DNA from: Pseudomonas sp. R5-89-07
Lineage (GTDB): Bacteria > Pseudomonadota > Gammaproteobacteria > Pseudomonadales > Pseudomonadaceae
DNA: 64,000 nt
Reading direction: 5' to 3'
NCBI RefSeq assembly: GCF_003851685.1
Contig: NZ_CP027727.1
Location: 3,782,001-3,846,000, forward strand
Shown here: in pieces, positions 1 to 64,000 of the stretch
How positions within the stretch are numbered: the stretch's first letter is position 1
Layout: each line of letters begins with the position of its first letter
Made by a program: the position numbers and the translations under genes
The notes under the pieces: model-generated
The model's input: the letters and a program-made list of their open reading frames with translations, nothing else
The model's database searches: none
Told to the model about the DNA's origin: nothing

Positions 1-1559
1 TGGTGCGCAAGCCAGGCCTGCAGTTGCTCGGCCTGGGCCGGATTTTGCGGGTTGAGGTACAGCTCGGCGGTAAGGCGCTGTTCCAGCCAATTATTGAACG
101 TGCTGCGAAAACCCGAGGTCATGGAGCCCGCGCCGATGTTTGCCGCCAGGGCCAGCAGCAGCGCCATCAGCGCCAGGCTCAAGGCCGGCAGTTGCTGGCG
201 ACAGTCGGCGAGGAACCATTGGCCCAGCACCGAACGGCTGCGCCCCAGTACACCCTTCAACAGCGCATTGAGCAATACCGGTAAGCCGAGGGCCGCGCCC
301 AGCAGCAAGGCTGCCATCAGCACAAACCCGGCCGCCAGGCTATTGCCCCAGCCCAGCGCCAGCAAGGCGATGAGCAGGGCCGCAGCCGCCACCCAGCCCT
401 GGCGCCGCAACCAACGACCGTGGGCCTCGTGCCAGGCCTGGGCATTGGCCAACGCCAGCAACGGCAGGCGTGCCGCACGCCACAGACTGCTGGCCCCGGC
501 GAGCAGCGCACCGAGCAGGCTCAACCCCAGGCCGGCAAGCCACCACCACGGGCTCAAGCTCAGTTGGCCGGCGACTTCGGCGCCGTAAAGGCCTCGCAAG
601 CTGGCAGCCACGTCCGGCAACAGCAGGCTGGCGAGCAGGTAACCGCTGGCCACACCGAGCACGCCGCCGAGCAGCGCCAAAAAGCCCAGCTCCACGCCCA
701 GGCTGAGGATCAGCATGCGTGCGCTGACACCGCAGGCGCGCAAGGTGCGCAGCAGGCCCCGACGTTGCTCCAGCGCCAGGCCGATGGCCGCGTGCACGAT
801 AAACAGCCCCACCACGAAGGACAAAAAACCCAACGCGTCGAGGTTCAAGTGAAAGCTTTCGGTGAGGCGCGAGAGGTTGTTGTCGTCGCCCTGCTTGAGT
901 TGCAGCCCGGCAGGCGGCTCGGGATGACGGGCGGCAAAGCTTTTGTCCAGCAGCAGGCGCGACAGTCGCTCGGGCATGTTGAGCAAGGGTTGGGCGAAGC
1001 CGATATCGGTGAGCAGCATGCCGGGGGCCATGTCCGGCTGAACCTGCAACGGCGGCAGGCGTTGCCCGTCAACGGTCAGCGGTTGTTCGCCGGCGTGCAA
1101 GCCAAGCGCCCGCACCGTTTGCGCGGCAATCCAGGTGCGCCCCGGTGCCTCGAAGAACGCCAGTATCTGGGCCTGGCTCAGGCGTTGCCCCGCCACACTG
1201 CCGCTGCCGGGTAACGATACCGGCTCGATGCCCATCAACTGCAGGCGCTGTTCTTCATGCCCCTTGAGCACTATGCGGCCCTGCACTACCGGTGACACCG
1301 GCCACCCGGCACGGCGCAGGTCGGCGAACCACGCCTGGGGGAACCCGGCACCGTCCGGCGCGCTCAAGCTGGCTTGCGGTTCGCCGCCGATCAGTTGGCT
1401 GGCGCGCGCGTAGCCGTCCCGCGCCTGGCTGTTGAGCGCCTGCACCCCGGTCAGTAACGCGGTGGCCAGCCACAGGCCGGTCAGCACGCTGAAAAACTGC
1501 ACCGGGTGGCGCCGCCAATGGCTTAACAGCGCACGCAGCGCCCAGTAGAACACCGCCAT
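1..1559 (-). CDS. FtsX-family ABC transporter permease (partial, C-terminus outside window)
   Basis: Only the first 519 or so codons are present; the reading frame stays open to the left edge. The start is the ATG at 1557-1559, one base after the stop of the ATPase gene, so the two are co-transcribed. A first membrane segment lies at about residues 20-40, then a roughly 200-residue extracytoplasmic domain, then hydrophobic segments near 240-262, 285-320, 338-360, 388-425 and 455-480. This is the layout of the long FtsX/MacB-type permeases, in which two four-helix halves are fused. With the LolD-like partner it probably exports or extracts a lipophilic or peptide substrate. The substrate cannot be told from sequence. 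Confidence 0.85.
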   Translation of the reverse strand, partial: MAVFYWALRALLSHWRRHPVQFFSVLTGLWLATALLTGVQALNSQARDGYARASQLIGGEPQASLSAPDGAGFPQAWFADLRRAGWPVSPVVQGRIVLKGHEEQRLQLMGIEPVSLPGSGSVAGQRLSQAQILAFFEAPGRTWIAAQTVRALGLHAGEQPLTVDGQRLPPLQVQPDMAPGMLLTDIGFAQPLLNMPERLSRLLLDKSFAARHPEPPAGLQLKQGDDNNLSRLTESFHLNLDALGFLSFVVGLFIVHAAIGLALEQRRGLLRTLRACGVSARMLILSLGVELGFLALLGGVLGVASGYLLASLLLPDVAASLRGLYGAEVAGQLSLSPWWWLAGLGLSLLGALLAGASSLWRAARLPLLALANAQAWHEAHGRWLRRQGWVAAAALLIALLALGWGNSLAAGFVLMAALLLGAALGLPVLLNALLKGVLGRSRSVLGQWFLADCRQQLPALSLALMALLLALAANIGAGSMTSGFRSTFNNWLEQRLTAELYLNPQNPAQAEQLQAWLAH

Positions 1560-1560
1560 C

Positions 1561-2229
1561 TCAGCGCGGGTCCATCGGCACGACGCGGCCATGGTGCAGC
1601 ACCACTTGCTGGTCCAGGCGCGCGGCGAGACGCGGGCTGTGGGTGACCATCAACAGGCTGGTGGGGCTGTCGCGCAACAAGTCGAGCAGCAACTGCAGCA
1701 CCTCGTCGCTGGTGGTTTCGTCCAGGTTGCCGGTGGGCTCATCGGCCAACAGCAAACCGGGGCGGGACGCCAGCGCGCGCCCCACCGCCACCCGCTGCTG
1801 CTGGCCGCCGGACAACTGTTCCGGGTAACGCTTGAGCAAGTCGCCCAATCCCAGGCGCTCTACCAACTGTGCTTGCCACTGCGGATCGAAACGCCCGGCC
1901 AGGCGCGCTTGGAACGCCAGGTTGTCTTCGACCCGCAAGCTGCCGATCAGGTTGAACTGCTGGAACACCAAGCCGATTTCAGTACGTCGCCAATGGGCCA
2001 GTTGCCCTTCGCTGAGGCGATCCAGGCGCTGGCCGCCGATCAGAATGCTGCCGCCATCCACGCGGTCCAGTCCGGCCACCAGGTGCAGCAACGTACTTTT
2101 GCCACTGCCCGACTCGCCCATCAGCGCCAGGCTGCTGCGCGTCCCGAGGTGCAGGTCGACGCCTGCCAGAACGGCCAGCGGACCTTGGGGGGTCGCGTAG
2201 TTTTTCACAACACCTTCTACCTGCAACAT
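1561..2229 (-). CDS. LolD/MacB-type ABC transporter ATP-binding protein
   Basis: This is the cytoplasmic ATPase that should power the adjacent FtsX-type permease. Walker A GESGSGKST lies at residues 38-46, the Q-loop follows (VFQQFN), the ABC signature LSGGQ is at 139-143, Walker B LLLADEP at 159-165, and the H-loop histidine is in VTHS near the C-terminus. The 222-residue length fits the LolD family. The open frame extends 23 codons further upstream, but the ATG at 2229 starts the conserved domain, so I prefer it; its Shine-Dalgarno is weak. No lolC/lolE pair is present, so a true lipoprotein-sorting role is unlikely. Confidence 0.88.
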   Translation of the reverse strand: MLQVEGVVKNYATPQGPLAVLAGVDLHLGTRSSLALMGESGSGKSTLLHLVAGLDRVDGGSILIGGQRLDRLSEGQLAHWRRTEIGLVFQQFNLIGSLRVEDNLAFQARLAGRFDPQWQAQLVERLGLGDLLKRYPEQLSGGQQQRVAVGRALASRPGLLLADEPTGNLDETTSDEVLQLLLDLLRDSPTSLLMVTHSPRLAARLDQQVVLHHGRVVPMDPR

Positions 2230-2509
2230 ACGAACGCTCGGGTTAAGGACTGCAAACGAGAATAACGGCTGCGCGGCGGTCCTACGCAATTTTTTCACAT
2301 TGATTTCACCGCTTGCCCACCCCCCACACTTTAAATTCTCGGCCCAGGCACCATTAACCGAACACTTTTAAGTTGGCCCACGCGATGTTTCTTAATATTC
2401 ATATGTTCAGCTAAAAGACAGCAGCCGTATGAAAGGCTTTAGCGCCACTAAGGGCCTCTGCCGTATTAGTTGCGTGCGTCGTTTAACAACAAAACAATCA
2501 CTCGTGCCG

Positions 2510-3187
2510 ATGGTGAACAGCGTGGCAGACATTACCCTGACCAAACCCCAACGGGCCAGGTTAAAACGCCTGAAAAAATACCGCGTTCCGGTGGCGGGCA
2601 TCGTCGTATTCGCACTGCTGATGACCGTTTTCTTATTCTGGCCAAGGTCACCTGAGGACCTGGGCATCGGCAATCGCCTGGTCACCTCTGGCGTGCTGGC
2701 TAGCTGGCGCAACGGCGACCTGGTCGTGCTGGTGCGTCATGAGGAGCGCTGCGACCGTTCGGGCAATCCCTGCTACGGTCCGGCCGACGGCCTGACGATC
2801 AATGGCACGCAAAGCGCGGCCGATCTGGGTAAAGCCTTTGAAACACTGGGCATGGAGCGCACCGACGTGCTCAGTAGCCCCACCACGCGCACGGCGCAGA
2901 CGTCGCTGTTCATGTTCGGCAAGACCGAGCTTTCCCCTGGCCCCCTCGCCATTTGCGGCGAAGCCATGGGCGAGGAAATCCTCAGCCATAAACAGGCGGA
3001 TCGCAACCTGATGCTGATCACCCATAGCGCCTGCATGAGTGATTTCCAAGATGCACTTGGCTATCCCCATGCGCAGGCCGCCGAATATGGCAGCGCCCTC
3101 TTCGTGCAGGTATTACCCAACGGCAAACTCAAGGCGCTGGGCACTATGCAAAGCCAGGAATGGGCGGCCGCACTGAAGCAACTTTAA
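2510..3187 (+). CDS. Ais-like histidine phosphatase (LPS core heptose phosphatase family)
   Basis: The protein has a basic N-terminus, one membrane anchor (VAGIVVFALLMTVFLFW) and a periplasmic histidine-phosphatase domain. The catalytic motif reads VRHEERCDRSGNPC, very close to the RHAERCDRS motif of E. coli Ais (PmrG), which removes phosphate from heptose II of the LPS core. A second conserved histidine sits in LITHSAC. In enterobacteria ais lies beside the arn operon; here it precedes arnT on the same strand, which supports a role in LPS or lipid A charge control. The start is uncertain: ATG at 2429, ATG at 2510 and GTG at 2522 are all in frame, none with a strong ribosome site. Confidence 0.78.
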   Translation: MVNSVADITLTKPQRARLKRLKKYRVPVAGIVVFALLMTVFLFWPRSPEDLGIGNRLVTSGVLASWRNGDLVVLVRHEERCDRSGNPCYGPADGLTINGTQSAADLGKAFETLGMERTDVLSSPTTRTAQTSLFMFGKTELSPGPLAICGEAMGEEILSHKQADRNLMLITHSACMSDFQDALGYPHAQAAEYGSALFVQVLPNGKLKALGTMQSQEWAAALKQL

Positions 3188-3373
3188 ATACACTTTTTTA
3201 CATATTAGTAAGTATTGCGTTCAGCAAGACGACAGCCCGCGTCTGGCATTTTAAGTGCGCCTGTTAGTTCAGGACGCCCTAACTCCCAATGAATTAGTGA
3301 CTCTCTTGATGCTAGACGCCGTTATCTATTTTAATTTCGCACCTGCGACCGAACGTCAAGGAGAGACGTTTTG

Positions 3374-5029
3374 ATGAGCCGGTTAAAGCCCTTACCAGTG
3401 CTATTGCTTGGCCTTGTCATTTTCCTTGTGCTGCCGTTGGGTCTACACGGCTTGTGGATTCCAGATGAAACCCGCTACGCCCAGGTCAGCCAGGAAATGC
3501 TGATGAGCGGCAACTGGGTCGCGCCGCACTTCATGGGCGTGCGCTATTTCGAGAAACCGGCCGCGGGGTATTGGCTGATAGCCCTGGGCCAGGCCGTGTT
3601 TGGCGAGAACCTGTTCGGCGTGCGTATCGCCTCCGTCCTGACCACGGCGTTGAGTGTACTGCTGGCCTACGTGGTTGCACGCCGCCTGTGGAACGAGCCG
3701 CGTAAAAGCTTCGCCTGCGCGCTGCTCTACATGAGCTTTGGCCTGGTAGCCGGGCAAGCGGGCTACTCCAACCTCGATCCGCAATTCACCTTTTGGGTCA
3801 ACCTGAGCCTGGTTGCGCTCTGGTTTGCACTCGACAGCCCCACGCCACGCGCTCGTCTGGGTGCCTGGGCACTGCTGGGGCTGGCCTGCGGCATGGGCTT
3901 TTTGACCAAGGGCTTTCTGGGGTGGCTGCTGCCGGTGCTGATCGCCGTGCCCTACCTGGTCTGGCAGCGACGCGTCGGCGAACTGCTGCGGTACGGCCCT
4001 CTGGCGATCCTGGTCGCATTGCTGATCTGCTTGCCGTGGGTGTTGGCGGTCCATCTGCAGGAACCTGATTACTGGCGTTTCTTTTTCTGGCATGAACACA
4101 TCCGCCGCTTCGCCTCGGACACTGCGCAGCATGCGCGGCCGTTCTGGTTTTTCCTGCCGATCATGGTGGTGGCCTGCCTGCCCTGGTCAGCTTTGTTGCC
4201 CAGCACCCTGTTCAAGGCCTGGCAAGACAGACGCCAGCCCGCCATCGCCTTTCTTGCGCTGTGGCTGTTGCTGCCCCTGGGCTTTTTCAGCCTGAGCAGC
4301 GGCAAGCTGCCGACCTACATCATGCCGTGCCTGTTACCTTTGGCGCTGCTGATGGGTCATGCCTTGATCGACCTGATCGACCAACACCAGACCCGCGCGA
4401 TCTTCATCAACGGCGCGCTCAACTTCGTCCTCGGCATGGCGGCGATGGTGACGCTGATCTACCTGCAGATCGCCAAACCGGTCTACAGCAACAGCCACGC
4501 CGAGATGTTCAGCCTGTCCCTGACCTTTATCGTGCTGCTCGGCTGGATCCTGGTCAACCTGCTGCAAGCGATGCGCCCGTTGACCCTCTGGGCAATGCCG
4601 GCGCTGGGGATCGGCCTACTGGTGGCGCTGCTGCCGGCGGGCATGCCGCAGATTATCGCGGCGAACGAAATGCCCGACCAGTTCGTGCTTGAACATCTGG
4701 ATGAACTGCAACACACCCATGCTTTGCTGAGTAACGACCTGGGCGCGGCGTCGGCCCTGGCATGGCGCCTGCGCCAGCCGCAGGTGGCGTTCTACAACAC
4801 CGCGGGCGAACTGCGCTACGGCCTGGACTACGCGGATTCGCAGCAGCGCAAGGTCACCCTGGACAGCGTGCAGTCCTGGCTGAGCGAGGCCCGTCAGCAG
4901 GGTTCGGTCGGCGTACTGATGCGCGTCATGAGCACCAGCGAACACCTTGAGGAAGGCCAACTGCCGCCCGGTGGCAAGCGCTACCGCAAGGGCGACCTGG
5001 TACTGACGATTTACCCCCAACAACCTTGA
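3374..5029 (+). CDS. arnT: ArnT: lipid A 4-amino-4-deoxy-L-arabinose transferase
   Basis: ArnT moves aminoarabinose from undecaprenyl phosphate to lipid A phosphates on the periplasmic face of the inner membrane, lowering negative charge and polymyxin binding. The 551 residues contain about twelve hydrophobic segments. Hallmarks include [16 protein letters not shown] with the catalytic-loop acidic residues near position 35, [29 protein letters not shown] and [11 protein letters not shown], all close to E. coli ArnT. The ATG at 3374 follows AAGGAGA by nine bases. The next transferase gene starts 20 bases after the stop. The arnBCAD genes that make the donor are not in the window and must lie elsewhere. 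Confidence 0.92.
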
Positions 5030-5049
5030 TCGCCCGACAGGAACAACCC

Positions 5050-6567
5050 ATGAGATTCTGGAAAACCGAACGCGGCGCCCTGGCGTTATTGCTGGGCGTC
5101 TCGGCCTTGCTCTTGCTGCTGGGCCTGGGCAGTCGCGAGCTGTGGGGGCCAGAAACGCGCTGGGCAAACATCGCCCTGCAGATGCTGCAAAGCGGCGACT
5201 ACTTCGATCCGTATCTGAAGGGCACACCCTATTACGACAAACCCCTGCCCTCCTACTGGCTGATCACCGGCTTCGCCAACCTGATGGGCGGCCTCGGCCC
5301 GTGGTCACTGCGCCTGTCATCGGTGATCGCGGCCTGGCTGAGCATCTGGCTGGTGTACCTGATCGGCGAACAGCTGTTTCGCAAAGGCACCGGTCTGATT
5401 GCCGGCTGGATGCTCGCCACCACCTTCTACTTTCTGTTCTGGGCCCGCGTGGCCACGGCCGATGTGCTGACCGTGTGCGGCGTGCTGGCGGCGCTCTGGT
5501 GGTACTGGCGAGGGCCGGACGACACCCGGCTGGGGCGTTACACCGTATTCTTCCTGCTGCTGGCGGCAACGTCGCTGTTCAAGGGCCTGATCGGCTTCGT
5601 GCTGCCGGGGCTGGCGCTGCTGCCGCATCTGCTCAGCGAACACCGCTACAAACGCCACCTCAACCTGCGATTGCTACTGGCCCTGCTCATTGCCGGCGCG
5701 TTCTACGCCATTCCCTTCATACTGTCGCACCTCTATGGCGCGCCTACCTATGGCGAGAGCGGCCTGGAACTGGTGTTTCGCGAAAACGTGGTGCGCTTCT
5801 TCGACCCCTTCGACCACATGGGCCCGATCTACACCTACCTGATCTACCTGCCGGTCTACACCCTGCCATGGGCGCCGTGCTGGATACTCGGCGCATGGCT
5901 CGCCCTGCGTCACTGGCGCCGCACGCCGCCCAACGTGCGCTGGCTGGTGTGGAGCCTGGGCCTGTTGTTCGTCTTCTTCACCGCCAGCGGCAGCCGACGC
6001 AGTTACTACGTACTGCCCCTGGTGCCCTTCGCACAGTTACTCGCCGCCTGGTGGCTGAGCGAACACCTGCGCCAACACCCGGCCAGTTGGCCGCGCTGGC
6101 AAAAAAGCTTCGGCATTGCCGCCGGCCTGCTGGTGTTGGTGCTGGGCGTGATCTACCCCTGGACCACGCGCAACGGCGGCGTGACCCGCTTCGCCGAGGA
6201 CGTCCAAGCCCAGGCGATGAAGAGCTCGCCCTGGAACCAATGGCAACTGGTACTGGTTGAAGTGGACAACAAACTGCCGATGTACTTGCAGAACGGCGGC
6301 AAACCGTTCTACTACGTGAGCGAAACCCAGGACTTCCCGCGTCAGGGCGACAGCGCCGCGTTCATGGCCTGGCTGGAAAAAACCAGCGGCCAGGGGTTTG
6401 ATCCAAGGCACACGATTATCGTCGCGCAGTACTCCAAGGAAGATCCTGAGCCGTTGGCCTTTCTGGGGGTTGATCATCAGGTGGTCACTACGCAACCGGA
6501 TAATGGGGAGCGGTTGTTTCAGAAAAGGTCGGGGGGGAGTGTGGCGTTTATTCCTGCAGGGCGTTGA
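5050..6567 (+). CDS. second ArnT-like / PMT-family phospholipid-dependent glycosyltransferase
   Basis: This 505-residue multi-spanning protein shares the fold of the preceding ArnT: an N-terminal helix, then ELWGPETRWANIALQML with the acidic loop, then YYDKPLPSYWL. The SGSRRSYYVLPLVP stretch corresponds to the [11 protein letters not shown] region of ArnT. It is clearly diverged, so the sugar or acceptor may differ. The ATG at 5050 follows AGGAAC; an in-frame TTG at 5026 overlaps the arnT stop and is less likely. Tandem ArnT-type genes occur in Pseudomonas, but the substrate of the second is not fixed by sequence. Confidence 0.85.
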   Translation: MRFWKTERGALALLLGVSALLLLLGLGSRELWGPETRWANIALQMLQSGDYFDPYLKGTPYYDKPLPSYWLITGFANLMGGLGPWSLRLSSVIAAWLSIWLVYLIGEQLFRKGTGLIAGWMLATTFYFLFWARVATADVLTVCGVLAALWWYWRGPDDTRLGRYTVFFLLLAATSLFKGLIGFVLPGLALLPHLLSEHRYKRHLNLRLLLALLIAGAFYAIPFILSHLYGAPTYGESGLELVFRENVVRFFDPFDHMGPIYTYLIYLPVYTLPWAPCWILGAWLALRHWRRTPPNVRWLVWSLGLLFVFFTASGSRRSYYVLPLVPFAQLLAAWWLSEHLRQHPASWPRWQKSFGIAAGLLVLVLGVIYPWTTRNGGVTRFAEDVQAQAMKSSPWNQWQLVLVEVDNKLPMYLQNGGKPFYYVSETQDFPRQGDSAAFMAWLEKTSGQGFDPRHTIIVAQYSKEDPEPLAFLGVDHQVVTTQPDNGERLFQKRSGGSVAFIPAGR

Positions 6568-6601
6568 AAGGCGGCAATGGCCCGGGGCCGCTTCGCGCCC
6601 C

Positions 6602-6626
6602 AGCGGGAGCAAGCTCCCTCGCCACA
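6602..6626. repeat. REP palindrome, GGGAGCAAGCTCCC family
   Basis: A single Pseudomonas REP unit with the core GGGAGCAAGCTCCC followed by TCGCCACA. It lies 35 bases after the second glycosyltransferase gene. The rest of 6568-6977 holds no gene; apart from this unit it contains the DUF6124 leader. Confidence 0.8.
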
Positions 6627-6799
6627 GGGGATGACCGGCGTGGGAACGATCCGCTAGCTGGCATTTCGTCATGACTTGTAAAGGGCCAGCAAGCCACATC
6701 TCTTTAAATTGCAGGACGTTTCCGAGACAATCCCCGCCGCCTTGTGCCGGTTGGAATCGGTGGCTAGTCTGCGGTCCGTCACTGCTCATCAGTGATCGG

Positions 6800-6939
6800 G
6801 TTTAGTCGCTCGGCATGTCACAAGGCGCATGGTCACATGGAGTTTTATGGTGGCTGTGCGCAGGGCGCCTTCGGGCGCGCCGGATTTCCTTGTGGCCGGT
6901 CGACTAACCTGCGTACAGCCGCCACCTTCGTTTAGTCGC
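6800..6939 (+). promoter_or_regulatory. structured leader upstream of the DUF6124 gene
   Basis: The region can fold into a branched RNA. The outer helix pairs GGTGG (6849-6853) with CCACC (6922-6926) and CTGT (6854-6857) with ACAG (6915-6918). The next helix pairs CGCAGG (6859-6864) with CCTGCG (6908-6913). Inside are a GCGCC-TTCG-GGCGC hairpin (6865-6878) and a CCGG/CCGG stem (6880-6883 with 6896-6899). The ten bases GTTTAGTCGC occur at 6800-6809 and again at 6930-6939, flanking the element. It ends about 40 bases before the start codon, suiting a 5' leader. Function is unknown; base pairing is read by eye. Confidence 0.5.
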
Positions 6940-6977
6940 GAAAGGCGTTGGCTCCGATACTCACAAGGAGTTACACC

Positions 6978-7286
6978 ATGAACAAAGTCATCCCCGACCC
7001 ACCCCTCGATCCCGCCAAAGACCGTGCCGCGTTCAACCGTGCCATCGACCATTATCTGCCCACCCAAGGCTTCCACAGCGTCAATGAAGACTTGAGCTTC
7101 GAAGATGCCCTGCTCTACACCGCCAGCTTGCTCGACAGTGCTTCAGCGACGGCGCTCGATTGTGGGGAGCTGCTGAGCAGCCCGGAGCGGGCGAAGATTC
7201 TGGCGGTGTGGCATTTGCTGGAGATCGCCAAGACCACCGTGGATCGCTCCATCGAGTGCATAAGGCCGTTGAAAACAACCTCATAA
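6978..7286 (+). CDS. DUF6124 family small protein
   Basis: A 102-residue soluble, acidic, mostly helical protein with no signal peptide or membrane segment. It has the shape of the Pseudomonas DUF6124 (formerly DUF3077) family: a PDPP motif at the start, then LLYTASLLDSAS and a C-terminal helix with AVWHLLEIAK. These proteins are common in multiple copies in fluorescent pseudomonads and have no known function. The ATG at 6978 follows AAGGAG by seven bases; the in-frame upstream ATG at 6948 lies within the leader and lacks a ribosome site. A REP unit starts directly after the stop. Confidence 0.75.
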   Translation: MNKVIPDPPLDPAKDRAAFNRAIDHYLPTQGFHSVNEDLSFEDALLYTASLLDSASATALDCGELLSSPERAKILAVWHLLEIAKTTVDRSIECIRPLKTTS

Positions 7287-7288
7287 CC

Positions 7289-7705
7289 TGTGGCGAGGGA
7301 GCTTGCTCCCGTGGGGGCGCGGAGCGACCCCGCTCTTTGTTTAAAAAGACTGGGGGCGCTGCGCGCTGCTTCTTAGCTGACGTGCGCTGATCCCACATCC
7401 TGGTTGGCTGTCAGGCCGCCATCGGGGGCAAGTCGAACCGTCGCACCGCCCCCCACATTTGGATCGCGGAGCGTCAGTTAGAGAGGCTTCGGCTGCTGAG
7501 CTGTCACAGGTTTAGGGCCGCGCTAAAGTTGTGTAGATACCTATGGCTATCGGGGCTCAATGTAGGAGCGAGCTTGCTCGCGAAAAACTTCCAGGCAACG
7601 CGTTCATTCTGGATAAACGCGGTGGCTCTGAGTTCTTCGCGAGCAAGCTCGCTCCTACAAAAAGCCTTAACTGACTGGCATTAGGGCAAGCCCCCTCCCA
7701 CATTG
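7289..7705. repeat. REP/REPIN cluster between the DUF6124 gene and the NRPS gene
   Basis: This 433-base gap has no gene. It holds a GGGAGCTTGCTCCC unit (about 7292-7315), a REPIN made of two inverted TGTAGGAGCGAGCTTGCTCGC units (7561-7584 and 7637-7660), and a half unit GGCAAGCCCCCTCCCACATT (about 7685-7705). The segment 7505-7544 (ACAGGTTTAGGGCCGCG then GTAGATACCTATG) and the run TGACTGGCATTAGGGCAAGCCCC (about 7672-7694) both recur near 52.7 kb, so the spacers as well as the palindromes are repeated. Confidence 0.8.
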
Positions 7706-7719
7706 GTTACCTTCCCCCT

Positions 7720-10700
7720 TCAGATTCGGCGTCGGCGGTTGAGGGCGGGGATGGCGGTTTCGGGTGCTTCCACACGTGGTACGTGCGCCACTGCGCGCGC
7801 CGCCAGTTGTGCCAGTGTCGGCTGGCTGAACAAGGTGCGCGCATCCACTTCCAGCCCGGCCTTGCGCAGGCGTGCCACCAGGTTGACCGCGAGCAGCGAG
7901 TGCCCGCCGAGTTCGAAGAAATGGTCGTGGCGCCCTACCCGTTCCAGCTTGAGTACCTGCGCCCAGATCGTCGCCATCAGGTTTTCCACTTCGCCTTGCG
8001 GGGCTTCGTAGGCGCGGCTCACCACGGCGTCCAGGCCCGGTTCCGGCAGGGCCTTGCGGTCGAGCTTGCCGGCCGGGTTGAGCGGCAATGCGTCGAGTTG
8101 CACGAAGGCGGCCGGCACCATGTATTCGGGTAATTGCTCCAGTACATGGGCGCGCAATGCGTCCAGGCTGGGGGCTGGCTCGCGCAGGGTGAAGTACGCG
8201 ATCAGGCGCTCGTCGCGAATCAGCACCGCCACTTCGCGCAACGCGGGATGGGCGGCCAGGCGCGCTTCGATTTCGCCCAGCTCCAGGCGCACGCCGCGCA
8301 GTTTGACCTGGAAGTCGTTGCGCCCGAGGAATTCCAGGTTGCCGTCCGGCAGGTAACGCACCACATCACCGGTGCGATACAGCCGGTCACCGGCGACGAA
8401 GGGGCTGTCGATGAAGCGTTCGGCGCTCATCTGGGGCAGGCCCAGGTAGCCACGGGCGACGCCCACACCGCCGATGTGCAGTTGGCCGCTGATGCCCATT
8501 GGCACGGGCGCGTCGTGTTCATCCAGCACATACAGGCGGGTGTTGTTGATCGCCCGGCCGATCGGCAGTTGCAGCGCGGGCACGGGCGCGCCCGGTTCCA
8601 GGGTCCATGCGCTGCTGTCCACCGTGGCTTCGGTGGGCCCGTAGACGTTGTGCAACCGCACGCCGGGCAAGCGCGCCTGCACCCCGCGCGCCAGGGCTTC
8701 GGTCAGCTCGCCACCGCCGCACAGTATGTCAGTGAGGCTGGTGCACAGGGCTGACGCATCCAATTCAAGAAACTGTTGCAACATCGCCGGCACGAACTTG
8801 ATCACGCTGATGTGCTGCTCGCGGATCAGCTGGGCCAGGTACGCCGGGTCTCGATGCCCGTCGGGCCGCGCCAGCACCAGGCGCATGCCTTGGGTCAGCG
8901 GCCAGAACAGTTCCCACACCGAACCGTCGAAACTGAACGGCGCGCGTTGCAACAAGGCGCCGCCGGGGGCCTGCGGGCACAACCGCGAGCCCCAGTGCAT
9001 GAGGTTGCCCAGGCCGCGATGTTCGATCATCACGCCCTTGGGGGTGCCGGTGGAGCCGGAGGTGTACATCACGTAGGCCAGGTGATCCACGGTCAAACCC
9101 GGCACCACGGGGTTGTCGCTGGGTGCCTGCTGCCAGGTGCATGGGTCGAAATCGATCACTGGCACCGCCACGTCTCCCACAAGATCACGGGTGGCGGCCT
9201 GTACCAGCAGCGCCACCGGTTGGCTGTCTTGCAGCATGTAGGCCAGGCGCTCGCGGGGGTAGCCTGGGTCGAGCGGCACATAGGCACCGCCTGCCTTGAG
9301 AATCCCCAGCAGGCCCACCACCAGGTCCAACCCGCGCTCGACGCACAGCGCCACCCGCGCATCGGGCTTTACGCCGCGCTCGCGCAGCTGGAAGGCCAAT
9401 TGATTGGCGCGCTGGTTGAGTTCGCGATAGGTCAGTTGCTGCGCACCCGCCTGCACCGCCACGGCATCCGGCCTTTGCTGCGCCTGGGCTTCGAACAGCG
9501 CCTGCACGGTGAGGGTGTCGGGGTAGTCGACCGCGGTGGCGTTAAAGTCCACCAGCAATGCCTGCAACTCGTGGGCGGGCAGCACCGGCACGTCGCGCAG
9601 CGCGGTGGTCGGCGCCTGTTCCAGCGCGTCGACCAGGCCGCCGAGCGCAGTCACGAGGTAGCCCAGCACGCGTTCAGCCCCCACTTTGCGCGGCGCCTTG
9701 GCCTTGAGCCGCAAGCCGCTGGCGATGTCGTCCACGGTGAGCATCAGCGGGTAACTGAGGATGTCCTCGCTGCTGAGCAAGGCGATGCCCGGCACCAGTT
9801 TCAGGTCCGGCTCGGCGCTGGTGTGACGGTAGTTGAGCAGGCTGTTGAACAGCGGCGCGGCGCTGCTGCAGCGTTGGGCCAGCGCCAGGGATGCCTGCTC
9901 ATGCGCAAGCAAGGCACTCAGTTGGGCGTGGGTGTCCGTTACGGCCTCCACCACGCGTTGCCCGGCCAGGCGCAAGCGCAGCGGCAGGGTGTTGATGAAC
10001 ATGCCCAGGGCGCGGTCTGCCCCCTCGCCGGCTTGCAGGCGACCGAGCAACACGGTGCCGAACACCACGTCATCGCGGCTTGCAACGCGGCTGAGCACCT
10101 GCGCCCACGCCAGGTGGAACAGGCTGGCGACGCTGACCCCAGAGGCGCGAGCCTGGGCCCGCAGCCGCTGGTTGAGCGAGTCGTCAACCGCCTGCACGAA
10201 CTCTTCGATTTCGGCCCGGTCTGCCTGGCGTTCCTGCAGACCGAAGGCCAGGGTCGGTGCGTCCACATCCGCCAGGCGCTCACGAAAGAACGCCTCATGC
10301 GCCGCTTGCCGCTGCGGTGAGCGGGTCTGCGCGACCACGTTGCGGTATGGCACAGGCACCGGCAACTGTGCGTGTTGCCCCAGCAGATGGGCGCGGATTT
10401 CATCCACCAGCACGGCGGTCGAGGTGGCGTCGTTGACCAGATGATGGAAGCGCAACCTGGCGACCCAGCGCGAGTGGTGCGGTTCTTCGGCGTAATCCAG
10501 GGCCATCAGCGGCGCGCGGCGCAAGTCCAGCGGCGGGGTGTGTTCATGCAGCGGTTCGACCGGCAACCGCGCTTGGCGCCACACCACTTGCATCGGCTGA
10601 TCAAGGGCATCCCACACCAGGCTGGTGCGCAGGATGTCGTGGCGGTCGATCACCTGTTGCAGGGCCTGGGCAAACGCATCCAACTGCTCGCGGCGCGCAA

Positions 10701-13700
10701 AGCTGAACAGCGCATGCTGCTGGTACGGATCGCGCTCATCGGTGATGTGGTGATAGAGCAAGCCTTCCTGCAACGGCGCCAGCGGGTAGATCTCCTGCAC
10801 GTTGGCGGCGCCACCGGGAATGCCGGCAACGATACGCTGCAGGCTGGGTTCGTCCAGATCGGCCAGGGCCAGCATGTCGGCCGTGATCCGCGTGCAACCG
10901 GCCGGGATGCGATTGGCCGGCACCGCCACTTCGCTGCCGACACTGGCCGCCGCCAGCGCTGCCAGGGTGGGCTGGCCGAACAGCACCTGCACGTCGGCCT
11001 GCAGGCCGGCTTCGCGCATGCGTTGCACCAGCTGCACCGCCAGCAGCGAGTGGCCGCCCAGTTCAAAGAAATGGTCTTGCCGGCCGACCTGTTGTACCTG
11101 CAGCAACTCGGCCCAGATCTGCGCCAAGGTGGTTTCGACACCCTCGTGCGGCGCCTCATAGCGGCGAGTGACGAAGGCCTGCTGGGTGGGTGCCGGCAGC
11201 GCCTTGCGGTCGAGCTTGCCGTTGGCGGTGAGCGGTAACGCATCAAGGCGCACGTAGGCGGCCGGCAGCATGTAATCGGGCAGCGAGGCTTGCAGGTGCG
11301 CGCGGAGGACTTCGATCTGCAGCGAATGATGCTGGATGAACCAGGCGAGCAATTGCCCGTCACGAAACTCCACTACGGCGGTTTTGATCGAGGGATGCGT
11401 CGCCAGGGCCGATTCGATTTCCCCCAGCTCGATCCGCACGCCACGAATTTTCACCTGGTCGTCATTACGCCCCAGGTACTCCAGCGTGCCGTCCGCCCGC
11501 CAGCGCGCCAGGTCTCCGCTGCGGTACATGCGGCCGCCGTTGAACGGGTCGTCGAGAAAACGTTCGGCACTCAGATCAGCGCGATTCAAGTAGCCGCGCG
11601 CCACGCCCTTGCCACCCACATACACCTCCCCCGCTGTGCCAATCGGCACCGGCCGTTGTTGCGCGTCCAGCAGGTACACGCGTGCATTGGCGATGGGCGC
11701 GCCGATGTGCAACGGCTGGCCGACGGCAACGCGCCCGGAGGTGGCGACCACGGTGGCTTCGGTGGGGCCGTAGTTATTGATCACGTCGAACGTCTGCGCC
11801 CGATTGAACCCGCGCAGGCGATCGCCGCCGATCAGCAAGGTGCGCAACGTGGGGTGCGCAAGGCGCTGGCTGAAGGCGTATTCGGCCACGGGCGTGGGCA
11901 GGAAACACACGTCCAGCGGCTGACTGCGCCACCAGTCGAGCAGCGCATCGATATCTTCCGCGCCGTCATGGGCGGGCGGCAGATGCAGGGTCGCGCCCAC
12001 GCACAGCGCAGGCCAGACCTCCCAGGCCATCGCGTCGAAACCAAACCCGGCGATACTCGCGGTGTGGCTGCCCGCGTGCAGGTCGAAGGCCTGGCAATGC
12101 CAGTCCACCAGGTTGGACACGCTGTGGTGTTCGACCATCACGCCCTTGGGCAAGCCCGTGGAGCCGGAGGTGTAGATCACATAAGCGAGGTTGGACGCCG
12201 TCACCGAGGCCTGCGGGTTGCTGTCGCTGCCGGGGTCGCTGGAAGGTTCCAGCACAAGCACCGGCACCTCCAATGCCGGCAGGCGATGCAGTAAGTCGTG
12301 TTGAGTCAGTACCGCCACGGGCGCGCTGTCGTGCAGCAAGTAATTCACGCGTTCGGCGGGGTGCGCCGGGTCTATCGGCACATAGCAAGCGCCGGCCTTG
12401 AGCACCGCCAGCAACCCCGCCAAGGTCTCCAGGCCGCGCCGCGCCAGCACCGCCACGCGGTCATCCGGCTGCAGGCCATGGGCCAACAGTCGATGGGCCA
12501 ACGCATTGGCTTGGCTGTTGAGCTGGGCGTACGTCAACTGCCGCCCCTGGTATACCGCCGCGACGGCCAGCGGTGTGCGCTCGGCTTGCGCCTCGATACG
12601 CCCGTGCAGGGTCTGCGGTGTGGCATTGGGTTGAGCGGTGGCGTTCCATTGCTGCAACCGGGCCCGGTCCCGCGGCGTCAACAAATCAAAGTTGCCCACC
12701 GTGAGCGTGGTGTCGGCCAGGCCCTGCTCCAACAACCCGGTCACGCACTGCGCCAACACCTGCACTTCGCTCTGCTCAAAGTACGCCTGGTTATAGACGC
12801 AATGCAGGCACGCGGTGTCCTGGTAACGGTTGCTGCGCAAGTGGATCGCGATCGGCAGCGGCTCATGGTGGTTGGACACCTTGACCGCCCGGGCCTGCAC
12901 CTGGTCGTAGCGCAGGTCATGGTCGTCCTGCTCGAACGACACCGACAGGTCGAACAACTGGCCGCGGTCCGTACGCCGCAGTCCCAGCTCGCGGTTCATC
13001 TCGCTCAAGGGGAAACGCTGGTGGCGAAAGTCCTGCTTGAGCTGGTCACGCACCCCGCGCACCAACTCGCTGAAACTCATGGCCTCGCTGAACTGCAAAC
13101 GTACCGCGCTGACCTGGGCGAACAAGCCGACCGTGGACCGAAAACGCGCGTTGGAGCGGTTGAGAATCGGCAGCCCCACCACCCACTCATCGCGCTGGCT
13201 GGTACGGGTGAAATACACATACAACGCCGCCAGCAACACATGGAACGCCGACGCCTGGTATCGGTTGGCGACCTGTTCCATACGGTTGAGCAGCGCCACC
13301 GGGAAGTCTTGCACGAAGGTGTTGCTCGCAGCCTTGGCGGTGTGCCTTGGGCTGAGCAGCGGCTCGGGCAACGCCTGGTATTTGGCCAGCCAATAGTCAC
13401 GATCGCGGGCGTAGCGGGCCGATTGCAGGTAGCGCTGGTCGGTGTCGATAAAGTCGACATAAGACGGTGCCAACGCTTGCGTTTGCCCGCCGCGCTGCAG
13501 GGCGGTGTACAGCTGAGCAAGGGATTGCAGCATCTGGCCGAACCCCCAGCCATCGAGGATCAGGTGATGGGCCTGGGTGCCGAGGCGGTAATGATCGTCG
13601 TCGAGCTTGACCAGGAAAAACCGAAACAGTGGCTCGCCGCTCATTGCGTAGGGCCGGGCCATTTGCGCCTGCATCAAGGCCTGGGTAGCGGCCTCGGGGT

Positions 13701-13992
13701 CGGGCAACGCGCAGAAGTCGTATTGCGGCACGTCCACCGTCCATTCGGCGGTGAAGGTTTGCCGGGGCACGCCATTGGCGTCGCTGTGCAGCTGGGTACG
13801 CAATGCATCGTGCCGGGCCACCAGCAGCTCGACCGCGTGCTGGATCGACTCGGGTGCGATGGCGCCGGCCAGATCAACATAGCCGCCGATGTTGTACAGC
13901 GGCGAATCGCCCGCGCGTAGTTGGTCGAGCCAGATGTCCTGTTGTGCGGCGGTGAGGGGGAAGCTGGCCGGCAGACTGGAAAGTTGCGTCAT
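7720..13992 (-). CDS. two-module NRPS, lipopeptide initiation synthetase (viscA/massA type)
   Basis: The 2090-residue protein reads C-A-PCP-C-A-PCP with no thioesterase. C1 (about 1-430) has HHLILDG near 141 and sits at the extreme N-terminus, as in fatty-acyl starter domains. A1 has TSGSTGLPKG near 610 and NYGPTEAT near 742; its pocket residues read D-A-W-F-L-G-N-V-V, the known leucine code. PCP1 has LGGHSLL near 979. C2 carries HHLVNDA instead of HHxxxDG near 1184. A2 (TSGSTG near 1645, YGPTEAT near 1785) reads D-G-W-K-L-G-V-V-D. PCP2 lies near 2032. A two-module Leu-Glu starter beside luxR and a NodT channel is the layout of viscosin-group loci, where later synthetases lie elsewhere. ATG 13992 follows GAGAAGGATC. 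Confidence 0.93.
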   Translation of the reverse strand: MTQLSSLPASFPLTAAQQDIWLDQLRAGDSPLYNIGGYVDLAGAIAPESIQHAVELLVARHDALRTQLHSDANGVPRQTFTAEWTVDVPQYDFCALPDPEAATQALMQAQMARPYAMSGEPLFRFFLVKLDDDHYRLGTQAHHLILDGWGFGQMLQSLAQLYTALQRGGQTQALAPSYVDFIDTDQRYLQSARYARDRDYWLAKYQALPEPLLSPRHTAKAASNTFVQDFPVALLNRMEQVANRYQASAFHVLLAALYVYFTRTSQRDEWVVGLPILNRSNARFRSTVGLFAQVSAVRLQFSEAMSFSELVRGVRDQLKQDFRHQRFPLSEMNRELGLRRTDRGQLFDLSVSFEQDDHDLRYDQVQARAVKVSNHHEPLPIAIHLRSNRYQDTACLHCVYNQAYFEQSEVQVLAQCVTGLLEQGLADTTLTVGNFDLLTPRDRARLQQWNATAQPNATPQTLHGRIEAQAERTPLAVAAVYQGRQLTYAQLNSQANALAHRLLAHGLQPDDRVAVLARRGLETLAGLLAVLKAGACYVPIDPAHPAERVNYLLHDSAPVAVLTQHDLLHRLPALEVPVLVLEPSSDPGSDSNPQASVTASNLAYVIYTSGSTGLPKGVMVEHHSVSNLVDWHCQAFDLHAGSHTASIAGFGFDAMAWEVWPALCVGATLHLPPAHDGAEDIDALLDWWRSQPLDVCFLPTPVAEYAFSQRLAHPTLRTLLIGGDRLRGFNRAQTFDVINNYGPTEATVVATSGRVAVGQPLHIGAPIANARVYLLDAQQRPVPIGTAGEVYVGGKGVARGYLNRADLSAERFLDDPFNGGRMYRSGDLARWRADGTLEYLGRNDDQVKIRGVRIELGEIESALATHPSIKTAVVEFRDGQLLAWFIQHHSLQIEVLRAHLQASLPDYMLPAAYVRLDALPLTANGKLDRKALPAPTQQAFVTRRYEAPHEGVETTLAQIWAELLQVQQVGRQDHFFELGGHSLLAVQLVQRMREAGLQADVQVLFGQPTLAALAAASVGSEVAVPANRIPAGCTRITADMLALADLDEPSLQRIVAGIPGGAANVQEIYPLAPLQEGLLYHHITDERDPYQQHALFSFARREQLDAFAQALQQVIDRHDILRTSLVWDALDQPMQVVWRQARLPVEPLHEHTPPLDLRRAPLMALDYAEEPHHSRWVARLRFHHLVNDATSTAVLVDEIRAHLLGQHAQLPVPVPYRNVVAQTRSPQRQAAHEAFFRERLADVDAPTLAFGLQERQADRAEIEEFVQAVDDSLNQRLRAQARASGVSVASLFHLAWAQVLSRVASRDDVVFGTVLLGRLQAGEGADRALGMFINTLPLRLRLAGQRVVEAVTDTHAQLSALLAHEQASLALAQRCSSAAPLFNSLLNYRHTSAEPDLKLVPGIALLSSEDILSYPLMLTVDDIASGLRLKAKAPRKVGAERVLGYLVTALGGLVDALEQAPTTALRDVPVLPAHELQALLVDFNATAVDYPDTLTVQALFEAQAQQRPDAVAVQAGAQQLTYRELNQRANQLAFQLRERGVKPDARVALCVERGLDLVVGLLGILKAGGAYVPLDPGYPRERLAYMLQDSQPVALLVQAATRDLVGDVAVPVIDFDPCTWQQAPSDNPVVPGLTVDHLAYVMYTSGSTGTPKGVMIEHRGLGNLMHWGSRLCPQAPGGALLQRAPFSFDGSVWELFWPLTQGMRLVLARPDGHRDPAYLAQLIREQHISVIKFVPAMLQQFLELDASALCTSLTDILCGGGELTEALARGVQARLPGVRLHNVYGPTEATVDSSAWTLEPGAPVPALQLPIGRAINNTRLYVLDEHDAPVPMGISGQLHIGGVGVARGYLGLPQMSAERFIDSPFVAGDRLYRTGDVVRYLPDGNLEFLGRNDFQVKLRGVRLELGEIEARLAAHPALREVAVLIRDERLIAYFTLREPAPSLDALRAHVLEQLPEYMVPAAFVQLDALPLNPAGKLDRKALPEPGLDAVVSRAYEAPQGEVENLMATIWAQVLKLERVGRHDHFFELGGHSLLAVNLVARLRKAGLEVDARTLFSQPTLAQLAARAVAHVPRVEAPETAIPALNRRRRI

Positions 13993-14474
13993 AAGATCCT
14001 TCTCATGGGGGTCAGGCACTGGCCGCGCAGGGTCGCCCATTACCACGAATTGCCGGATTTGAGCATGCTGATGGGGTGGCGCCTGACACCCGAAACCCGG
14101 ACATCCAAACGGATTGGGATGGGCATGACTGAGGGTTCACTGCTGAAACGATTAAAGGCTTGTAGGAAATTGGCCACACTCAGCCGACGTTAAATTTGAA
14201 AAATATTTTTAATTTTTAACATTTGCGTTTTTTATCAATGGCTTAGTCTGTGATGAACATTCAGGCATCTCCTTCGTGCAGCGAATTATCCGTAAGAAAC
14301 GTCGAATTAATGACGCGGATTTTATGGCAGCGTATGTCCCTCGTTTCCGCTACATACGTAGGATTAATCGCTATGGCTAAATGAAATCTCGAACGCCGAG
14401 TTACGTTCAAGCAGTACGGAGCGCCCCGAACAGACCGAGGGCACCCGTTGACGGTTTTCGACATCAAGGATGAG
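13993..14474. promoter_or_regulatory. divergent promoter region between NRPS and LuxR regulator
   Basis: A 482-base gene-free gap between divergently transcribed genes. Its centre (about 14190-14245) is strongly AT-rich, with A and T runs in an otherwise GC-rich area, as expected for promoter DNA. The frames that cross it on the plus strand run out of the NRPS gene and have no ribosome site. I could not identify a specific LuxR box. Confidence 0.5.
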
Positions 14475-15275
14475 ATGGCTATGAGTCTGACCCGTAGTAT
14501 TGCCGACACCCAGAGCCCACAGTTCTACGCCGAAATGGGCGAGCTGATTTCAAGCAGCGGCCAGGCACATTTCGCCGCCAACATGCTGCATCTGGTGGAC
14601 AAATGGATACCGATTCATCTGGTGGACCTCAGCGAGTGGAGCCTCGATGAACTGCGTGACAGTGTTCTGGACATCAAGCTGCTTGGCAGCGCCGGCCTGA
14701 ACAATGATCTACCCGCGCCCCAGACCCTGCATTCGCTCAATGACCATCCCCTGCTGCAACAGATGCTGCGCATGCAGGACCCGCTGTTGATCCAGATGAA
14801 AGCCAAGGCCGACAGCGCGCACCCGCGTGGCAGTTCGCACCAGTGCAACCTGGTCTCGCGCCAGGGTCATCGGCGCTGCGTGATTTCGCTCTACCGTCCG
14901 CCTGCCGAACGTGGGTTTTCCCTGGTTGAGCTGTCGTTTCTCAAATGCCTGTCCGACACCTTGCTTCCGCTGATGGAGCGGCATGTGCAGTTGCTGCGCC
15001 AAGCGCCGCACGCCGAGGTGGAACCGGGGCAAAACGTGCTGGAGCAATCGCAATTGCAGCGTGAGTTCTACAAGCGCCTATCGCTGAGCGACATCACGCT
15101 TTCGGCACGCGAGCAGGAAGTCTGCCTGGGCCTGTTGACGGGCGGCACCGTGCCGCAGATCGCGGAAAAACTCAGTGTGAAAAACAGCTCGATTGAGACC
15201 TACCTCAAACGCGCGGCCGCCAAGCTCGGCGTGAGTGGCCGACACGGCCTGGCCAAATGGATGGTGGGCGCCTGA
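14475..15275 (+). CDS. LuxR-family transcriptional regulator of the lipopeptide locus
   Basis: The C-terminal 60 residues form a LuxR helix-turn-helix ([16 protein letters not shown], then [26 protein letters not shown]). The N-terminal 200 residues show no recognisable acyl-homoserine-lactone domain, as in the LuxR regulators that flank Pseudomonas lipopeptide synthetases. It probably activates the divergent NRPS gene and the overlapping channel gene. Starts at 14475 and 14481 share the AAGGA at 14466-14470; TTG at 14448 is less likely. The stop overlaps the next start by one base (TGATG), indicating coupling. Confidence 0.85.
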
Positions 15276-16699
15276 TGCACAAACGGATATTCACCGCCGT
15301 TGGCGTGGCCTGGATGCTCGGCGGGTGTTCGCTGATTCCTGAATACCAGCGGCCCGACGCGCCAGTGCCGACGCACTATCCCCAAGACGGGGTTTACCGC
15401 CAGGCGCAGGCCGGCACGCTGCCCCAGACATCTGATTGGCAGCAGGTTTTCCACGACGCAGCCCTGCAGCAGTTGATTGACGCTGCATTGGTCAACAACC
15501 GTGACCTGCGGGTTGCGGCGCTGAATGTGCAGGCGTTCCAGGCGCAGTATCGCATCCAGCGCGCCGACCTGTTCCCGGCGGTGTCCGCCACGGGGGCCGG
15601 CAAACGCCAGAAGTTGCCGGGGGCCGTGACTGGCACCGGCCAGTCGGCGATTACCTCAACCTATTCGGCGACCCTGGGCCTGAGCGCCTATGAACTGGAC
15701 CTGTTCGGCCGCGTGCGCAGCCTCAGCGAACAGGCCATGCTGACTTACCTGAGTACCGAGCAAGCCCGGCGCAGCACACAATTGAGCCTGGTGGCCAACG
15801 TCGCCAACGCCTACCTGACGTGGCGTGCCGACCAGGAGCTGCTGGCCCTGGCCGCGCAGACCCTGGCCGCCAACGACCACAGCTGGCAGCTGACACGCCG
15901 CAGCCAAACCGCAGGCAAGGCCTCGGCCCTGGACGTGGTACAAGCACGCACCGCAGTGGAAAGTACCCGCGCCAGCGTGGCCCGCTACGAGCGCCAGGTG
16001 GCCCAGGACCTCAACAACCTCACCCTGCTGGTCGGCGGCCCGGTGGATGCCGACCTGCCCTCGCGTCCCCTGTCCGACGATCTGCTGGCCCGCGTGCCTG
16101 CGGGGCTACCCTCAGACCTGCTGCAACGGCGCCCGGACATCCTCCAGGCCGAACTCCAGTTGCAGGCGGCCAACGCCAATATCGGCGCGGCCAGGGCGGC
16201 GTTCTTTCCGTCGATCACGCTAACGGCCAACGCCGGCAGCACCAGCACGCAACTCTCGGGGTTGTTCAAGGGTGGCGCGGGCACCTGGACGTTTCAGCCG
16301 CAGATCAACCTGCCGATCTTCAACGCCGGCAGCCTGCGCGCCAGCCTTGACTACGCCAAGCTGCAGAAGGACATCACGGTGGCGCAGTACGAAAAGTCCA
16401 TCCAGACCGCATTTCAGGAAGTCGCCGATGGCCTCGCGGCGCGCCAGACCTTCAACGAGCAGCTGGCCGCACAAAGGGACTTCGTCGCCGCCAACCAGCG
16501 CTATTACGACCTGGCCCAGCACCGCTACCGCAGTGGCGTCGACAGCAACCTGACCTTTCTCGATGCGCAGCGCTCGTTGTTCAGTTCACAGCAGGCGCTG
16601 ATTGTCGATCGACTGGCGCAACTGGTCGCGGAGGTGAATGTGTATACCGCGCTGGGAGGTGCGTGGAGCGAGCCACCGGGTCTGGCGATCACGCGTTAG
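15275..16699 (+). CDS. NodT/OprM-type outer membrane efflux lipoprotein
   Basis: This is a TolC-like outer membrane channel of the NodT lipoprotein class, 474 residues. The signal peptide ends in a lipobox MLGGC with the acylated Cys near residue 18. Two internally repeated OEP regions follow, with the usual [12 protein letters not shown] and [26 protein letters not shown] type motifs. In known lipopeptide clusters such a gene sits next to the first synthetase and is thought to pair with MacAB exporters, which are not in this window. The ATG overlaps the luxR stop. Its own stop codon shares bases with that of the converging gene at 16696. Confidence 0.88.
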
Positions 16700-17550
16700 A
16701 GCAACTTCAGGCCAATGACGGAATGGCTGTTCCAGTCACGCTTGTCCAGTGGCTGCTTATCCCCGTAATAGTCAATAAAGCCGCCAACGACCGCCATGGA
16801 ATGAAATGCGCTGGCGAGGGTGCCGATGGCTCCGTTGCGCAAGTCCTCGAGCGTTGCGGGGGCAACGAAGTCCTTCAGGCCCAGGCGGCGCAGCGCCTGC
16901 CCCGGATACTCGCCATCATTCAAACTGTGCATCGCAGTGGCGAAACTCTGATTGGCCACGCCGTCGTTGTTTTCCAGATACGCGCGCTTGGCGCTGACTG
17001 CATATAAGAAGTGCGCGTTGACCAGTACATCATTGGGCCGGGCGGCGCCGAAATTTGCACCGGCCCTGGCCTGTTCCAATTCGCCATGCGTGATGTCCAG
17101 TTTGAACCCGTCACGCATGACGACACGATAGCCGGTGTCGGTAGCCTGTACTGACGTGTAAATACCGTGAGGGTTATGACCGAACTTCATCATGGCGGCT
17201 TTAATGGCGGATACCGTTACGCAATTGCCTTCGGTCAACTGATAGAAATCCTGGAAGATATCATTGGGTTTGACGCCCGTATTCTCGCGTGTGCCTTTTA
17301 GAAACTTATCGTGATTATCAACCCGCCGTTCATTCACTGAAGCATTATCGTAAGGCGCAGGTTTTACTTCGACTGCCGGTTTAAACCGCGCGGATAACAG
17401 GGCTAATAAACGCTCCAACTCACCCACCAGGCAACTCAACTGCTCAACTGTTCCGGTGGGTGCAGCCTTAACGGAAGAACCTGGAGAAATAACCGCACCG
17501 CTCGCCTCTAAAAGGCCAGCGACAGCATAATTAACGTTAGACACTAACAT
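16696..17550 (-). CDS. unrecognised protein with papain-like Cys/His motifs
   Basis: I do not recognise this 284-residue family by name. The first 60 residues are Ser/Ala/Thr-rich and lack a Sec signal. In the body, [14 protein letters not shown] places a cysteine at about residue 110 ahead of a helix, and [10 protein letters not shown] places a histidine near 250 on a hydrophobic strand followed by acidic residues. That order and spacing resembles papain-fold (clan CA) cysteine peptidases, but this is only inference. Residues 105-230 align by eye with the neighbour at 17659-18801. Base composition is less GC-rich than the flanks, suggesting transfer. ATG 17550 is chosen over TTG 17556. Confidence 0.65.
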
Positions 17551-17571
17551 CTTCAATCACTCATAACGGGC

Positions 17572-17600
17572 AAAAAAAAGGCGCACGAAACTTCAGCGCC
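17572..17600 (-). terminator. Rho-independent terminator after the longer paralogue
   Basis: Read on the minus strand this is GGCGC, an eleven-base loop, GCGCC and then eight T residues. It lies 59 bases after the stop of the gene at 17659-18801 and only 21 bases before the start of the next gene, so the downstream gene would be transcribed only by readthrough or from a promoter overlapping the hairpin. Confidence 0.7.
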
Positions 17601-17658
17601 ATGAACACTGCGGCCGACTGCTTTACTGATAACCAGCCGATTTAATAGGCTGTCTGAC

Positions 17659-18801
17659 TCAATCTCGTAGCGTGACGACCTTCAGTGAGGGCGAGACTGG
17701 CTTGTTGTATAACTGCCCCTCCATGGCCCCCTCAAAGATGGCACCATTTTTGGTTCTCCCGCCTTTATCCAATGGCACCCCGACGCGCGCCCCCAATGTT
17801 CCGGCTTCAACGACCTGAATATGCTCTTTCAGCCCCAGGTACGACAACGCCGTATTGCCGTCGATGCCCTGCCCCGCGCCCGCCAGCACACCCGGAAAAG
17901 TACGGTGGGCATGGTAGGCACTGTCTGTGCCGTACAGTTTGAAGAACGGGTCCGTTGCGTTGTTGCGCTCCAGTTCCATGTGTTGACGCTTGCTCATCAC
18001 CCCAAATAGAAATTGCGCATCCTTGACCATGCTTTCATCAGCACCGCTGAATTTTGCCGCCTTGGCCGCCAGTTGAAGCTCCTCACGGGTGATATGAAGG
18101 CTAAAGCCATCTTTCATCGTAACGTTGTAGCCGTCCCCACTCTCGACGACGTCCTTGAACACCCCGGCAGGGCTTTGCCCGAAGGTGGCCATGGCGACTT
18201 TAATCGCCGCGACATGCTCTTCTCTTCCCATCGTGCCCACGTAGGGATAATTCTCGTACGTGGCGCGCAGCCCATTGCGCAGATCATCGGGCTTTTGCCC
18301 CTTGGTTTTTTCCGACAAAAACGTGTTCGATAGCACCCTGTGTTTATCGGAAAACATGTCAATAAGTTCGCTATCAAAAGCGCTTCGGCTACTGGCCAGA
18401 TCCGACCGATTCATGAACGGCGCCAATTGTTCTTTCCATACACCCTGACTGGGTTGCACGGTCTCGGGGGCCGGCGCGACATCGATCCGGGGCGTGGGAA
18501 TGACATTCACCAATGGCTTGGGTATCACGGCGACGGGCGGCCGTGGCGCAGGTAGCGCATTCTCCTCGTTCATCCATGTTTTAAGGCTTGTCACGAGCGT
18601 GCCGAGTAATGTCAATAGTTCAGTCATTGCCCGGTCATTACTGCTCGACTGTGCAGTTTGGCCTATTCCAGGGTGCGCCGGCACTTGTCCAAAACGATTG
18701 AATCGGTCGGTAGTTGAATGATCCGGTGTTTTATCCAGCTGCCCGGAAGTTGCATAGGCGCTGTAAGCATGCCCGTTGCCAGACGTATTAAGCGTGACCA
18801 T
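17659..18801 (-). CDS. unrecognised paralogue of the downstream protein, probable inactive homologue
   Basis: The 380-residue protein has a Ser/Thr/Gly-rich first 60 residues, a proline-rich stretch near 85-115 (PAPRPPVAVIPKP) and a C-terminal half that aligns with the gene downstream: VAAIKVAMATFG against [12 protein letters not shown], and MKDGFSLHITREEL against [14 protein letters not shown]. At the position of the neighbour's putative catalytic cysteine it has glutamate (MGREEH), and the histidine motif is not conserved, so if the family are peptidases this member looks dead. The composition of the N-terminus recalls secreted effectors, without proof. ATG 18801 follows GAGG by nine bases, better than ATG 18816. 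Confidence 0.62.
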   Translation of the reverse strand: MVTLNTSGNGHAYSAYATSGQLDKTPDHSTTDRFNRFGQVPAHPGIGQTAQSSSNDRAMTELLTLLGTLVTSLKTWMNEENALPAPRPPVAVIPKPLVNVIPTPRIDVAPAPETVQPSQGVWKEQLAPFMNRSDLASSRSAFDSELIDMFSDKHRVLSNTFLSEKTKGQKPDDLRNGLRATYENYPYVGTMGREEHVAAIKVAMATFGQSPAGVFKDVVESGDGYNVTMKDGFSLHITREELQLAAKAAKFSGADESMVKDAQFLFGVMSKRQHMELERNNATDPFFKLYGTDSAYHAHRTFPGVLAGAGQGIDGNTALSYLGLKEHIQVVEAGTLGARVGVPLDKGGRTKNGAIFEGAMEGQLYNKPVSPSLKVVTLRD

Positions 18802-19005
18802 TGTGTTTAGCCTCATTAATCAAAGGATGGGAACCACACTTGCCAACCGTCACCGTCGGTCATTGAATCCGGCAAGCTTTCATGCGTGGCAAGTCGGTGA
18901 GAAAGGTTCCTGATATCCCAGAGGCAACAGGTAACAACGTCCTTCTATTTCAGCTGATTTCTATCGGAAAATTCCTCAACCTCGACGTTTTCATCTGAAC
19001 GAACC

Positions 19006-19866
19006 TCAGCGCAATCCCACCTGGCGCAGCCGATATTCCCCCGGTGTTACCTGCGCATAGCGAAGGAAGAACCGACTGAAGTAGGCCGGGTCCTTGAACC
19101 CCAGCTGGTAGCAGATTTCATTCGCGGAGCTGCCGGTAAACAGCAACAGGCGCTTGGCTTCCTGCATCACACGCTCCAGGATCAGGCGCTTTGACGGCAG
19201 GTCGGCGATGCGCCGGCATACCTCATTGAGCCGCGCCGGTGTGACGCCGATTCTCTCGGCATAGCGCGCCAGCGGCCAATGTTCCAGATAGTGCGCTTCG
19301 ATCAATTCGTTGAAGCGGTGAAAGATGCGCAAGTCTTCATGAGGCATAGGGCGCGCCGGCAGCGCATGCGCGCACAGACGCAGCAGGTGAATCATGATCA
19401 GGCGGGTCAAGCTGTCCAGGGCAGCGGCGCGCCCTGCCCGCTCAGCGTTGATCTCGCCGCTCAATGCGTCGAAGAGTTGATCCAGACCCTGTGCCTCAGG
19501 CCCGAGCGCAACGCAGGCAGCGCCCGAGGCAAGGCTCGGATCAGCCTCGATCAACCCCCACACCAGTTGCTGGCGCACCGTCAGCACATGTCCGTCGGCA
19601 TCGGCCTCGGTGACAAAGGCGTGGGGCACCGTTGGCGGCGTGAGGAAAAACATCGGCCCCGACTCCACGAACTGTCGGTCGTCCAGGTAGACCCGCACCG
19701 TACCGCTCTTGACGTAATGCACCTGGAAAAAACGGTCATGCCGGTGCACGGGCATGTTGCGCCCGAAAAAACCCGCCAGGTTGCCGAGCTTGTCGTAATG
19801 CACCTCGGCATCGCTGTAACGCTGGTCGTAGACCTGCCCGATATTGATATTCGGAATCGGCTGCAC
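19006..19866 (-). CDS. hpaA: HpaA, AraC-family activator of 4-hydroxyphenylacetate catabolism
   Basis: An AraC-type regulator of 286 residues. The N-terminal cupin domain includes PVHRHDRFFQVHYV, as in HpaA, which responds to 4-hydroxyphenylacetate. The C-terminal double helix-turn-helix includes GVTPARLNEVCRRI and ANEICYQLGFKDPAYFSRFFLRY. It is divergent from hpaG1, and the 127 bases between them contain the proposed HpaR site. In enterobacteria HpaA activates the hydroxylase genes, which here are 17 kb away. The start is a GTG at 19866, six bases after GAGG; no better ATG is in frame. Confidence 0.88.
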   Translation of the reverse strand: MQPIPNINIGQVYDQRYSDAEVHYDKLGNLAGFFGRNMPVHRHDRFFQVHYVKSGTVRVYLDDRQFVESGPMFFLTPPTVPHAFVTEADADGHVLTVRQQLVWGLIEADPSLASGAACVALGPEAQGLDQLFDALSGEINAERAGRAAALDSLTRLIMIHLLRLCAHALPARPMPHEDLRIFHRFNELIEAHYLEHWPLARYAERIGVTPARLNEVCRRIADLPSKRLILERVMQEAKRLLLFTGSSANEICYQLGFKDPAYFSRFFLRYAQVTPGEYRLRQVGLR

Positions 19867-19939
19867 TGGGCCCTCTGCTTGTTATTGGGTGCCGCCGGAT
19901 TCTGCCACGCTTGACGGTAGTTAACATATTAATTATAAC

Positions 19940-19953
19940 GTTAACAACTTAAC
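19940..19953. promoter_or_regulatory. putative HpaR operator upstream of hpaG1
   Basis: The sequence GTTAACAACTTAAC is GTTAA-N4-TTAAC, a perfect five-base inverted repeat 40 bases before the hpaG1 start. The same pattern lies upstream of hpaR at 27774-27787. A further GTTAAC-containing AT-rich stretch lies just before it (19919-19945). Size and symmetry suit a MarR-family repressor. Confidence 0.6.
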
Positions 19954-19993
19954 GAACTGCCTATGCAGCAGTCGCCACCGCCAGGAGAAACGC

Positions 19994-20659
19994 ATGAGTC
20001 GTACCCTGCACGATGTTGCCAACGGCACCCTGCTCGGCGTTGCGCTGAACTACCAGGGCCTGCTGGATCAGCATCTCGCCGCCTTCCAGCAGGCGCCCTA
20101 CCAGAAGCCACCGACCCAGCCGGTGCTGTTCATCAAAACCCCGAATACACGCAACCGGCACGGCGGCGTGGTGCCGCACCCCCGGGGCGAACGCCTGCAA
20201 CCGGGCCCGGCGCTGGGTGTGGTGATCGGCCAGCGAGCCAGCCGCGTCAGCCTGGACAATGCCATGGCCCACGTGGCCGGGTACGTGGTGGTGAATGAGT
20301 TCAGCCTGCCGGAAGACAGCTACTACCGCCCCGCTATCAAAGCCAAATGCCGCGATGGGTTGTGTGCCATCGGGCCGGAGCTGGTCCCACGCGATCAGGT
20401 CGCCAACCCCAATCAGCTAAGCCTGAAGCTGTTCGTCAACGGCGAACTGCGCCAGCAAAACACCACCGCCCACTGGGTGCGCGATATCCCGCAATTGATC
20501 GCCCAGATCAGCGAATTCATGACCCTGTACCCCGGCGACGTGCTGATTACCGGCACACCGGAAGGTCGCGTGGATGTGCAGCCTGGGGACAGGGTTGAAG
20601 TCGAAATCGCCGGCGTCGGTCGCCTGGCCAACACGGTGCAGGCGGAGGGATTGTCATGA
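19994..20659 (+). CDS. hpaG1: HpaG1, homoprotocatechuate pathway isomerase/decarboxylase, first subunit
   Basis: A 221-residue fumarylacetoacetase-fold protein corresponding to the N-terminal half of enterobacterial HpaG. HpaG decarboxylates 5-oxopent-3-ene-1,2,5-tricarboxylate and isomerises 2-hydroxyhept-2,4-diene-1,7-dioate in the meta-cleavage route. Family signatures include ALNYQGLL, PVLFIKTPN, VVVNEFSLPEDSYYRPAIKAK and FMTLYPGDVLITGTPEG. The ATG follows CAGGAG. The stop overlaps the start of hpaG2 by four bases (ATGA), so in this organism the two HpaG halves are separate, coupled genes. It is the first gene of an eight-gene catabolic operon. Confidence 0.9.
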   Translation: MSRTLHDVANGTLLGVALNYQGLLDQHLAAFQQAPYQKPPTQPVLFIKTPNTRNRHGGVVPHPRGERLQPGPALGVVIGQRASRVSLDNAMAHVAGYVVVNEFSLPEDSYYRPAIKAKCRDGLCAIGPELVPRDQVANPNQLSLKLFVNGELRQQNTTAHWVRDIPQLIAQISEFMTLYPGDVLITGTPEGRVDVQPGDRVEVEIAGVGRLANTVQAEGLS

Positions 20660-21426
20660 AGCGCGCGCGTATCCGTTTTGACGGGCAAATCCACTCCGTG
20701 CAGGTCGAGGCGAACAATGCTGTGCGCCTGAACGACGGTCGCTTGCTCGCCGAAGCACAGGTGCAATGGCTGCCACCGGCCACCGGCACCCTGTTCGCCC
20801 TCGGCTTGAATTATGCCGACCATGCCGCCGAATTGGCCTTCGCCCCGCCCGCCGAACCGCTGGTGTTCATCAAGTCGTTCGGCACCTGCACCGGCCATCG
20901 CGAGGTCACGTGGCGCCCGGACCACGTCGCCTACATGCACTACGAGTGCGAACTGGTGGCGGTCATCGGTAAGACCGCACGCAACGTCAAGCGCGCCGAC
21001 GCCCTGGATTACCTGGCCGGCTATACGGTGTGCAACGACTATGCGATCCGCGACTACCTGGAAAACTACTACCGCCCCAACCTGCGCGTGAAAAACCGCG
21101 ACGCCACCACCCCGGTCGGCCCGTGGATCGTTGATGTGGCGAATGTACCCGACCCCGGCAACTTGACGTTGCGCACCTGGATCAACGGCGAGTTGCGCCA
21201 GCAAGGCAGCACCCAAGACATGATTTTCGATATCCCCTACCTCATCGAATACCTGTCCAGCTTCATGACCCTGCAACCCGGCGACATGATCGCCACCGGC
21301 ACGCCCGAAGGCCTGGCCGATGTAGTGCCCGGCGATGAAGTGGTGGTGGAAGTCGAAGGCGTGGGTCGCCTGGTCAACCGGATTGTCAGCGAGACGGAGT
21401 TCTTCTCCGTGCGAAAAGAGGCGTGA
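20656..21426 (+). CDS. hpaG2: HpaG2, homoprotocatechuate pathway isomerase/decarboxylase, second subunit
   Basis: A 256-residue fumarylacetoacetase-fold protein equivalent to the C-terminal half of HpaG. The metal-site region HYECELVAVIGKTARNV carries the two glutamates typical of the fold, and YTVCNDYAIRDYLENYYRPN and SFMTLQPGDMIATGTPEGL are conserved. It should act with HpaG1 on the tricarboxylate and dienedioate intermediates. It overlaps hpaG1 by four bases and is followed after five bases by hpaE. Confidence 0.9.
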   Translation: MKRARIRFDGQIHSVQVEANNAVRLNDGRLLAEAQVQWLPPATGTLFALGLNYADHAAELAFAPPAEPLVFIKSFGTCTGHREVTWRPDHVAYMHYECELVAVIGKTARNVKRADALDYLAGYTVCNDYAIRDYLENYYRPNLRVKNRDATTPVGPWIVDVANVPDPGNLTLRTWINGELRQQGSTQDMIFDIPYLIEYLSSFMTLQPGDMIATGTPEGLADVVPGDEVVVEVEGVGRLVNRIVSETEFFSVRKEA

Positions 21427-21431
21427 GCAGC

Positions 21432-22892
<1,461 letters not shown>

Positions 22893-22957
22893 GTCCCGAA
22901 CAGGCGTGCTTGCTGTGGGCGTCGGCCTTACAAGAATAATTATTCAGGAGAATCATC

Positions 22958-23815
22958 ATGGGCGAAGTGGTCCTGGCGGCGAAGATCTGCCACGTACCGT
23001 CGATGTACCTGTCGGAATTGCCCGGCAAGCATCACGGCTGTCGCGAAGCAGCGATTGCCGGCCATAAGGAAATCGGCCGAAGGGCCCGCGAGCTGGGCGC
23101 GGATACGGCGGTGGTGTTCGACGTGCACTGGCTGGTCAACAGCGGTTACCACGTCAACTGCGGCGCGCAGTTCCAGGGCACCTACACCAGCAACGAGCTG
23201 CCGCACTTCATCAAGAACATGGACTACGCCTACCCAGGTTGCCCCGAACTGGGCGAGTTGATCGCCGCCGAAGCCAACCTGGCCGGGGTGCGCAGCATGG
23301 CCCATAACATTCCGAGCCTGGAGCTGGAATACGGCACGCTGGTACCGATGCGCTACATGCACATGGGCGTGCCTGACGCGGAGAAATTCCAGGTGATTTC
23401 CATCGCCGCGTGGTGCGCCTGGCATCGCCTGGAAGACAGCTTCGCCTTCGGCGCCGCCGTGCGCCGGGCGATCGAGAAAAGCGAGCGCAAGGTGTTGGTC
23501 TTGGCGTCGGGCTCGCTGTCCCACCGCTTCTCCGATGACCGCCAGGCCGAAGCGAATATCCACAACTGGACCCGCGAATTCGACAAGCAGATGGACCTGC
23601 ATGTGGTGGACATGTGGAAGCAAGGTCGCTTCAAGGAGTTCTGCGCCATGCTGCCCGACTACGCCGAACACTGCTTCGGCGAAGGCAAGATGCACGACAC
23701 CGCGATGCTGCTGGGCCTGTTGGGCGGGCCGGAGTATGCCCAGCCGGCCGAGATCATCACGCCGCCGTTCGGCAGCTCGGGCACCGGCCAGATCAATGCG
23801 ATTTTCCCGCTGTGA
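22958..23815 (+). CDS. hpaD: HpaD, 3,4-dihydroxyphenylacetate 2,3-dioxygenase
   Basis: This 285-residue LigB-fold extradiol dioxygenase opens the ring of 3,4-dihydroxyphenylacetate with an active-site metal. Conserved features are AAKICHVPSMY with the first histidine ligand, ELPGKHHGCREAAIAGHKEIGRR, VVFDVHWLVN and a late LASGSLSHRF. The ring-cleavage step sits between the hydroxylase (encoded at 36.9-38.6 kb) and HpaE. A 65-base gap after hpaE contains AT-rich sequence and a clear CAGGAG before the ATG, so local translation control is normal. Confidence 0.93.
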   Translation: MGEVVLAAKICHVPSMYLSELPGKHHGCREAAIAGHKEIGRRARELGADTAVVFDVHWLVNSGYHVNCGAQFQGTYTSNELPHFIKNMDYAYPGCPELGELIAAEANLAGVRSMAHNIPSLELEYGTLVPMRYMHMGVPDAEKFQVISIAAWCAWHRLEDSFAFGAAVRRAIEKSERKVLVLASGSLSHRFSDDRQAEANIHNWTREFDKQMDLHVVDMWKQGRFKEFCAMLPDYAEHCFGEGKMHDTAMLLGLLGGPEYAQPAEIITPPFGSSGTGQINAIFPL

Positions 23816-23830
23816 CCCTGGGAGCAACCC

Positions 23831-24223
23831 ATGCCGCACTTTATTGCCGAGTACACCGACAACATCGAGCAACAGGCCGACCTGCCCGGCCTGTTTGAAA
23901 AAATCCACCGCGTGCTGGGCGACAGTGGCGTGTTTCCGTTGGCCGGCATTCGCAGTCGCGGTGTGCGCCTGGACACGTGGCGCATGGCCGACGGCAAGCA
24001 TGATTACGCCTTCGTGCACATGACCCTCAAGGTCGGTCATGGCCGCGACCAGGCCACACGCCAAGCGGTTGCCCAAGCGTTGTTCGCGGTAATCACCGAC
24101 CACTTCGCCGAACTGCAGGCGCAGCGCTTGCTGGCCCTGTCGTTCGAGGTGATCGAACTGCACCCGCAGCTCAACTTCAAGCAGAACAACGTACATGCGT
24201 TCCTGAACCATCCGGCGGGCTGA
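23831..24223 (+). CDS. hpaF: HpaF, 5-carboxymethyl-2-hydroxymuconate delta-isomerase
   Basis: A 130-residue protein of the CHMI family, related to 4-oxalocrotonate tautomerase, with proline 2 available as the catalytic base after removal of the start methionine (MPHFIAEYTDN). It isomerises 5-carboxymethyl-2-hydroxymuconate to the keto-tricarboxylate used by HpaG. GIRSRGVRLDTWRMADG and FAFVHMTLKVGHGR-type motifs are present. It starts 15 bases after hpaD, behind GGGAG. Confidence 0.9.
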   Translation: MPHFIAEYTDNIEQQADLPGLFEKIHRVLGDSGVFPLAGIRSRGVRLDTWRMADGKHDYAFVHMTLKVGHGRDQATRQAVAQALFAVITDHFAELQAQRLLALSFEVIELHPQLNFKQNNVHAFLNHPAG

Positions 24224-24264
24224 AACGCCCCCTTCACGGCCACTCAAACAAAAAGTACAACATC

Positions 24265-25569
24265 ATGAGCACAGCCAATTCCACTGCAAGCCTGCGGCTT
24301 GCCGAGCACGACCGCACCCATCGTTTAGTGACCTGGCGCCTGATGCCCCTGTTGCTGGTGTGTTACCTGTTCGCCCATCTGGACCGTATCAACATCGGTT
24401 TCGCCAAGATGCAGATGAGCAATGACCTGCACTTGAGCGACACGGTGTACGGGTTCGGCGCCGGACTGTTCTTCATTGCCTATGCGTTGTTCGGCGTACC
24501 CAGCAACATGGCACTGGACCGCGTCGGGCCAAGGCGCTGGATCGCCAGCCTGATGGTGGTGTGGGGCCTGTTGTCGACCGGCATGATGTGGGTGGAGAGC
24601 GCGCGCGGCTTTTATGTCCTGCGCTTTTTACTCGGGGTGGCCGAGGCCGGTTTTTTTCCCGGCATCCTGGTGTTGCTCAACCGTTGGTACCCGGCCCGCC
24701 GTCGCGGTCAGGTCACTGCGCTGTTCGCGATTGCGGTGCCGATGGCCGGGGTGCTGGGCGGGCCGATTTCCGGGGCGATCCTGGAGAACTTTCATGACGT
24801 GGGCAGCCTGCGCGGCTGGCAGTGGATGTTTTTGATCGAAGGCGCGCCGGTGGTCTTGCTGGGGCTGGTGGTGCTCAAGTGGTTGCCGGACAGTTTCGAT
24901 TCGGTGAACTGGTTGAGCCGCGAGCAAAAACAGCAGTTGCGCGAGCAGCTCAGCCATGAAGAACAACGCAAGACCATCACTTCGTTCCGCGGCATTCTAC
25001 GCGACCGGCAGGTGTGGCTGCTGGTGGCGGTGTACTTCGCGGTGATGCTGGCGGTCAACACCCTGGCGTTCTGGATGCCCAGCCTGATCCACGGCGCCGG
25101 TATCGGCCGCGACAGCCAGGTGGGCCTGCTCAGTGCTGTGCCGTACCTGGCCGGCTGCTTTTTCATGCTCGGTTGCGGACGCTCGTCCGACCGCCACCGC
25201 GAACGTCGCTGGCACCTGTGTGTGCCGCTATTGATGGCGGCGCTCGGCATTGCCGTGACGGGCCTGGCGCCGGGCAACCCGCTGCTGGTGATGGGTGGCC
25301 TGGTGCTCGCCGGCATGGGCGCCAGCGCGGCGCTGCCGATGTTCTGGCAATTGCCGCCGGCATTTCTCTCCAACACCACCCAGGCCGCCGGTATCGCCAT
25401 GATCAGCTCGTTCGGCAGCATCGCCGCATTCCTCGCGCCGTACCTGATCGGCTGGGTGCGCGACGCCACCCAGAGCGCCAGCCTGGCGCTGTACCTGCTC
25501 GCCCTGTTCATCGCCCTCGGTGGCCTGCTGGTGCTGCGCACCCATGCCGCCATTGTCAACCCACACTAG
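24265..25569 (+). CDS. hpaX: HpaX, 4-hydroxyphenylacetate transporter (MFS)
   Basis: A twelve-helix major facilitator of the anion:cation symporter group, 434 residues. The first loop shows [19 protein letters not shown], and the second half has the usual repeat of the fold. HpaX-like proteins carry 4-hydroxyphenylacetate into the cell. It lies within the hpa operon between hpaF and hpaH, which supports that substrate. The remaining helices and GC-rich codon use match the neighbours. Confidence 0.88.
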
Positions 25570-25580
25570 AGACCGTTGCC

Positions 25581-26384
25581 ATGCTCGACTCCTCGCAAAT
25601 CCTCGCCGCCGCCGCCCGGTTGGACCGTGCCGAACGCAGCCGCGAACAGGTGCGTCAGTTTTCCCTCGACTATCCCGCTATCACGCTTGACGACGCGTAT
25701 GCCATTCAGCGCGCCTGGGTGGCCCAGAAGATCAAGAACGGGCGCACCGTAAAAGGTCACAAGATCGGCCTCACGTCGCGGGCCATGCAGGTGTCATCGA
25801 ACATCACCGAGCCTGACTACGGCGTCCTGCTCGATGACATGTTTTTCGACGAAGGCAGCGATATTCCCTTCGAGCGTTTCATCGTGCCGCGGGTGGAAGT
25901 GGAGCTGGCGTTTATCCTCGGCAAGCCACTCAAAGGCCCGAATTGCACGGTGTTCGACGTGTTGGACGCCACCGAATGGGTGATTCCGGCACTGGAAATC
26001 ATCGACGCGCGCATCCAGCAGGTCGACCCGCAGAGCAACGCCACACGCAAGGTGTTCGATACCATTTCCGATAACGCCGCCAATGCCGGGGTGGTGCTCG
26101 GTGGCCGCGCCGTGCGACCCACCGATATCGACCTGCGCAAAGTGCCGGCGGTGCTGTACCGCAATGGCGTGATCGAAGAGTCCGGCGTGTCGGCGGCGGT
26201 GCTCAACCACCCGGCCAAGGGCGTGGCCTGGCTGGCCAACAAACTGGCGCCCTACGACGTGACCCTGCTACCGGGCCAGGTCATCCTCGGCGGCTCGTTT
26301 ACCCGGCCGGTGGCTGCGCGGGCGGGCGACACCTTCCATGTGGATTACGACCTGCTCGGGTCGATTGCCTGCCGCTTCGTCTGA
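25581..26384 (+). CDS. hpaH: HpaH, 2-oxo-hept-4-ene-1,7-dioate hydratase
   Basis: A 267-residue hydratase of the MhpD/HpaH family, which adds water to 2-oxohept-4-ene-1,7-dioate with a divalent metal. Signatures are [42 protein letters not shown] (metal-binding glutamates) and [13 protein letters not shown]. The open frame runs 189 codons further upstream, but that extension lies out of frame inside hpaX and is rejected; ATG 25581 is eleven bases after the hpaX stop and begins the family's normal N-terminus MLDSSQ. Confidence 0.92.
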
Positions 26385-26399
26385 ACCTGGAGAACCGTC

Positions 26400-27200
26400 A
26401 TGGACATGCCCCTCAACCGCTTCAAACAACGCCTGCTCCGCGGCGAGGTACAGATCGGCCTGTGGCTCGGCCTCGCCGACGCCTACTCTGCGGAGCTGGC
26501 GGCCAACGCCGGTTTCGACTGGCTGCTGATCGACGGTGAACACGCGCCCAATCCGTTGCCGGCGATGCTTGCGCAATTGCAGGCGGTGGCGCCCTACCCC
26601 AGCCAGCCGTTGATTCGCCCAGTGATCGGCGACAGCGCCTTGATCAAGCAACTGCTGGATATCGGCGCCCAGACGCTGTTGGTGCCCATGGTGGAAAACG
26701 CCGGACAGGCCCGCGAACTGGTGCGCGCGATGCGCTATCCGCCACAGGGTATACGAGGCGTCGGCAGTGCCCTGGCGCGTGCGTCGCGCTGGAATACCGT
26801 CCCCGGCTACCTGGACCAGGCCGACGCACAGATGTGCCTGCTGGTGCAGATTGAAAATCGTCAAGGCCTGGCCAACCTGGACGCCATTGCCGCAGTCGAA
26901 GGTGTAGACGGTGTGTTTATCGGCCCGGCGGACTTGAGCGCCTCACTCGGGCATCGCGGCAATCCCGGGCACCCCGAGGTGCAGGCCGCGATCGAGGACG
27001 CCATCGTGCGCGTGGTGCAGTCCGGCAAGGCGGCGGGGATTCTCAGCGCCGACGAACGCCTGGCGCGGCGCTATATCGAGCTGGGTGCGACGTATGTGGC
27101 GGTGGGCGTGGATACCACCGTATTGATGCGCGGGTTGCAGAGTTTGGCCGGGAAATTCAAAGGCACTCCAGAGGCGGTACACACCGGTGAAGTCTACTGA
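26400..27200 (+). CDS. hpaI: HpaI, 4-hydroxy-2-oxoheptanedioate aldolase
   Basis: A 266-residue class II aldolase of the HpcH/HpaI family that splits 4-hydroxy-2-oxoheptanedioate to pyruvate and succinate semialdehyde, the last step of the pathway. It shows [10 protein letters not shown] (active-site Glu and His), [36 protein letters not shown] (metal-ligand Glu) and [13 protein letters not shown]. The ATG follows TGGAGA 15 bases after hpaH. The gene is the last of the operon; a REPIN begins eight bases after its stop. Confidence 0.93.
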
Positions 27201-27208
27201 TATCCAAT

Positions 27209-27297
27209 GTGGGAGGGGGCTTGCCCCCGATGGCAGTCTGTCAGCCAGCTTATGTGTCGCTGATACACCGTCATCGGGGGCAAGCCCCCTCCCACAC
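27209..27297. repeat. REPIN of the GTGGGAGGGGGCTTGCCCCC family
   Basis: Two inverted REP units (about 27209-27231 and 27274-27297) flank a 40-base spacer. It lies between converging hpaI and hpaR and could fold into a long hairpin in either transcript. Confidence 0.85.
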
Positions 27298-27325
27298 TTT
27301 GATCTGTTGTGTTTAAGAGACCGTC

Positions 27326-27748
27326 TTATCGCTTGATGTTCTTCAAGTCATCCAGCAGCCCCAACAAGGCCTGGAATTTCTCTTCGCCAAACTGATCCTG
27401 CAACCGCTGGTAGTTCGCCTCCATGCACTGGCTCATGGAGTCAAAACTGGCCTTGCCCTTGTCGGCCAAAGTCACCAATACCCGGCGCTGGTCCTGCTCG
27501 GCCTTGCGCCGGTGCACCATGCCGGCGGCTTCCATGCGTACCAGCACGCCGGTCATGCTCGGTTTGAGGATGCAGGCCAGTTCCGCCAGTTGGTAAATCT
27601 CCAGCTCACCGTGCTGTTCGAGGATGCGGATGATGCGCCACTGCTGTTCGGTCAAACCGTGTTCGTTCAAGGAGGGGCGGAAGAAACTCATGGCCGCTTC
27701 GCGGGCTTGCAGCAGGGCCAGGGTCAGGGATTGTCGAGGTTTGGACAT
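27326..27748 (-). CDS. hpaR: HpaR, MarR-family repressor of the homoprotocatechuate operon
   Basis: A 140-residue winged helix-turn-helix repressor. Compared with E. coli HpaR it keeps LALLQAREAAMSFFRP, LTEQQWRIIRILE and ACILKPSMTGVLVRME, the recognition region. HpaR represses the meta-cleavage operon and is released by aromatic acid. ATG 27748 gives the MSKPRQS start; GTG 27763 is possible. A GTTAA-N4-TTAAC palindrome lies just upstream, matching the one before hpaG1, which suggests autoregulation. The gene is at the far end of the operon rather than next to hpaG. Confidence 0.88.
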   Translation of the reverse strand: MSKPRQSLTLALLQAREAAMSFFRPSLNEHGLTEQQWRIIRILEQHGELEIYQLAELACILKPSMTGVLVRMEAAGMVHRRKAEQDQRRVLVTLADKGKASFDSMSQCMEANYQRLQDQFGEEKFQALLGLLDDLKNIKR

Positions 27749-27773
27749 GGGTATCAGGGTCACGAAGTATTTA

Positions 27774-27787
27774 GTTAATAATTTAAC
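27774..27787. promoter_or_regulatory. putative HpaR operator upstream of hpaR
   Basis: GTTAATAATTTAAC is the same GTTAA-N4-TTAAC pattern found before hpaG1. It lies 26 bases upstream of the hpaR start, in the divergent region shared with the flavin oxidoreductase gene, so it could control both. Confidence 0.6.
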
Positions 27788-27956
27788 GAAACTCTAACAT
27801 TCCCGGGCGCCGAGCGCGCTATAACTTGTGGGAAGCGCCTGCCCGTGGCGCGCTGAATCAAAACACCGGGCAGGCACGATCAAGACTTCCATCCCGCCAG
27901 GGCCCCTAATGGAGGCATCCGCTTCAGCGCCTTCCTTCACTTTGCCAGGCTGCGCC

Positions 27957-29255
27957 ATGATCAACATCGAGACCCCCACGTATTACACCGCCACCAAGAA
28001 ATACAACCTCAGCTTCCCGACCCTGGAACAGGATATCGACGCCGACGTCGTGGTGATCGGCGGCGGTTTTTCCGGGATCAACACGGCCCTGGAGCTGGCC
28101 GAAAAAGGCATCACCAATATTGTCGTGCTCGAGGCCCGCTACCTCGGCTTTGGCGGCACCGGCCGTAACGGCGGGCAAATCATGGCGGGCATCGGCCACG
28201 ACCTGGAAAAGATCAAGAAGGACGTCGGCGAAGACGGCCTGCGCCAAGTGTTCGAGATCAGCGACCTGGGCGCGGACATCATCAAGAACCGCATCGCCAA
28301 GTACAACATCGATGCGGACTTCTGCCACGGCTACGGCTACATGGGCTTCAACGCCCGCCAGGAAAAAACCCTGCGCGCCTGGGAGAAAGACTTCAAATCG
28401 GTCAACAGCCAGCACGAGATCCGTTTTCTCGGTGGCTCGGACGTGCAACAGATCATCGGCTCCACCGCCTATACCAGCGCCCTGCTCCATATGGGCGGCG
28501 GCCATGTGCACTCGCTGAACCTGTTGCTGGGCGAAGCCACCGCGCTGGCCAGCCACGGCGTGCGGATCTTCGAGAACAGCCCGGCCCTGGAAGTCAGCTA
28601 CGGCGAGCGCATCACCGTGCGTACCGGGCGCGGCTCGGTGCGCGCCAGCAAGTTGCTGTGGGCCTGCGACAGTTTCCTCAACAAACTGGAACCCGAACTG
28701 CACCGCTCGACCATCAACACCTATGCGTTCCAGATGATGACCGAGCCCTTGCCTGAGGAGCTGATCCAGCGCATCAGCCCGATTCGCGGGGCCTACAGCG
28801 ACATTCGCCCAGTCATCGATTACTACCGCGTGACCAACGAAAATCGCCTGCTGTTCGGCGCCGCGACGCCATGGGTAGAGCATATCCCCGGCGATCTGAA
28901 GGCCTGGAACCGCAACCTGATGCTGAAGATTTTCCCCTACCTCAAGGACGTGAAAATCGACCTTGCCTGGGGTGGCCCGATGGCGTGCAGCCCGAATCTG
29001 TTCCCACAGGTCGGCACGTTGCCGGGGCGCAGCAATGCGTTTTTCGTGCAGGGGTATTCGGGCTTTGGCGTCACCCCCAGCCACATCATCTGCAAGGTCC
29101 TGGCCGAAGGCATGAGCGAAGGCTCGGCGCGCTATGACCTGGTCAGCTCGATCCACCGCCCGACCATCCTCGGCAAGGACGCATTGCGCCCCCTGCTGCT
29201 GACGGCGGGTAAATCCTGGCACCAACTGTCCGGCTACTGGAACGGCCGCCGCTAA
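27957..29255 (+). CDS. FAD-dependent amine oxidoreductase (DadA/PuuB type)
   Basis: A 432-residue DAO-family flavoenzyme with the dinucleotide-binding motif VVIGGGFSG at 32-40, the GGTGRNGGQ loop typical of PuuB-like amine oxidases, and a C-terminal QGYSGFGVTPSH FAD contact. Such enzymes oxidise a primary or secondary amine to the aldehyde and ammonia. With a FeaB-type aldehyde dehydrogenase, a FeaR-like regulator and MoaF nearby, an aromatic amine such as tyramine is a plausible substrate (inference). ATG 27957 begins the normal N-terminus; the upstream 43 codons lack family similarity. Confidence 0.78.
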   Translation: MINIETPTYYTATKKYNLSFPTLEQDIDADVVVIGGGFSGINTALELAEKGITNIVVLEARYLGFGGTGRNGGQIMAGIGHDLEKIKKDVGEDGLRQVFEISDLGADIIKNRIAKYNIDADFCHGYGYMGFNARQEKTLRAWEKDFKSVNSQHEIRFLGGSDVQQIIGSTAYTSALLHMGGGHVHSLNLLLGEATALASHGVRIFENSPALEVSYGERITVRTGRGSVRASKLLWACDSFLNKLEPELHRSTINTYAFQMMTEPLPEELIQRISPIRGAYSDIRPVIDYYRVTNENRLLFGAATPWVEHIPGDLKAWNRNLMLKIFPYLKDVKIDLAWGGPMACSPNLFPQVGTLPGRSNAFFVQGYSGFGVTPSHIICKVLAEGMSEGSARYDLVSSIHRPTILGKDALRPLLLTAGKSWHQLSGYWNGRR

Positions 29256-29259
29256 CCCT

Positions 29260-29360
29260 TGTAGGAGCGGGCTTGCCTGCGAAAAACGTCAACGATAACG
29301 CAGATGTTCTGCGGGAACCGCAGTGCCATGACGTTCTTCGCAAGCAAGCTCGCGCCTACA
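29260..29360. repeat. REPIN of the TGTAGGAGCGGGCTTGC family inside an operon
   Basis: Two inverted units (about 29260-29283 and 29337-29360) flank a spacer. The element separates the flavin oxidase gene from the cupin gene on the same strand and may alter their relative expression. Confidence 0.82.
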
Positions 29361-29390
29361 GCAATCTTGTACTTATCAGGAGCATCTGCC

Positions 29391-29756
29391 ATGACCCTTA
29401 CCACCCTGAAAAACAACGTTCAGCTGTCGGACCTCGACGCCTGGGGCACCGTGGCCGACCTTGGCTGCGAGATCCTCGAAGGCGACGTACGTGCCTTTGG
29501 CAGGATGACCTTCGGCGCGCCGACCGACCCCGTCAGCAGCGCTTATTTCGGCACCACCCAGGGCAAATTCCGTATGGTCTACCCGTTCAGCGAACAGGCC
29601 ACCGTGGTCACCGGTGAAGTACTGCTGACCGATGAATCCAGCGGCCAGTCCACGCGCTACAAAGCCGGCGACAGCTGGTTCGTGACCAAGGGCACGCCAG
29701 TGGTGTGGGACGTGCTCAGCGAAAGCTTCGTCAAACACTATTTCGCCGTCGTGTAA
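29391..29756 (+). CDS. cupin-domain protein (DUF861 / Cupin_3 type)
   Basis: A 121-residue single cupin barrel. It shows GRMTFGAPTDPVSSAYFG, a GEVLLTDESSG turn, the GDSWFVTKGTPVVWDV second motif and a C-terminal VKHYFAVV. Small DUF861 cupins often sit next to PuuB-like amine oxidases; their reaction is not known. The ATG at 29391 follows CAGGAG by nine bases; the longer frame upstream reads through the REPIN and is rejected. MoaF starts 12 bases downstream. Confidence 0.72.
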   Translation: MTLTTLKNNVQLSDLDAWGTVADLGCEILEGDVRAFGRMTFGAPTDPVSSAYFGTTQGKFRMVYPFSEQATVVTGEVLLTDESSGQSTRYKAGDSWFVTKGTPVVWDVLSESFVKHYFAVV

Positions 29757-29768
29757 GGAGACGCTGCC

Positions 29769-30590
29769 ATGACCCATGCCTCTGACTGGATCACCGTAGG
29801 CGCCCTGGCCGACGGTTTCGCTCCTGATGCATTCATCCTGCCGAACCTGGCCGACCTGGCCGGCCAACGGTTTACCCTGCATTTTTCCAACGGCTGGCAG
29901 ATCGAGCACCGTTTCGAGCAGGAGCGCCTGGCCTGGCACGCGGCGGACGGCCATTCCAGCGGCAGCGCGACCTACCGCGCCACGTCGATCCGGCCCGGCC
30001 TGTACCTGGTGGACTTCATCAAGCATGAAGCCGGGCAGAGCTGGTCGATCAGCCTGGTGCTGGATACGCCGAATAGCTCATTCACGGCCGTGATCGGCCG
30101 GTTACCCGAGCAGGCCGCGACCCATGAAGGCCTCTATCACCGTGCCCTGGCCGGCAAGCCGCTGACCTCGGTGCACGTCGACTTCCTGCACGGCAGCCTC
30201 GACCGGCCGTGGCAGGCTGGCCATTGCCTGCACGCGCCCACCGACGAACTGGTGGGCCTGCGCAACCTGTATCGCTACAGCCCCAGCGAAGTTTACGAAC
30301 ACATCTACCTCAACGAGCGATTCTATGCCTGGCAATGCTTACAGGGCGTGGAGCAAGGGCTGTGCGACACCGATCGCTGCCACTACTACAAGATCGCCGA
30401 GCAGTTATACCTGTTCGTGTGGCAGGAAAAGATCGTGCCGACCCTCGGCCTGGTGCTGATCGACCTGCAGCAGCACCGCAGTGACGGCAAGATCTTCGGC
30501 TATGCCGGGGCGACGTTCGATGCGTTGTCGAACTTTCCGGTCAGCTCCTACTGCCAGGTGCTCAACCGCACGGAGTATCCCCGTGACTGA
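29769..30590 (+). CDS. moaF: MoaF family protein (monoamine regulon type)
   Basis: A 273-residue protein of the MoaF family, which despite its database label as molybdenum cofactor protein was named from the Klebsiella monoamine regulon. It has two similar beta-rich halves (LAGQRFTLHFSNGWQIEHRF, and later PSEVYEHIYLNERFYAWQCL) with CHYYKIAEQLYLFVWQEKIVP, suggesting a lipocalin-like small-molecule pocket. No catalytic motif is evident. Its presence supports aromatic monoamine catabolism. It overlaps the first dehydrogenase gene by eight bases. Confidence 0.75.
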   Translation: MTHASDWITVGALADGFAPDAFILPNLADLAGQRFTLHFSNGWQIEHRFEQERLAWHAADGHSSGSATYRATSIRPGLYLVDFIKHEAGQSWSISLVLDTPNSSFTAVIGRLPEQAATHEGLYHRALAGKPLTSVHVDFLHGSLDRPWQAGHCLHAPTDELVGLRNLYRYSPSEVYEHIYLNERFYAWQCLQGVEQGLCDTDRCHYYKIAEQLYLFVWQEKIVPTLGLVLIDLQQHRSDGKIFGYAGATFDALSNFPVSSYCQVLNRTEYPRD

Positions 30591-31386
30591 GCCGCGCACG
30601 GTGCTGATCACCGGGGCCGGCACCGGTATCGGCGCCGCCTGTGCCCGTTTGTATGCAGAGGAAGGTGCGCGGCTGGTGCTGGTCGGCCGCCGCCGTGAGC
30701 CGCTGGAACAGGTGGCGCGGGATACCGGTGGCCTGGTGCTGGTAGGCGATGCCGCCTGCCCTGCGACCTGGGACGGGTTTATCCAAGAGGTTCGTAAGCA
30801 GCACGGGGGCCTGGATGTGCTGCTGGCCTGCGCCGGTGGTCACGGCCTGGGCAGCGCCACGCACACCAGCCCCGCCACTTGGGCAGACGCCCTGCGCAGC
30901 AACCTGGACAGCGCGTTCTACAGCGCCCGCGCCTGCCTGCCGCTGTTGCAGGAAAGCGCCGGCAACATCGTCCTGATCGGTTCCATCGCGTCGCTGGCGG
31001 CGGGCCCCGAAGTGTGCGGCTACACCACGGCCAAGCATGCCTTGCTCGGGCTCAATCGTTCATTGGCGCGGGACTACGGGCCGCATGGCGTACGGGTCAA
31101 TGCGGTGTGCCCGGGCTGGGTACAGACGCCGATGGCCGATGCGGAAATGCAACCCTTGATGGACGCGTATGGCGAAACCTTGCAGCAAGCCTACGACCGG
31201 GTGTGCGCGGATGTGCCGTTGCGGCGCGCGGCGCGTGCCGACGAGATCGCCAGGGTCTGTCGTTTCCTGGCCTCCCGTGAGGCGTCGATCATCACCGGCG
31301 CCACTGTGGTGGCGGACGGCGGCTCGAGCATTGTCGACGTGCCCACCTTGGCTTTCACGCGACTGGAGTCTACCCATGCGCCCTGA
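30583..31386 (+). CDS. short-chain dehydrogenase/reductase, first of a tandem pair
   Basis: A 267-residue classical SDR. The cofactor motif TGAGTGIG lies near residues 10-17, the NAG equivalent is ACAGG, catalytic Ser is in IGSIAS, and the YTTAK tyrosine-lysine pair is present. The start is GTG at 30583, eight bases after GGAG, overlapping moaF. The nearest relatives by context are monoamine-regulon SDRs; the substrate may be a hydroxylated side chain of an aromatic amine, which is inference. Confidence 0.8.
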   Translation: MTEPRTVLITGAGTGIGAACARLYAEEGARLVLVGRRREPLEQVARDTGGLVLVGDAACPATWDGFIQEVRKQHGGLDVLLACAGGHGLGSATHTSPATWADALRSNLDSAFYSARACLPLLQESAGNIVLIGSIASLAAGPEVCGYTTAKHALLGLNRSLARDYGPHGVRVNAVCPGWVQTPMADAEMQPLMDAYGETLQQAYDRVCADVPLRRAARADEIARVCRFLASREASIITGATVVADGGSSIVDVPTLAFTRLESTHAP

Positions 31387-32131
31387 CCTGGATTTCAGCG
31401 GCCAGTTAGTGCTGGTCACCGGTGGCGCCCAGGGGATCGGCCTGGGCATTGTCCGGGCGTTCGCCCAGCGCGGGGCGCGGGTGGTGATTGCCGACCGCCA
31501 GCTTCAACAAGCAGAAGAACACGCCGCCGCGTTGCGTGCACAGGGTTATCAGGTGGACGCCGTGGGCGTTGACCTGGCGGAGTGCGAGGCGGTGTTCGAG
31601 TGCGTTCAGGCGTTGCCCCGTTTGGACATCCTGGTGCACAACGCCGGGTATTTTCCGCTGACTACGTTTGCCGACATCACCCCTTCGATCCTGCAACGCA
31701 CCTTGGCGGTCAACCTGTCGGCGCTGTTCTGGCTGACCCAGGCGGCGTTGCCGATGTTTCGCCAGCAGCGGCGCGGTTGCGTGCTGGTGACGTCTTCGGT
31801 CACCGGCAATCGGGTGGCGTACCCAGGGCTGAGCCACTACGCGGCGTCCAAGGCTGGGGTCAATGGGTTTATCCGCAATGCGGCACTGGAACTGGCGCCG
31901 CTGAACGTGCGGGTCAATGGCGTGGAACCAGGCATGATCGCCACCCCGGCGATGGGCAACCTGGGCGACGCCGCATTGAATGACAGCATCGCCAGTCGCG
32001 TGCCATTGGGGCGCCTGGGTACGGCTGCGGACATTGCCGGGGCGATGGTGTTTCTGGCGTCCGACCTGGCTGGCTATATCACCGGGCAAACTTTGGTCGT
32101 GGACGGTGGGTCCACCCTACCGGAAGTCTGA
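31376..32131 (+). CDS. short-chain dehydrogenase/reductase, second of a tandem pair
   Basis: A 251-residue classical SDR with TGGAQGIG near 15-22, HNAGYF, catalytic Ser in VTSSVTGN and YAASKAG. It overlaps the first SDR by eleven bases, so the two are translated together. The two proteins are clearly different in sequence and are not a recent duplication, which suggests two steps or two stereochemistries. A REPIN follows 17 bases after the stop and ends this operon. Confidence 0.82.
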   Translation: MRPDLDFSGQLVLVTGGAQGIGLGIVRAFAQRGARVVIADRQLQQAEEHAAALRAQGYQVDAVGVDLAECEAVFECVQALPRLDILVHNAGYFPLTTFADITPSILQRTLAVNLSALFWLTQAALPMFRQQRRGCVLVTSSVTGNRVAYPGLSHYAASKAGVNGFIRNAALELAPLNVRVNGVEPGMIATPAMGNLGDAALNDSIASRVPLGRLGTAADIAGAMVFLASDLAGYITGQTLVVDGGSTLPEV

Positions 32132-32148
32132 AATTTCAGCTCGGTCAA

Positions 32149-32239
32149 TGTGGGAGGGGGCTTGCCCCCGATGAGGGTGTGTCAGCCGGTACATAGGTGA
32201 CTGACACACCGCCATCGGGGGCAAGCCCCCTCCCACATT
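32149..32239. repeat. REPIN of the GTGGGAGGGGGCTTGCCCCC family
   Basis: Two inverted units (about 32149-32171 and 32216-32239) flank a short spacer between the converging SDR and FeaR-like genes. The spacer resembles that of the element at 27.2 kb (GTCAGCC, then a TGACACACCG-type run). Confidence 0.85.
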
Positions 32240-32266
32240 GGATTTCGTGCCTCTTGAAGAACCTGT

Positions 32267-33208
32267 TTATGCGCCAACGGCCTGTAACCGGCTGGAGCGA
32301 AAGTCTTTGGGCGACACCTCGAACTGTTTCTTGAATGAGCGGCTGAAGTGCGCCGAGTCGGTAAAGCCCCACTTGTAGGCAATCGAGGTGATCGACTCAC
32401 TGCGCAGGAATGGGTTGACCAAGTCATCGGCACTGCGCTTGAGCCGGGCCCGCTGGATGTAGCGGCAGACGCTGTCGTCCTGCTCCTCGAACAAACGATA
32501 CAAATGGCGCACCGAAATGTTCAGGCGATTGGCCAGCGCGACCGGGCTCAAACCCGGCTGGCTGAGGGATTCGTCGATAACCTTCTGCACATAGCTGCGC
32601 AGGTTATTGCCGTGCAGCGCCGCCACGCCTTCACGGCCTTCATCGCCCTGCTCCAGGGCCGAGCCGAGCAGCGAAACGAAGGCTGACTGCAGCGCCTCGA
32701 CTTCACCACCGCCATCCTCGGTGTTGTCCTTGCACAACTGGTCCATCAGCACGTGCAGCATGCGCCCGCAGGCTTTGGTCGAGGAGATCTTGCCGAAGGC
32801 ACGCGCATCGCCCCCCAAATGTTTGCACACCTGCGGGCGCGACAGCGACAGCGAGGCGTGTTCGATCAGGCCGAAGGGGGTGATTTCAATGGAGCCCACC
32901 GAGTCCATCAACAGCATCTCGCCAGGGGCCAGTTGCAGGGTCTGGCCGTTCTGCGCAATCTGCGAATAACCGCTGCGCTGGCTGACCAGGAAACACTCTT
33001 GGTCATTGTCGTGGTCGGCATGGTGCGTTGGGCGTTTGATCAGCCCGGCATTGGTGCGCAGCACAGCCAGGCCGCGTGGCAGGTTGTGGATTTCGCCGAT
33101 GAACAACGAGCGGTTGAACGCCAGTTCCGTGTCGAAGTGGCCGCACGCGGCGCGCAGTTCGCGGTTCCAGCTGTCGAGCCCGTCGTATGCCTGTTGTGAG
33201 GTATTCAT
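32267..33208 (-). CDS. FeaR-like AraC-family regulator
   Basis: A 313-residue AraC regulator with an AraC-binding-like N-terminal domain and a C-terminal double helix-turn-helix (VALANRLNISVRHLYRLFEEQ and TSIAYKWGFTDSAHFSRSFKKQF). The arrangement and motifs match FeaR, which activates tynA and feaB for phenylethylamine and tyramine use in E. coli. Here a FeaB-type dehydrogenase and an amine oxidase are nearby, so regulation of monoamine catabolism is likely. ATG 33208 follows GGAGA by seven bases. A perfect palindrome TAACATGTTA at 33255-33264 lies 46 bases upstream. Confidence 0.82.
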   Translation of the reverse strand: MNTSQQAYDGLDSWNRELRAACGHFDTELAFNRSLFIGEIHNLPRGLAVLRTNAGLIKRPTHHADHDNDQECFLVSQRSGYSQIAQNGQTLQLAPGEMLLMDSVGSIEITPFGLIEHASLSLSRPQVCKHLGGDARAFGKISSTKACGRMLHVLMDQLCKDNTEDGGGEVEALQSAFVSLLGSALEQGDEGREGVAALHGNNLRSYVQKVIDESLSQPGLSPVALANRLNISVRHLYRLFEEQDDSVCRYIQRARLKRSADDLVNPFLRSESITSIAYKWGFTDSAHFSRSFKKQFEVSPKDFRSSRLQAVGA

Positions 33209-33321
33209 GGGGAGTCTCCGCAAGGGCTTGTTTTTGTTGTTCTGGCGCAGTTGTTAACATGTTATCTATATGCGCGCAACCACAACCTGTCTGCCCTTTG
33301 CAGAAGCACTAATGATGCCAA

Positions 33322-33888
33322 TCAGAGGTGTGCCAGCACTCGCTTGAGGCCCGCCAGCGCCGCGAGCAAATGGTCGCGCTGCGCAGGGCTTATGGCGATG
33401 TAACGCCGAAACGCCGGCATGCGGTTGACCACCTCACTGCCGCCCATATGTTCCAGGCGCACGCACCATTGCCGGTCTTGCAGTTCGATGCGCAAACGCT
33501 TGAAATCAAGGGGCATCAGTGCCTGGAATAAAGCGCTATCAACCTGCAGGCGCGCGTGCAATTCACGGCCCAACGCCTGGTTCCCCGTGCGACGCCGCAC
33601 GCGAATGCCAGTGCGCCGGATCGCGCCGCCATGGTGCACCTCGAAGCGCCCCGCCCCGCCGGTGGACGTGGGCACGCGCAAGATGAACTCGGTCATCACC
33701 AGGTGCATCAACAACTGCGACTCGGTGCGCTCGACTATCTCGAATGCCAGGCCGTCCACTTCAAGCGCCGCCAGGCCCAGACCACGCCGCAAGCGCTCCA
33801 GGGTCACCCCTGGGCGATACCCGGCCGGCGCTCGATCAGCGCAAAACAGCTCACACAATTTTTGCCGCAAAGTCGCTATGACCTGCAT
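33322..33888 (-). CDS. DUF3156-like small protein coupled to the APC permease
   Basis: A 188-residue soluble, arginine-rich protein without signal peptide or membrane segment. I recall this type as DUF3156, of unknown function, found next to amine permeases in Pseudomonas. Features seen are LEVDGLAFEIVERTESQLLMHLVMTEFILRV-like beta strands and a leucine-rich C-terminus. ATG 33888 follows GGAG by seven bases; the other ATG at 33894 is too close to it. It overlaps the 3' end of the permease gene by 38 bases, so translational coupling is likely. Confidence 0.6.
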   Translation of the reverse strand: MQVIATLRQKLCELFCADRAPAGYRPGVTLERLRRGLGLAALEVDGLAFEIVERTESQLLMHLVMTEFILRVPTSTGGAGRFEVHHGGAIRRTGIRVRRRTGNQALGRELHARLQVDSALFQALMPLDFKRLRIELQDRQWCVRLEHMGGSEVVNRMPAFRRYIAISPAQRDHLLAALAGLKRVLAHL

Positions 33889-35350
33889 GGGCATGCTCCG
33901 GTTCGTGGCTGAATTCCTTGGCCAACACCTCCTCTACGCAAGCGGGCTTGAAAGGGTTGACCTTCTGTACCACTAACGTCCAGAACAGTGCATAGGTAGC
34001 CGTGGCGCCCAGCATCACGCCAAAGGGCACGTAGATGTCGGCCGGGTTCATTCCGGGTGGTGTGATAAACCACATGCCCAGCAGAATGCCGATGCTTGAA
34101 ACGATCTGCGGCAGCGGGAACCAGGGAGAGCGATAGGCCCGTGGCAAATCCGGCCGGCGAATGCGCAGGATCACCACCGACAGTGTCACCAACAGGTAGG
34201 CAAAGCTCCACGCGCACACCGCCGCCAGCACCAGGTGCATGATGTTGTCGGTATTGCCGCCCAGGTACAGTGCATGCAGACAAGGAATCAGCATGGCCAC
34301 CAGGATGCACAGCAGCGGCGTCTTGAAACGCGGGTGCAGGTAGGTAAACACCTTGGGCAACGCACCGTCCACGGCCATGCCGTAAAGAATGCGCGGGACA
34401 CCGGCCATCAAGGTGTTGATGGTCGCCGCGCCAGCGAACAAAAAGCCGATCCCCAGCCACAGCGGGCCGACCTGCCCCATCACCTGTTCGGCGAACCTGG
34501 GGATGGCCATGGGCGTGTCCAGCAGATGCACGCCGGACGCGGCGTCGAGTACCACGTTTTCCACCTGACGCTTCATCGCCGCGCCGTAGATGAACATGCA
34601 GCTGGCGACGCCCATCAACCCGAGCATCATCGCACGCGGCATGACCTTGGCCGATTGGCGCAAATCCGGCGCCAGCGGCGTGACGAACTCACAGCCGACG
34701 AACATGAACATCGCCATGCCCACCAGCGACAGCACGGTGATCACGTCAGTACCCACCAGTGACGCACCGAACCAGCCCTCCAGCTGCACGGCGGGCGCGG
34801 CGATCAGGCCCAGCACGCCGAACACCATCAATGTGGTCCACATGCCAAAGGTCAGGATGATTTCAGCACGGCCAAACGCACTGACGCCAAAGGCATTCAG
34901 CACACCGAACACCAGCACGAAACCCACGCCCAGCAACCACGAGCCGCCAGCGGATTGCGCCAGGGTATTGAGGTGTTCGAAGTTCACCAGGGCCATCACC
35001 CCGGCGAGGATGGTCTCGGCGGTGCCGGCGAAGACATGCACGATCAGGTAGGCCGACAAGGTGCCGGTGATCGCGAAGAACCGCCCCATGCCGCAGTTGA
35101 TGTAGTCATACACCGAGCCGGTGGTGGGCAGGATCGAAGCGGCTTCGGCGAACGTGGTGGCCTGGGCCAGCATCATCACCACGGCGATCAGCATCGCCAG
35201 GGCAAAGGCACTGCCGCCGATACCGAAGCCCATGGTGGCGGTGAGGATCACCGGGCTTGCCATGATCAGGCCGATGGTACTGGCCAACGCGGTGGGGAAA
35301 CCCACCGTGCCCCGGTTCAGGTGCGCGGTGAGTCGGTCGTTGATCGACAT
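33851..35350 (-). CDS. APC-superfamily amino acid/amine permease
   Basis: A 499-residue transporter with twelve hydrophobic helices and the APC hallmark in helix 1 (ALASTIGLIMASPVILTATMG). Helix 6 includes MFMFVGCEFVTPLAPDLR. The C-terminus is a histidine-rich cytoplasmic tail (HEPEHAHAGH). Context among a FeaR-like regulator, a hydroxylase and an aldehyde dehydrogenase suggests uptake of an aromatic amine or amino acid; substrate is not proven. It is divergent from the porin gene, with 218 bases between the two starts. Confidence 0.85.
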   Translation of the reverse strand: MSINDRLTAHLNRGTVGFPTALASTIGLIMASPVILTATMGFGIGGSAFALAMLIAVVMMLAQATTFAEAASILPTTGSVYDYINCGMGRFFAITGTLSAYLIVHVFAGTAETILAGVMALVNFEHLNTLAQSAGGSWLLGVGFVLVFGVLNAFGVSAFGRAEIILTFGMWTTLMVFGVLGLIAAPAVQLEGWFGASLVGTDVITVLSLVGMAMFMFVGCEFVTPLAPDLRQSAKVMPRAMMLGLMGVASCMFIYGAAMKRQVENVVLDAASGVHLLDTPMAIPRFAEQVMGQVGPLWLGIGFLFAGAATINTLMAGVPRILYGMAVDGALPKVFTYLHPRFKTPLLCILVAMLIPCLHALYLGGNTDNIMHLVLAAVCAWSFAYLLVTLSVVILRIRRPDLPRAYRSPWFPLPQIVSSIGILLGMWFITPPGMNPADIYVPFGVMLGATATYALFWTLVVQKVNPFKPACVEEVLAKEFSHEPEHAHAGHSDFAAKIV

Positions 35351-35568
35351 GGTGGGGCCCTCGAAAGCGGTTTTTTATGTGTATCGGCACTCTGCGCCCC
35401 ACCCGGCGGGAGCGTCTTGCCCCTGTCTGCCGCCGGTTTTGTTGCTGCCTGCCACGCCTTGTCGCCTGGCGGCCAGGGTCAATTGGCTGGCACGCAAATG
35501 AAAGACTTGCGGTGTGCCTGCTCGCCCTAATGCGCCCTCACTCTGAACCAAGCTTGAGGACAATAACA

Positions 35569-37454
<1,886 letters not shown>

Positions 37455-38624
37455 TCAGACCATGCTCGGGTCCGGCTCCAGGCCCATCAGCTCGCGGCCC
37501 AAAATCTGCGCGCAGACGTCGTAATCGGTGTAGGCATGGGCACCGGTCATATGGGAATCGCGGAACAGGCGCTGCATTTCGTTGTGTTCGAACCAGGCAT
37601 TGCCGCCCGCCGCGGCGAACAGGCGGTCCACCGCTTCGATGCACATTTTGGTCGCGTAGGCCTGGTTGGTGCGCCAGAACGCCAGGGTTTCGCGGCTGGG
37701 GTAACGGTGCGCGGCGCTGTGTTCGGCGTGTTCCTGCCAGGTCTTTTCCAGGAAGGCACGGGCAGCGGCCACCTGGTGTGTGGATTCCGCCAGGCGCATC
37801 AGCGCAGGCGTAGCCGCGCCCACCGCAGCGCCGGTGTAGGCGCGCACGCGGGTGCTGGTTTTTTCGCGGAACACCTCGAGCATGCGCTCGGCCACCCCGA
37901 GGCTGACGGTGGAAAAGCCACTGGCAAAATACGGCCGATAGGGCGCGTAGAAAATCTGACTGTCGGGGTAGAGGCCAAAGCCGGCAGACTTGCCTTCCAT
38001 CATGTCCCTGGCCTTCTGGATACGGTGCTCGGGCACCCAGGCGTGGTCGATGATCAAGGTCTTGGTACCGCTGCCCTTCATGCCTGCGGCATGCCAATCG
38101 TCACGGATCTGGTAGTCGCTGCGTGGCAATACGGCGAAGCAGTAGTCCTGGCCGCCTTTGGCATTCGGCCGGCGACAGCCGACAATCGCCCACTCTCCGT
38201 GATCGCAGCCGCTGCTCCAGCCCATCTCGCCGCTGAAATACACCCCGCCCTCGCCCTCGGTGACGCGCCCAAATGGCGCGATACTGCTGCTGGCGGTGGC
38301 ATCCGGGTTGGCGCCCCAGATTTCCTCCTGCAGCCTGGCCGAGAACAGCGCCAGTTGATGGCTGTGGGTGCACAGCAGGCTCATGGCCCAGGCGGTGCTG
38401 GCGCAACTGCCGGCGAGTGCGGCAATGCAGTCGGCGAACGCGGGCAGCGACAACTCCAGGCCGCCAAAGGCCTTGGGCTGAAACGCGCGATGCAGGCCGA
38501 TGCTTTTGAGCAACGCAATGTTTTCATCCGGCACCTTGCGCTCCTGCTCGGCTCGCGTGGCGTTCGCGGCGATGACGGGCAAGAGGGGTTTGAGGTCTTC
38601 GAGCAGCGGGTTTGGCTTTTTCAT
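37455..38624 (-). CDS. 4-hydroxyphenylacetate 3-hydroxylase, oxygenase component (C2 type)
   Basis: A 389-residue group D flavin monooxygenase with the acyl-CoA dehydrogenase fold, converting 4-hydroxyphenylacetate to 3,4-dihydroxyphenylacetate. Long stretches match Acinetobacter C2: PDENIALLKSIGLHRAFQP, LLCTHSHQ, SSGCDHGEWAIVG, MMEGKSAGFGLYPDSQIFY and the C-terminal LMGLEPDPSMV. It is not related to enterobacterial HpaB. Its product feeds HpaD encoded 15 kb away. It is the first gene of a two-gene operon, divergent from the aldehyde dehydrogenase with 237 bases between. Confidence 0.92.
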   Translation of the reverse strand: MKKPNPLLEDLKPLLPVIAANATRAEQERKVPDENIALLKSIGLHRAFQPKAFGGLELSLPAFADCIAALAGSCASTAWAMSLLCTHSHQLALFSARLQEEIWGANPDATASSSIAPFGRVTEGEGGVYFSGEMGWSSGCDHGEWAIVGCRRPNAKGGQDYCFAVLPRSDYQIRDDWHAAGMKGSGTKTLIIDHAWVPEHRIQKARDMMEGKSAGFGLYPDSQIFYAPYRPYFASGFSTVSLGVAERMLEVFREKTSTRVRAYTGAAVGAATPALMRLAESTHQVAAARAFLEKTWQEHAEHSAAHRYPSRETLAFWRTNQAYATKMCIEAVDRLFAAAGGNAWFEHNEMQRLFRDSHMTGAHAYTDYDVCAQILGRELMGLEPDPSMV

Positions 38625-38861
38625 GGACGGCCCTGCTTATTATTGGAGGTCCGGCCGACGTTCCACAGGGAGGAACGGCGCCGGATGCAGGGCCAGTATC
38701 GAACGCATGCCCCCTACCGAAAATGCACGTTCCGCAGGCAAGATTGTACTTTTCAAAGGCTCGGCAGACACAGGCATAACGCTTGGCAGGCACAGTCAAG
38801 CTGGCTCCAGGCACGCTCGTTACCCTTGGGTTCACACTGAGTGAACTGCCAGGAACCTGTC

Positions 38862-40349
38862 ATGAGTGATATTCCGTTGTTACCGCAAGTCGAGGCCTTT
38901 CTACGCCGCCGCCATGGGCTGTTTATCGACGGCGCCAGCGTACACAGCCATTCGAGCCAGACGATCGCCGTCACCAACCCGGCCAATGGCGAGGTGATCG
39001 CCCATGTCACCGATGCAGACCTGGCGGATGTCGACGCCGCAGTCGCCTCCGCCAACCGCGGCTTTGAGCTGTGGTCCCAGGCCGCCCCCGCAACGCGTGG
39101 TAACGTGCTGCTCAAGCTCGCCGACCTGCTGGAGCAAAACCGCGAAGAACTGGCACAGATCGAGACCTGCCAGTCGGGCAAGCTCATCCAGATAGCCCGT
39201 GCGTTCGAGGTCGATCAGGCCGCGCACTTCCTGCGGTATTACGCCGGCTGGGCAACCAAACTCAGCGGCGAGACGCTGACGCCGTCGCTGCCTTCGTTCA
39301 ACGGCGAGCGCTACAGCGCTTTTACCCTGCGCGAACCGGTCGGCGTGGTGGTGGGCATCGTGCCATGGAATTTCTCGACCATGATCGCCATCTGGAAACT
39401 CGCCTCGGCTCTGGTAACGGGCTGCAGCATCATCATCAAGCCCAGCGAGTTCACGCCGTTGACCCTCCTGCGCATCGCCGAGCTGGGCACAGAAGCAGGG
39501 TTGCCGGCGGGCGTGCTCAACGTGCTGACCGGCGGCGGGCACGTCGGCAGGGGCCTAGTGGAGCATCCCGGCACCCACAAGGTTTCGTTCACCGGTTCGG
39601 TGCCGACCGGCATTGCCGTGGGCCGTAGCGCCATGGGGGCCGGCCTGACCCGCGCCACCCTGGAACTGGGCGGCAAGAATGCCGCTGGCTTCCTGCGCGA
39701 CATGGACGTGGACAAAGCGGTGGACGGCATCATCGAAGCCGGCTTTTTACACTCCGGGCAAATCTGCGCGGCGGCCGAACGTTTCTATGTGCACCGCTCG
39801 CAGATCGACGCTGTACTGGAAAAACTCAAGACGCGCCTAAGCCGCCTGACCATCGGCTCGCCCCTGGACGAGAGCACCGAATTCGGCCCGGTGACGCATC
39901 AGCAGCACCGGCAAAAACTGCTCGGTTACTTCAACCAGGCCCGCGCCGAAAACAACACCATCATTCATGGCGGCACCCTCCTCGACCGCCCCGGCTGCTA
40001 CGTCGAGCCCACCGTGATCCTCGCCAACAGCCCCCACGACACCCTGCTCAACGAAGAAACCTTCGGCCCCATCGCCACCTTCCTGCCCTACGACAGCGAA
40101 GAAGAATTGCTGACGCTGATGAACCAGGGGCCCCACGGCTTGAGCGCAAGCCTGTGGACCAACGATTTGGGCAAGGCCCTGCGCATGATCCCGGCCATCA
40201 ACGCCGGCACCCTGTGGGTGAACATGCACACCTTGCTCGACCCGGCAGTACCGTTTGGCGGGCGTCGTTCGTCGGGGGTCGGGCGGGAGTTTGGCAGTGC
40301 GTTTATCGAAGATTACACCGAGCTTAAGTCGGTGATGATTCGGTATTGA
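38862..40349 (+). CDS. feaB: FeaB-type (4-hydroxy)phenylacetaldehyde dehydrogenase
   Basis: A 495-residue NAD-dependent aldehyde dehydrogenase. The catalytic cysteine is residue 302 in SGQICAAAER and the general-base glutamate is in LELGGKN. The N-terminus (QVEAFLRRRHGLFIDGAS), the RYYAGWATKLSGETL region and the C-terminus (VNMHTLLDPAVPFGG, ELKSVMIRY) follow E. coli FeaB. It would oxidise 4-hydroxyphenylacetaldehyde to 4-hydroxyphenylacetate, the substrate of the divergent hydroxylase. ATG 38862 follows AGGAAC; GTG 38841 is less likely. Confidence 0.85.
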   Translation: MSDIPLLPQVEAFLRRRHGLFIDGASVHSHSSQTIAVTNPANGEVIAHVTDADLADVDAAVASANRGFELWSQAAPATRGNVLLKLADLLEQNREELAQIETCQSGKLIQIARAFEVDQAAHFLRYYAGWATKLSGETLTPSLPSFNGERYSAFTLREPVGVVVGIVPWNFSTMIAIWKLASALVTGCSIIIKPSEFTPLTLLRIAELGTEAGLPAGVLNVLTGGGHVGRGLVEHPGTHKVSFTGSVPTGIAVGRSAMGAGLTRATLELGGKNAAGFLRDMDVDKAVDGIIEAGFLHSGQICAAAERFYVHRSQIDAVLEKLKTRLSRLTIGSPLDESTEFGPVTHQQHRQKLLGYFNQARAENNTIIHGGTLLDRPGCYVEPTVILANSPHDTLLNEETFGPIATFLPYDSEEELLTLMNQGPHGLSASLWTNDLGKALRMIPAINAGTLWVNMHTLLDPAVPFGGRRSSGVGREFGSAFIEDYTELKSVMIRY

Positions 40350-40401
40350 GCATTGATGAAGATTATCAATCAGCCGCAGATTTAACTAACACCTAGGTCC
40401 A

Positions 40402-40491
40402 GTGTCGGAGGGGGCTTGCCCCGATGGCGGTGCATCAGCCACAAATGAGCCAGCTGAACCGCCGCTATCGGGGGCAAGCCCCCTCCCACAT
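40402..40491. repeat. REPIN of the GGAGGGGGCTTGCCCC family
   Basis: Two inverted units (about 40402-40425 and 40467-40491) flank a spacer in the 176-base gap between converging genes. The left unit has small changes (GTCGGAGG, one C fewer), so it looks older. Confidence 0.82.
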
Positions 40492-40525
40492 TTTTGATTT
40501 CCTGTGCCGGGCAGACTGCGCCTGG

Positions 40526-41458
40526 CTACCAGCGGCCCATCGCCAGGCTATGAGGCGAAAACTCGGCGAACTGCCAACGCAAGGCCAGCGCTGCCGGACG
40601 GTGGACCACCTGTTCCACAGTCACCGTCCATAACCGCTGCGCCCCGTCGAACTCGGCCACTTGCGGCCCGCTGAGGATCAGCGAGGTACGCCCCGCCACG
40701 TGCAGCACGTCCCCCGATTCGAAATCGATGAACAACAACCCCGCCACCGGGTTGGCTTGCAGATTACCGAGGGTATTGAAGAACAGGTTGCCGGCAAAAT
40801 CCGGAATGGTCAGCACATTGCCCTCGACCCGCACGAAACCGGTGTTGCCGCCGCGATGGGAAACATCCACCGAGCGTTCACCGTGCAGGTCGACATAGCT
40901 GGCGACGAAGAACGTGTCGGCGCTGCGGATCATCTTGCGTGCAGCGCCATCCAGGCTGTCGCTGCGCTCGGCCACGCTGCCAGGTTTGCGCGCAACGGTA
41001 TCGACGGGGCGCAGCTGGATGTATTTAGGGCAGTTGCCGAAGCTTTGCACCACCTCCACCGCAAAGCCGTCGTGATCCAGCGCGCCAATGCGACCATTCA
41101 TGCGATTGCGACGGCGTGTGTTCAAGTCGATGCCGAGCACGCCAACAGCCGCGCCGGCCGTTAGCCCAGCCCGGGCGGGGTCGCTTTTGGCGGGCAGACT
41201 GTCGATCTGCAACCGCTGCGGATCAGGCGAATGCGCGAACCCTGGCGCACCTTCCAGCATTGTCGCCCATGGGATGCCCTGTTCATCTACCGCGCCCAGC
41301 ATCAGGTAAGGCAGCAAGGGATAGAAATCGCGATGCTGCTCCGGCAGATGATCGCGTATGACTTTGGGACCGATCACGGCCATGCGTTCAGCCACGCCGG
41401 CACTGTCCTGCAAATGCCGTTCGCCGGCATGCCAAGGGGATTGTTCGATCGAGTTCAT
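40526..41458 (-). CDS. pyridoxamine 5'-phosphate oxidase-like FMN-binding protein
   Basis: A 310-residue split-barrel flavoprotein of the PNPOx-like family. The core contains FFVASYVDLHGERSVDVSHRGGNTGFVRV and FFNTLGNLQANPVAGLLFIDF, the usual FMN-binding strand pair. An N-terminal domain (about 1-160) includes WATMLEGAPGFA. Members often act on small electrophiles or haem-like ligands; function here is unknown. ATG 41458 follows GAGGTGG; the longer frame upstream has no ribosome site. It shows no obvious link to the LysR genes beside it. Confidence 0.75.
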   Translation of the reverse strand: MNSIEQSPWHAGERHLQDSAGVAERMAVIGPKVIRDHLPEQHRDFYPLLPYLMLGAVDEQGIPWATMLEGAPGFAHSPDPQRLQIDSLPAKSDPARAGLTAGAAVGVLGIDLNTRRRNRMNGRIGALDHDGFAVEVVQSFGNCPKYIQLRPVDTVARKPGSVAERSDSLDGAARKMIRSADTFFVASYVDLHGERSVDVSHRGGNTGFVRVEGNVLTIPDFAGNLFFNTLGNLQANPVAGLLFIDFESGDVLHVAGRTSLILSGPQVAEFDGAQRLWTVTVEQVVHRPAALALRWQFAEFSPHSLAMGRW

Positions 41459-41537
41459 GGCGACCACCTCTGGTTGGATACCTGGATGCTGCACCTACGC
41501 CGTCGTGGAGAGAATGCCCACCCCAGGCAATCCACTG

Positions 41538-42422
41538 TTACGCCAGCTGAAATGCCGGGTGCGCGCGCAACGCCGCGACACAGTCATCGACAAAACTGCG
41601 CACGCGCATGGGCGCATGGCGACCTTCTCGGTACACCACCTGCACCGGCTCCGGTGGCAGTTCAAAGGCTGGCAGGATACGGCGCAGTTGGCCGCTCATC
41701 AGGTGATCATGAACCGGATAACTCAGGCAACGAATCACCCCCGCTCCCTGCACAGCGGCATTGATTGCGCCTTGCACCGTAGCGCAGCGCAGACGTGCGC
41801 GGGCCTTGAGCTGATAGTGCGGGAAGTCCCACTGCGCCGGGTCGGTGCTGGCGATCAGATGATGCTGCTTGAGGGCATCGGGATGCATAGGCTCGCCGTG
41901 GGCGGCAAGATAGCCGGGACTGGCGCAGAGGATATGCCGCACATGCCCCACCGGCCGTGCGATCAGCGACGAGCTGGGCAACTCGCCCACCAGCACCGCC
42001 ACGTCCAGCCCTTCTTCGTGCAGGTTCGGGTAGTAGTCGTGGTAGTGGGCGACCAGGCGCACCTGCGGGTAACGGTCCATATACGCGGCCAGTACCGGCG
42101 CCATGACATAGCGGCTGAACAGCAACGGCAAGAATACCCGCAGATTGCCCTGGGCCTGGCTATGCAGCCCCTTGGCCGAGGCTTCAGCCGCCTCCACCGC
42201 CGCCAGCAGCCGCACACAGTCAGCCATATAGGCATTGCCCGCGTCAGTCAGGCTGACCCCGCGGGTACTGCGCTGCAACAACATCACGCGCAAACGCGCT
42301 TCCAGACGGGCAATCGCCCGCACCAGGGTCGGGCCGGAGACCCGCGCAACACGCGCTGCCGCCGCCAGGCTCGGTTGGTCGGCCAGCGCCGCGAACAACT
42401 GCATATCGCGATAACGTTCCAT
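41538..42422 (-). CDS. LysR-family transcriptional regulator
   Basis: A 294-residue LysR regulator. The N-terminal helix-turn-helix reads MQLFAALADQPSLAAAARVARVSGPTLVRAIARLE, and the effector domain has the usual two subdomains, with a ligand-region motif LHEEGLDVAVLVG. Its start overlaps the stop of the upstream LysR gene by one base (TGATG), so the two regulators are co-translated, and it closes a three-gene operon with the GST. Adjacent paralogous LysR genes could act on the same promoter. Confidence 0.85.
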   Translation of the reverse strand: MERYRDMQLFAALADQPSLAAAARVARVSGPTLVRAIARLEARLRVMLLQRSTRGVSLTDAGNAYMADCVRLLAAVEAAEASAKGLHSQAQGNLRVFLPLLFSRYVMAPVLAAYMDRYPQVRLVAHYHDYYPNLHEEGLDVAVLVGELPSSSLIARPVGHVRHILCASPGYLAAHGEPMHPDALKQHHLIASTDPAQWDFPHYQLKARARLRCATVQGAINAAVQGAGVIRCLSYPVHDHLMSGQLRRILPAFELPPEPVQVVYREGRHAPMRVRSFVDDCVAALRAHPAFQLA

Positions 42423-43342
42423 CAGCGGCGCGGCTTCGACGCCGGATTCAGGGCCACGTCCCGCCCAAGGCGCTGGGCAAGGAAATCGACAAAACTGTGG
42501 ACCTTGGCCGGCACTCGACCGTTGTTCTGGAACACCACCTGGATCGGCAGCGCCGCCGGCTCGAAAGCCTCCAGCACAATCTCCAGCTCACCCGCCGCCA
42601 CCGCTGCCGCCACCTGATAGGACAGCACCCGCGTCATGCCCCAGCCCAGGCGTGCCAGGTTGATCGCTGCATTGTTCGCGGTAACCACCAGGCGTGGCTC
42701 GATAGGCACCGTCAGCGGCTGGTCGCCGTCGACAAACGCCCATTCACTGACCAATTGGCTGGAGGAAGAGGTAACGATCTTCGCGTCACGCAACTGTTCG
42801 GGCCGCAGGGGCCGCCCGTGCAGCTCGAGATACGCGGGCGATGCGCACACCACCCGGCGCACCTCACCGACGGTGATCGCCTGCTGCCCCGGCTCGTGCA
42901 AATGGCCGATACGCACGGCCACGTCGACGCCTTCGTCGCTCATGTTGACCACACGGTCGACCAGCAGGGCATTGATATTCACCTGCGGAAAACGGTCGAG
43001 ATAGTCGCCCAGTGCCGGCGCCACGAACAGCTCGCCAAACAGCACCGGCGCGGTCACGCTCAATTGCCCGCAGGGAATCGAATAACTGCCCGCCGCCGCT
43101 TCCTCGGCCTCGTCCAGCTCGGCCAGGATGCGCCGACAGTCTTGCAGGTAACGCTGCCCGGCTTCGGTCAGGTGCAGACTGCGAGTGGTGCGCGACAGCA
43201 GTTGGGTGCCGATGCGTTGTTCCATGGCGGCAATCGCCCGGGTCACGCTGGGCGGCGAGGTGTTCAGACGCCGCGCGGCGGCAGCGAAACCTTCCTCGTC
43301 GGCCACCGCAAGGAACACCTGCATTTCATGAAAACGGTCCAT
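42422..43342 (-). CDS. LysR-family transcriptional regulator, upstream paralogue
   Basis: A 306-residue LysR regulator with a helix-turn-helix MQVFLAVADEEGFAAAARRLNTSPPSVTRAIAAMEQRIG and effector motif MSDEGVDVAVRIG. It resembles the downstream LysR but is well diverged. ATG 43342 follows AAGGGG; the 58 extra codons in the open frame are not LysR-like. It starts 16 bases after the GST stop and probably controls the GST promoter, where LysR-like palindromes are visible. Confidence 0.87.
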   Translation of the reverse strand: MDRFHEMQVFLAVADEEGFAAAARRLNTSPPSVTRAIAAMEQRIGTQLLSRTTRSLHLTEAGQRYLQDCRRILAELDEAEEAAAGSYSIPCGQLSVTAPVLFGELFVAPALGDYLDRFPQVNINALLVDRVVNMSDEGVDVAVRIGHLHEPGQQAITVGEVRRVVCASPAYLELHGRPLRPEQLRDAKIVTSSSSQLVSEWAFVDGDQPLTVPIEPRLVVTANNAAINLARLGWGMTRVLSYQVAAAVAAGELEIVLEAFEPAALPIQVVFQNNGRVPAKVHSFVDFLAQRLGRDVALNPASKPRR

Positions 43343-43358
43343 CGGCGCCCCTTGCTGG

Positions 43359-43985
43359 TTACTGTGACTGCAGACCCGCCGCCGTGCGCGGCATGCCGAC
43401 GAAACCCGGCAGGGCTTCAATGCTGGCGAGCCAGGCGCGCACTTGAGGATAGTCGGCCAGCGACACATTGCCTTCCGGCGCATGGGCTGTGTAGGTATAG
43501 AACGCAATATCGGCAATGCTCGGCTGCTCGCCGGCCAGAAAATGGCTTTCGCCCAGTTGCTGCTCCATCACGTTCAGCAGTGCATGGGCGCGGTTGATGG
43601 CGAGGCCCGCGTCCACGTCGGCACCAAACACCGTGGCCAATCGCGCCGTGGCAGGCCCGGTATGCAACTGACCGGCCGCCGCCGAAAGCCAACGCTGCAC
43701 CCGTGCCTGCCCGACCGGGTCTGTGGGCAGCCACTGGCCGTTGTCGTAGGTGGCCGCCAGGTAGACCAGGATGGCGTTGGAGTCTGCCAGTATCGTCCCG
43801 CCATCGTCGATCACGGGCACTTGGCCGAAGCGGTTAAGGGTGGTGACGAATTCGGGCGATTTATGCGCGCCTTGCTTGAGGTCCACCAAGATAAATTCCA
43901 TGGGCAGGCCCAGCAGGGACAGCATCAGCTCGACCCGATGGGAGTGGCCGGACAGGGGGAAACCATACAGTTTGATTGCGGGCAT
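43359..43985 (-). CDS. glutathione S-transferase family protein
   Basis: A 208-residue cytosolic GST. The thioredoxin-like N-terminal domain shows IKLYGFPLSGHSHRVELMLSLLGL, a RFGQVPVIDDG cis-proline loop and ILADSNAILVYLA for the glutathione gamma-glutamyl contact. The all-helical C-terminal domain includes QPSIADIAFYTYTAHAPEG. It is the first gene of a GST-LysR-LysR operon, a common arrangement in which the GST is induced by an electrophile. ATG 43985 begins the family's normal N-terminus. Confidence 0.88.
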   Translation of the reverse strand: MPAIKLYGFPLSGHSHRVELMLSLLGLPMEFILVDLKQGAHKSPEFVTTLNRFGQVPVIDDGGTILADSNAILVYLAATYDNGQWLPTDPVGQARVQRWLSAAAGQLHTGPATARLATVFGADVDAGLAINRAHALLNVMEQQLGESHFLAGEQPSIADIAFYTYTAHAPEGNVSLADYPQVRAWLASIEALPGFVGMPRTAAGLQSQ

Positions 43986-44067
43986 GACGGACTCCAGGGC
44001 GTTGTCGACCGAATATCGTGTCGATGACTGCAATGTTCTTATGTACCAACCGTCAGTGGAATTACCA

Positions 44068-44099
44068 GATTGTACAATCCAGCATTTCATCTAATGAAA
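44068..44099. promoter_or_regulatory. palindromes upstream of the GST-LysR-LysR operon
   Basis: Two inverted repeats lie 83-114 bases upstream of the GST start: the perfect 12-base palindrome GATTGTACAATC (44068-44079) and TTTCAT-CTA-ATGAAA (44085-44099). The second has the T-N11-A symmetry of LysR-type sites. Both are good candidates for binding by the LysR proteins of the operon. Confidence 0.5.
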
Positions 44100-44126
44100 C
44101 AATAATGCGATTCCGCACTGACGCTG

Positions 44127-45374
44127 CTAGTCGGCAGCCAAATATGCGCCCTGCAATTCGAGCGTGCGAATCCTGCGGTAATCCGCCTCGATCACTACTG
44201 GGTCGGCATGAACCAGATACACCGTGCCCGGCTGACTGAATACATCCTGAGTTACACCTATCGGCTGGCCGCTTTCAACGTAAAACACTGCCTCGAAAAA
44301 CGACTCAAGCTTGAGCAGTTGCTGCAAAAAACCATCCTTTTCGAAACGGCCCTCTGAGCGGTTGATCAAGCAAACGTTGTAGGTATGTCGCAGACGCCGA
44401 TAATCAACCTTACTCGCCAACCGTTGCTGAAATACCTCCGGCTGCAGGAGGGATAAAACCACTGCGTCGATCTGCCCAAGGCCGGTAGTTTTCCTTGAGA
44501 CGTCTGGTCGAAGAATGCCGTCGGTACGGGCGGCAATTTCCACCAATTTCGGCCCGTCTTCGGTGAGCATTATTTCCGCATGGCTGGGACCGTTTTGAAT
44601 GCCGAGACACCGCACCACTGCTCGCGTGTAGTCGACGAGCACTGCATAAAACGGTGAATCGGACCCCATCAGTTCATCGATGTCGTAGAGAATGCCGCCG
44701 GTCGACGTCCGCTGCTTTTGGTAACGTACGACTTCGGTAACAAGCTGTTGCCCGTTGAGGGAGACCATATTCACCACATACTCCAGCCCCGCCAGGTATT
44801 CCTGAATGAGGATCTGGGTGTTAGGAATATTCAACTTATTGGTCGTCCCCAATAGACGCTGCGCAGCAGCCTTGCAGGCGTGCCTATCTTCACAGATAAA
44901 CACACCATCGGCGCCTGCGCTTTCGAGGGGTTTGATGACCACCGGAAAACGTCCGTGCTCATCAATCCAATGTTGAGCATCCTCCCAACAGCCAGCAATG
45001 AACTGCCGTGCAGCCGGCAATTGCGCCTGGGTTATGCACTGGATCATTTCGTACTTGTTTCGTCGCGCGTTGGTTTTGTCAAAATGATTGCGATAAGGCA
45101 GTTGCAATCGCTCATTCAGATGGTCAGCCAGGAGCACACCCGTTTCTGCGCCTGCAAGGATGAACTGCGGTTTGAAGCGTTGGACTTTCGCCAAAGTCGC
45201 TGCAATGTCACTATTGACGATCATCTGCTCATAGAGCGCACAGTCAAAGCCCTTGTAATAGTAGCTATCAAACATTTCTGATGAAGCCACATGCACCAGT
45301 ACGCAGCCTTCATCCTTTAATCGCTTCGCCAAGAACTTTCCGGATGAAAACCCATCGACCATGACGACTCTCAT
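44127..45374 (-). CDS. ATP-grasp ligase (L-amino acid ligase type)
   Basis: A 415-residue ATP-grasp enzyme. The N-terminal MVDGFSSGKFLAKRLKDEG resembles the opening of BacD/RizA-type L-amino acid ligases that make dipeptides. The ATP-binding core has PVVIKPLESAGADGVFIC near 150 and HAEIMLTEDGPKLVEIAARTDG near 275 with the metal-binding acidic residues. It is the last gene of the four-gene low-GC operon and overlaps the exporter gene by four bases (ATGA). The likely role is joining an unusual amino acid to another amino acid; substrates are unknown. Confidence 0.8.
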   Translation of the reverse strand: MRVVMVDGFSSGKFLAKRLKDEGCVLVHVASSEMFDSYYYKGFDCALYEQMIVNSDIAATLAKVQRFKPQFILAGAETGVLLADHLNERLQLPYRNHFDKTNARRNKYEMIQCITQAQLPAARQFIAGCWEDAQHWIDEHGRFPVVIKPLESAGADGVFICEDRHACKAAAQRLLGTTNKLNIPNTQILIQEYLAGLEYVVNMVSLNGQQLVTEVVRYQKQRTSTGGILYDIDELMGSDSPFYAVLVDYTRAVVRCLGIQNGPSHAEIMLTEDGPKLVEIAARTDGILRPDVSRKTTGLGQIDAVVLSLLQPEVFQQRLASKVDYRRLRHTYNVCLINRSEGRFEKDGFLQQLLKLESFFEAVFYVESGQPIGVTQDVFSQPGTVYLVHADPVVIEADYRRIRTLELQGAYLAAD

Positions 45375-46288
45375 ACAACCTCCCTTTCCAATGCATGCAA
45401 TGATCTACCCAACAGCAAAAAAACAATCACAGTAACCGCTGCGACGCTGGCGACGGAAAATTCAACTCTCGCATCCATGTACTGGAGCAACAAGACAAAT
45501 ACAGGAAGCGTCAGCAATACCAGTGAAACGTGAATAGGCGTGAGGTAATAGATAGTTTTCTGGATCAGGTAAATGGGCAGCAAATGCCCTAACACTACCA
45601 GCACCGCCATAGACGGAATCAATTCACGATCAAGTAAAAAACTGCCCCCCGTAGCAGGAATTGCAACGGCACAAACGCCAACCATTGCGATGTTCCTAAT
45701 ACCCAGAATTTCGTAGACAGACCACTGGCGAGCGAACATTTCCTTGGAAAAAACCGTGTATATGACCGTGCCCAACGCACACGCCAATATGCTAGCAATA
45801 CCCAGCGCCCGCTGCCCATCGGTGGTGGTGACTACACCGCTGTCCCCCATAAAGGAATTGAACAACATGATCGCTACCGAGATAAGCACTAGCCATGAAA
45901 CCAACGCATCCGCGAGCGCAACCTGGACGCTACGTTTGTTAAGCCACGAAATAATCAACGTGAGCGCAGGACCACAGGCTACCGAGGCGACCCCGACTAC
46001 GGCAGGTTCCAAGTAACGCAGTGCATAGAACAGCCCGCCCCAATTGAGTAAAACCGCAAGATTGACCATAACGACCAATCGCCATTGGGCGCTTAATTTT
46101 GAACACACTGAACGCGTATTTCGAAAGAACGCCCAAGCACCAAAAAAACAGGCTGACGTGATGAAACAATAAAAGATAACGTTCAGCGTGCTGATAGATT
46201 GGGTGATCAACGCGACATAGACGTCGAACGCCGCGCTGATCAAGCAAAACACCAAGCCGATGATCAACCCGGTGCGTTGCATTACCAT
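45371..46288 (-). CDS. DMT-family (EamA-like) exporter
   Basis: A 305-residue protein with ten hydrophobic helices in two repeated halves, the drug/metabolite transporter fold. The first repeat contains NLAVLLNWGGLFYALRYLEPAVVGVASV, the second YLIQKTIYYLTPIHVSLVLL. Such proteins export amino acids and small metabolites, so it is the probable export or self-protection gene for the product of this operon. Two ATGs (46288, 46282) are possible. It lies 28 bases after the phosphoribosyltransferase gene and shares the low GC of the operon. Confidence 0.8.
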   Translation of the reverse strand: MVMQRTGLIIGLVFCLISAAFDVYVALITQSISTLNVIFYCFITSACFFGAWAFFRNTRSVCSKLSAQWRLVVMVNLAVLLNWGGLFYALRYLEPAVVGVASVACGPALTLIISWLNKRSVQVALADALVSWLVLISVAIMLFNSFMGDSGVVTTTDGQRALGIASILACALGTVIYTVFSKEMFARQWSVYEILGIRNIAMVGVCAVAIPATGGSFLLDRELIPSMAVLVVLGHLLPIYLIQKTIYYLTPIHVSLVLLTLPVFVLLLQYMDARVEFSVASVAAVTVIVFLLLGRSLHALEREVV

Positions 46289-46316
46289 TTAACCACCCGC
46301 GCACGCTCGACTGTTT

Positions 46317-46877
46317 TCATTCAATGCTCACCCCGCCTTCGCTAACCGTCACTTTCATAATTGTTTTAACGGTAAGTCCCGTCGCTCTCTTTACATTATC
46401 CGCCCCACCGTTTCCAACCTTCTCTACAGCGCATACGATGTCTACCAATTCACCCCCAGCCGCTTTTACAGCCTCGACCAACGCAATGACCGCACCACCA
46501 GAACTTAATGTGTCATCTATAATAATGACTCGATCACCTACCTCTACTCCATTGAGATAGAGCTGCCCTTGAAAATATTCCGATTCAATAACAACCACTT
46601 GCTCATTGAGACCACCAAGACTATAGGAATACCACCTCGCTATGGCTAAGGGAATGCCTGTTAACAGAGAGATAGTGGTCGCCAGTGCCACACCCTTATC
46701 CTCCTCTGTGACAATTTTCGAGATATCATGACTCATTACCTTGATTACTTTATGAGCAACCTCCATTAGAACTTCTGGCCGCAATGCAGGTATCTGATCA
46801 GTAAACTCATTCACGGTGGTGAGTGATTTTCCTGACCATACGACGTTGGCTTTTCTATAAATCTCTTCCAGCAACAT
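46317..46877 (-). CDS. type I phosphoribosyltransferase (adenine PRTase-like)
   Basis: A 186-residue PRTase. The PRPP-binding motif VIIIDDTLSSGGA is at 117-129, and TEEDKG at 57-62 stands where APRT proteins carry EARG. The hood and loop residues around 81-95 (RWYSYSLGG) differ from housekeeping Apt, so the acceptor base may not be adenine. It sits inside a biosynthetic-looking operon rather than near purine genes. ATG 46877 follows GAGGTGA and overlaps the PLP enzyme gene by 23 bases. Confidence 0.8.
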   Translation of the reverse strand: MLLEEIYRKANVVWSGKSLTTVNEFTDQIPALRPEVLMEVAHKVIKVMSHDISKIVTEEDKGVALATTISLLTGIPLAIARWYSYSLGGLNEQVVVIESEYFQGQLYLNGVEVGDRVIIIDDTLSSGGAVIALVEAVKAAGGELVDIVCAVEKVGNGGADNVKRATGLTVKTIMKVTVSEGGVSIE

Positions 46878-47826
46878 AGTTCACCTCACTGTACTCAGGA
46901 TAAAGCCCATCCCAACGGCTCGCATACTTCCACGAACTGTCAAAAAACACGGTAACTATGGTCTTGTTTTTGAGCGTTCGAACGAGCTCATCACACATCA
47001 GCAGGTTAGCGCCACAGGTTGGTCCGATGGGGAGCTTTTCTGCCTTAATGAAATGTTTCATTCGAGACCACGCGTCAGCGCCATCAATCACTCTTACCTC
47101 ATCAACTAAATCGGGAACAGTATTAGGCGACATTACGCCCGCGCCTAGCCCCATTAGATTGTGGGGGCGATGATTAAACGGCAGCTTATTTCTCTGCGAG
47201 AACAAAGGCGCAGAACTGTTAACTTCCAACGCTATCGTTTTAATTTCGTCATACGCGTGCTTTAACGTCTCAGCAATACCAGAGAATGTGCCCCCTGTGC
47301 CGATTGAACACACAAAAAAATCGGGTGCGATGTTCTGCACACTTAACTGTCTAATTATTTCACTACCACAGCCCCTCCAACCGTCTTTATTCAACAAACA
47401 ACTGGACTGATCCAGATAATAGCAATTCTCAGACGAGTTTTCCGACAAATAAGCTTTCGCCTGGAACACTGAACCCGACAAGAACAATTCTTTTGGAGTT
47501 TCTACTATTTCAGCATTATAAGAGCGTATCTGCGCTTTCCGCTCCTCAGTCATACCTTCAGGCATAAATATCTTTACTTTATAGCCTTTTAATCTGCCGA
47601 TCCAGGCCAGTGCGGCGCCTCCATTCCCAGTAGAGCAGTCAATCAGCGTCATACCCGGCGTAATAATTCGAGCTTCTTCCAGTCGGCTCACAATATTTAG
47701 ATACGTTCGATCCTTATGACTTCCGGAAGGATTCAGAAACTCGCATTTGGAAAAGACCCTATTCCCATTTTCGGAAAGCGTCGCCAATTCAACTAGCGGT
47801 GTATTGCCAATATCCTTCAGCTCCAT
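46855..47826 (-). CDS. cysteine-synthase-like PLP enzyme
   Basis: A 323-residue fold-type II PLP enzyme. The Schiff-base lysine is residue 38 in NPSGSHKDR, STGNGG at 65-70 binds the substrate carboxylate, and GTGGTFSG at 176-183 holds the PLP phosphate. It resembles cysteine synthase and the relatives that make beta-substituted alanines such as diaminopropionate for natural products. It is unlike housekeeping CysK/CysM in its extended middle region. ATG 47826 follows AGGGG and begins MELKDIGNTPLVEL; TTG 47832 is possible. First gene of the operon, about 45% GC. Confidence 0.82.
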   Translation of the reverse strand: MELKDIGNTPLVELATLSENGNRVFSKCEFLNPSGSHKDRTYLNIVSRLEEARIITPGMTLIDCSTGNGGAALAWIGRLKGYKVKIFMPEGMTEERKAQIRSYNAEIVETPKELFLSGSVFQAKAYLSENSSENCYYLDQSSCLLNKDGWRGCGSEIIRQLSVQNIAPDFFVCSIGTGGTFSGIAETLKHAYDEIKTIALEVNSSAPLFSQRNKLPFNHRPHNLMGLGAGVMSPNTVPDLVDEVRVIDGADAWSRMKHFIKAEKLPIGPTCGANLLMCDELVRTLKNKTIVTVFFDSSWKYASRWDGLYPEYSEVNYVAGRDL

Positions 47827-48052
47827 TTCCAAGCCCCTGCGCCCTTTGTGGTAGCTGTAGACGCTAGCAAATCACCTGAAAAAATAATAGCTAGCAAAAC
47901 GGATAGGTAGGCACGGGCAAAATACCCATTTATTCATTTGGACAAATATATGTAAGAACTTCCTGTCAGAACGCCCACAAACTACGTCAGGGTTTAATTA
48001 TTAATACACACGCCAAAGACTTTTCCTACAGCACTTGCAACAACATCGCCAT

Positions 48053-48847
48053 TCAAGCGCGCTCTTCCAACCGTTCCCGCAAAAACCGATGACTGCGCGA
48101 AAACAACCGCCGATACGTCAGCAGCACTGCCCCTACCGTGCCCAACGCCGATGCCGCCGCGATCAAAAACATAATCACGATCTGATACCGCACCGCATGC
48201 ACCGGGCTTTCCCCGGCCAGCACCTGGCCGGTCATCATGCCGGGCAGGCTGACGATGCCGACTACGGTCATTTGGTTGAGCGTGGGGATCATCCCGGCGC
48301 GCACGGCCTGGCGGATGGCTTGCTGCGCCGCTTCCCAACGCGAGCCGCCGAGGGCCAGGATCATCTCGATGGTGTTGCGACCCGCGGCCAGTTCCTGGGT
48401 CATGCGCTCTATGCCCAAGGAAACGCCGGTCAGGGTGTTGCCGAGGATCATGCCGAGGATCGGGATCGCGTACTGCGGTTCATACCAGGGGTGGATGCGG
48501 ATCACAGCAAACAGGCCCACCGCCGTGACCAGCCATGAGCTGCCCCACACCGACACAATGCTGTCGACGCGCTGGCCCCGATAGGTACGCCGCCCACGCC
48601 CCGCCGCCGAGAGACCGGCGATCAGGGTCATGGCGCACATCAGCGGCAGTACCACGTACCAATAGGCGAACGCGAACACCCAGCCCAGCAGGTAACCGAT
48701 CGCCAACAGTTGCACCACGGTGCGCACCGCCGCCCACAGCAATTGGCGCTCCAGGCCCAGGCGCAACAGCAGTGACAGCGCGCCATTGATCAGGATCAGC
48801 GAGGCGGCGATGGCCATGTCCAGCGCGGTCAGGTTTTGATAATTCAT
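48053..48847 (-). CDS. FetB-like ABC export permease
   Basis: A 264-residue multi-helix permease of the FetB/YbbM family, which with FetA exports iron in E. coli. It shows LIAGLSAAGRGRRTYRGQR, GMILGNTLTGVSLGIERM and LPGMMTGQVLAGESPVHAVRYQI, all typical of the family. It overlaps the ATPase gene by four bases (ATGA). The GC-rich composition returns here, marking the right border of the low-GC island at about 47.9 kb. Confidence 0.85.
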   Translation of the reverse strand: MNYQNLTALDMAIAASLILINGALSLLLRLGLERQLLWAAVRTVVQLLAIGYLLGWVFAFAYWYVVLPLMCAMTLIAGLSAAGRGRRTYRGQRVDSIVSVWGSSWLVTAVGLFAVIRIHPWYEPQYAIPILGMILGNTLTGVSLGIERMTQELAAGRNTIEMILALGGSRWEAAQQAIRQAVRAGMIPTLNQMTVVGIVSLPGMMTGQVLAGESPVHAVRYQIVIMFLIAAASALGTVGAVLLTYRRLFSRSHRFLRERLEERA

Positions 48848-49521
48848 GGCGGGGACACTCCGTTCAACACCCCGGCACTCATCTGCATGTGGATGTCGCT
48901 CATGCGTCGGGCCTGTTCCAGGTCATGGGACACCCAGATATAGGCGCGGCCGGATGCATGGGCAAACCAGGCATCGATCAACACTTCCACGTCACGGGCG
49001 GAGCTGGGATCGAGGGCCGCGGTAGGTTCATCGAGCAGCAGCACTTCGGGGTTGAGTTGCAAGGTGCGCACCAGGGAAACCACCTGGGACTCGCCTCCGG
49101 ACAGGTCTGCGGCGTTCTTGTCGAGAAAATCTGGCGCCTTGCCGGCGTGTTCGAGCAGCCGGGTGACCGCCTGCAGATCGAAAGTCCGTGGGCGCAGGGT
49201 CTTGAGGCTGAACGGGAAACGCAGGTTGTCCTCCACGGTGCCGTCGAGCAGTGCCGGACGCTGGGACAGGTAGCTGATATGGCTGCGATAGTGCGGAATT
49301 TGTGCATTAGCGATCATCTGGCCGTTCCACAGTACCTGCCCGGAAGTAGGTGCATCGAGCAAGGCCAGCGCGCGCAGGAACACGCTTTTTCCGGAGCCGG
49401 AGGGACCGGTGATCGACACGCGGTCAGCCGGTCTCAAGGCAAAATCGGTCGGCTGGAGCAAGGCCACCTGGCGCCGCTCATCCAGGCGCGTAAGCGCGCG
49501 GGTTTCTATCAATGCGCTCAT
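48844..49521 (-). CDS. FetA-like ABC transporter ATP-binding protein
   Basis: A 225-residue ATPase, the length of E. coli FetA. Walker A is GPSGSGKS near 39-46, the signature is LSGGESQ, Walker B is LLLDEP and the H-loop is VSHD. In this family the signature has E rather than Q after GG, as here. ATG 49521 (MSALIETRALTRL) is the normal start; the 33 extra codons upstream run into the promoter. Together with FetB it is predicted to export iron or a related ligand from the cytoplasm. Confidence 0.85.
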   Translation of the reverse strand: MSALIETRALTRLDERRQVALLQPTDFALRPADRVSITGPSGSGKSVFLRALALLDAPTSGQVLWNGQMIANAQIPHYRSHISYLSQRPALLDGTVEDNLRFPFSLKTLRPRTFDLQAVTRLLEHAGKAPDFLDKNAADLSGGESQVVSLVRTLQLNPEVLLLDEPTAALDPSSARDVEVLIDAWFAHASGRAYIWVSHDLEQARRMSDIHMQMSAGVLNGVSPP

Positions 49522-49652
49522 GGACACGGCGTTCCTGTCAAATCCTATGACGGCAATGGTGCGGCAGACGCCCGAAGATTTCATGAAAAAATTCAAACTA
49601 TCGCCCCCCCTGTCGTTCACACCTTCACGTGCAACGCAAAGTAGGAGGCAAC

Positions 49653-50729
49653 ATGCAATACCGACAACTGGGTCATTCCGGCCTGCTGGTTTCGGAAATC
49701 ATCCTGGGCACCGTGCCCTTTGGCGGTCGCGCCGAGTTCGCAAAATGCGGTGCGGTGGACGTACCCCAGGCCAGGCGCATGTTCGATATTGCGTTCGAGG
49801 CCGGGGTGAATATGATCGACACCGCCGACCTCTACTCCCATGGCCTGGCCGAGGAAGTGGTCGGTAAAGCCCTGGGCGACAAGCGCAACGACATCCTGCT
49901 GGCGACCAAGGGCCGCAGCCCGGTGGACCAGAACCCGAACAATTCCGGCTCATCGCGCTATCACCTGATTCGCGCCTGTGAAGCCAGCTTGAAGCGTCTG
50001 GGCACCGACCATATCGACTTGTACCAACTGCATAACTGGGACGGCCTGACGCCCATCGAAGAGACGCTCGAAGCCCTGCGCCTGCTGGTCGGCTCAGGCA
50101 AGATCCGCTACTTCGGCACCAGCAACTTCACCGCCTGGCAGATGATGAAAACCCTGGGCAAGGCCGAGCTGCACGGCATGCTCAAACCGATCACCCAGCA
50201 GATCTACTACACCCCCGAGTCCCGCGAAGCCGAGTACGAGCTGCTGCCGCTGGCGCTGGACCAACAGGTCGGCACGCTGGTGTGGGGGCCGATGGGTGAA
50301 GGCCTGCTGACCGGCTCGACCCGCCGTGGGCAAAAACCACCGGCCGATACCCGCCAGGGCAGTGACTGGCCAGAACCCTATGTGCATGACCCGGAACGCG
50401 CGCTGGACATCATCGAAACCCTGGCCGCCGTGGGCGATGAACACGGAGTCTCGGTGGCGCGCACCTGCCTGGCGTGGCTCAAGGACCGCCCAGGGATCAC
50501 CTCGCTGATCGTCGGCGCCCGCACCGAGGCCCATCTGCGTGACAACCTGGCGGCCACGGAGTTGAAGCTGACTGAGGAGCAGTCTTCACGCATCGAAGCC
50601 GTGACGCGCCGCCAGCCGTTGTACCCGTACTGGCATCGGTTCACCGCAGGGATCGATCGCTTTGATCCGGCGGAGCAACCGTTCCTTGCCGAGCACCAGA
50701 AAACCATGGATGCGCGCAAGGACAAATAG
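49653..50729 (+). CDS. aldo/keto reductase
   Basis: A 358-residue TIM-barrel NAD(P)H-dependent oxidoreductase. The catalytic residues are visible: Asp and Tyr in MIDTADLYSHG, Lys in LLATKG and His in YQLHNWDG. The C-terminal cofactor region has SLIVGARTEAHLRDN. It resembles the YajO/YghZ-like group. ATG 49653 follows TAGGAGG by five bases. It is divergent from fetA with a 131-base gap, and followed by hairpins at 50732-50748 and 50756-50782. Confidence 0.88.
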   Translation: MQYRQLGHSGLLVSEIILGTVPFGGRAEFAKCGAVDVPQARRMFDIAFEAGVNMIDTADLYSHGLAEEVVGKALGDKRNDILLATKGRSPVDQNPNNSGSSRYHLIRACEASLKRLGTDHIDLYQLHNWDGLTPIEETLEALRLLVGSGKIRYFGTSNFTAWQMMKTLGKAELHGMLKPITQQIYYTPESREAEYELLPLALDQQVGTLVWGPMGEGLLTGSTRRGQKPPADTRQGSDWPEPYVHDPERALDIIETLAAVGDEHGVSVARTCLAWLKDRPGITSLIVGARTEAHLRDNLAATELKLTEEQSSRIEAVTRRQPLYPYWHRFTAGIDRFDPAEQPFLAEHQKTMDARKDK

Positions 50730-50755
50730 CCCTGCTGCGATACAGCAGATCGATA

Positions 50756-50782
50756 GGTGGGAGGGGCTTGTGCCCTCTCACC
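50756..50782. repeat. REP-like hairpin after the aldo/keto reductase gene
   Basis: GGTGGGAGGGGC, loop TTGT, then GCCCTCTCACC form an imperfect stem of about eleven pairs, related to the GGGAGGGGGCTTGCCCCC units but altered. A second hairpin CTGCTG-CGATA-CAGCAG precedes it at 50732-50748. Together they may end the reductase transcript. Confidence 0.55.
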
Positions 50783-50800
50783 TTGATCAAGGAGACAGCG

Positions 50801-51043
50801 TTGATCGCACAAATCATGATCGCCGCCCTCGGGGTGGTCGCCATCTGGTTCAGCCAAAGCAAACGTCTGAACGTACGCCGCTACGCCTGCCTGTTCGGTA
50901 TGGCCGGCCAGCCGTTCTGGTTCTGGTCGTCGATCAATGCCGAACAGTGGGGCATTGTGCTCCTCAGTTGTTTTTATACGGTGGCCTGGGCCAAAGGCAT
51001 CAAGACCCATTGGATTGATCGCAAGCCCGACGAGCCCGTCTGA
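50801..51043 (+). CDS. small membrane protein of unknown function
   Basis: An 80-residue protein with hydrophobic segments at its N-terminus (IAQIMIAALGVVAIWF) and in its middle (FGMAGQPFWFWSSI, then GIVLLSCFYTVAWAKGI), ending in a charged tail. I do not recognise the family. The best start is TTG at 50801, seven bases after AAGGAGA; the longer open frame from 50768 begins inside the hairpin region and has no ribosome site. Confidence 0.6.
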   Translation: MIAQIMIAALGVVAIWFSQSKRLNVRRYACLFGMAGQPFWFWSSINAEQWGIVLLSCFYTVAWAKGIKTHWIDRKPDEPV

Positions 51044-51194
51044 GATTGCAATTGAGCGCCGCACTGCCTATATTTTGCGCCTGGCGCTCTCTACGCCACC
51101 TTCCGCGGAAAGGGCTGCGCCCAAGACACACAGCTGCACCTCATTTCTACGACTCCCAACCTTAAAGCGGAAAAGGTTTGTGCAAGGAGCTCGT

Positions 51195-52409
51195 ATGTCA
51201 CATCCCCCTTTTGCCTCCAATACCAACGGTCGCCTCAACCTTGAGCAGCAGCGCAAACGCGCCAAGGAACTGTTGGCGCAGCTTAAACACCAGGACCCCG
51301 GCGCAGCCTTGTCCCAAGCCCAATGGCACATCGCCAGACAGTTAGGCTTCAGCAGTTGGTCCAAGCTCAAGGCCCATGTCGAGGCCCTTGATTTCGCCGC
51401 ACGCCACCCAGATTTCATTGCCAGCGACGAAGCCCGCACCACTCACTGGCGGTGCGGCAATGACATCGCCCACAGCCTACAACTGGCGGGGTTCAACGGG
51501 CAATTCAGGATGCTGACCGACCCGCTGTGCATGGGCCCGGTACGCGACCTGCCTGGCGGTGAATACCAAACCCTGCGCGGAGCCTTCATCAGCCGCGCAT
51601 TCGGCTTGAACGCAACTGACGTGGCGCGGCGATTGGCCGATGAATATGCCCAGCTCCAAACCCTGGCTACAGCGCAGCACAGTGTGCTGTGGTGCGAAGC
51701 GGATGCCTACGACCAGCTGTTTCTGGTTCGCGCCTTGGCGGGTCTTGAACGGCTACCGCCTAAACTTGAACTGATTGAAGTGGACCATATTCCCGGCGTC
51801 GAGCGCTTTATCGGGATCGGCCAATTGGCTCCCGATGTACTCGCCTGGCTCTGGCCGCAGCGACGCATAATCGATGAGGCCGCGATACAACTGGCCAAAC
51901 AGGCGTGGACGGCGTACTGCAGCCACTCACCTTTGCAATGGGCGCAATTGGCTCACGGAAACCATCGCGCCCTGCCCTTTCTCGCTCCGGCGCTGCTGCG
52001 CCAGTTGCAGGAGTTGCCTGGATCGCAGGATGGCTTGTCCCTGACCGAACGGCTGGCCCTGAGCTACATCGCCGATGCCGGGCCAGTGCCATTTGGCCGG
52101 GTATTCGCAGAACTGATGGCCAAGCGCGAACCGCTGCCGTTTCTGGGTGACATGATGTTTCATGCGTTGTTGCGGCCGTTGATCAATGGCGACCAGCCGT
52201 TGCTGGTGCAAACCGAGACGCATCTTGAGTGGCCTCGGCGGCGCTTGGCATTGACTGCGTTAGGTCTTGAAGTGCTCGACGCAAACGCCTATTGGCCCGA
52301 CCACAGCTCACACGTTCGCTGGGTTGGGGGCATCTGCATTGAACCAGGTCAGCCTCACTGGACGGTTGACGAGGATGCTCAGCCCATTTGGCGAAGCGTC
52401 ATCGAATAG
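51195..52409 (+). CDS. DUF1835-domain-like protein
   Basis: A 404-residue soluble protein. Residues 1-65 include helical LNLEQQRKRAKELLAQLKHQDPGAALSQAQWHIARQLGFSSWSKLKAHV-type sequence, often seen before ankyrin or DUF1835 regions. From about 85 on, HWRCGNDIAHSLQLAGFNG and MGPVRDLPGG fit DUF1835, whose role is unknown. ATG 51195 follows AAGGAG. The open frame upstream of this ATG passes through non-coding sequence. The 3' end overlaps a possible small ORF on the other strand. Confidence 0.7.
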   Translation: MSHPPFASNTNGRLNLEQQRKRAKELLAQLKHQDPGAALSQAQWHIARQLGFSSWSKLKAHVEALDFAARHPDFIASDEARTTHWRCGNDIAHSLQLAGFNGQFRMLTDPLCMGPVRDLPGGEYQTLRGAFISRAFGLNATDVARRLADEYAQLQTLATAQHSVLWCEADAYDQLFLVRALAGLERLPPKLELIEVDHIPGVERFIGIGQLAPDVLAWLWPQRRIIDEAAIQLAKQAWTAYCSHSPLQWAQLAHGNHRALPFLAPALLRQLQELPGSQDGLSLTERLALSYIADAGPVPFGRVFAELMAKREPLPFLGDMMFHALLRPLINGDQPLLVQTETHLEWPRRRLALTALGLEVLDANAYWPDHSSHVRWVGGICIEPGQPHWTVDEDAQPIWRSVIE

Positions 52410-52528
52410 GCTTGCTCGCCAGAGAAGCCTTCCATGATGAGCTCGATGAGGGCTTCTCTGTATTCGCTCACGTTCAAGGGAAAACCGGGTTTATTCGCCT
52501 GATAGTAAGCCGCCATGCGCATAGGCAT
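52379..52528 (-). CDS. small ORF, 49 residues, possible gene or gene remnant
   Basis: The frame reads ordinary-looking protein sequence (MRMAAYYQANKPGFP, then REALIELIMEGFSGEQAYSM) and ends inside the 3' part of the DUF1835-like gene. ATGs are at 52528, 52522 and 52516; no convincing ribosome site precedes them, and an in-frame TAG lies 9-12 bases before the first. I do not recognise it. It may be a remnant or a small antitoxin-like gene, but chance cannot be excluded. Confidence 0.3.
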   Translation of the reverse strand: MPMRMAAYYQANKPGFPLNVSEYREALIELIMEGFSGEQAYSMTLRQMG

Positions 52529-52645
52529 CGACACAACCTATAGCAGCCAACCGTAACCACGATGCGAAGCGAGCCGCTCTTGATCTTGCTTTTGATCATA
52601 GTCTCAGGCGCCCCGCGTTTATTCAGGATTAACGCGTCGCCTAGA

Positions 52646-52800
52646 CGTTTTTCGCGAGCAAGCTCGCTCCTACAGAGGGCCTTTTGCTTGACTGACTGGC
52701 ATTAGGGCAAGCCCCTACCACGGCTTCGGCTCCCGGGCCGTCACGGGAGCAAGCTCCCTCGCCACAGGTTCAGAGCCGTGTCAAAGTTATGTAGATACCC
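52646..52800. repeat. composite REP cluster, partly shared with 7.5-7.7 kb
   Basis: The 478-base gap 52410-52887 has no firm gene besides the small ORF. It contains a GCGAGCAAGCTCGCTCCTAC unit (52652-52674), the run TGACTGGCATTAGGGCAAGCCCC (about 52693-52715), a CGGGAGCAAGCTCCCTCGCCACA unit (52743-52766) and a 37-base segment ending GTAGATACCC (52764-52800). The same run and segment occur at about 7672-7694 and 7505-7541 in a different order, showing that the units travel with their spacers. Confidence 0.7.
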
Positions 52801-52887
52801 ATGTCGCCCTGCGGCAACCCAGGCATTGGAGCCTTGAATCCCAAGCACCGCCTGAGACGCAACCGCTTCCACCTGCGAGCCCTCACC

Positions 52888-53724
52888 ATGCGTAACCTGA
52901 TTTTCGCCACCGCCAGCCTTTTATCCATCGCCCTCACCGGCTGCCAACAAACCCCACCGGCCAACGACCAGCTGGACGCCGTGCTCTGGACCCAGACCTC
53001 CATCGAGCACGAGTTGATCTACCGCCAGCTCTTTGCCAACGCTACGCGCCAGCTCGATGCCGCCCTGGCCGATCCGACCTGGGACGCCCTGCCCGTTGCT
53101 GCGCGAGAGTTGAAAGGGCTGCCCCCGGCTGTGGTGGTGGATATCGACGAAACCCTGCTGGACAACGTGCCGCTCAATGCCCGCGACATTCTCACCAACC
53201 AGGTGTATTCCTACGACCGCTGGAACACCTGGGTCGACCAGGCCAAGGCTGGAGCCCTGCCGGGTTCGGTAGCGTTTCTGCAAGCGGCCCGGCAAAAGGG
53301 CGTCAAGGTCTATTACCTCACCAACCGCGAACACAGCCAGGTTGCCGCCACGGCGCGGAACTTGCGCTTGCGCGGTTTTCCGATTGAGGCCGATGACCAG
53401 ATCCTTGCAGCCAGCACGCCCACCGGCCACTGCGAAAGCGCCGGCTACGGCAAGAACTGCCGACGCCAATGGGTCGCCAGCCATGCGCGGGTGTTGCTGA
53501 TGGCCGGCGATTCCCTGGGGGATTTCGTACAAGCCGAACACAACACGCTGGCGGCCCAGCGCAAGGCCGTCGAACCCTATGTGAACTGGCTGGGGCAGCG
53601 CTGGTTCCTGCTGCCCAACCCGAGTTACGGCAACTGGTACAGCGCGCCGTATGGGGATAATGAGAAGCTGCCGTTCGAGCAAAAGCGCAGGTTCAAACAG
53701 CAGGCGCTGCAGTTGCAGCAGTAA
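52888..53724 (+). CDS. HAD-family acid phosphatase lipoprotein (e(P4)-like)
   Basis: A 278-residue secreted lipoprotein. The signal ends in the lipobox LTGC with Cys near 19. The HAD motif I is VVDIDETLLDN near 85-95, motif II Thr is in YYLTNRE, and the late acidic motif is GDSLGDF. This is the 5'-nucleotidase, lipoprotein e(P4) family, which dephosphorylates nucleotides at the outer membrane. ATG 52888 gives a normal signal peptide; the 29 codons upstream overlap a repeat. Confidence 0.85.
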   Translation: MRNLIFATASLLSIALTGCQQTPPANDQLDAVLWTQTSIEHELIYRQLFANATRQLDAALADPTWDALPVAARELKGLPPAVVVDIDETLLDNVPLNARDILTNQVYSYDRWNTWVDQAKAGALPGSVAFLQAARQKGVKVYYLTNREHSQVAATARNLRLRGFPIEADDQILAASTPTGHCESAGYGKNCRRQWVASHARVLLMAGDSLGDFVQAEHNTLAAQRKAVEPYVNWLGQRWFLLPNPSYGNWYSAPYGDNEKLPFEQKRRFKQQALQLQQ

Positions 53725-53767
53725 CCGCGCGCGCGGGTCTCTTCACTGTTTGACGCTTGCGCTCCAC

Positions 53768-54190
53768 TCACCCCGCCCTGGCCGCCACCGCCTCCACTTC
53801 CACCAGCGCCCCCGGCAGGGGCAACGCCACCACCTGCAACGCGGTGCGCGCCGGCTTGTTCGGTTGCTCGGGAGTGGCGAAAAACTGCGTGTAACCACGC
53901 TGCAGCCCGGCGAAATCCAGCTTGCCGTCGGTTTCCGGGGCGCCGACCAGGAAGACTCGCAACTGCACGATATCGCCCAGGTCGAGGTCCTGCTGCCGGA
54001 GGATCTTGCGCAGTTTGTTGAACACCGACACCGTCTGCACTTCGGTGTCGCCGTAAACCCCGGGAACGTTCGGGTCGGCCGGGTCCGGCAAGGTGCCGCT
54101 GACAAAGACCAGGCTGGCCGAGGCCGGCACGGTCACGGTTTGCGAGATGGGAAAATCGCCGACGCTGGTGCGTTGGATGCTATCGCTCAT
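53768..54190 (-). CDS. RidA/YjgF-family protein
   Basis: A 140-residue RidA-like protein. RidA members deaminate reactive enamine/imine intermediates; this subgroup is larger and less studied. Features are an N-terminal strand, VFVSGTLPDP, VFNKLRKILRQQDLDLGDIVQLRVFLV and a C-terminal TALQVVALPLPGALVEVEAVAAR. The usual arginine is visible in the last region (PARTALQV). ATG 54190 follows GGAG. It converges with the phosphatase gene and is followed, on its upstream side, by a REPIN and the flavin amine oxidase operon. Confidence 0.82.
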   Translation of the reverse strand: MSDSIQRTSVGDFPISQTVTVPASASLVFVSGTLPDPADPNVPGVYGDTEVQTVSVFNKLRKILRQQDLDLGDIVQLRVFLVGAPETDGKLDFAGLQRGYTQFFATPEQPNKPARTALQVVALPLPGALVEVEAVAARAG

Positions 54191-54246
54191 GGTGTTGCTC
54201 CTTGATTGAATGTCTACACAACTCTCGAAGGCTGCCCCCTCCCCCT

Positions 54247-54356
54247 TGTGGCGAGGGAGCTTGCTCCCGCGGGGCCGGGTCAGGGTTCGCCGCGCTCGTG
54301 GCTTTACACGATTGGGACTGCTACGCAGTCCAGCGGGAGCAAGCTCCCTCGCCACG
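54247..54356. repeat. REPIN of the GTGGCGAGGGAGCTTGCTCCC family
   Basis: Two inverted units (about 54247-54270 and 54333-54356) flank a 60-base spacer between the RidA and amine oxidase genes. Confidence 0.85.
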
Positions 54357-54367
54357 ACGGCGCAGTC

Positions 54368-55951
54368 TCATGACGCCGCCAATGCCGCGCTGTGGCGCTG
54401 TTGCGTTACGCGCTCCGCCAATTGCGCAACCACATGCCGCGCCGAATTGGCCGCCGACTCCTGCCAAATACCCACGCCGCTTTGCACCAGACCGTCGCCG
54501 GCGAAATAGACGCGGCCGTGGGCCTGTTCCAGCAGCGCGCTGGCATCGGCCGGGAAATGCTCGCGTTGCAGCCACGGGCCTTCGCTGTAGGGGACCTGTT
54601 CCCAGGACACCGCCAACGGGTGGCGCAGATGCCTGGAATAGCCTGGGTGCAGCAGTTCCACGGCTTGCCGGGAGGTGGCGTATTGCGCGTCAAGCGACTG
54701 CGCGCCGAACACGTCGGCGCCCTCCCCGGTGACGTAACCGGCCACCAGTACGCCTTCGCGGGTATTGAGGTCGTTGCTCGGGTACCAGAGCAAACGCGCC
54801 GGGTGCTCGACCCAGGACAGGCCGCCATAGGTGCGGTAATCGCTTTCCCAGAAGCGCGGCGATTGCCACGCCACTTTGGTCGCCTGGTCGCTGCGGGTGC
54901 TGAGCAGGGCCGCCTTGATCGGGTCGCTGAAATCGGTGTCGAGTCTGGCCAGCAACGGCAGCGGCAAGGTGGAGACCAGGTAATCGGCGCGCACCACTTG
55001 CTCACGGCCGCTGTGCTGGTCGTGATAGGTCACCGCCACGCCGTCTTCCAACTGGCGGATCTGCCGCACCTGGGCGCCCAGTTGCACCTGCTCGCGCACG
55101 CGCTGGTAGAACGCCTCGGTGATACGGTCCATGCCGCCCACCGGCTGAAACATGGTCGCTGAAAACTCAGGGAACTCAGTGTGCAGCAGCGCGCCCCAGA
55201 GTTCGGGATGCAGCAGGCGCTCAAGGCCAATCGGCGTCGCGCTGGCGGGCAGTGCGCCGGGGTGTGCGGGCGATTCAAGGTGGCCGGCGCGCAGGCTGCC
55301 TTCGTAGGCCAATGCTTGGGACAGGTCGCCATACACCTGCAGGAAGGCGAGCAATCGCGTGCGCTCCTCAACGGTCAATACGTCATCGAGCGCATCGCGC
55401 TGCACCGCCTTGGCGAGCAGGCCGGACAGATGCCCGCGTGCATCGTTGACCGCCTGGCCGACGGTGAACGCCGGTTGTTGCAGGTCTGGCCGCACCTGGG
55501 CGCCATGGCTGCTGTTGACCAGCACCTCCAGCGGCACGCCCAGTTCGCTGCAATAGTCGAGGATGGTGCGATGCTGGCTGGGGATGCGCGCCGGGCCGGC
55601 ATTGAAATACTGGCCCGGATCGAACGCCACCGTTTGCGAGCGGCCATCCTTGTAGTCCACGCGGTCGCCGTGGCGCAGGGTCCAGGTGCGTCCGCCCACG
55701 CGGTCGCGGGCCTCCAGCACTTGCACGGTGAACCCGGCCCGCTTCAGTTCCAGCGCGGTGACCAGCCCGGCAATCCCGGCGCCCAGTACCAGCACGCGGG
55801 TGCCCTGCCCCAGGCCGTCCTTGAGTTTCAGCGGTTGCGGCCGCCGGTGTGAAGACGGCCCCAGTCCCAGTGCAGCCAGCGCATCCTCGGCCGCCTTTTC
55901 GCCGCCGACTGCGGCGATGCTCGACAGTGCTTCACGTCGTGTCAGTCCCAT
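54368..55951 (-). CDS. flavin monoamine oxidase / L-amino acid oxidase
   Basis: A 527-residue amine oxidase family flavoenzyme. The FAD dinucleotide motif VLVLGAGIAGLVTALELKRAG is near 53-73, followed by VLEARDRVGGRTWT, and the C-terminal FAD motif YFAGDGLVQSGVGIW is near 490. The N-terminus has MGLTRREAL, a twin arginine, but the following stretch is not very hydrophobic, so Tat export is doubtful. It is the last gene of an operon with a TonB receptor and a polar amino acid ABC transporter, so its substrate is probably the imported compound. Confidence 0.85.
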   Translation of the reverse strand: MGLTRREALSSIAAVGGEKAAEDALAALGLGPSSHRRPQPLKLKDGLGQGTRVLVLGAGIAGLVTALELKRAGFTVQVLEARDRVGGRTWTLRHGDRVDYKDGRSQTVAFDPGQYFNAGPARIPSQHRTILDYCSELGVPLEVLVNSSHGAQVRPDLQQPAFTVGQAVNDARGHLSGLLAKAVQRDALDDVLTVEERTRLLAFLQVYGDLSQALAYEGSLRAGHLESPAHPGALPASATPIGLERLLHPELWGALLHTEFPEFSATMFQPVGGMDRITEAFYQRVREQVQLGAQVRQIRQLEDGVAVTYHDQHSGREQVVRADYLVSTLPLPLLARLDTDFSDPIKAALLSTRSDQATKVAWQSPRFWESDYRTYGGLSWVEHPARLLWYPSNDLNTREGVLVAGYVTGEGADVFGAQSLDAQYATSRQAVELLHPGYSRHLRHPLAVSWEQVPYSEGPWLQREHFPADASALLEQAHGRVYFAGDGLVQSGVGIWQESAANSARHVVAQLAERVTQQRHSAALAAS

Positions 55952-55962
55952 GTTCGATACTC

Positions 55963-56886
55963 CTAATCCGGCAGCCCAGGTGGGTTGATCAGCGATTGGT
56001 CAACGCGCTCCACATCCAGGCCCCAACGCTGCAACACTTGCGCGTATTGCCCCCCGGCAATCGCACCTTCAAGGGCGGTGTGGATCGGCTTGACCAGGCC
56101 GTTGTCTTTGCGCGTGGTCACGGCGATATCGGCCTGCAACGGCCAGCCGCCGTTGACGGTGCCGACGCGCTTGATGCCGCCGGTGATCGCCGCCGAATAG
56201 GCGTACACCGAGTTGGGCCCGAACAGCGCATCGCTGCGCCCCGACTGCACCGCCAGTTGCGCGGCGGCCTGGTCATCGAAGTACTGCAGCAGCGCAGGCT
56301 TGAGGCCAGCCTTTTCGTTCGCCTCGTTCCATGCCAGCAAGACCTTTTCCTGGTTGGTACCGGAGCCGACGATGATCTTCAGCCCGGCAATGTCGGCGGC
56401 CTGCTTGATCTCGCTGATCGGGCTGGTGCTCTTGACGTAAAAGCCGAGCACATCCTGTCGATAGGTGGCGAAGTCAAACCGCTTCTTGCGCGCCTCGGTC
56501 ACGGTGACGTTGCTGATCACCGCGTCGTACTTGCCCGAACTGACGCCCAGGGGCCAGTCCTCCCAACTGGTCTGCACCACGTTGAGTTGCAGGCCGAGGC
56601 TGTCGGCCACCAACTGCGCGGTGTCGGCTTCGCTGCCGATGGTGGTCTTGTCATCGCTGGCCAGCAGCGCCAGGGGTGGCCCGGCCACGCCGGACACGGC
56701 GACGGTGAACTTGCCGGGCTGGGCGAACTTGAAGCCCGGCGGGATTTGCGCGATGGCCGCTTCGTTACGTGGCGCATGAATGCGCGGGCGGTCCGGGCTG
56801 AGGTCGACCTGCTGCACCGCGAACACCTGGGGTGCGGTGCCGATGGCAAGCGTCAGCACGGCCAGGCGGATAGGTTGGGTAAACAT
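55963..56886 (-). CDS. ABC transporter substrate-binding protein (polar amino acid family)
   Basis: A 307-residue periplasmic binding protein of the family 3 type. A signal peptide ends near AVFA at about residue 23. Core motifs include LALLASDDKTTIGSEADTAQLVADSLGLQLN, a SGKYDAVISNVTVTEARKKRFDFATYRQD region and GSGTNQEKVLLAWNEAN. It binds a polar amino acid or opine-like compound and delivers it to the permease. Spacing to the ATPase gene is 18 bases on the same strand. Confidence 0.85.
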   Translation of the reverse strand: MFTQPIRLAVLTLAIGTAPQVFAVQQVDLSPDRPRIHAPRNEAAIAQIPPGFKFAQPGKFTVAVSGVAGPPLALLASDDKTTIGSEADTAQLVADSLGLQLNVVQTSWEDWPLGVSSGKYDAVISNVTVTEARKKRFDFATYRQDVLGFYVKSTSPISEIKQAADIAGLKIIVGSGTNQEKVLLAWNEANEKAGLKPALLQYFDDQAAAQLAVQSGRSDALFGPNSVYAYSAAITGGIKRVGTVNGGWPLQADIAVTTRKDNGLVKPIHTALEGAIAGGQYAQVLQRWGLDVERVDQSLINPPGLPD

Positions 56887-56904
56887 GGGCAGTCACTCCT
56901 TGAA

Positions 56905-57678
56905 CTAAAGCACCTTGCCGAGAAAGGCCTGGGTGCGGGGGTGTCGGGGTTGGCGGAAGATCTGTTCGGGTGGGCCTTCTTCGATCAATTGGCCGTCGCA
57001 GAGAAACACCACGTGGTCAGCAACCTCGCGGGCAAAGCCGATCTCATGGGTGACGATCACCAGGGTGACGCCCAATTGGGTCAGGCCCTTGATCACATCG
57101 AGCACTTCGCCCACCAGCTCCGGGTCGAGGGCCGAGGTGGGTTCGTCGAACAGCAACACCTTGGGGTCCAGCGCCAGCGCACGGGCAATGGCGACGCGCT
57201 GTTGCTGGCCGCCCGAGAGCTGGCGCGGGTAGGCATCGAGCTTGTCCGCCAGGCCGACCTTGGCCAGCAACTCGGCCGCTTTGTCCCGCGCCTGGGCCTT
57301 GCTCCAGCGCTTGTGGGCCAACGGCGCTTCGGCGATGTTTTCCCAGGCGCTGAGGTGCGGGAACAGGTTGAAGTTCTGGAACACGAAGCCCACGTCGATG
57401 CGTCGCTTGAGAATTTCGCGCTCTTTGAGCTCGAACAGCAGGTCACCCTTGCGCCGATAGCCGACGTACTCGCCGTCGATGGTGATATGCCCGCTGTCGA
57501 TCTTCTCCAAGTGGTTGATGGTGCGCAGCAAGGTGGACTTGCCCGAGCCGGACGGCCCGAGGATCACCGTGACCTTGCCCGGATCGATGGTCAGGTCGAT
57601 GTTATCGAGCACCTGCTGGTTGCCGAAGCGCTTGCCTACGCCCTGGATCTGGATACGCCCTGCGCGTGCTTCAGCCAT
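56905..57678 (-). CDS. polar amino acid ABC transporter ATP-binding protein
   Basis: A 257-residue GlnQ-like ATPase. Walker A GPSGSGKST is near 42-50, the Q-loop is VFQNFNLF, the signature is LSGGQQQR and Walker B is VLLFDEPTSALDP. ATG 57678 begins the normal N-terminus; the 25 extra codons upstream lie within the permease gene. It overlaps the permease stop by eight bases. It powers import of the substrate handled by the binding protein next to it. Confidence 0.88.
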   Translation of the reverse strand: MAEARAGRIQIQGVGKRFGNQQVLDNIDLTIDPGKVTVILGPSGSGKSTLLRTINHLEKIDSGHITIDGEYVGYRRKGDLLFELKEREILKRRIDVGFVFQNFNLFPHLSAWENIAEAPLAHKRWSKAQARDKAAELLAKVGLADKLDAYPRQLSGGQQQRVAIARALALDPKVLLFDEPTSALDPELVGEVLDVIKGLTQLGVTLVIVTHEIGFAREVADHVVFLCDGQLIEEGPPEQIFRQPRHPRTQAFLGKVL

Positions 57679-58642
57679 GGGATTGCTCCTTGAGCCAACG
57701 GCGCAGACGTTGCAGCGGCGTCGGCGGCAGCACGCGCGCGGTGCCACGGGCAAAGTGGCGCTCGACGTAATACTGGGCGCTGGTCAGCACCGTGGTGATG
57801 ATCAGGTACCACACGGTGGCCACGATCAGCAGCGGGATCACCGCCTGGGTGCGGTTGTAGATGACCTGCACGGTGTAGAACAGCTCCGGCAGGGCCAGCA
57901 CGTAGACAATCGAGGTGCCCTTGACCAGGCCGATGATCTCGTTGAAACCCGACGGCAGGATCGAGCGCAAGGCCTGGGGCAGGATGATCCGGAAAATCCG
58001 CCGCGAGGCCGGCAGCCCCAGCGCCGCTGCGGCTTCATGCTGGCCGGCATCCACACCGATCAGGCCACCGCGAATGATCTCCGCCGCGTACGCCGCCTGC
58101 ATCAGGCTCAAGCCCAGCACCGCCACGGTGAACTGGCTGAGCACATCCACGGTGGACCATTGCGCGAACACCTGCTCGGTGAACGGCACGCCGATCACGA
58201 TGTGGTCGTACAGGTAGGCAAAGTTGTAGAGGATGATCAGCACCAGCAGCGCCGGCATCGAGCGGAAGAACCAGATATAGCCCCAGGCCAGCGCCGCCAG
58301 CAGCGGCGAGCCCGACAGCCGTGCCAGGGCCAGCGCGGTGCCAAGAATGATGCTGAACAGCGTGCTCAGCAATGTCAGCAAGAGGGTCTGCCCCAGACCG
58401 CGCAGCACCGACGGCGAGAAAAACCACTGGCCGAACACGCCCCACTCCCAGCGCGGGTTGGTGGCCAGAGAATGCACGATGGCAAGCAGCACCAACGCGG
58501 CAAAGATCGAGCCGGCCCAGCGCCAGGGATGCCGGGCCGGCACTACCTGCAGGGCGCGGATCGGCGTGGAAACACGGCGCTGGCGAAGCGGGTAATCGGT
58601 GACCTCATCGATCAGGTCATAGGGTTTGGCGACAATGGGCAT
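57671..58642 (-). CDS. polar amino acid ABC transporter permease
   Basis: A 323-residue HisM-type permease. A cytoplasmic N-terminus of about 40 residues precedes a first helix (WAGSIFAALVLLAIVHSL), then the GLGQTLLLTLLSTLFSIILGTALAL helix pair and the ATPase-contact EAA loop (QHEAAAALGLPASRRIFRIILPQALRSILP). A single permease gene is present, so the pump is probably a homodimer. It is located 19 bases after the receptor gene on the same strand. Confidence 0.87.
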   Translation of the reverse strand: MPIVAKPYDLIDEVTDYPLRQRRVSTPIRALQVVPARHPWRWAGSIFAALVLLAIVHSLATNPRWEWGVFGQWFFSPSVLRGLGQTLLLTLLSTLFSIILGTALALARLSGSPLLAALAWGYIWFFRSMPALLVLIILYNFAYLYDHIVIGVPFTEQVFAQWSTVDVLSQFTVAVLGLSLMQAAYAAEIIRGGLIGVDAGQHEAAAALGLPASRRIFRIILPQALRSILPSGFNEIIGLVKGTSIVYVLALPELFYTVQVIYNRTQAVIPLLIVATVWYLIITTVLTSAQYYVERHFARGTARVLPPTPLQRLRRWLKEQSHG

Positions 58643-58661
58643 GTGCTAGTCCTCGCAGGCC

Positions 58662-61055
58662 TTAGAAGGCATAAGTCAGCCGGGTGTAGTAATACCCGCC
58701 GGTAAAACCATAGGGCGAATAGGTGCCGTAGCTGGCGAGCATGGTGCTGCTCGGCACGCCTTGTTTCTTGGGGTAGAGGTCGAACAGGTTCTTGGCGCCG
58801 ATGGCCACGTTGAGGTCTTTGGTGAGGTTGTAGCCAAGGTCGAGGTCGGTGATCCATTTGGCGCTGTAGACCCGGTCCAGGTCGCGATTGGCCGATGAGT
58901 TCACTTCCTTGTAGGCGCCGTAGCGGGTCAGGGCCAGGTTGAGGTTCAAGCGCCCGATGCTCCAGTCGCCACCGAGGATCAGCTTGGTGTTGGGTTGCAC
59001 ATCGGTGATCAGGTTGCGCGCCTGGCGGTCCATCAATTCGTAGGAGGTGCCGAGGATGTTGGTCGACTCCTTGTAATTGAGGATCTTGGTCTGGTTCCAG
59101 TTGAACGCGGCGGTCCACTTCAGCGCACCGAAGGCGCCCAGGTCCTGGTTGTAGCTGCTGACCAGGTCCAGGCCCTTGGTGCGGGTGTCGGCGCCGTTGA
59201 TGAAGTACTGGCCGCCAGAGGTGGAATTGACGCCGTTGTTCTGCAGCACCTGGGTGACTTCGGGCCCGAGCAAGGTGCCGGTGAGGGTGATGCGGTCGCG
59301 CAGGTTGATCACGTAGGCATCGGCGGTGAAGCTCAGGCGGTCAGTGGGTGTGAGGGTGAAGCCGAGGCTGAAGTTGGTGGAGCGCTCGGGCTTGAGGTCC
59401 TCGGCGCCCAGTGCCTTGGCCGCCGCCGAACCGACCGGCAATACGCCGTAGTTAATCGACTGGTACACCCCATCGACCACGCCATAGGTGGTCGAGCGTG
59501 CACTGAACAGGCTGTTGGCCAGCGAGGGCGCACGAAAGCCATTGCTCACCGTGGCACGTACCGCGAATTGCGGTGTGAAGTCATAACGCGTGGTCAGTTT
59601 GCCGCTGCGGGTGGCGCCCACGCCCTGGTTGTAATGCTCATAGCGCACGGCGGTGCCCACGTACCAGTCCGGCAGCGGGTTGAAGCCCGCATCCACATAA
59701 CCTGCGACGCTGTTGCGCGAGGCGGTGCTTTCTTCGTCGGGGGAAATGCCGTTGGTGACCTGCGCTCCGGACGACGCGCAATTGCCCGGTGCCACGCAGT
59801 AACCGCCGTTGGCGTAGGACGCGTAGTCGCCGGCCTGCACCTCATAGGTGTCGCGCCGATGCTCCAAGCCATAGGACAGGTCCAGCGGCTTTTGCAGGCC
59901 GATATCGAAGCCGCGCTTGAAGTCCAGGTTAGTGGTCAGCTCGGTGGAAATCCAGGTGCCGGAGGTGAAGCGGTTCGGCGTGGCCTCGCCCAGGGATGGG
60001 TTCTGGTTATGGGTGGTGCCCTGCTCCGCTTCGTTGCGCCCGTAGGTGGTGGACAGGTCCCAGTCCCACTCGCCCAGGGTGCCCTTGCCGCCGAATGCCG
60101 CCTGGAAATCGTCTTCGTCGATGTACCAGGTGGGCGTGTAGCCGGAGGGGTAGCCGTTGGGCCCGGTGGTGATGGTGTTGGTGATGGTCGGCAGGCGGAA
60201 GTTCTGGCCCTGCTCGGCCTTGCGCCGTGAGTAGGTGGTGAAGGAATACAGGCTAAGCGTATTGTCGATAGGCAATTCGGCGTTGTAGCCCAGGGTCAGC
60301 AGATTGGTCTTGGGCGTGCCGTAGCCGCCGTAGGTGGACTTGCCGGCCAGGCCGTAGGCTTGTTCATAGGTGTAGCCATTGGCGCTGGCCTTGTTGTCCT
60401 CGTTCTGGCTGCGCGCATCCAGGGCCAACTGCACGATACCGCCGTCGCCGATCTCGAAACCTTTGTTGAGGCTTTGCTGCACGGTCTGCTTCTTGCCGTC
60501 ATAGCCCAGGCCCGCGTTGGTCACCGAGGTGCCGCTGGTGTCGGCCTTGAGGATCACGTTGATCACCCCGGCGATGGCGTCGGACCCGTACTGGGCGGCG
60601 GCGCCATCGCGCAGCACTTCCACATGGTCGATGGCGCTGATGGGGATCAGGTCAAGGTCGGCCGGGGCCGCGCCGGTGTTGATGCCGTTGATGTTCAGGG
60701 TGGCGCTGGTATGGCGGCGCTTGCCGTTGACCAGCACCAGCACTTCGGCCGCGCTCAAGCCTCGCAGGTTGGGGGCACGGGCAATGCCGCTGGCGTCCCA
60801 GCCGGTCTTTTCCGGTAGCGTCAGCGACGGGATCACTGCACTGAGCGCTTCCATCAAACCGGGCTTGCCGGTGCTTTGCAGTTGCTTGGCGCTGACCACA
60901 TCGATGGGCACCGGGCTGCTGGTGACCGTGCGCTGCTCGGCGCCACGGTTACCGGTGACGACCACGGTGGACAGGGTGCTGTCATCCTGGGCCTGGGCCG
61001 CGGCGGCCAGCAGGGACAAGGTCAAGGCTGCGGTGGGGGTTAGAACATGCTTCAT
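58662..61055 (-). CDS. TonB-dependent outer membrane receptor
   Basis: A 797-residue TonB-dependent receptor. The signal peptide is cleaved near AAAQA at residue 22. A TonB-box-like stretch (STVVVTGN) is followed by the plug domain, with LRDGAAAQYGSDAIAGVINVIL near 150-170, and a long beta barrel ending in LTYAF with the terminal aromatic residue. No extra signalling domain is seen. As first gene of the ABC and amine oxidase operon it should bring the same substrate through the outer membrane. It resembles general, non-siderophore receptors; the ligand is unknown. Confidence 0.88.
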   Translation of the reverse strand: MKHVLTPTAALTLSLLAAAAQAQDDSTLSTVVVTGNRGAEQRTVTSSPVPIDVVSAKQLQSTGKPGLMEALSAVIPSLTLPEKTGWDASGIARAPNLRGLSAAEVLVLVNGKRRHTSATLNINGINTGAAPADLDLIPISAIDHVEVLRDGAAAQYGSDAIAGVINVILKADTSGTSVTNAGLGYDGKKQTVQQSLNKGFEIGDGGIVQLALDARSQNEDNKASANGYTYEQAYGLAGKSTYGGYGTPKTNLLTLGYNAELPIDNTLSLYSFTTYSRRKAEQGQNFRLPTITNTITTGPNGYPSGYTPTWYIDEDDFQAAFGGKGTLGEWDWDLSTTYGRNEAEQGTTHNQNPSLGEATPNRFTSGTWISTELTTNLDFKRGFDIGLQKPLDLSYGLEHRRDTYEVQAGDYASYANGGYCVAPGNCASSGAQVTNGISPDEESTASRNSVAGYVDAGFNPLPDWYVGTAVRYEHYNQGVGATRSGKLTTRYDFTPQFAVRATVSNGFRAPSLANSLFSARSTTYGVVDGVYQSINYGVLPVGSAAAKALGAEDLKPERSTNFSLGFTLTPTDRLSFTADAYVINLRDRITLTGTLLGPEVTQVLQNNGVNSTSGGQYFINGADTRTKGLDLVSSYNQDLGAFGALKWTAAFNWNQTKILNYKESTNILGTSYELMDRQARNLITDVQPNTKLILGGDWSIGRLNLNLALTRYGAYKEVNSSANRDLDRVYSAKWITDLDLGYNLTKDLNVAIGAKNLFDLYPKKQGVPSSTMLASYGTYSPYGFTGGYYYTRLTYAF

Positions 61056-61437
61056 CGCTATTCCCGGGTTTTCAAATCGCAGGGTCGGGCAGGCACGCGC
61101 TGGGCGCGGCAGGGCCGGTGTTCAGGGTGCAGGTGCGGTTTGAGCTAGGTATGGGGCGAGCGAGGGGCTTGAAGGGGCAACATACGTTGAACTCCGTTCC
61201 AACGATTCTGCTGCCGGGGATCACCCGGTCAGGTGCGCAGAATCTGAATCACGCTGGGTACCATCCGGGGTCTGGGGTAGGCTGTTGCGTTCAAACATAA
61301 CGGAATGAATTTCAAAAATATAATGCTATTTGGGCATAAGCTAATATTCTTGAATTTCATTATTTATAAAAATCTTTATTCATATAAATAATGTCTCAGA
61401 CCCCGATGAAAGCCAGATGTGGGAGGGCTTGTTCAAT
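61056..61437. promoter_or_regulatory. gene-free region upstream of the TonB receptor operon
   Basis: No gene was found. About 61290-61395 is very AT-rich and likely carries the promoter of the receptor operon. A GGGAGGGCTTGTT fragment, part of a degenerate REP unit, lies near 61420. Confidence 0.5.
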
Positions 61438-61539
61438 GTGTAGGAGCGAGCTTGCTCGCGAAGAACTCAGGACCTGCGCGGTTATTCAGAATGAACGCGT
61501 TGCCTGGACGTTTTTCGCGAGCAAGCTCGCTCCTACAGG
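61438..61539. repeat. REPIN overlapping the 3' end of gspD
   Basis: Two inverted TGTAGGAGCGAGCTTGCTCGC units (61438-61461 and 61516-61539) flank a spacer. The TAG at 61535-61533, read on the minus strand, is the gspD stop codon and lies within the right unit. Confidence 0.85.
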
Positions 61540-63656
61540 GGCCGCAACAGTTGCATCTGCTGGCGGTAGTCATCCGTCACCTGCCGCGCCTGGCTGTTGC
61601 TGGTAATTACCCTGGGGGTAATCAGCACGATCAACTCGGTGCGGTCCTTGGACTTGCTGGTGTTGCCAAACAACCAGCGCAAGCCCGGGATTTTCCCCAG
61701 GTACGGCACGGCGCTGACACTCTCGGCGTTGTCCTGCTTGATCAACCCGCCCAACAACACCGTCTGCCCGCTCTGCACCGCCACCTGGGTCGACACCGAG
61801 CGCGTGGAGATCCGCGGGTTTATCGGCGTTTCGCTGTTGCTGCTCTCGCTCTGTGCATCGCTGACCTGCTGCTGAATGTCCATGTACACCAGCCCGCCCG
61901 GATTGATGCGCGGCACCACGTCGAGGATCACGCCGGTCTGCACGTATTCGACGCTGCTCAAGGTGGTGTCGGCGTCGCCCGTGTTGACGGTGGTCTGGCT
62001 GATGGGAATGTTGTCGCCCACCTGGATCTGCGCTGGCTGGTTGTTCATCACCACCAGCGACGGCGCCGACAGCACCTGGGTGCGGCCGTTGGTTTCCAGG
62101 GCATGCAGGGCCACTTGCAGGTTGGAGCTGACGAAGGAATAGAACAGCGAATCCGCCGCCCCCAGCCCCGCCCCGCCGCCGCCCAATGCAGCTTGGCTGC
62201 CGGACGCATTGGCGACCGTGGTGCTGGTGGAATTGCCGGCCAGGCGCCCGAGGTACCACTGCACGCCAAGGTCCAGTTCGCCGGTGAGTTTGACTTCGAG
62301 AATGCGTGTCTCGATCTGCACCTGCAGCGGTGGGTTGTCGAGGCGCTTGATCGCCGCTTCGATTTCTTTCCATTGCGCCGGACGCGTGCGCACCAGCAGT
62401 TGGTTGCTGCTTTTTTGCGCGGTGATGCGGGTGCCGGCCTCCAGGTCGCTGATGGGCGGCGCCGGGGCGTCTTCGCTGCTTTCGGAGGCCGGTTCCTCGG
62501 CGGCGGGCATCGGGGTGTTGGCCTGCAAACCGGCGTTGGTGGACGAGGACAGCGTGGTGGTACGCAAGCCCGGCGCGACCTTGGCCGGGGTGTCGTCCTT
62601 GATCGCACCATTGCCGTAGATCTGCCGCAGGTAGCGGGCCAGGTCCGCTGCCTTCATGTTGCGCACGTCGTACACATACATCTGCGGCTCATTGCCGCCG
62701 CCTTCGTCGATGGTGCGAATCCAGTCACCCACTTCGCTGAGGTACTGCGGCTGGGAAGAAATCGCCACCACCGAGTTGGTGCGCTCCACCGGCAAAAACC
62801 GCAGCATGCCGGCCAGGGGCGTGCCGCTGTCGGCGCCGAACATGGCTTGCAGCTGGGGCATCAACTCGGCCACCGAGGCGCGTTGCAGGCCGAACACGCC
62901 CACCGACATGCCCTTGAGCCAGTCCACATCGAAGGTGTCGATGGTGTCTTGGTAGTTGGCCAGTTCTTCCGGGGTGCCGGCCAGGCTCAGCACATTGCGC
63001 GCCGGGTCCACCAGCAGGAAGGCGTTCTCCCGGGCGAAGGGCTTGAGCAGTTTCTGCATCTCGGTGGCAGAGATATAACGCAGCGAAAACAGGCGTGCCG
63101 AGAGGCCGCTGGAAGGCTGCGCCACGCGCATCTGCGGCACCAGCTTGCCGGCCACCGCCTGGTTGCCCGGCAGGATCACATAACGGTTGCCCTGCTTGAT
63201 CATGGCGTTGTCGGTCCAGGACAGCAGGGTTTCGAGGATCGACAATGCCTGCTGCTTATCCACCGGTTTGGAGGTGGAGAAGCTGACGTTGCCCTTCACG
63301 CCCTGGGCGATGCTGTAGTTTTCGTGCAGCAGGTCGCCCATCACGCTGTTGATCACCGCTTCGATGGGCTGGTCCTGAAAGTTGAAGACGATGTCGCCCT
63401 CCGCCTCCTTCACCGCAGGCCTGGAAACCGGCGCGCGCACCAGCTGTTGGTTGCCCCGAATCAACTGGCGCTGCGCGGGTGGCTGCGCCTGGGGCGGCGC
63501 GCTTTGCACGGTGGGTGCCTCGCTGGGTGGGCGTTGCGAACCGGTGCCCTGCAGGGCTTCGTGCAAAAGCGCCTGATCCGGGTCGAGGCGGTCGGGCAAC
63601 GTGCCACAGCCGCCGAGGGCAACGCTGGTGGCCAGGCAAAACAACGAGGTGCGCAT
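61533..63656 (-). CDS. gspD: GspD-like type II secretion secretin
   Basis: The outer membrane pore of a type II secretion system, 707 residues. Unusually the N-terminus has a lipobox (VALGGC, Cys at residue 17), so it is probably a lipoprotein secretin of the Hxc/Xcp type. A proline- and glutamine-rich linker (about 40-75) precedes three N domains. The secretin core has VQIETRILEVKLTGELDLGVQW, VLSAPSLVVMNNQPAQIQVGDNIP and VPRINPGGLVYMDI, and ends at LIVLITPRVI. ATG 63656 is preferred to TTG 63665. Its stop is inside a REPIN. Confidence 0.9.
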   Translation of the reverse strand: MRTSLFCLATSVALGGCGTLPDRLDPDQALLHEALQGTGSQRPPSEAPTVQSAPPQAQPPAQRQLIRGNQQLVRAPVSRPAVKEAEGDIVFNFQDQPIEAVINSVMGDLLHENYSIAQGVKGNVSFSTSKPVDKQQALSILETLLSWTDNAMIKQGNRYVILPGNQAVAGKLVPQMRVAQPSSGLSARLFSLRYISATEMQKLLKPFARENAFLLVDPARNVLSLAGTPEELANYQDTIDTFDVDWLKGMSVGVFGLQRASVAELMPQLQAMFGADSGTPLAGMLRFLPVERTNSVVAISSQPQYLSEVGDWIRTIDEGGGNEPQMYVYDVRNMKAADLARYLRQIYGNGAIKDDTPAKVAPGLRTTTLSSSTNAGLQANTPMPAAEEPASESSEDAPAPPISDLEAGTRITAQKSSNQLLVRTRPAQWKEIEAAIKRLDNPPLQVQIETRILEVKLTGELDLGVQWYLGRLAGNSTSTTVANASGSQAALGGGGAGLGAADSLFYSFVSSNLQVALHALETNGRTQVLSAPSLVVMNNQPAQIQVGDNIPISQTTVNTGDADTTLSSVEYVQTGVILDVVPRINPGGLVYMDIQQQVSDAQSESSNSETPINPRISTRSVSTQVAVQSGQTVLLGGLIKQDNAESVSAVPYLGKIPGLRWLFGNTSKSKDRTELIVLITPRVITSNSQARQVTDDYRQQMQLLRPL

Positions 63657-63661
63657 ATCAA

Positions 63662-64000
63662 TCAAGGGAGGGGCTCGCGAGAAGAAGAAATCGAGGGCAA
63701 CCGCTTGCCGTACAGGCTTAGGGTCTGGGTGCGCCCATCCAGGGCGAAACGGGCGTATTGCGGGGTGAGGTGTTCCAGGCGCCAGCCGTTGGGCAAGCTC
63801 TGGCCCAGGCGCACCGTGAGGGGTGGGCCGTCGGCTTGTTTAAGCATGGCCATTTGCAGGTTGCCGGTGATCATGATGCCGCTGAGGGTCAGGTTGGACA
63901 GGCTGGTGACCTGCGCTTTGCCTACCGCACGGTCGGGGCTGCGATCCGGGCTGAACAGCGGCGCCTGCCAGGTGCCGGCAAGGTCGGCCAGGGCCGCCGT
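63662..64000 (-). CDS. type II secretion protein, GspC/GspN-like (partial, N-terminus outside window)
   Basis: The last 112 codons of a gene that continues beyond the right edge. The visible part (LAGTWQAPLFSPDRSPDR, then LSGIMITGNLQMAMLKQ and VRLGQSLPNGWRLEHL) has the beta-rich homology-region look of GspC- or GspN-like components. It ends five bases before the gspD start, on the same strand, which is typical for the gene preceding gspD. The exact component cannot be decided from this fragment. Confidence 0.65.
   Translation of the reverse strand, partial: TAALADLAGTWQAPLFSPDRSPDRAVGKAQVTSLSNLTLSGIMITGNLQMAMLKQADGPPLTVRLGQSLPNGWRLEHLTPQYARFALDGRTQTLSLYGKRLPSISSSREPLP

Follow-up and report, generated by a model that had tools for sequence, protein, structure and literature searches.

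A four-gene operon in a Pseudomonas genome as a candidate minimal pathway for making and exporting a small amino-acid compound

The 6-thioguanine cluster ycfABCD of Erwinia amylovora is a small operon for an exported antimetabolite and encodes an ATP-dependent enzyme, a phosphoribosyltransferase (PRT), a PLP enzyme and a permease. Its enzymes are of the PP-loop ATPase and cysteine-desulfurase types, whereas the operon studied here has an ATP-grasp and a CysK-type enzyme. The likeness between the two is one of logic. PMC5663808 treats ycfA, and PMC5589413 carries the cluster in its reference entries. The dapdiamide cluster (dda) of Pantoea resembles the operon in having an ATP-grasp ligase from the same broad family and a CysK-superfamily PLP enzyme, there located beside SbnB, and it is likewise compact, but plasmid-borne. 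Its 11 annotated features include SbnB, DdaG, a dioxygenase and an NRPS gene but, unlike the operon, no PRT. Membership of the dapdiamide type was rejected, as the operon ligase scored 244 bits against the NF041595 cut-off of 840, the ligases fell in separate clades and the PLP enzymes were 21% identical. The D-cycloserine cluster (dcs) is not known to have a PRT. The tied Z scores in the fold list of the PLP enzyme give no sign of a specific kinship with it.

The window (the whole analysed stretch of 64,000 nucleotides from Pseudomonas sp. R5-89-07) carries the operon on the minus strand from 47832 to 44127, in the order PLP enzyme, PRT, EamA exporter and ATP-grasp ligase. The PLP enzyme ORF (46855..47832, PALP family) encodes 325 aa from a TTG start; an alternative in-frame ATG at 47826, the start taken in the earlier note on this DNA, gives a form of 323 aa, whose residue numbering is used here. 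It is followed by a type I PRT (46317..46877, Pribosyltran family), a 305 aa EamA/DMT-family exporter (45371..46288, EamA family) and an ATP-grasp amino-acid-ligase-like protein (44127..45374, ATP-grasp_4 family). The ORF coordinates confirmed the layout described in that note, with four same-strand genes, overlaps of 23 and 4 nt and one gap of 28 nt, and supported its view that they form one operon. The GC content of about 45% given there held for the PLP enzyme (45.7%) and PRT (45.3%) genes but was too low for EamA (49.5%) and the ATP-grasp gene (52.3%).

Comparison with the empty site of a relative (G017) placed the operon within an insert of 3,954 bp (44105..48058), which is replaced in that genome by 7 nt. 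The two flanking genes, both on the minus strand and outside the operon, adjoin each other there: a GST-like gene (43359..44090) and a FetB-like permease gene of the UPF0014 family (48053..48847). The insert has a GC content of 48.7% against 62.7% in the remainder of the window and was the lowest of all 3,954-bp segments taken at 500 bp steps, the next lowest outside the region being 57.1%. This is a clean insert between fetB and the GST gene, with the four genes probably acquired horizontally. The border search showed no tRNA and no convincing repeat, and there was no integrase gene among the ORFs of the insert. Carriage of the set by plasmids was rejected after no match was obtained at E ≤ 1e-60 among 72,556 plasmid records, and carriage by phages after the 119 viral-contig matches to the pattern included no related locus. 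One Streptomyces plasmid that was searched lacked a PLP gene of the operon kind.

The four-gene set was sporadic, occurring within the genus in 6 of 398 genomes and within the family of a Photorhabdus genome in 8 of 295. All four genes were present in the same order in 20 of the 24 distinct loci examined, with varying flanks. The earlier note had suggested a search for this neighbourhood in other genomes; homologues were not scattered without synteny, and since the order persists at loci with other flanks, the grouping goes beyond chance. Matches to the enzyme pair were named for proteobacteria, actinobacteria, cyanobacteria, myxobacteria and clostridia. In Streptosporangiaceae the PLP enzyme and PRT are fused as one protein, and such fusions accounted for 35 of 120 proteins among the matches listed. 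Because of these fusions, and because two loci retain the PLP–PRT pair without the ligase, the two enzymes are, judging from gene arrangement, a unit and the putative core of the set. The PRT thus has a real partner in the PLP enzyme; the earlier note had suggested that it may perform a nucleobase- or ribose-linked step. The EamA identity matrix tracked that of the ligase (r=0.969), and the ligase with its matching exporter probably forms a second, replaceable module. A YggS-type PLP-binding protein accompanies the set in some species. No title or abstract opening in our literature search, which had most subscription papers outside its reach, described the four-gene set.

The PLP enzyme is a fold-type-II member of the CysK superfamily with the catalytic Lys and the substrate loop present; Lys38, Ser65, Gly67, Asn68 and Gln140 were invariant in 54 rows. 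In the tree, 33 operon-type rows were split from 29 CysK/CysM-type paralogues at 100/100, although the program flagged long branches. The enzyme thus stands in its own clade and not among the housekeeping paralogues, and it scored under the NCBIfam cut-offs of cysK (191/351 bits), cysM (144/394 bits) and cysKM (200/344 bits). A comparison with SbnA, DdaB and CysK had been suggested earlier. The SbnA profile gave 123.5/350 bits, far under its cut-off, and the family scan of the four operon genes and four flanking genes showed no SbnB partner, so membership of SbnA was rejected; identity to a DdaA-type enzyme was 21% across 185 residues. O-ureidoserine synthase, CysK and cyanoalanine synthase were tied in the fold list, which therefore does not choose among them. 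Besides this one, the genome encodes four members of the CysK superfamily.

The earlier note had taken the ligase for a BacD type. An ATP-grasp enzyme resembling amino-acid ligases was indeed found, but its nearest family was NF005543 (PRK07206), whose cut-off it exceeded (498.5 vs 302 bits), followed by DdaF as second NCBIfam match, the latter under its cut-off. Its closest solved structure was 30vh, an 'L-amino acid ligase', at 280 bits, compared with 39 bits for BacD. Glu267, Glu279 and Arg283 were invariant in 12 rows. The operon-type ligases formed one clade (100/99) apart from the DdaF rows against which they were compared.

The PRT retains the PRPP motif IIIDDTLSSGG, and Asp27 and Lys61 were present in 121 of 121 rows and Lys153 in 120 of 121. 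The Asp27 column is non-discriminating, as Apt-like rows have Asp as well. Lys153, on the other hand, occupies the column of Lys156 of the Bacillus subtilis xanthine PRT, a residue that we take to have a functional role, while all 14 Apt-like rows have Leu there; the "adenine" label is therefore doubtful. By analogy, this column argues against adenine as the substrate, and the pocket looks 6-oxopurine-like rather than adenine-like. Apt-like rows have RK where the operon PRT has an ARWYPY-type stretch. Scores were under the cut-offs of the Apt profile TIGR01090 (40/186 bits), the xanthine PRT model TIGR01744 (46/164) and HPT_Archaea, the archaeal hypoxanthine/guanine PRT model and second NCBIfam match (147 bits, cut-off 200). 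By sequence, xanthine PRT was among the best PDB matches, next to two adenine/guanine PRT entries. The subfamily model PRK02304.1-4, named adenine PRT, was narrowly missed (141/146 bits), and two relatives of the PRT (P0200 and P0208) exceeded it. The PRT did exceed NF009211 (PRK12560, named adenine PRT) with 239.5 bits against a cut-off of 188. This model matched in 167 of 249 phylum genomes, many of the matches being sub-cut-off and in genomes with Apt, and it was over the cut-off in 1 of the 249 and in 0 of 14 controls. That rarity suggests a model built on operon-type PRTs, so its name says little about the substrate, and 'adenine phosphoribosyltransferase' may mislabel this PRT family.

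On balance, the operon is probably a minimal pathway, spread by horizontal transfer, that makes a small amino-acid compound for export, with an antimetabolite dipeptide as its most likely product. Fold and conserved residues suggest that the PLP enzyme would convert serine, O-acetylserine or a related compound to an aminoacrylate and add a nucleophile to it. The resulting β-substituted alanine may be derived from a purine. The PRT, whose partnership with the PLP enzyme is shown by synteny and fusion, would supply or process that nucleophile; a purine-type base released by it may be captured directly by the PLP enzyme. From its family, the ATP-grasp enzyme would then join this amino acid to a second one, and EamA would export the product, probably an antimetabolite. 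EamA proteins export diverse substrates. The word 'antimetabolite' is an analogy, since the operon contains no resistance gene or target copy. A conserved PLP–PRT pair is hidden beneath two housekeeping names. If this pair produces a nucleobase amino acid or another unusual one, that would be a new biosynthetic reaction and a compact four-gene route to a small antimetabolite, without an NRPS and easy to express. A more specific version is tentative and rather unlikely: the PRT and PLP enzyme as a two-active-site unit, in which a base freed from a nucleotide by reverse phosphoribosyl transfer would meet aminoacrylate to give a nucleobase-alanine, capped by the ligase as an exported dipeptide. 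PRTs usually run in the nucleotide direction, and base release would for that reason need a pull. If true, the products would be a class of bacterial antimetabolites built on nucleobase amino acids.

The usual direction, the retained PRPP motif and the close PRT–PLP pairing would suit a forward-running PRT that adds 5-phosphoribose to an N-heterocycle amino acid made by the PLP enzyme, giving a nucleotide-like amino acid. We consider this quite improbable, as the conserved set (the four genes, with YggS in some species) has no phosphatase or nucleotidase and EamA is unlikely to carry a phosphorylated product. Sensing of PRPP is another role of type I PRT folds, PurR being one such fold, and the operon PRT has weak PurR similarity. 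The PRT may be pictured as a regulatory or structural sensor of the PLP enzyme, a role with which the fusions are also compatible, the product then being a simple beta-substituted alanine, for example one of the diaminopropionate type, ligated as in dapdiamide-like peptides, in line with DdaF as the second ligase match. There is little likelihood of this, given the PRT motif residues kept in nearly all 121 rows, the lack of an SbnB-like gene in the operon and a PLP enzyme so distant from DdaA-type and SbnA enzymes. Ordinary metabolism, in which additional genes for cysteine synthase and purine salvage happen to adjoin those for a transporter and a ligase of no related function, agrees with the database names 'cysteine synthase' and 'adenine phosphoribosyltransferase' but is very improbable in view of the separate PLP and ligase clades, the sub-cut-off cysK, cysM and apt (TIGR01090) scores, the single phylum genome above the NF009211 cut-off, an operon conserved amid many flanks and a genome already holding four further CysK-superfamily genes.

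Upstream of the operon, an element at 47861..47907 (minus strand), conserved in 8 Pseudomonas loci, is a possible operator or promoter region. In three of the eight loci (the window, L031 and L032) the repeat TTGCTAGC occurs twice in exact form, at a distance of 27 nt, and the remaining loci have variants of it. The element was absent beside the two other ATP-grasp clusters of the genome. A pattern search for further copies matched only the operon's own site. As the reversed pattern, used as a control, likewise gave one match, this search provides no sign of a regulon. An upstream riboswitch was rejected, as the 401 bases scanned gave no hit to Rfam at E ≤ 1. The scan for promoter-like sites gave none upstream of the PLP gene (4 found in all vs 4.9 expected). 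Terminator-like sites numbered 11 against 4.3 expected, and one of these (44119–44104) lies directly beyond the operon end.

The operon was encoded on the minus strand (window 47832 to 44127) and comprised, in order, genes for a CysK-superfamily PLP enzyme (GC 45.7%), a type I phosphoribosyltransferase (PRT; 45.3%), an EamA-family exporter (49.5%) and an ATP-grasp protein (52.3%). The positions of the ORFs reproduced the overlaps and the gap that an earlier note had described from the sequence. GC content was 48.7% in the insert holding the operon (window 44105-48058) versus 62.7% in the remainder of the window.

Related loci were located via the PLP gene, and 24 distinct loci (25 minus one repeat) were examined. 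The search for the neighbourhood in other genomes, which the earlier note had proposed, recovered the complete set, unchanged in gene order and strand, in 20 of these 24. Such full sets came from Pseudomonas, Photorhabdus, Yersinia similis, Edwardsiella ictaluri and Vibrio sagamiensis, among others. The four-gene set is conserved as a unit. In L073 the PLP gene was split over two ORFs and followed by the remaining three genes, and in Pantoea (L039) the contig ended after the PLP gene, with a ligase on another contig of the same genome. Marinomonas (L043) and Stutzerimonas (L045) carried PLP, PRT and YggS genes plus a different EamA, and no match to the ATP-grasp model NF005543 was found in either genome at E <= 1e-25. 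The L043 PLP gene was likewise split over two ORFs, and its YggS copy exceeded the TIGR00044 cut-off. A YggS gene also lay between PRT and EamA in three of the 20 full sets (L047, L074 and L075). Second-copy remnants were present upstream of the operon in four loci, Photorhabdus L038, L042 and L048 and also L040; at about 6300-7560 in the first three, an additional EamA together with fragments of PLP or PRT directly preceded the intact set, a pattern resembling the decay of a tandem duplicate.

The operon consists of two modules, PLP–PRT and EamA–ligase. Identity matrices built on 21 complete sets (the 20 loci and the window) showed a correlation of 0.969 between EamA and ligase and of 0.83–0.91 for the remaining gene pairs. 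In 8 of 9 Pseudomonas loci, PLP and PRT had a GC3 that was 0.10–0.21 lower than in EamA and ligase; this difference was absent in Photorhabdus and several others, and was seen in 13 of 21 sets overall (repeat L076 counted). Both Pfam domains, PLP and PRT, occurred in 35 of the 120 proteins listed, which are fusions, four of them named Streptosporangiaceae. P0270 was a further fusion in which the PRT part was detected, and PRT was N-terminal to PLP in the four fusions whose order was observed (P0117, P0118, P0242 and P0270). Streptomyces and cyanobacteria, for example, were named among both the unfused PLP and the unfused PRT matches. These two match lists had 29 contig sizes in common (14 under 8 kb), and equal size points to a shared contig but is no proof of one.

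A housekeeping identity was disfavoured by family cut-offs and by both trees. The PLP enzyme scored far under all equivalog cut-offs among the 25 of 40 matching families listed, and 33 operon-type PLP rows split from 29 CysK/CysM-type paralogues with support of 100/100, in a tree for which the program warned of long branches. The operon ligases formed a clade (100/99) apart from seven very long-branched references, which included both DdaF and two more ligases of the own genome. Both enzymes fall outside the housekeeping or DdaF rows with which they were compared; a place inside housekeeping clades was what the earlier note had named as speaking against its reading. For the PRT, the label adenine phosphoribosyltransferase, given by the NCBIfam model NF009211, is a weak indication of function: the cut-off was passed in 1 of 249 phylum genomes (the own genome) and 0 of 14 controls, with 167 of the 249 matching in all. 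PRT relatives from Ruminiclostridium, Paenibacillus, Acinetobacter and one Streptomyces also passed it. The label, which thereby extends to P0200, P0162 and P0208 from the first three genera, may be wrong for operon-type PRTs.

Alongside the established gene order, conservation, fusion, residues and insertion, the operon most likely encodes a route in which the PLP enzyme and PRT would form a β-substituted alanine, the ligase would join an amino acid to it and EamA would export the ligated product, with a biological role likewise inferred. In a bolder and less probable reading, the PRT would free a purine-type base for capture by the PLP enzyme, and a nucleobase-alanine would result. A similar small operon logic (ATP-dependent enzyme, PRT, PLP enzyme and exporter) is found in Erwinia amylovora, in its 6-thioguanine operon. 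The titles and abstract openings returned by a literature search did not describe the four-gene set; because most subscription journals fall outside its coverage, this silence is a weak sign of novelty.

The operon was rare, being found in 6 of 398 genus genomes sampled, own genome counted (E <= 1e-75), in 8 of 295 genomes from the family to which a Photorhabdus genome belongs (E <= 1e-75) and, in a phylum sample of 398 genomes, in the own genome only (E <= 1e-70). Plasmid records gave no match at 1e-60, and no relative was found in viral contigs.

In the relative G017 (locus L132), fetB adjoins the GST gene. Since similarity between the window and L132 stopped at 44104 and restarted at 48059, with 7 nt in between, 3,954 bp were either gained in the window or lost in G017. 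Ahead of the 44104 end point, window 43977-44056 did not align to L132. The operon-bearing segment is a clean insert; no tRNA and no convincing border repeats were seen at it, and no integrase gene lay within it. The GST-side site was common to several Pseudomonas loci and not to others. The presence of fetAB in the flank upstream of the operon varied among loci: it was retained in the window and L034 and partially deleted in L033, whereas only short remnants were left in L031 and in L032. In L069 it was not seen, and it was absent from the stretch of L131 read.

A conserved element directly upstream of the PLP gene was common to eight Pseudomonas loci; three had an exact TTGCTAGC repeat pair 27 nt apart, and the other five had variants. 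It was not seen ahead of the other 17 loci read, three being Pseudomonas. With up to 3 mismatches, its first half matched the own genome at the operon site only, and the reversed control gave one match.

The own genome held a further compact ATP-grasp cluster (L126 6561-12215, in C1:4929000-4948000), with an ATP-grasp protein that scored 372 bits and so exceeded the cut-off of NF005543, a class-V-type PLP enzyme that matched EgtE/SufS weakly, a hydroxylase close to the model for the guanitoxin L-arginine gamma-hydroxylase (330/380 bits) and an exporter judged MFS-like by eye. In a third cluster (L127 5898-10710, in C1:4292000-4311000), a PRK07206-type ATP-grasp scored 257 bits, under the cut-off; its neighbours, by eye, resembled an MFS exporter, a protein with a cupin end and one of Rieske type, and two neighbours had no NCBIfam match. 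Elsewhere in the window, a two-module NRPS (7720-14046) had two condensation, two AMP-binding and two carrier domains and no thioesterase match. Beside it lay a regulator of the LuxR family (14448-15275) and, at 15257-16699, an outer-membrane efflux protein. A C4 antisense RNA (Rfam RF01695, 85.6 bits), of a family known from phages, lay at 6843-6929.
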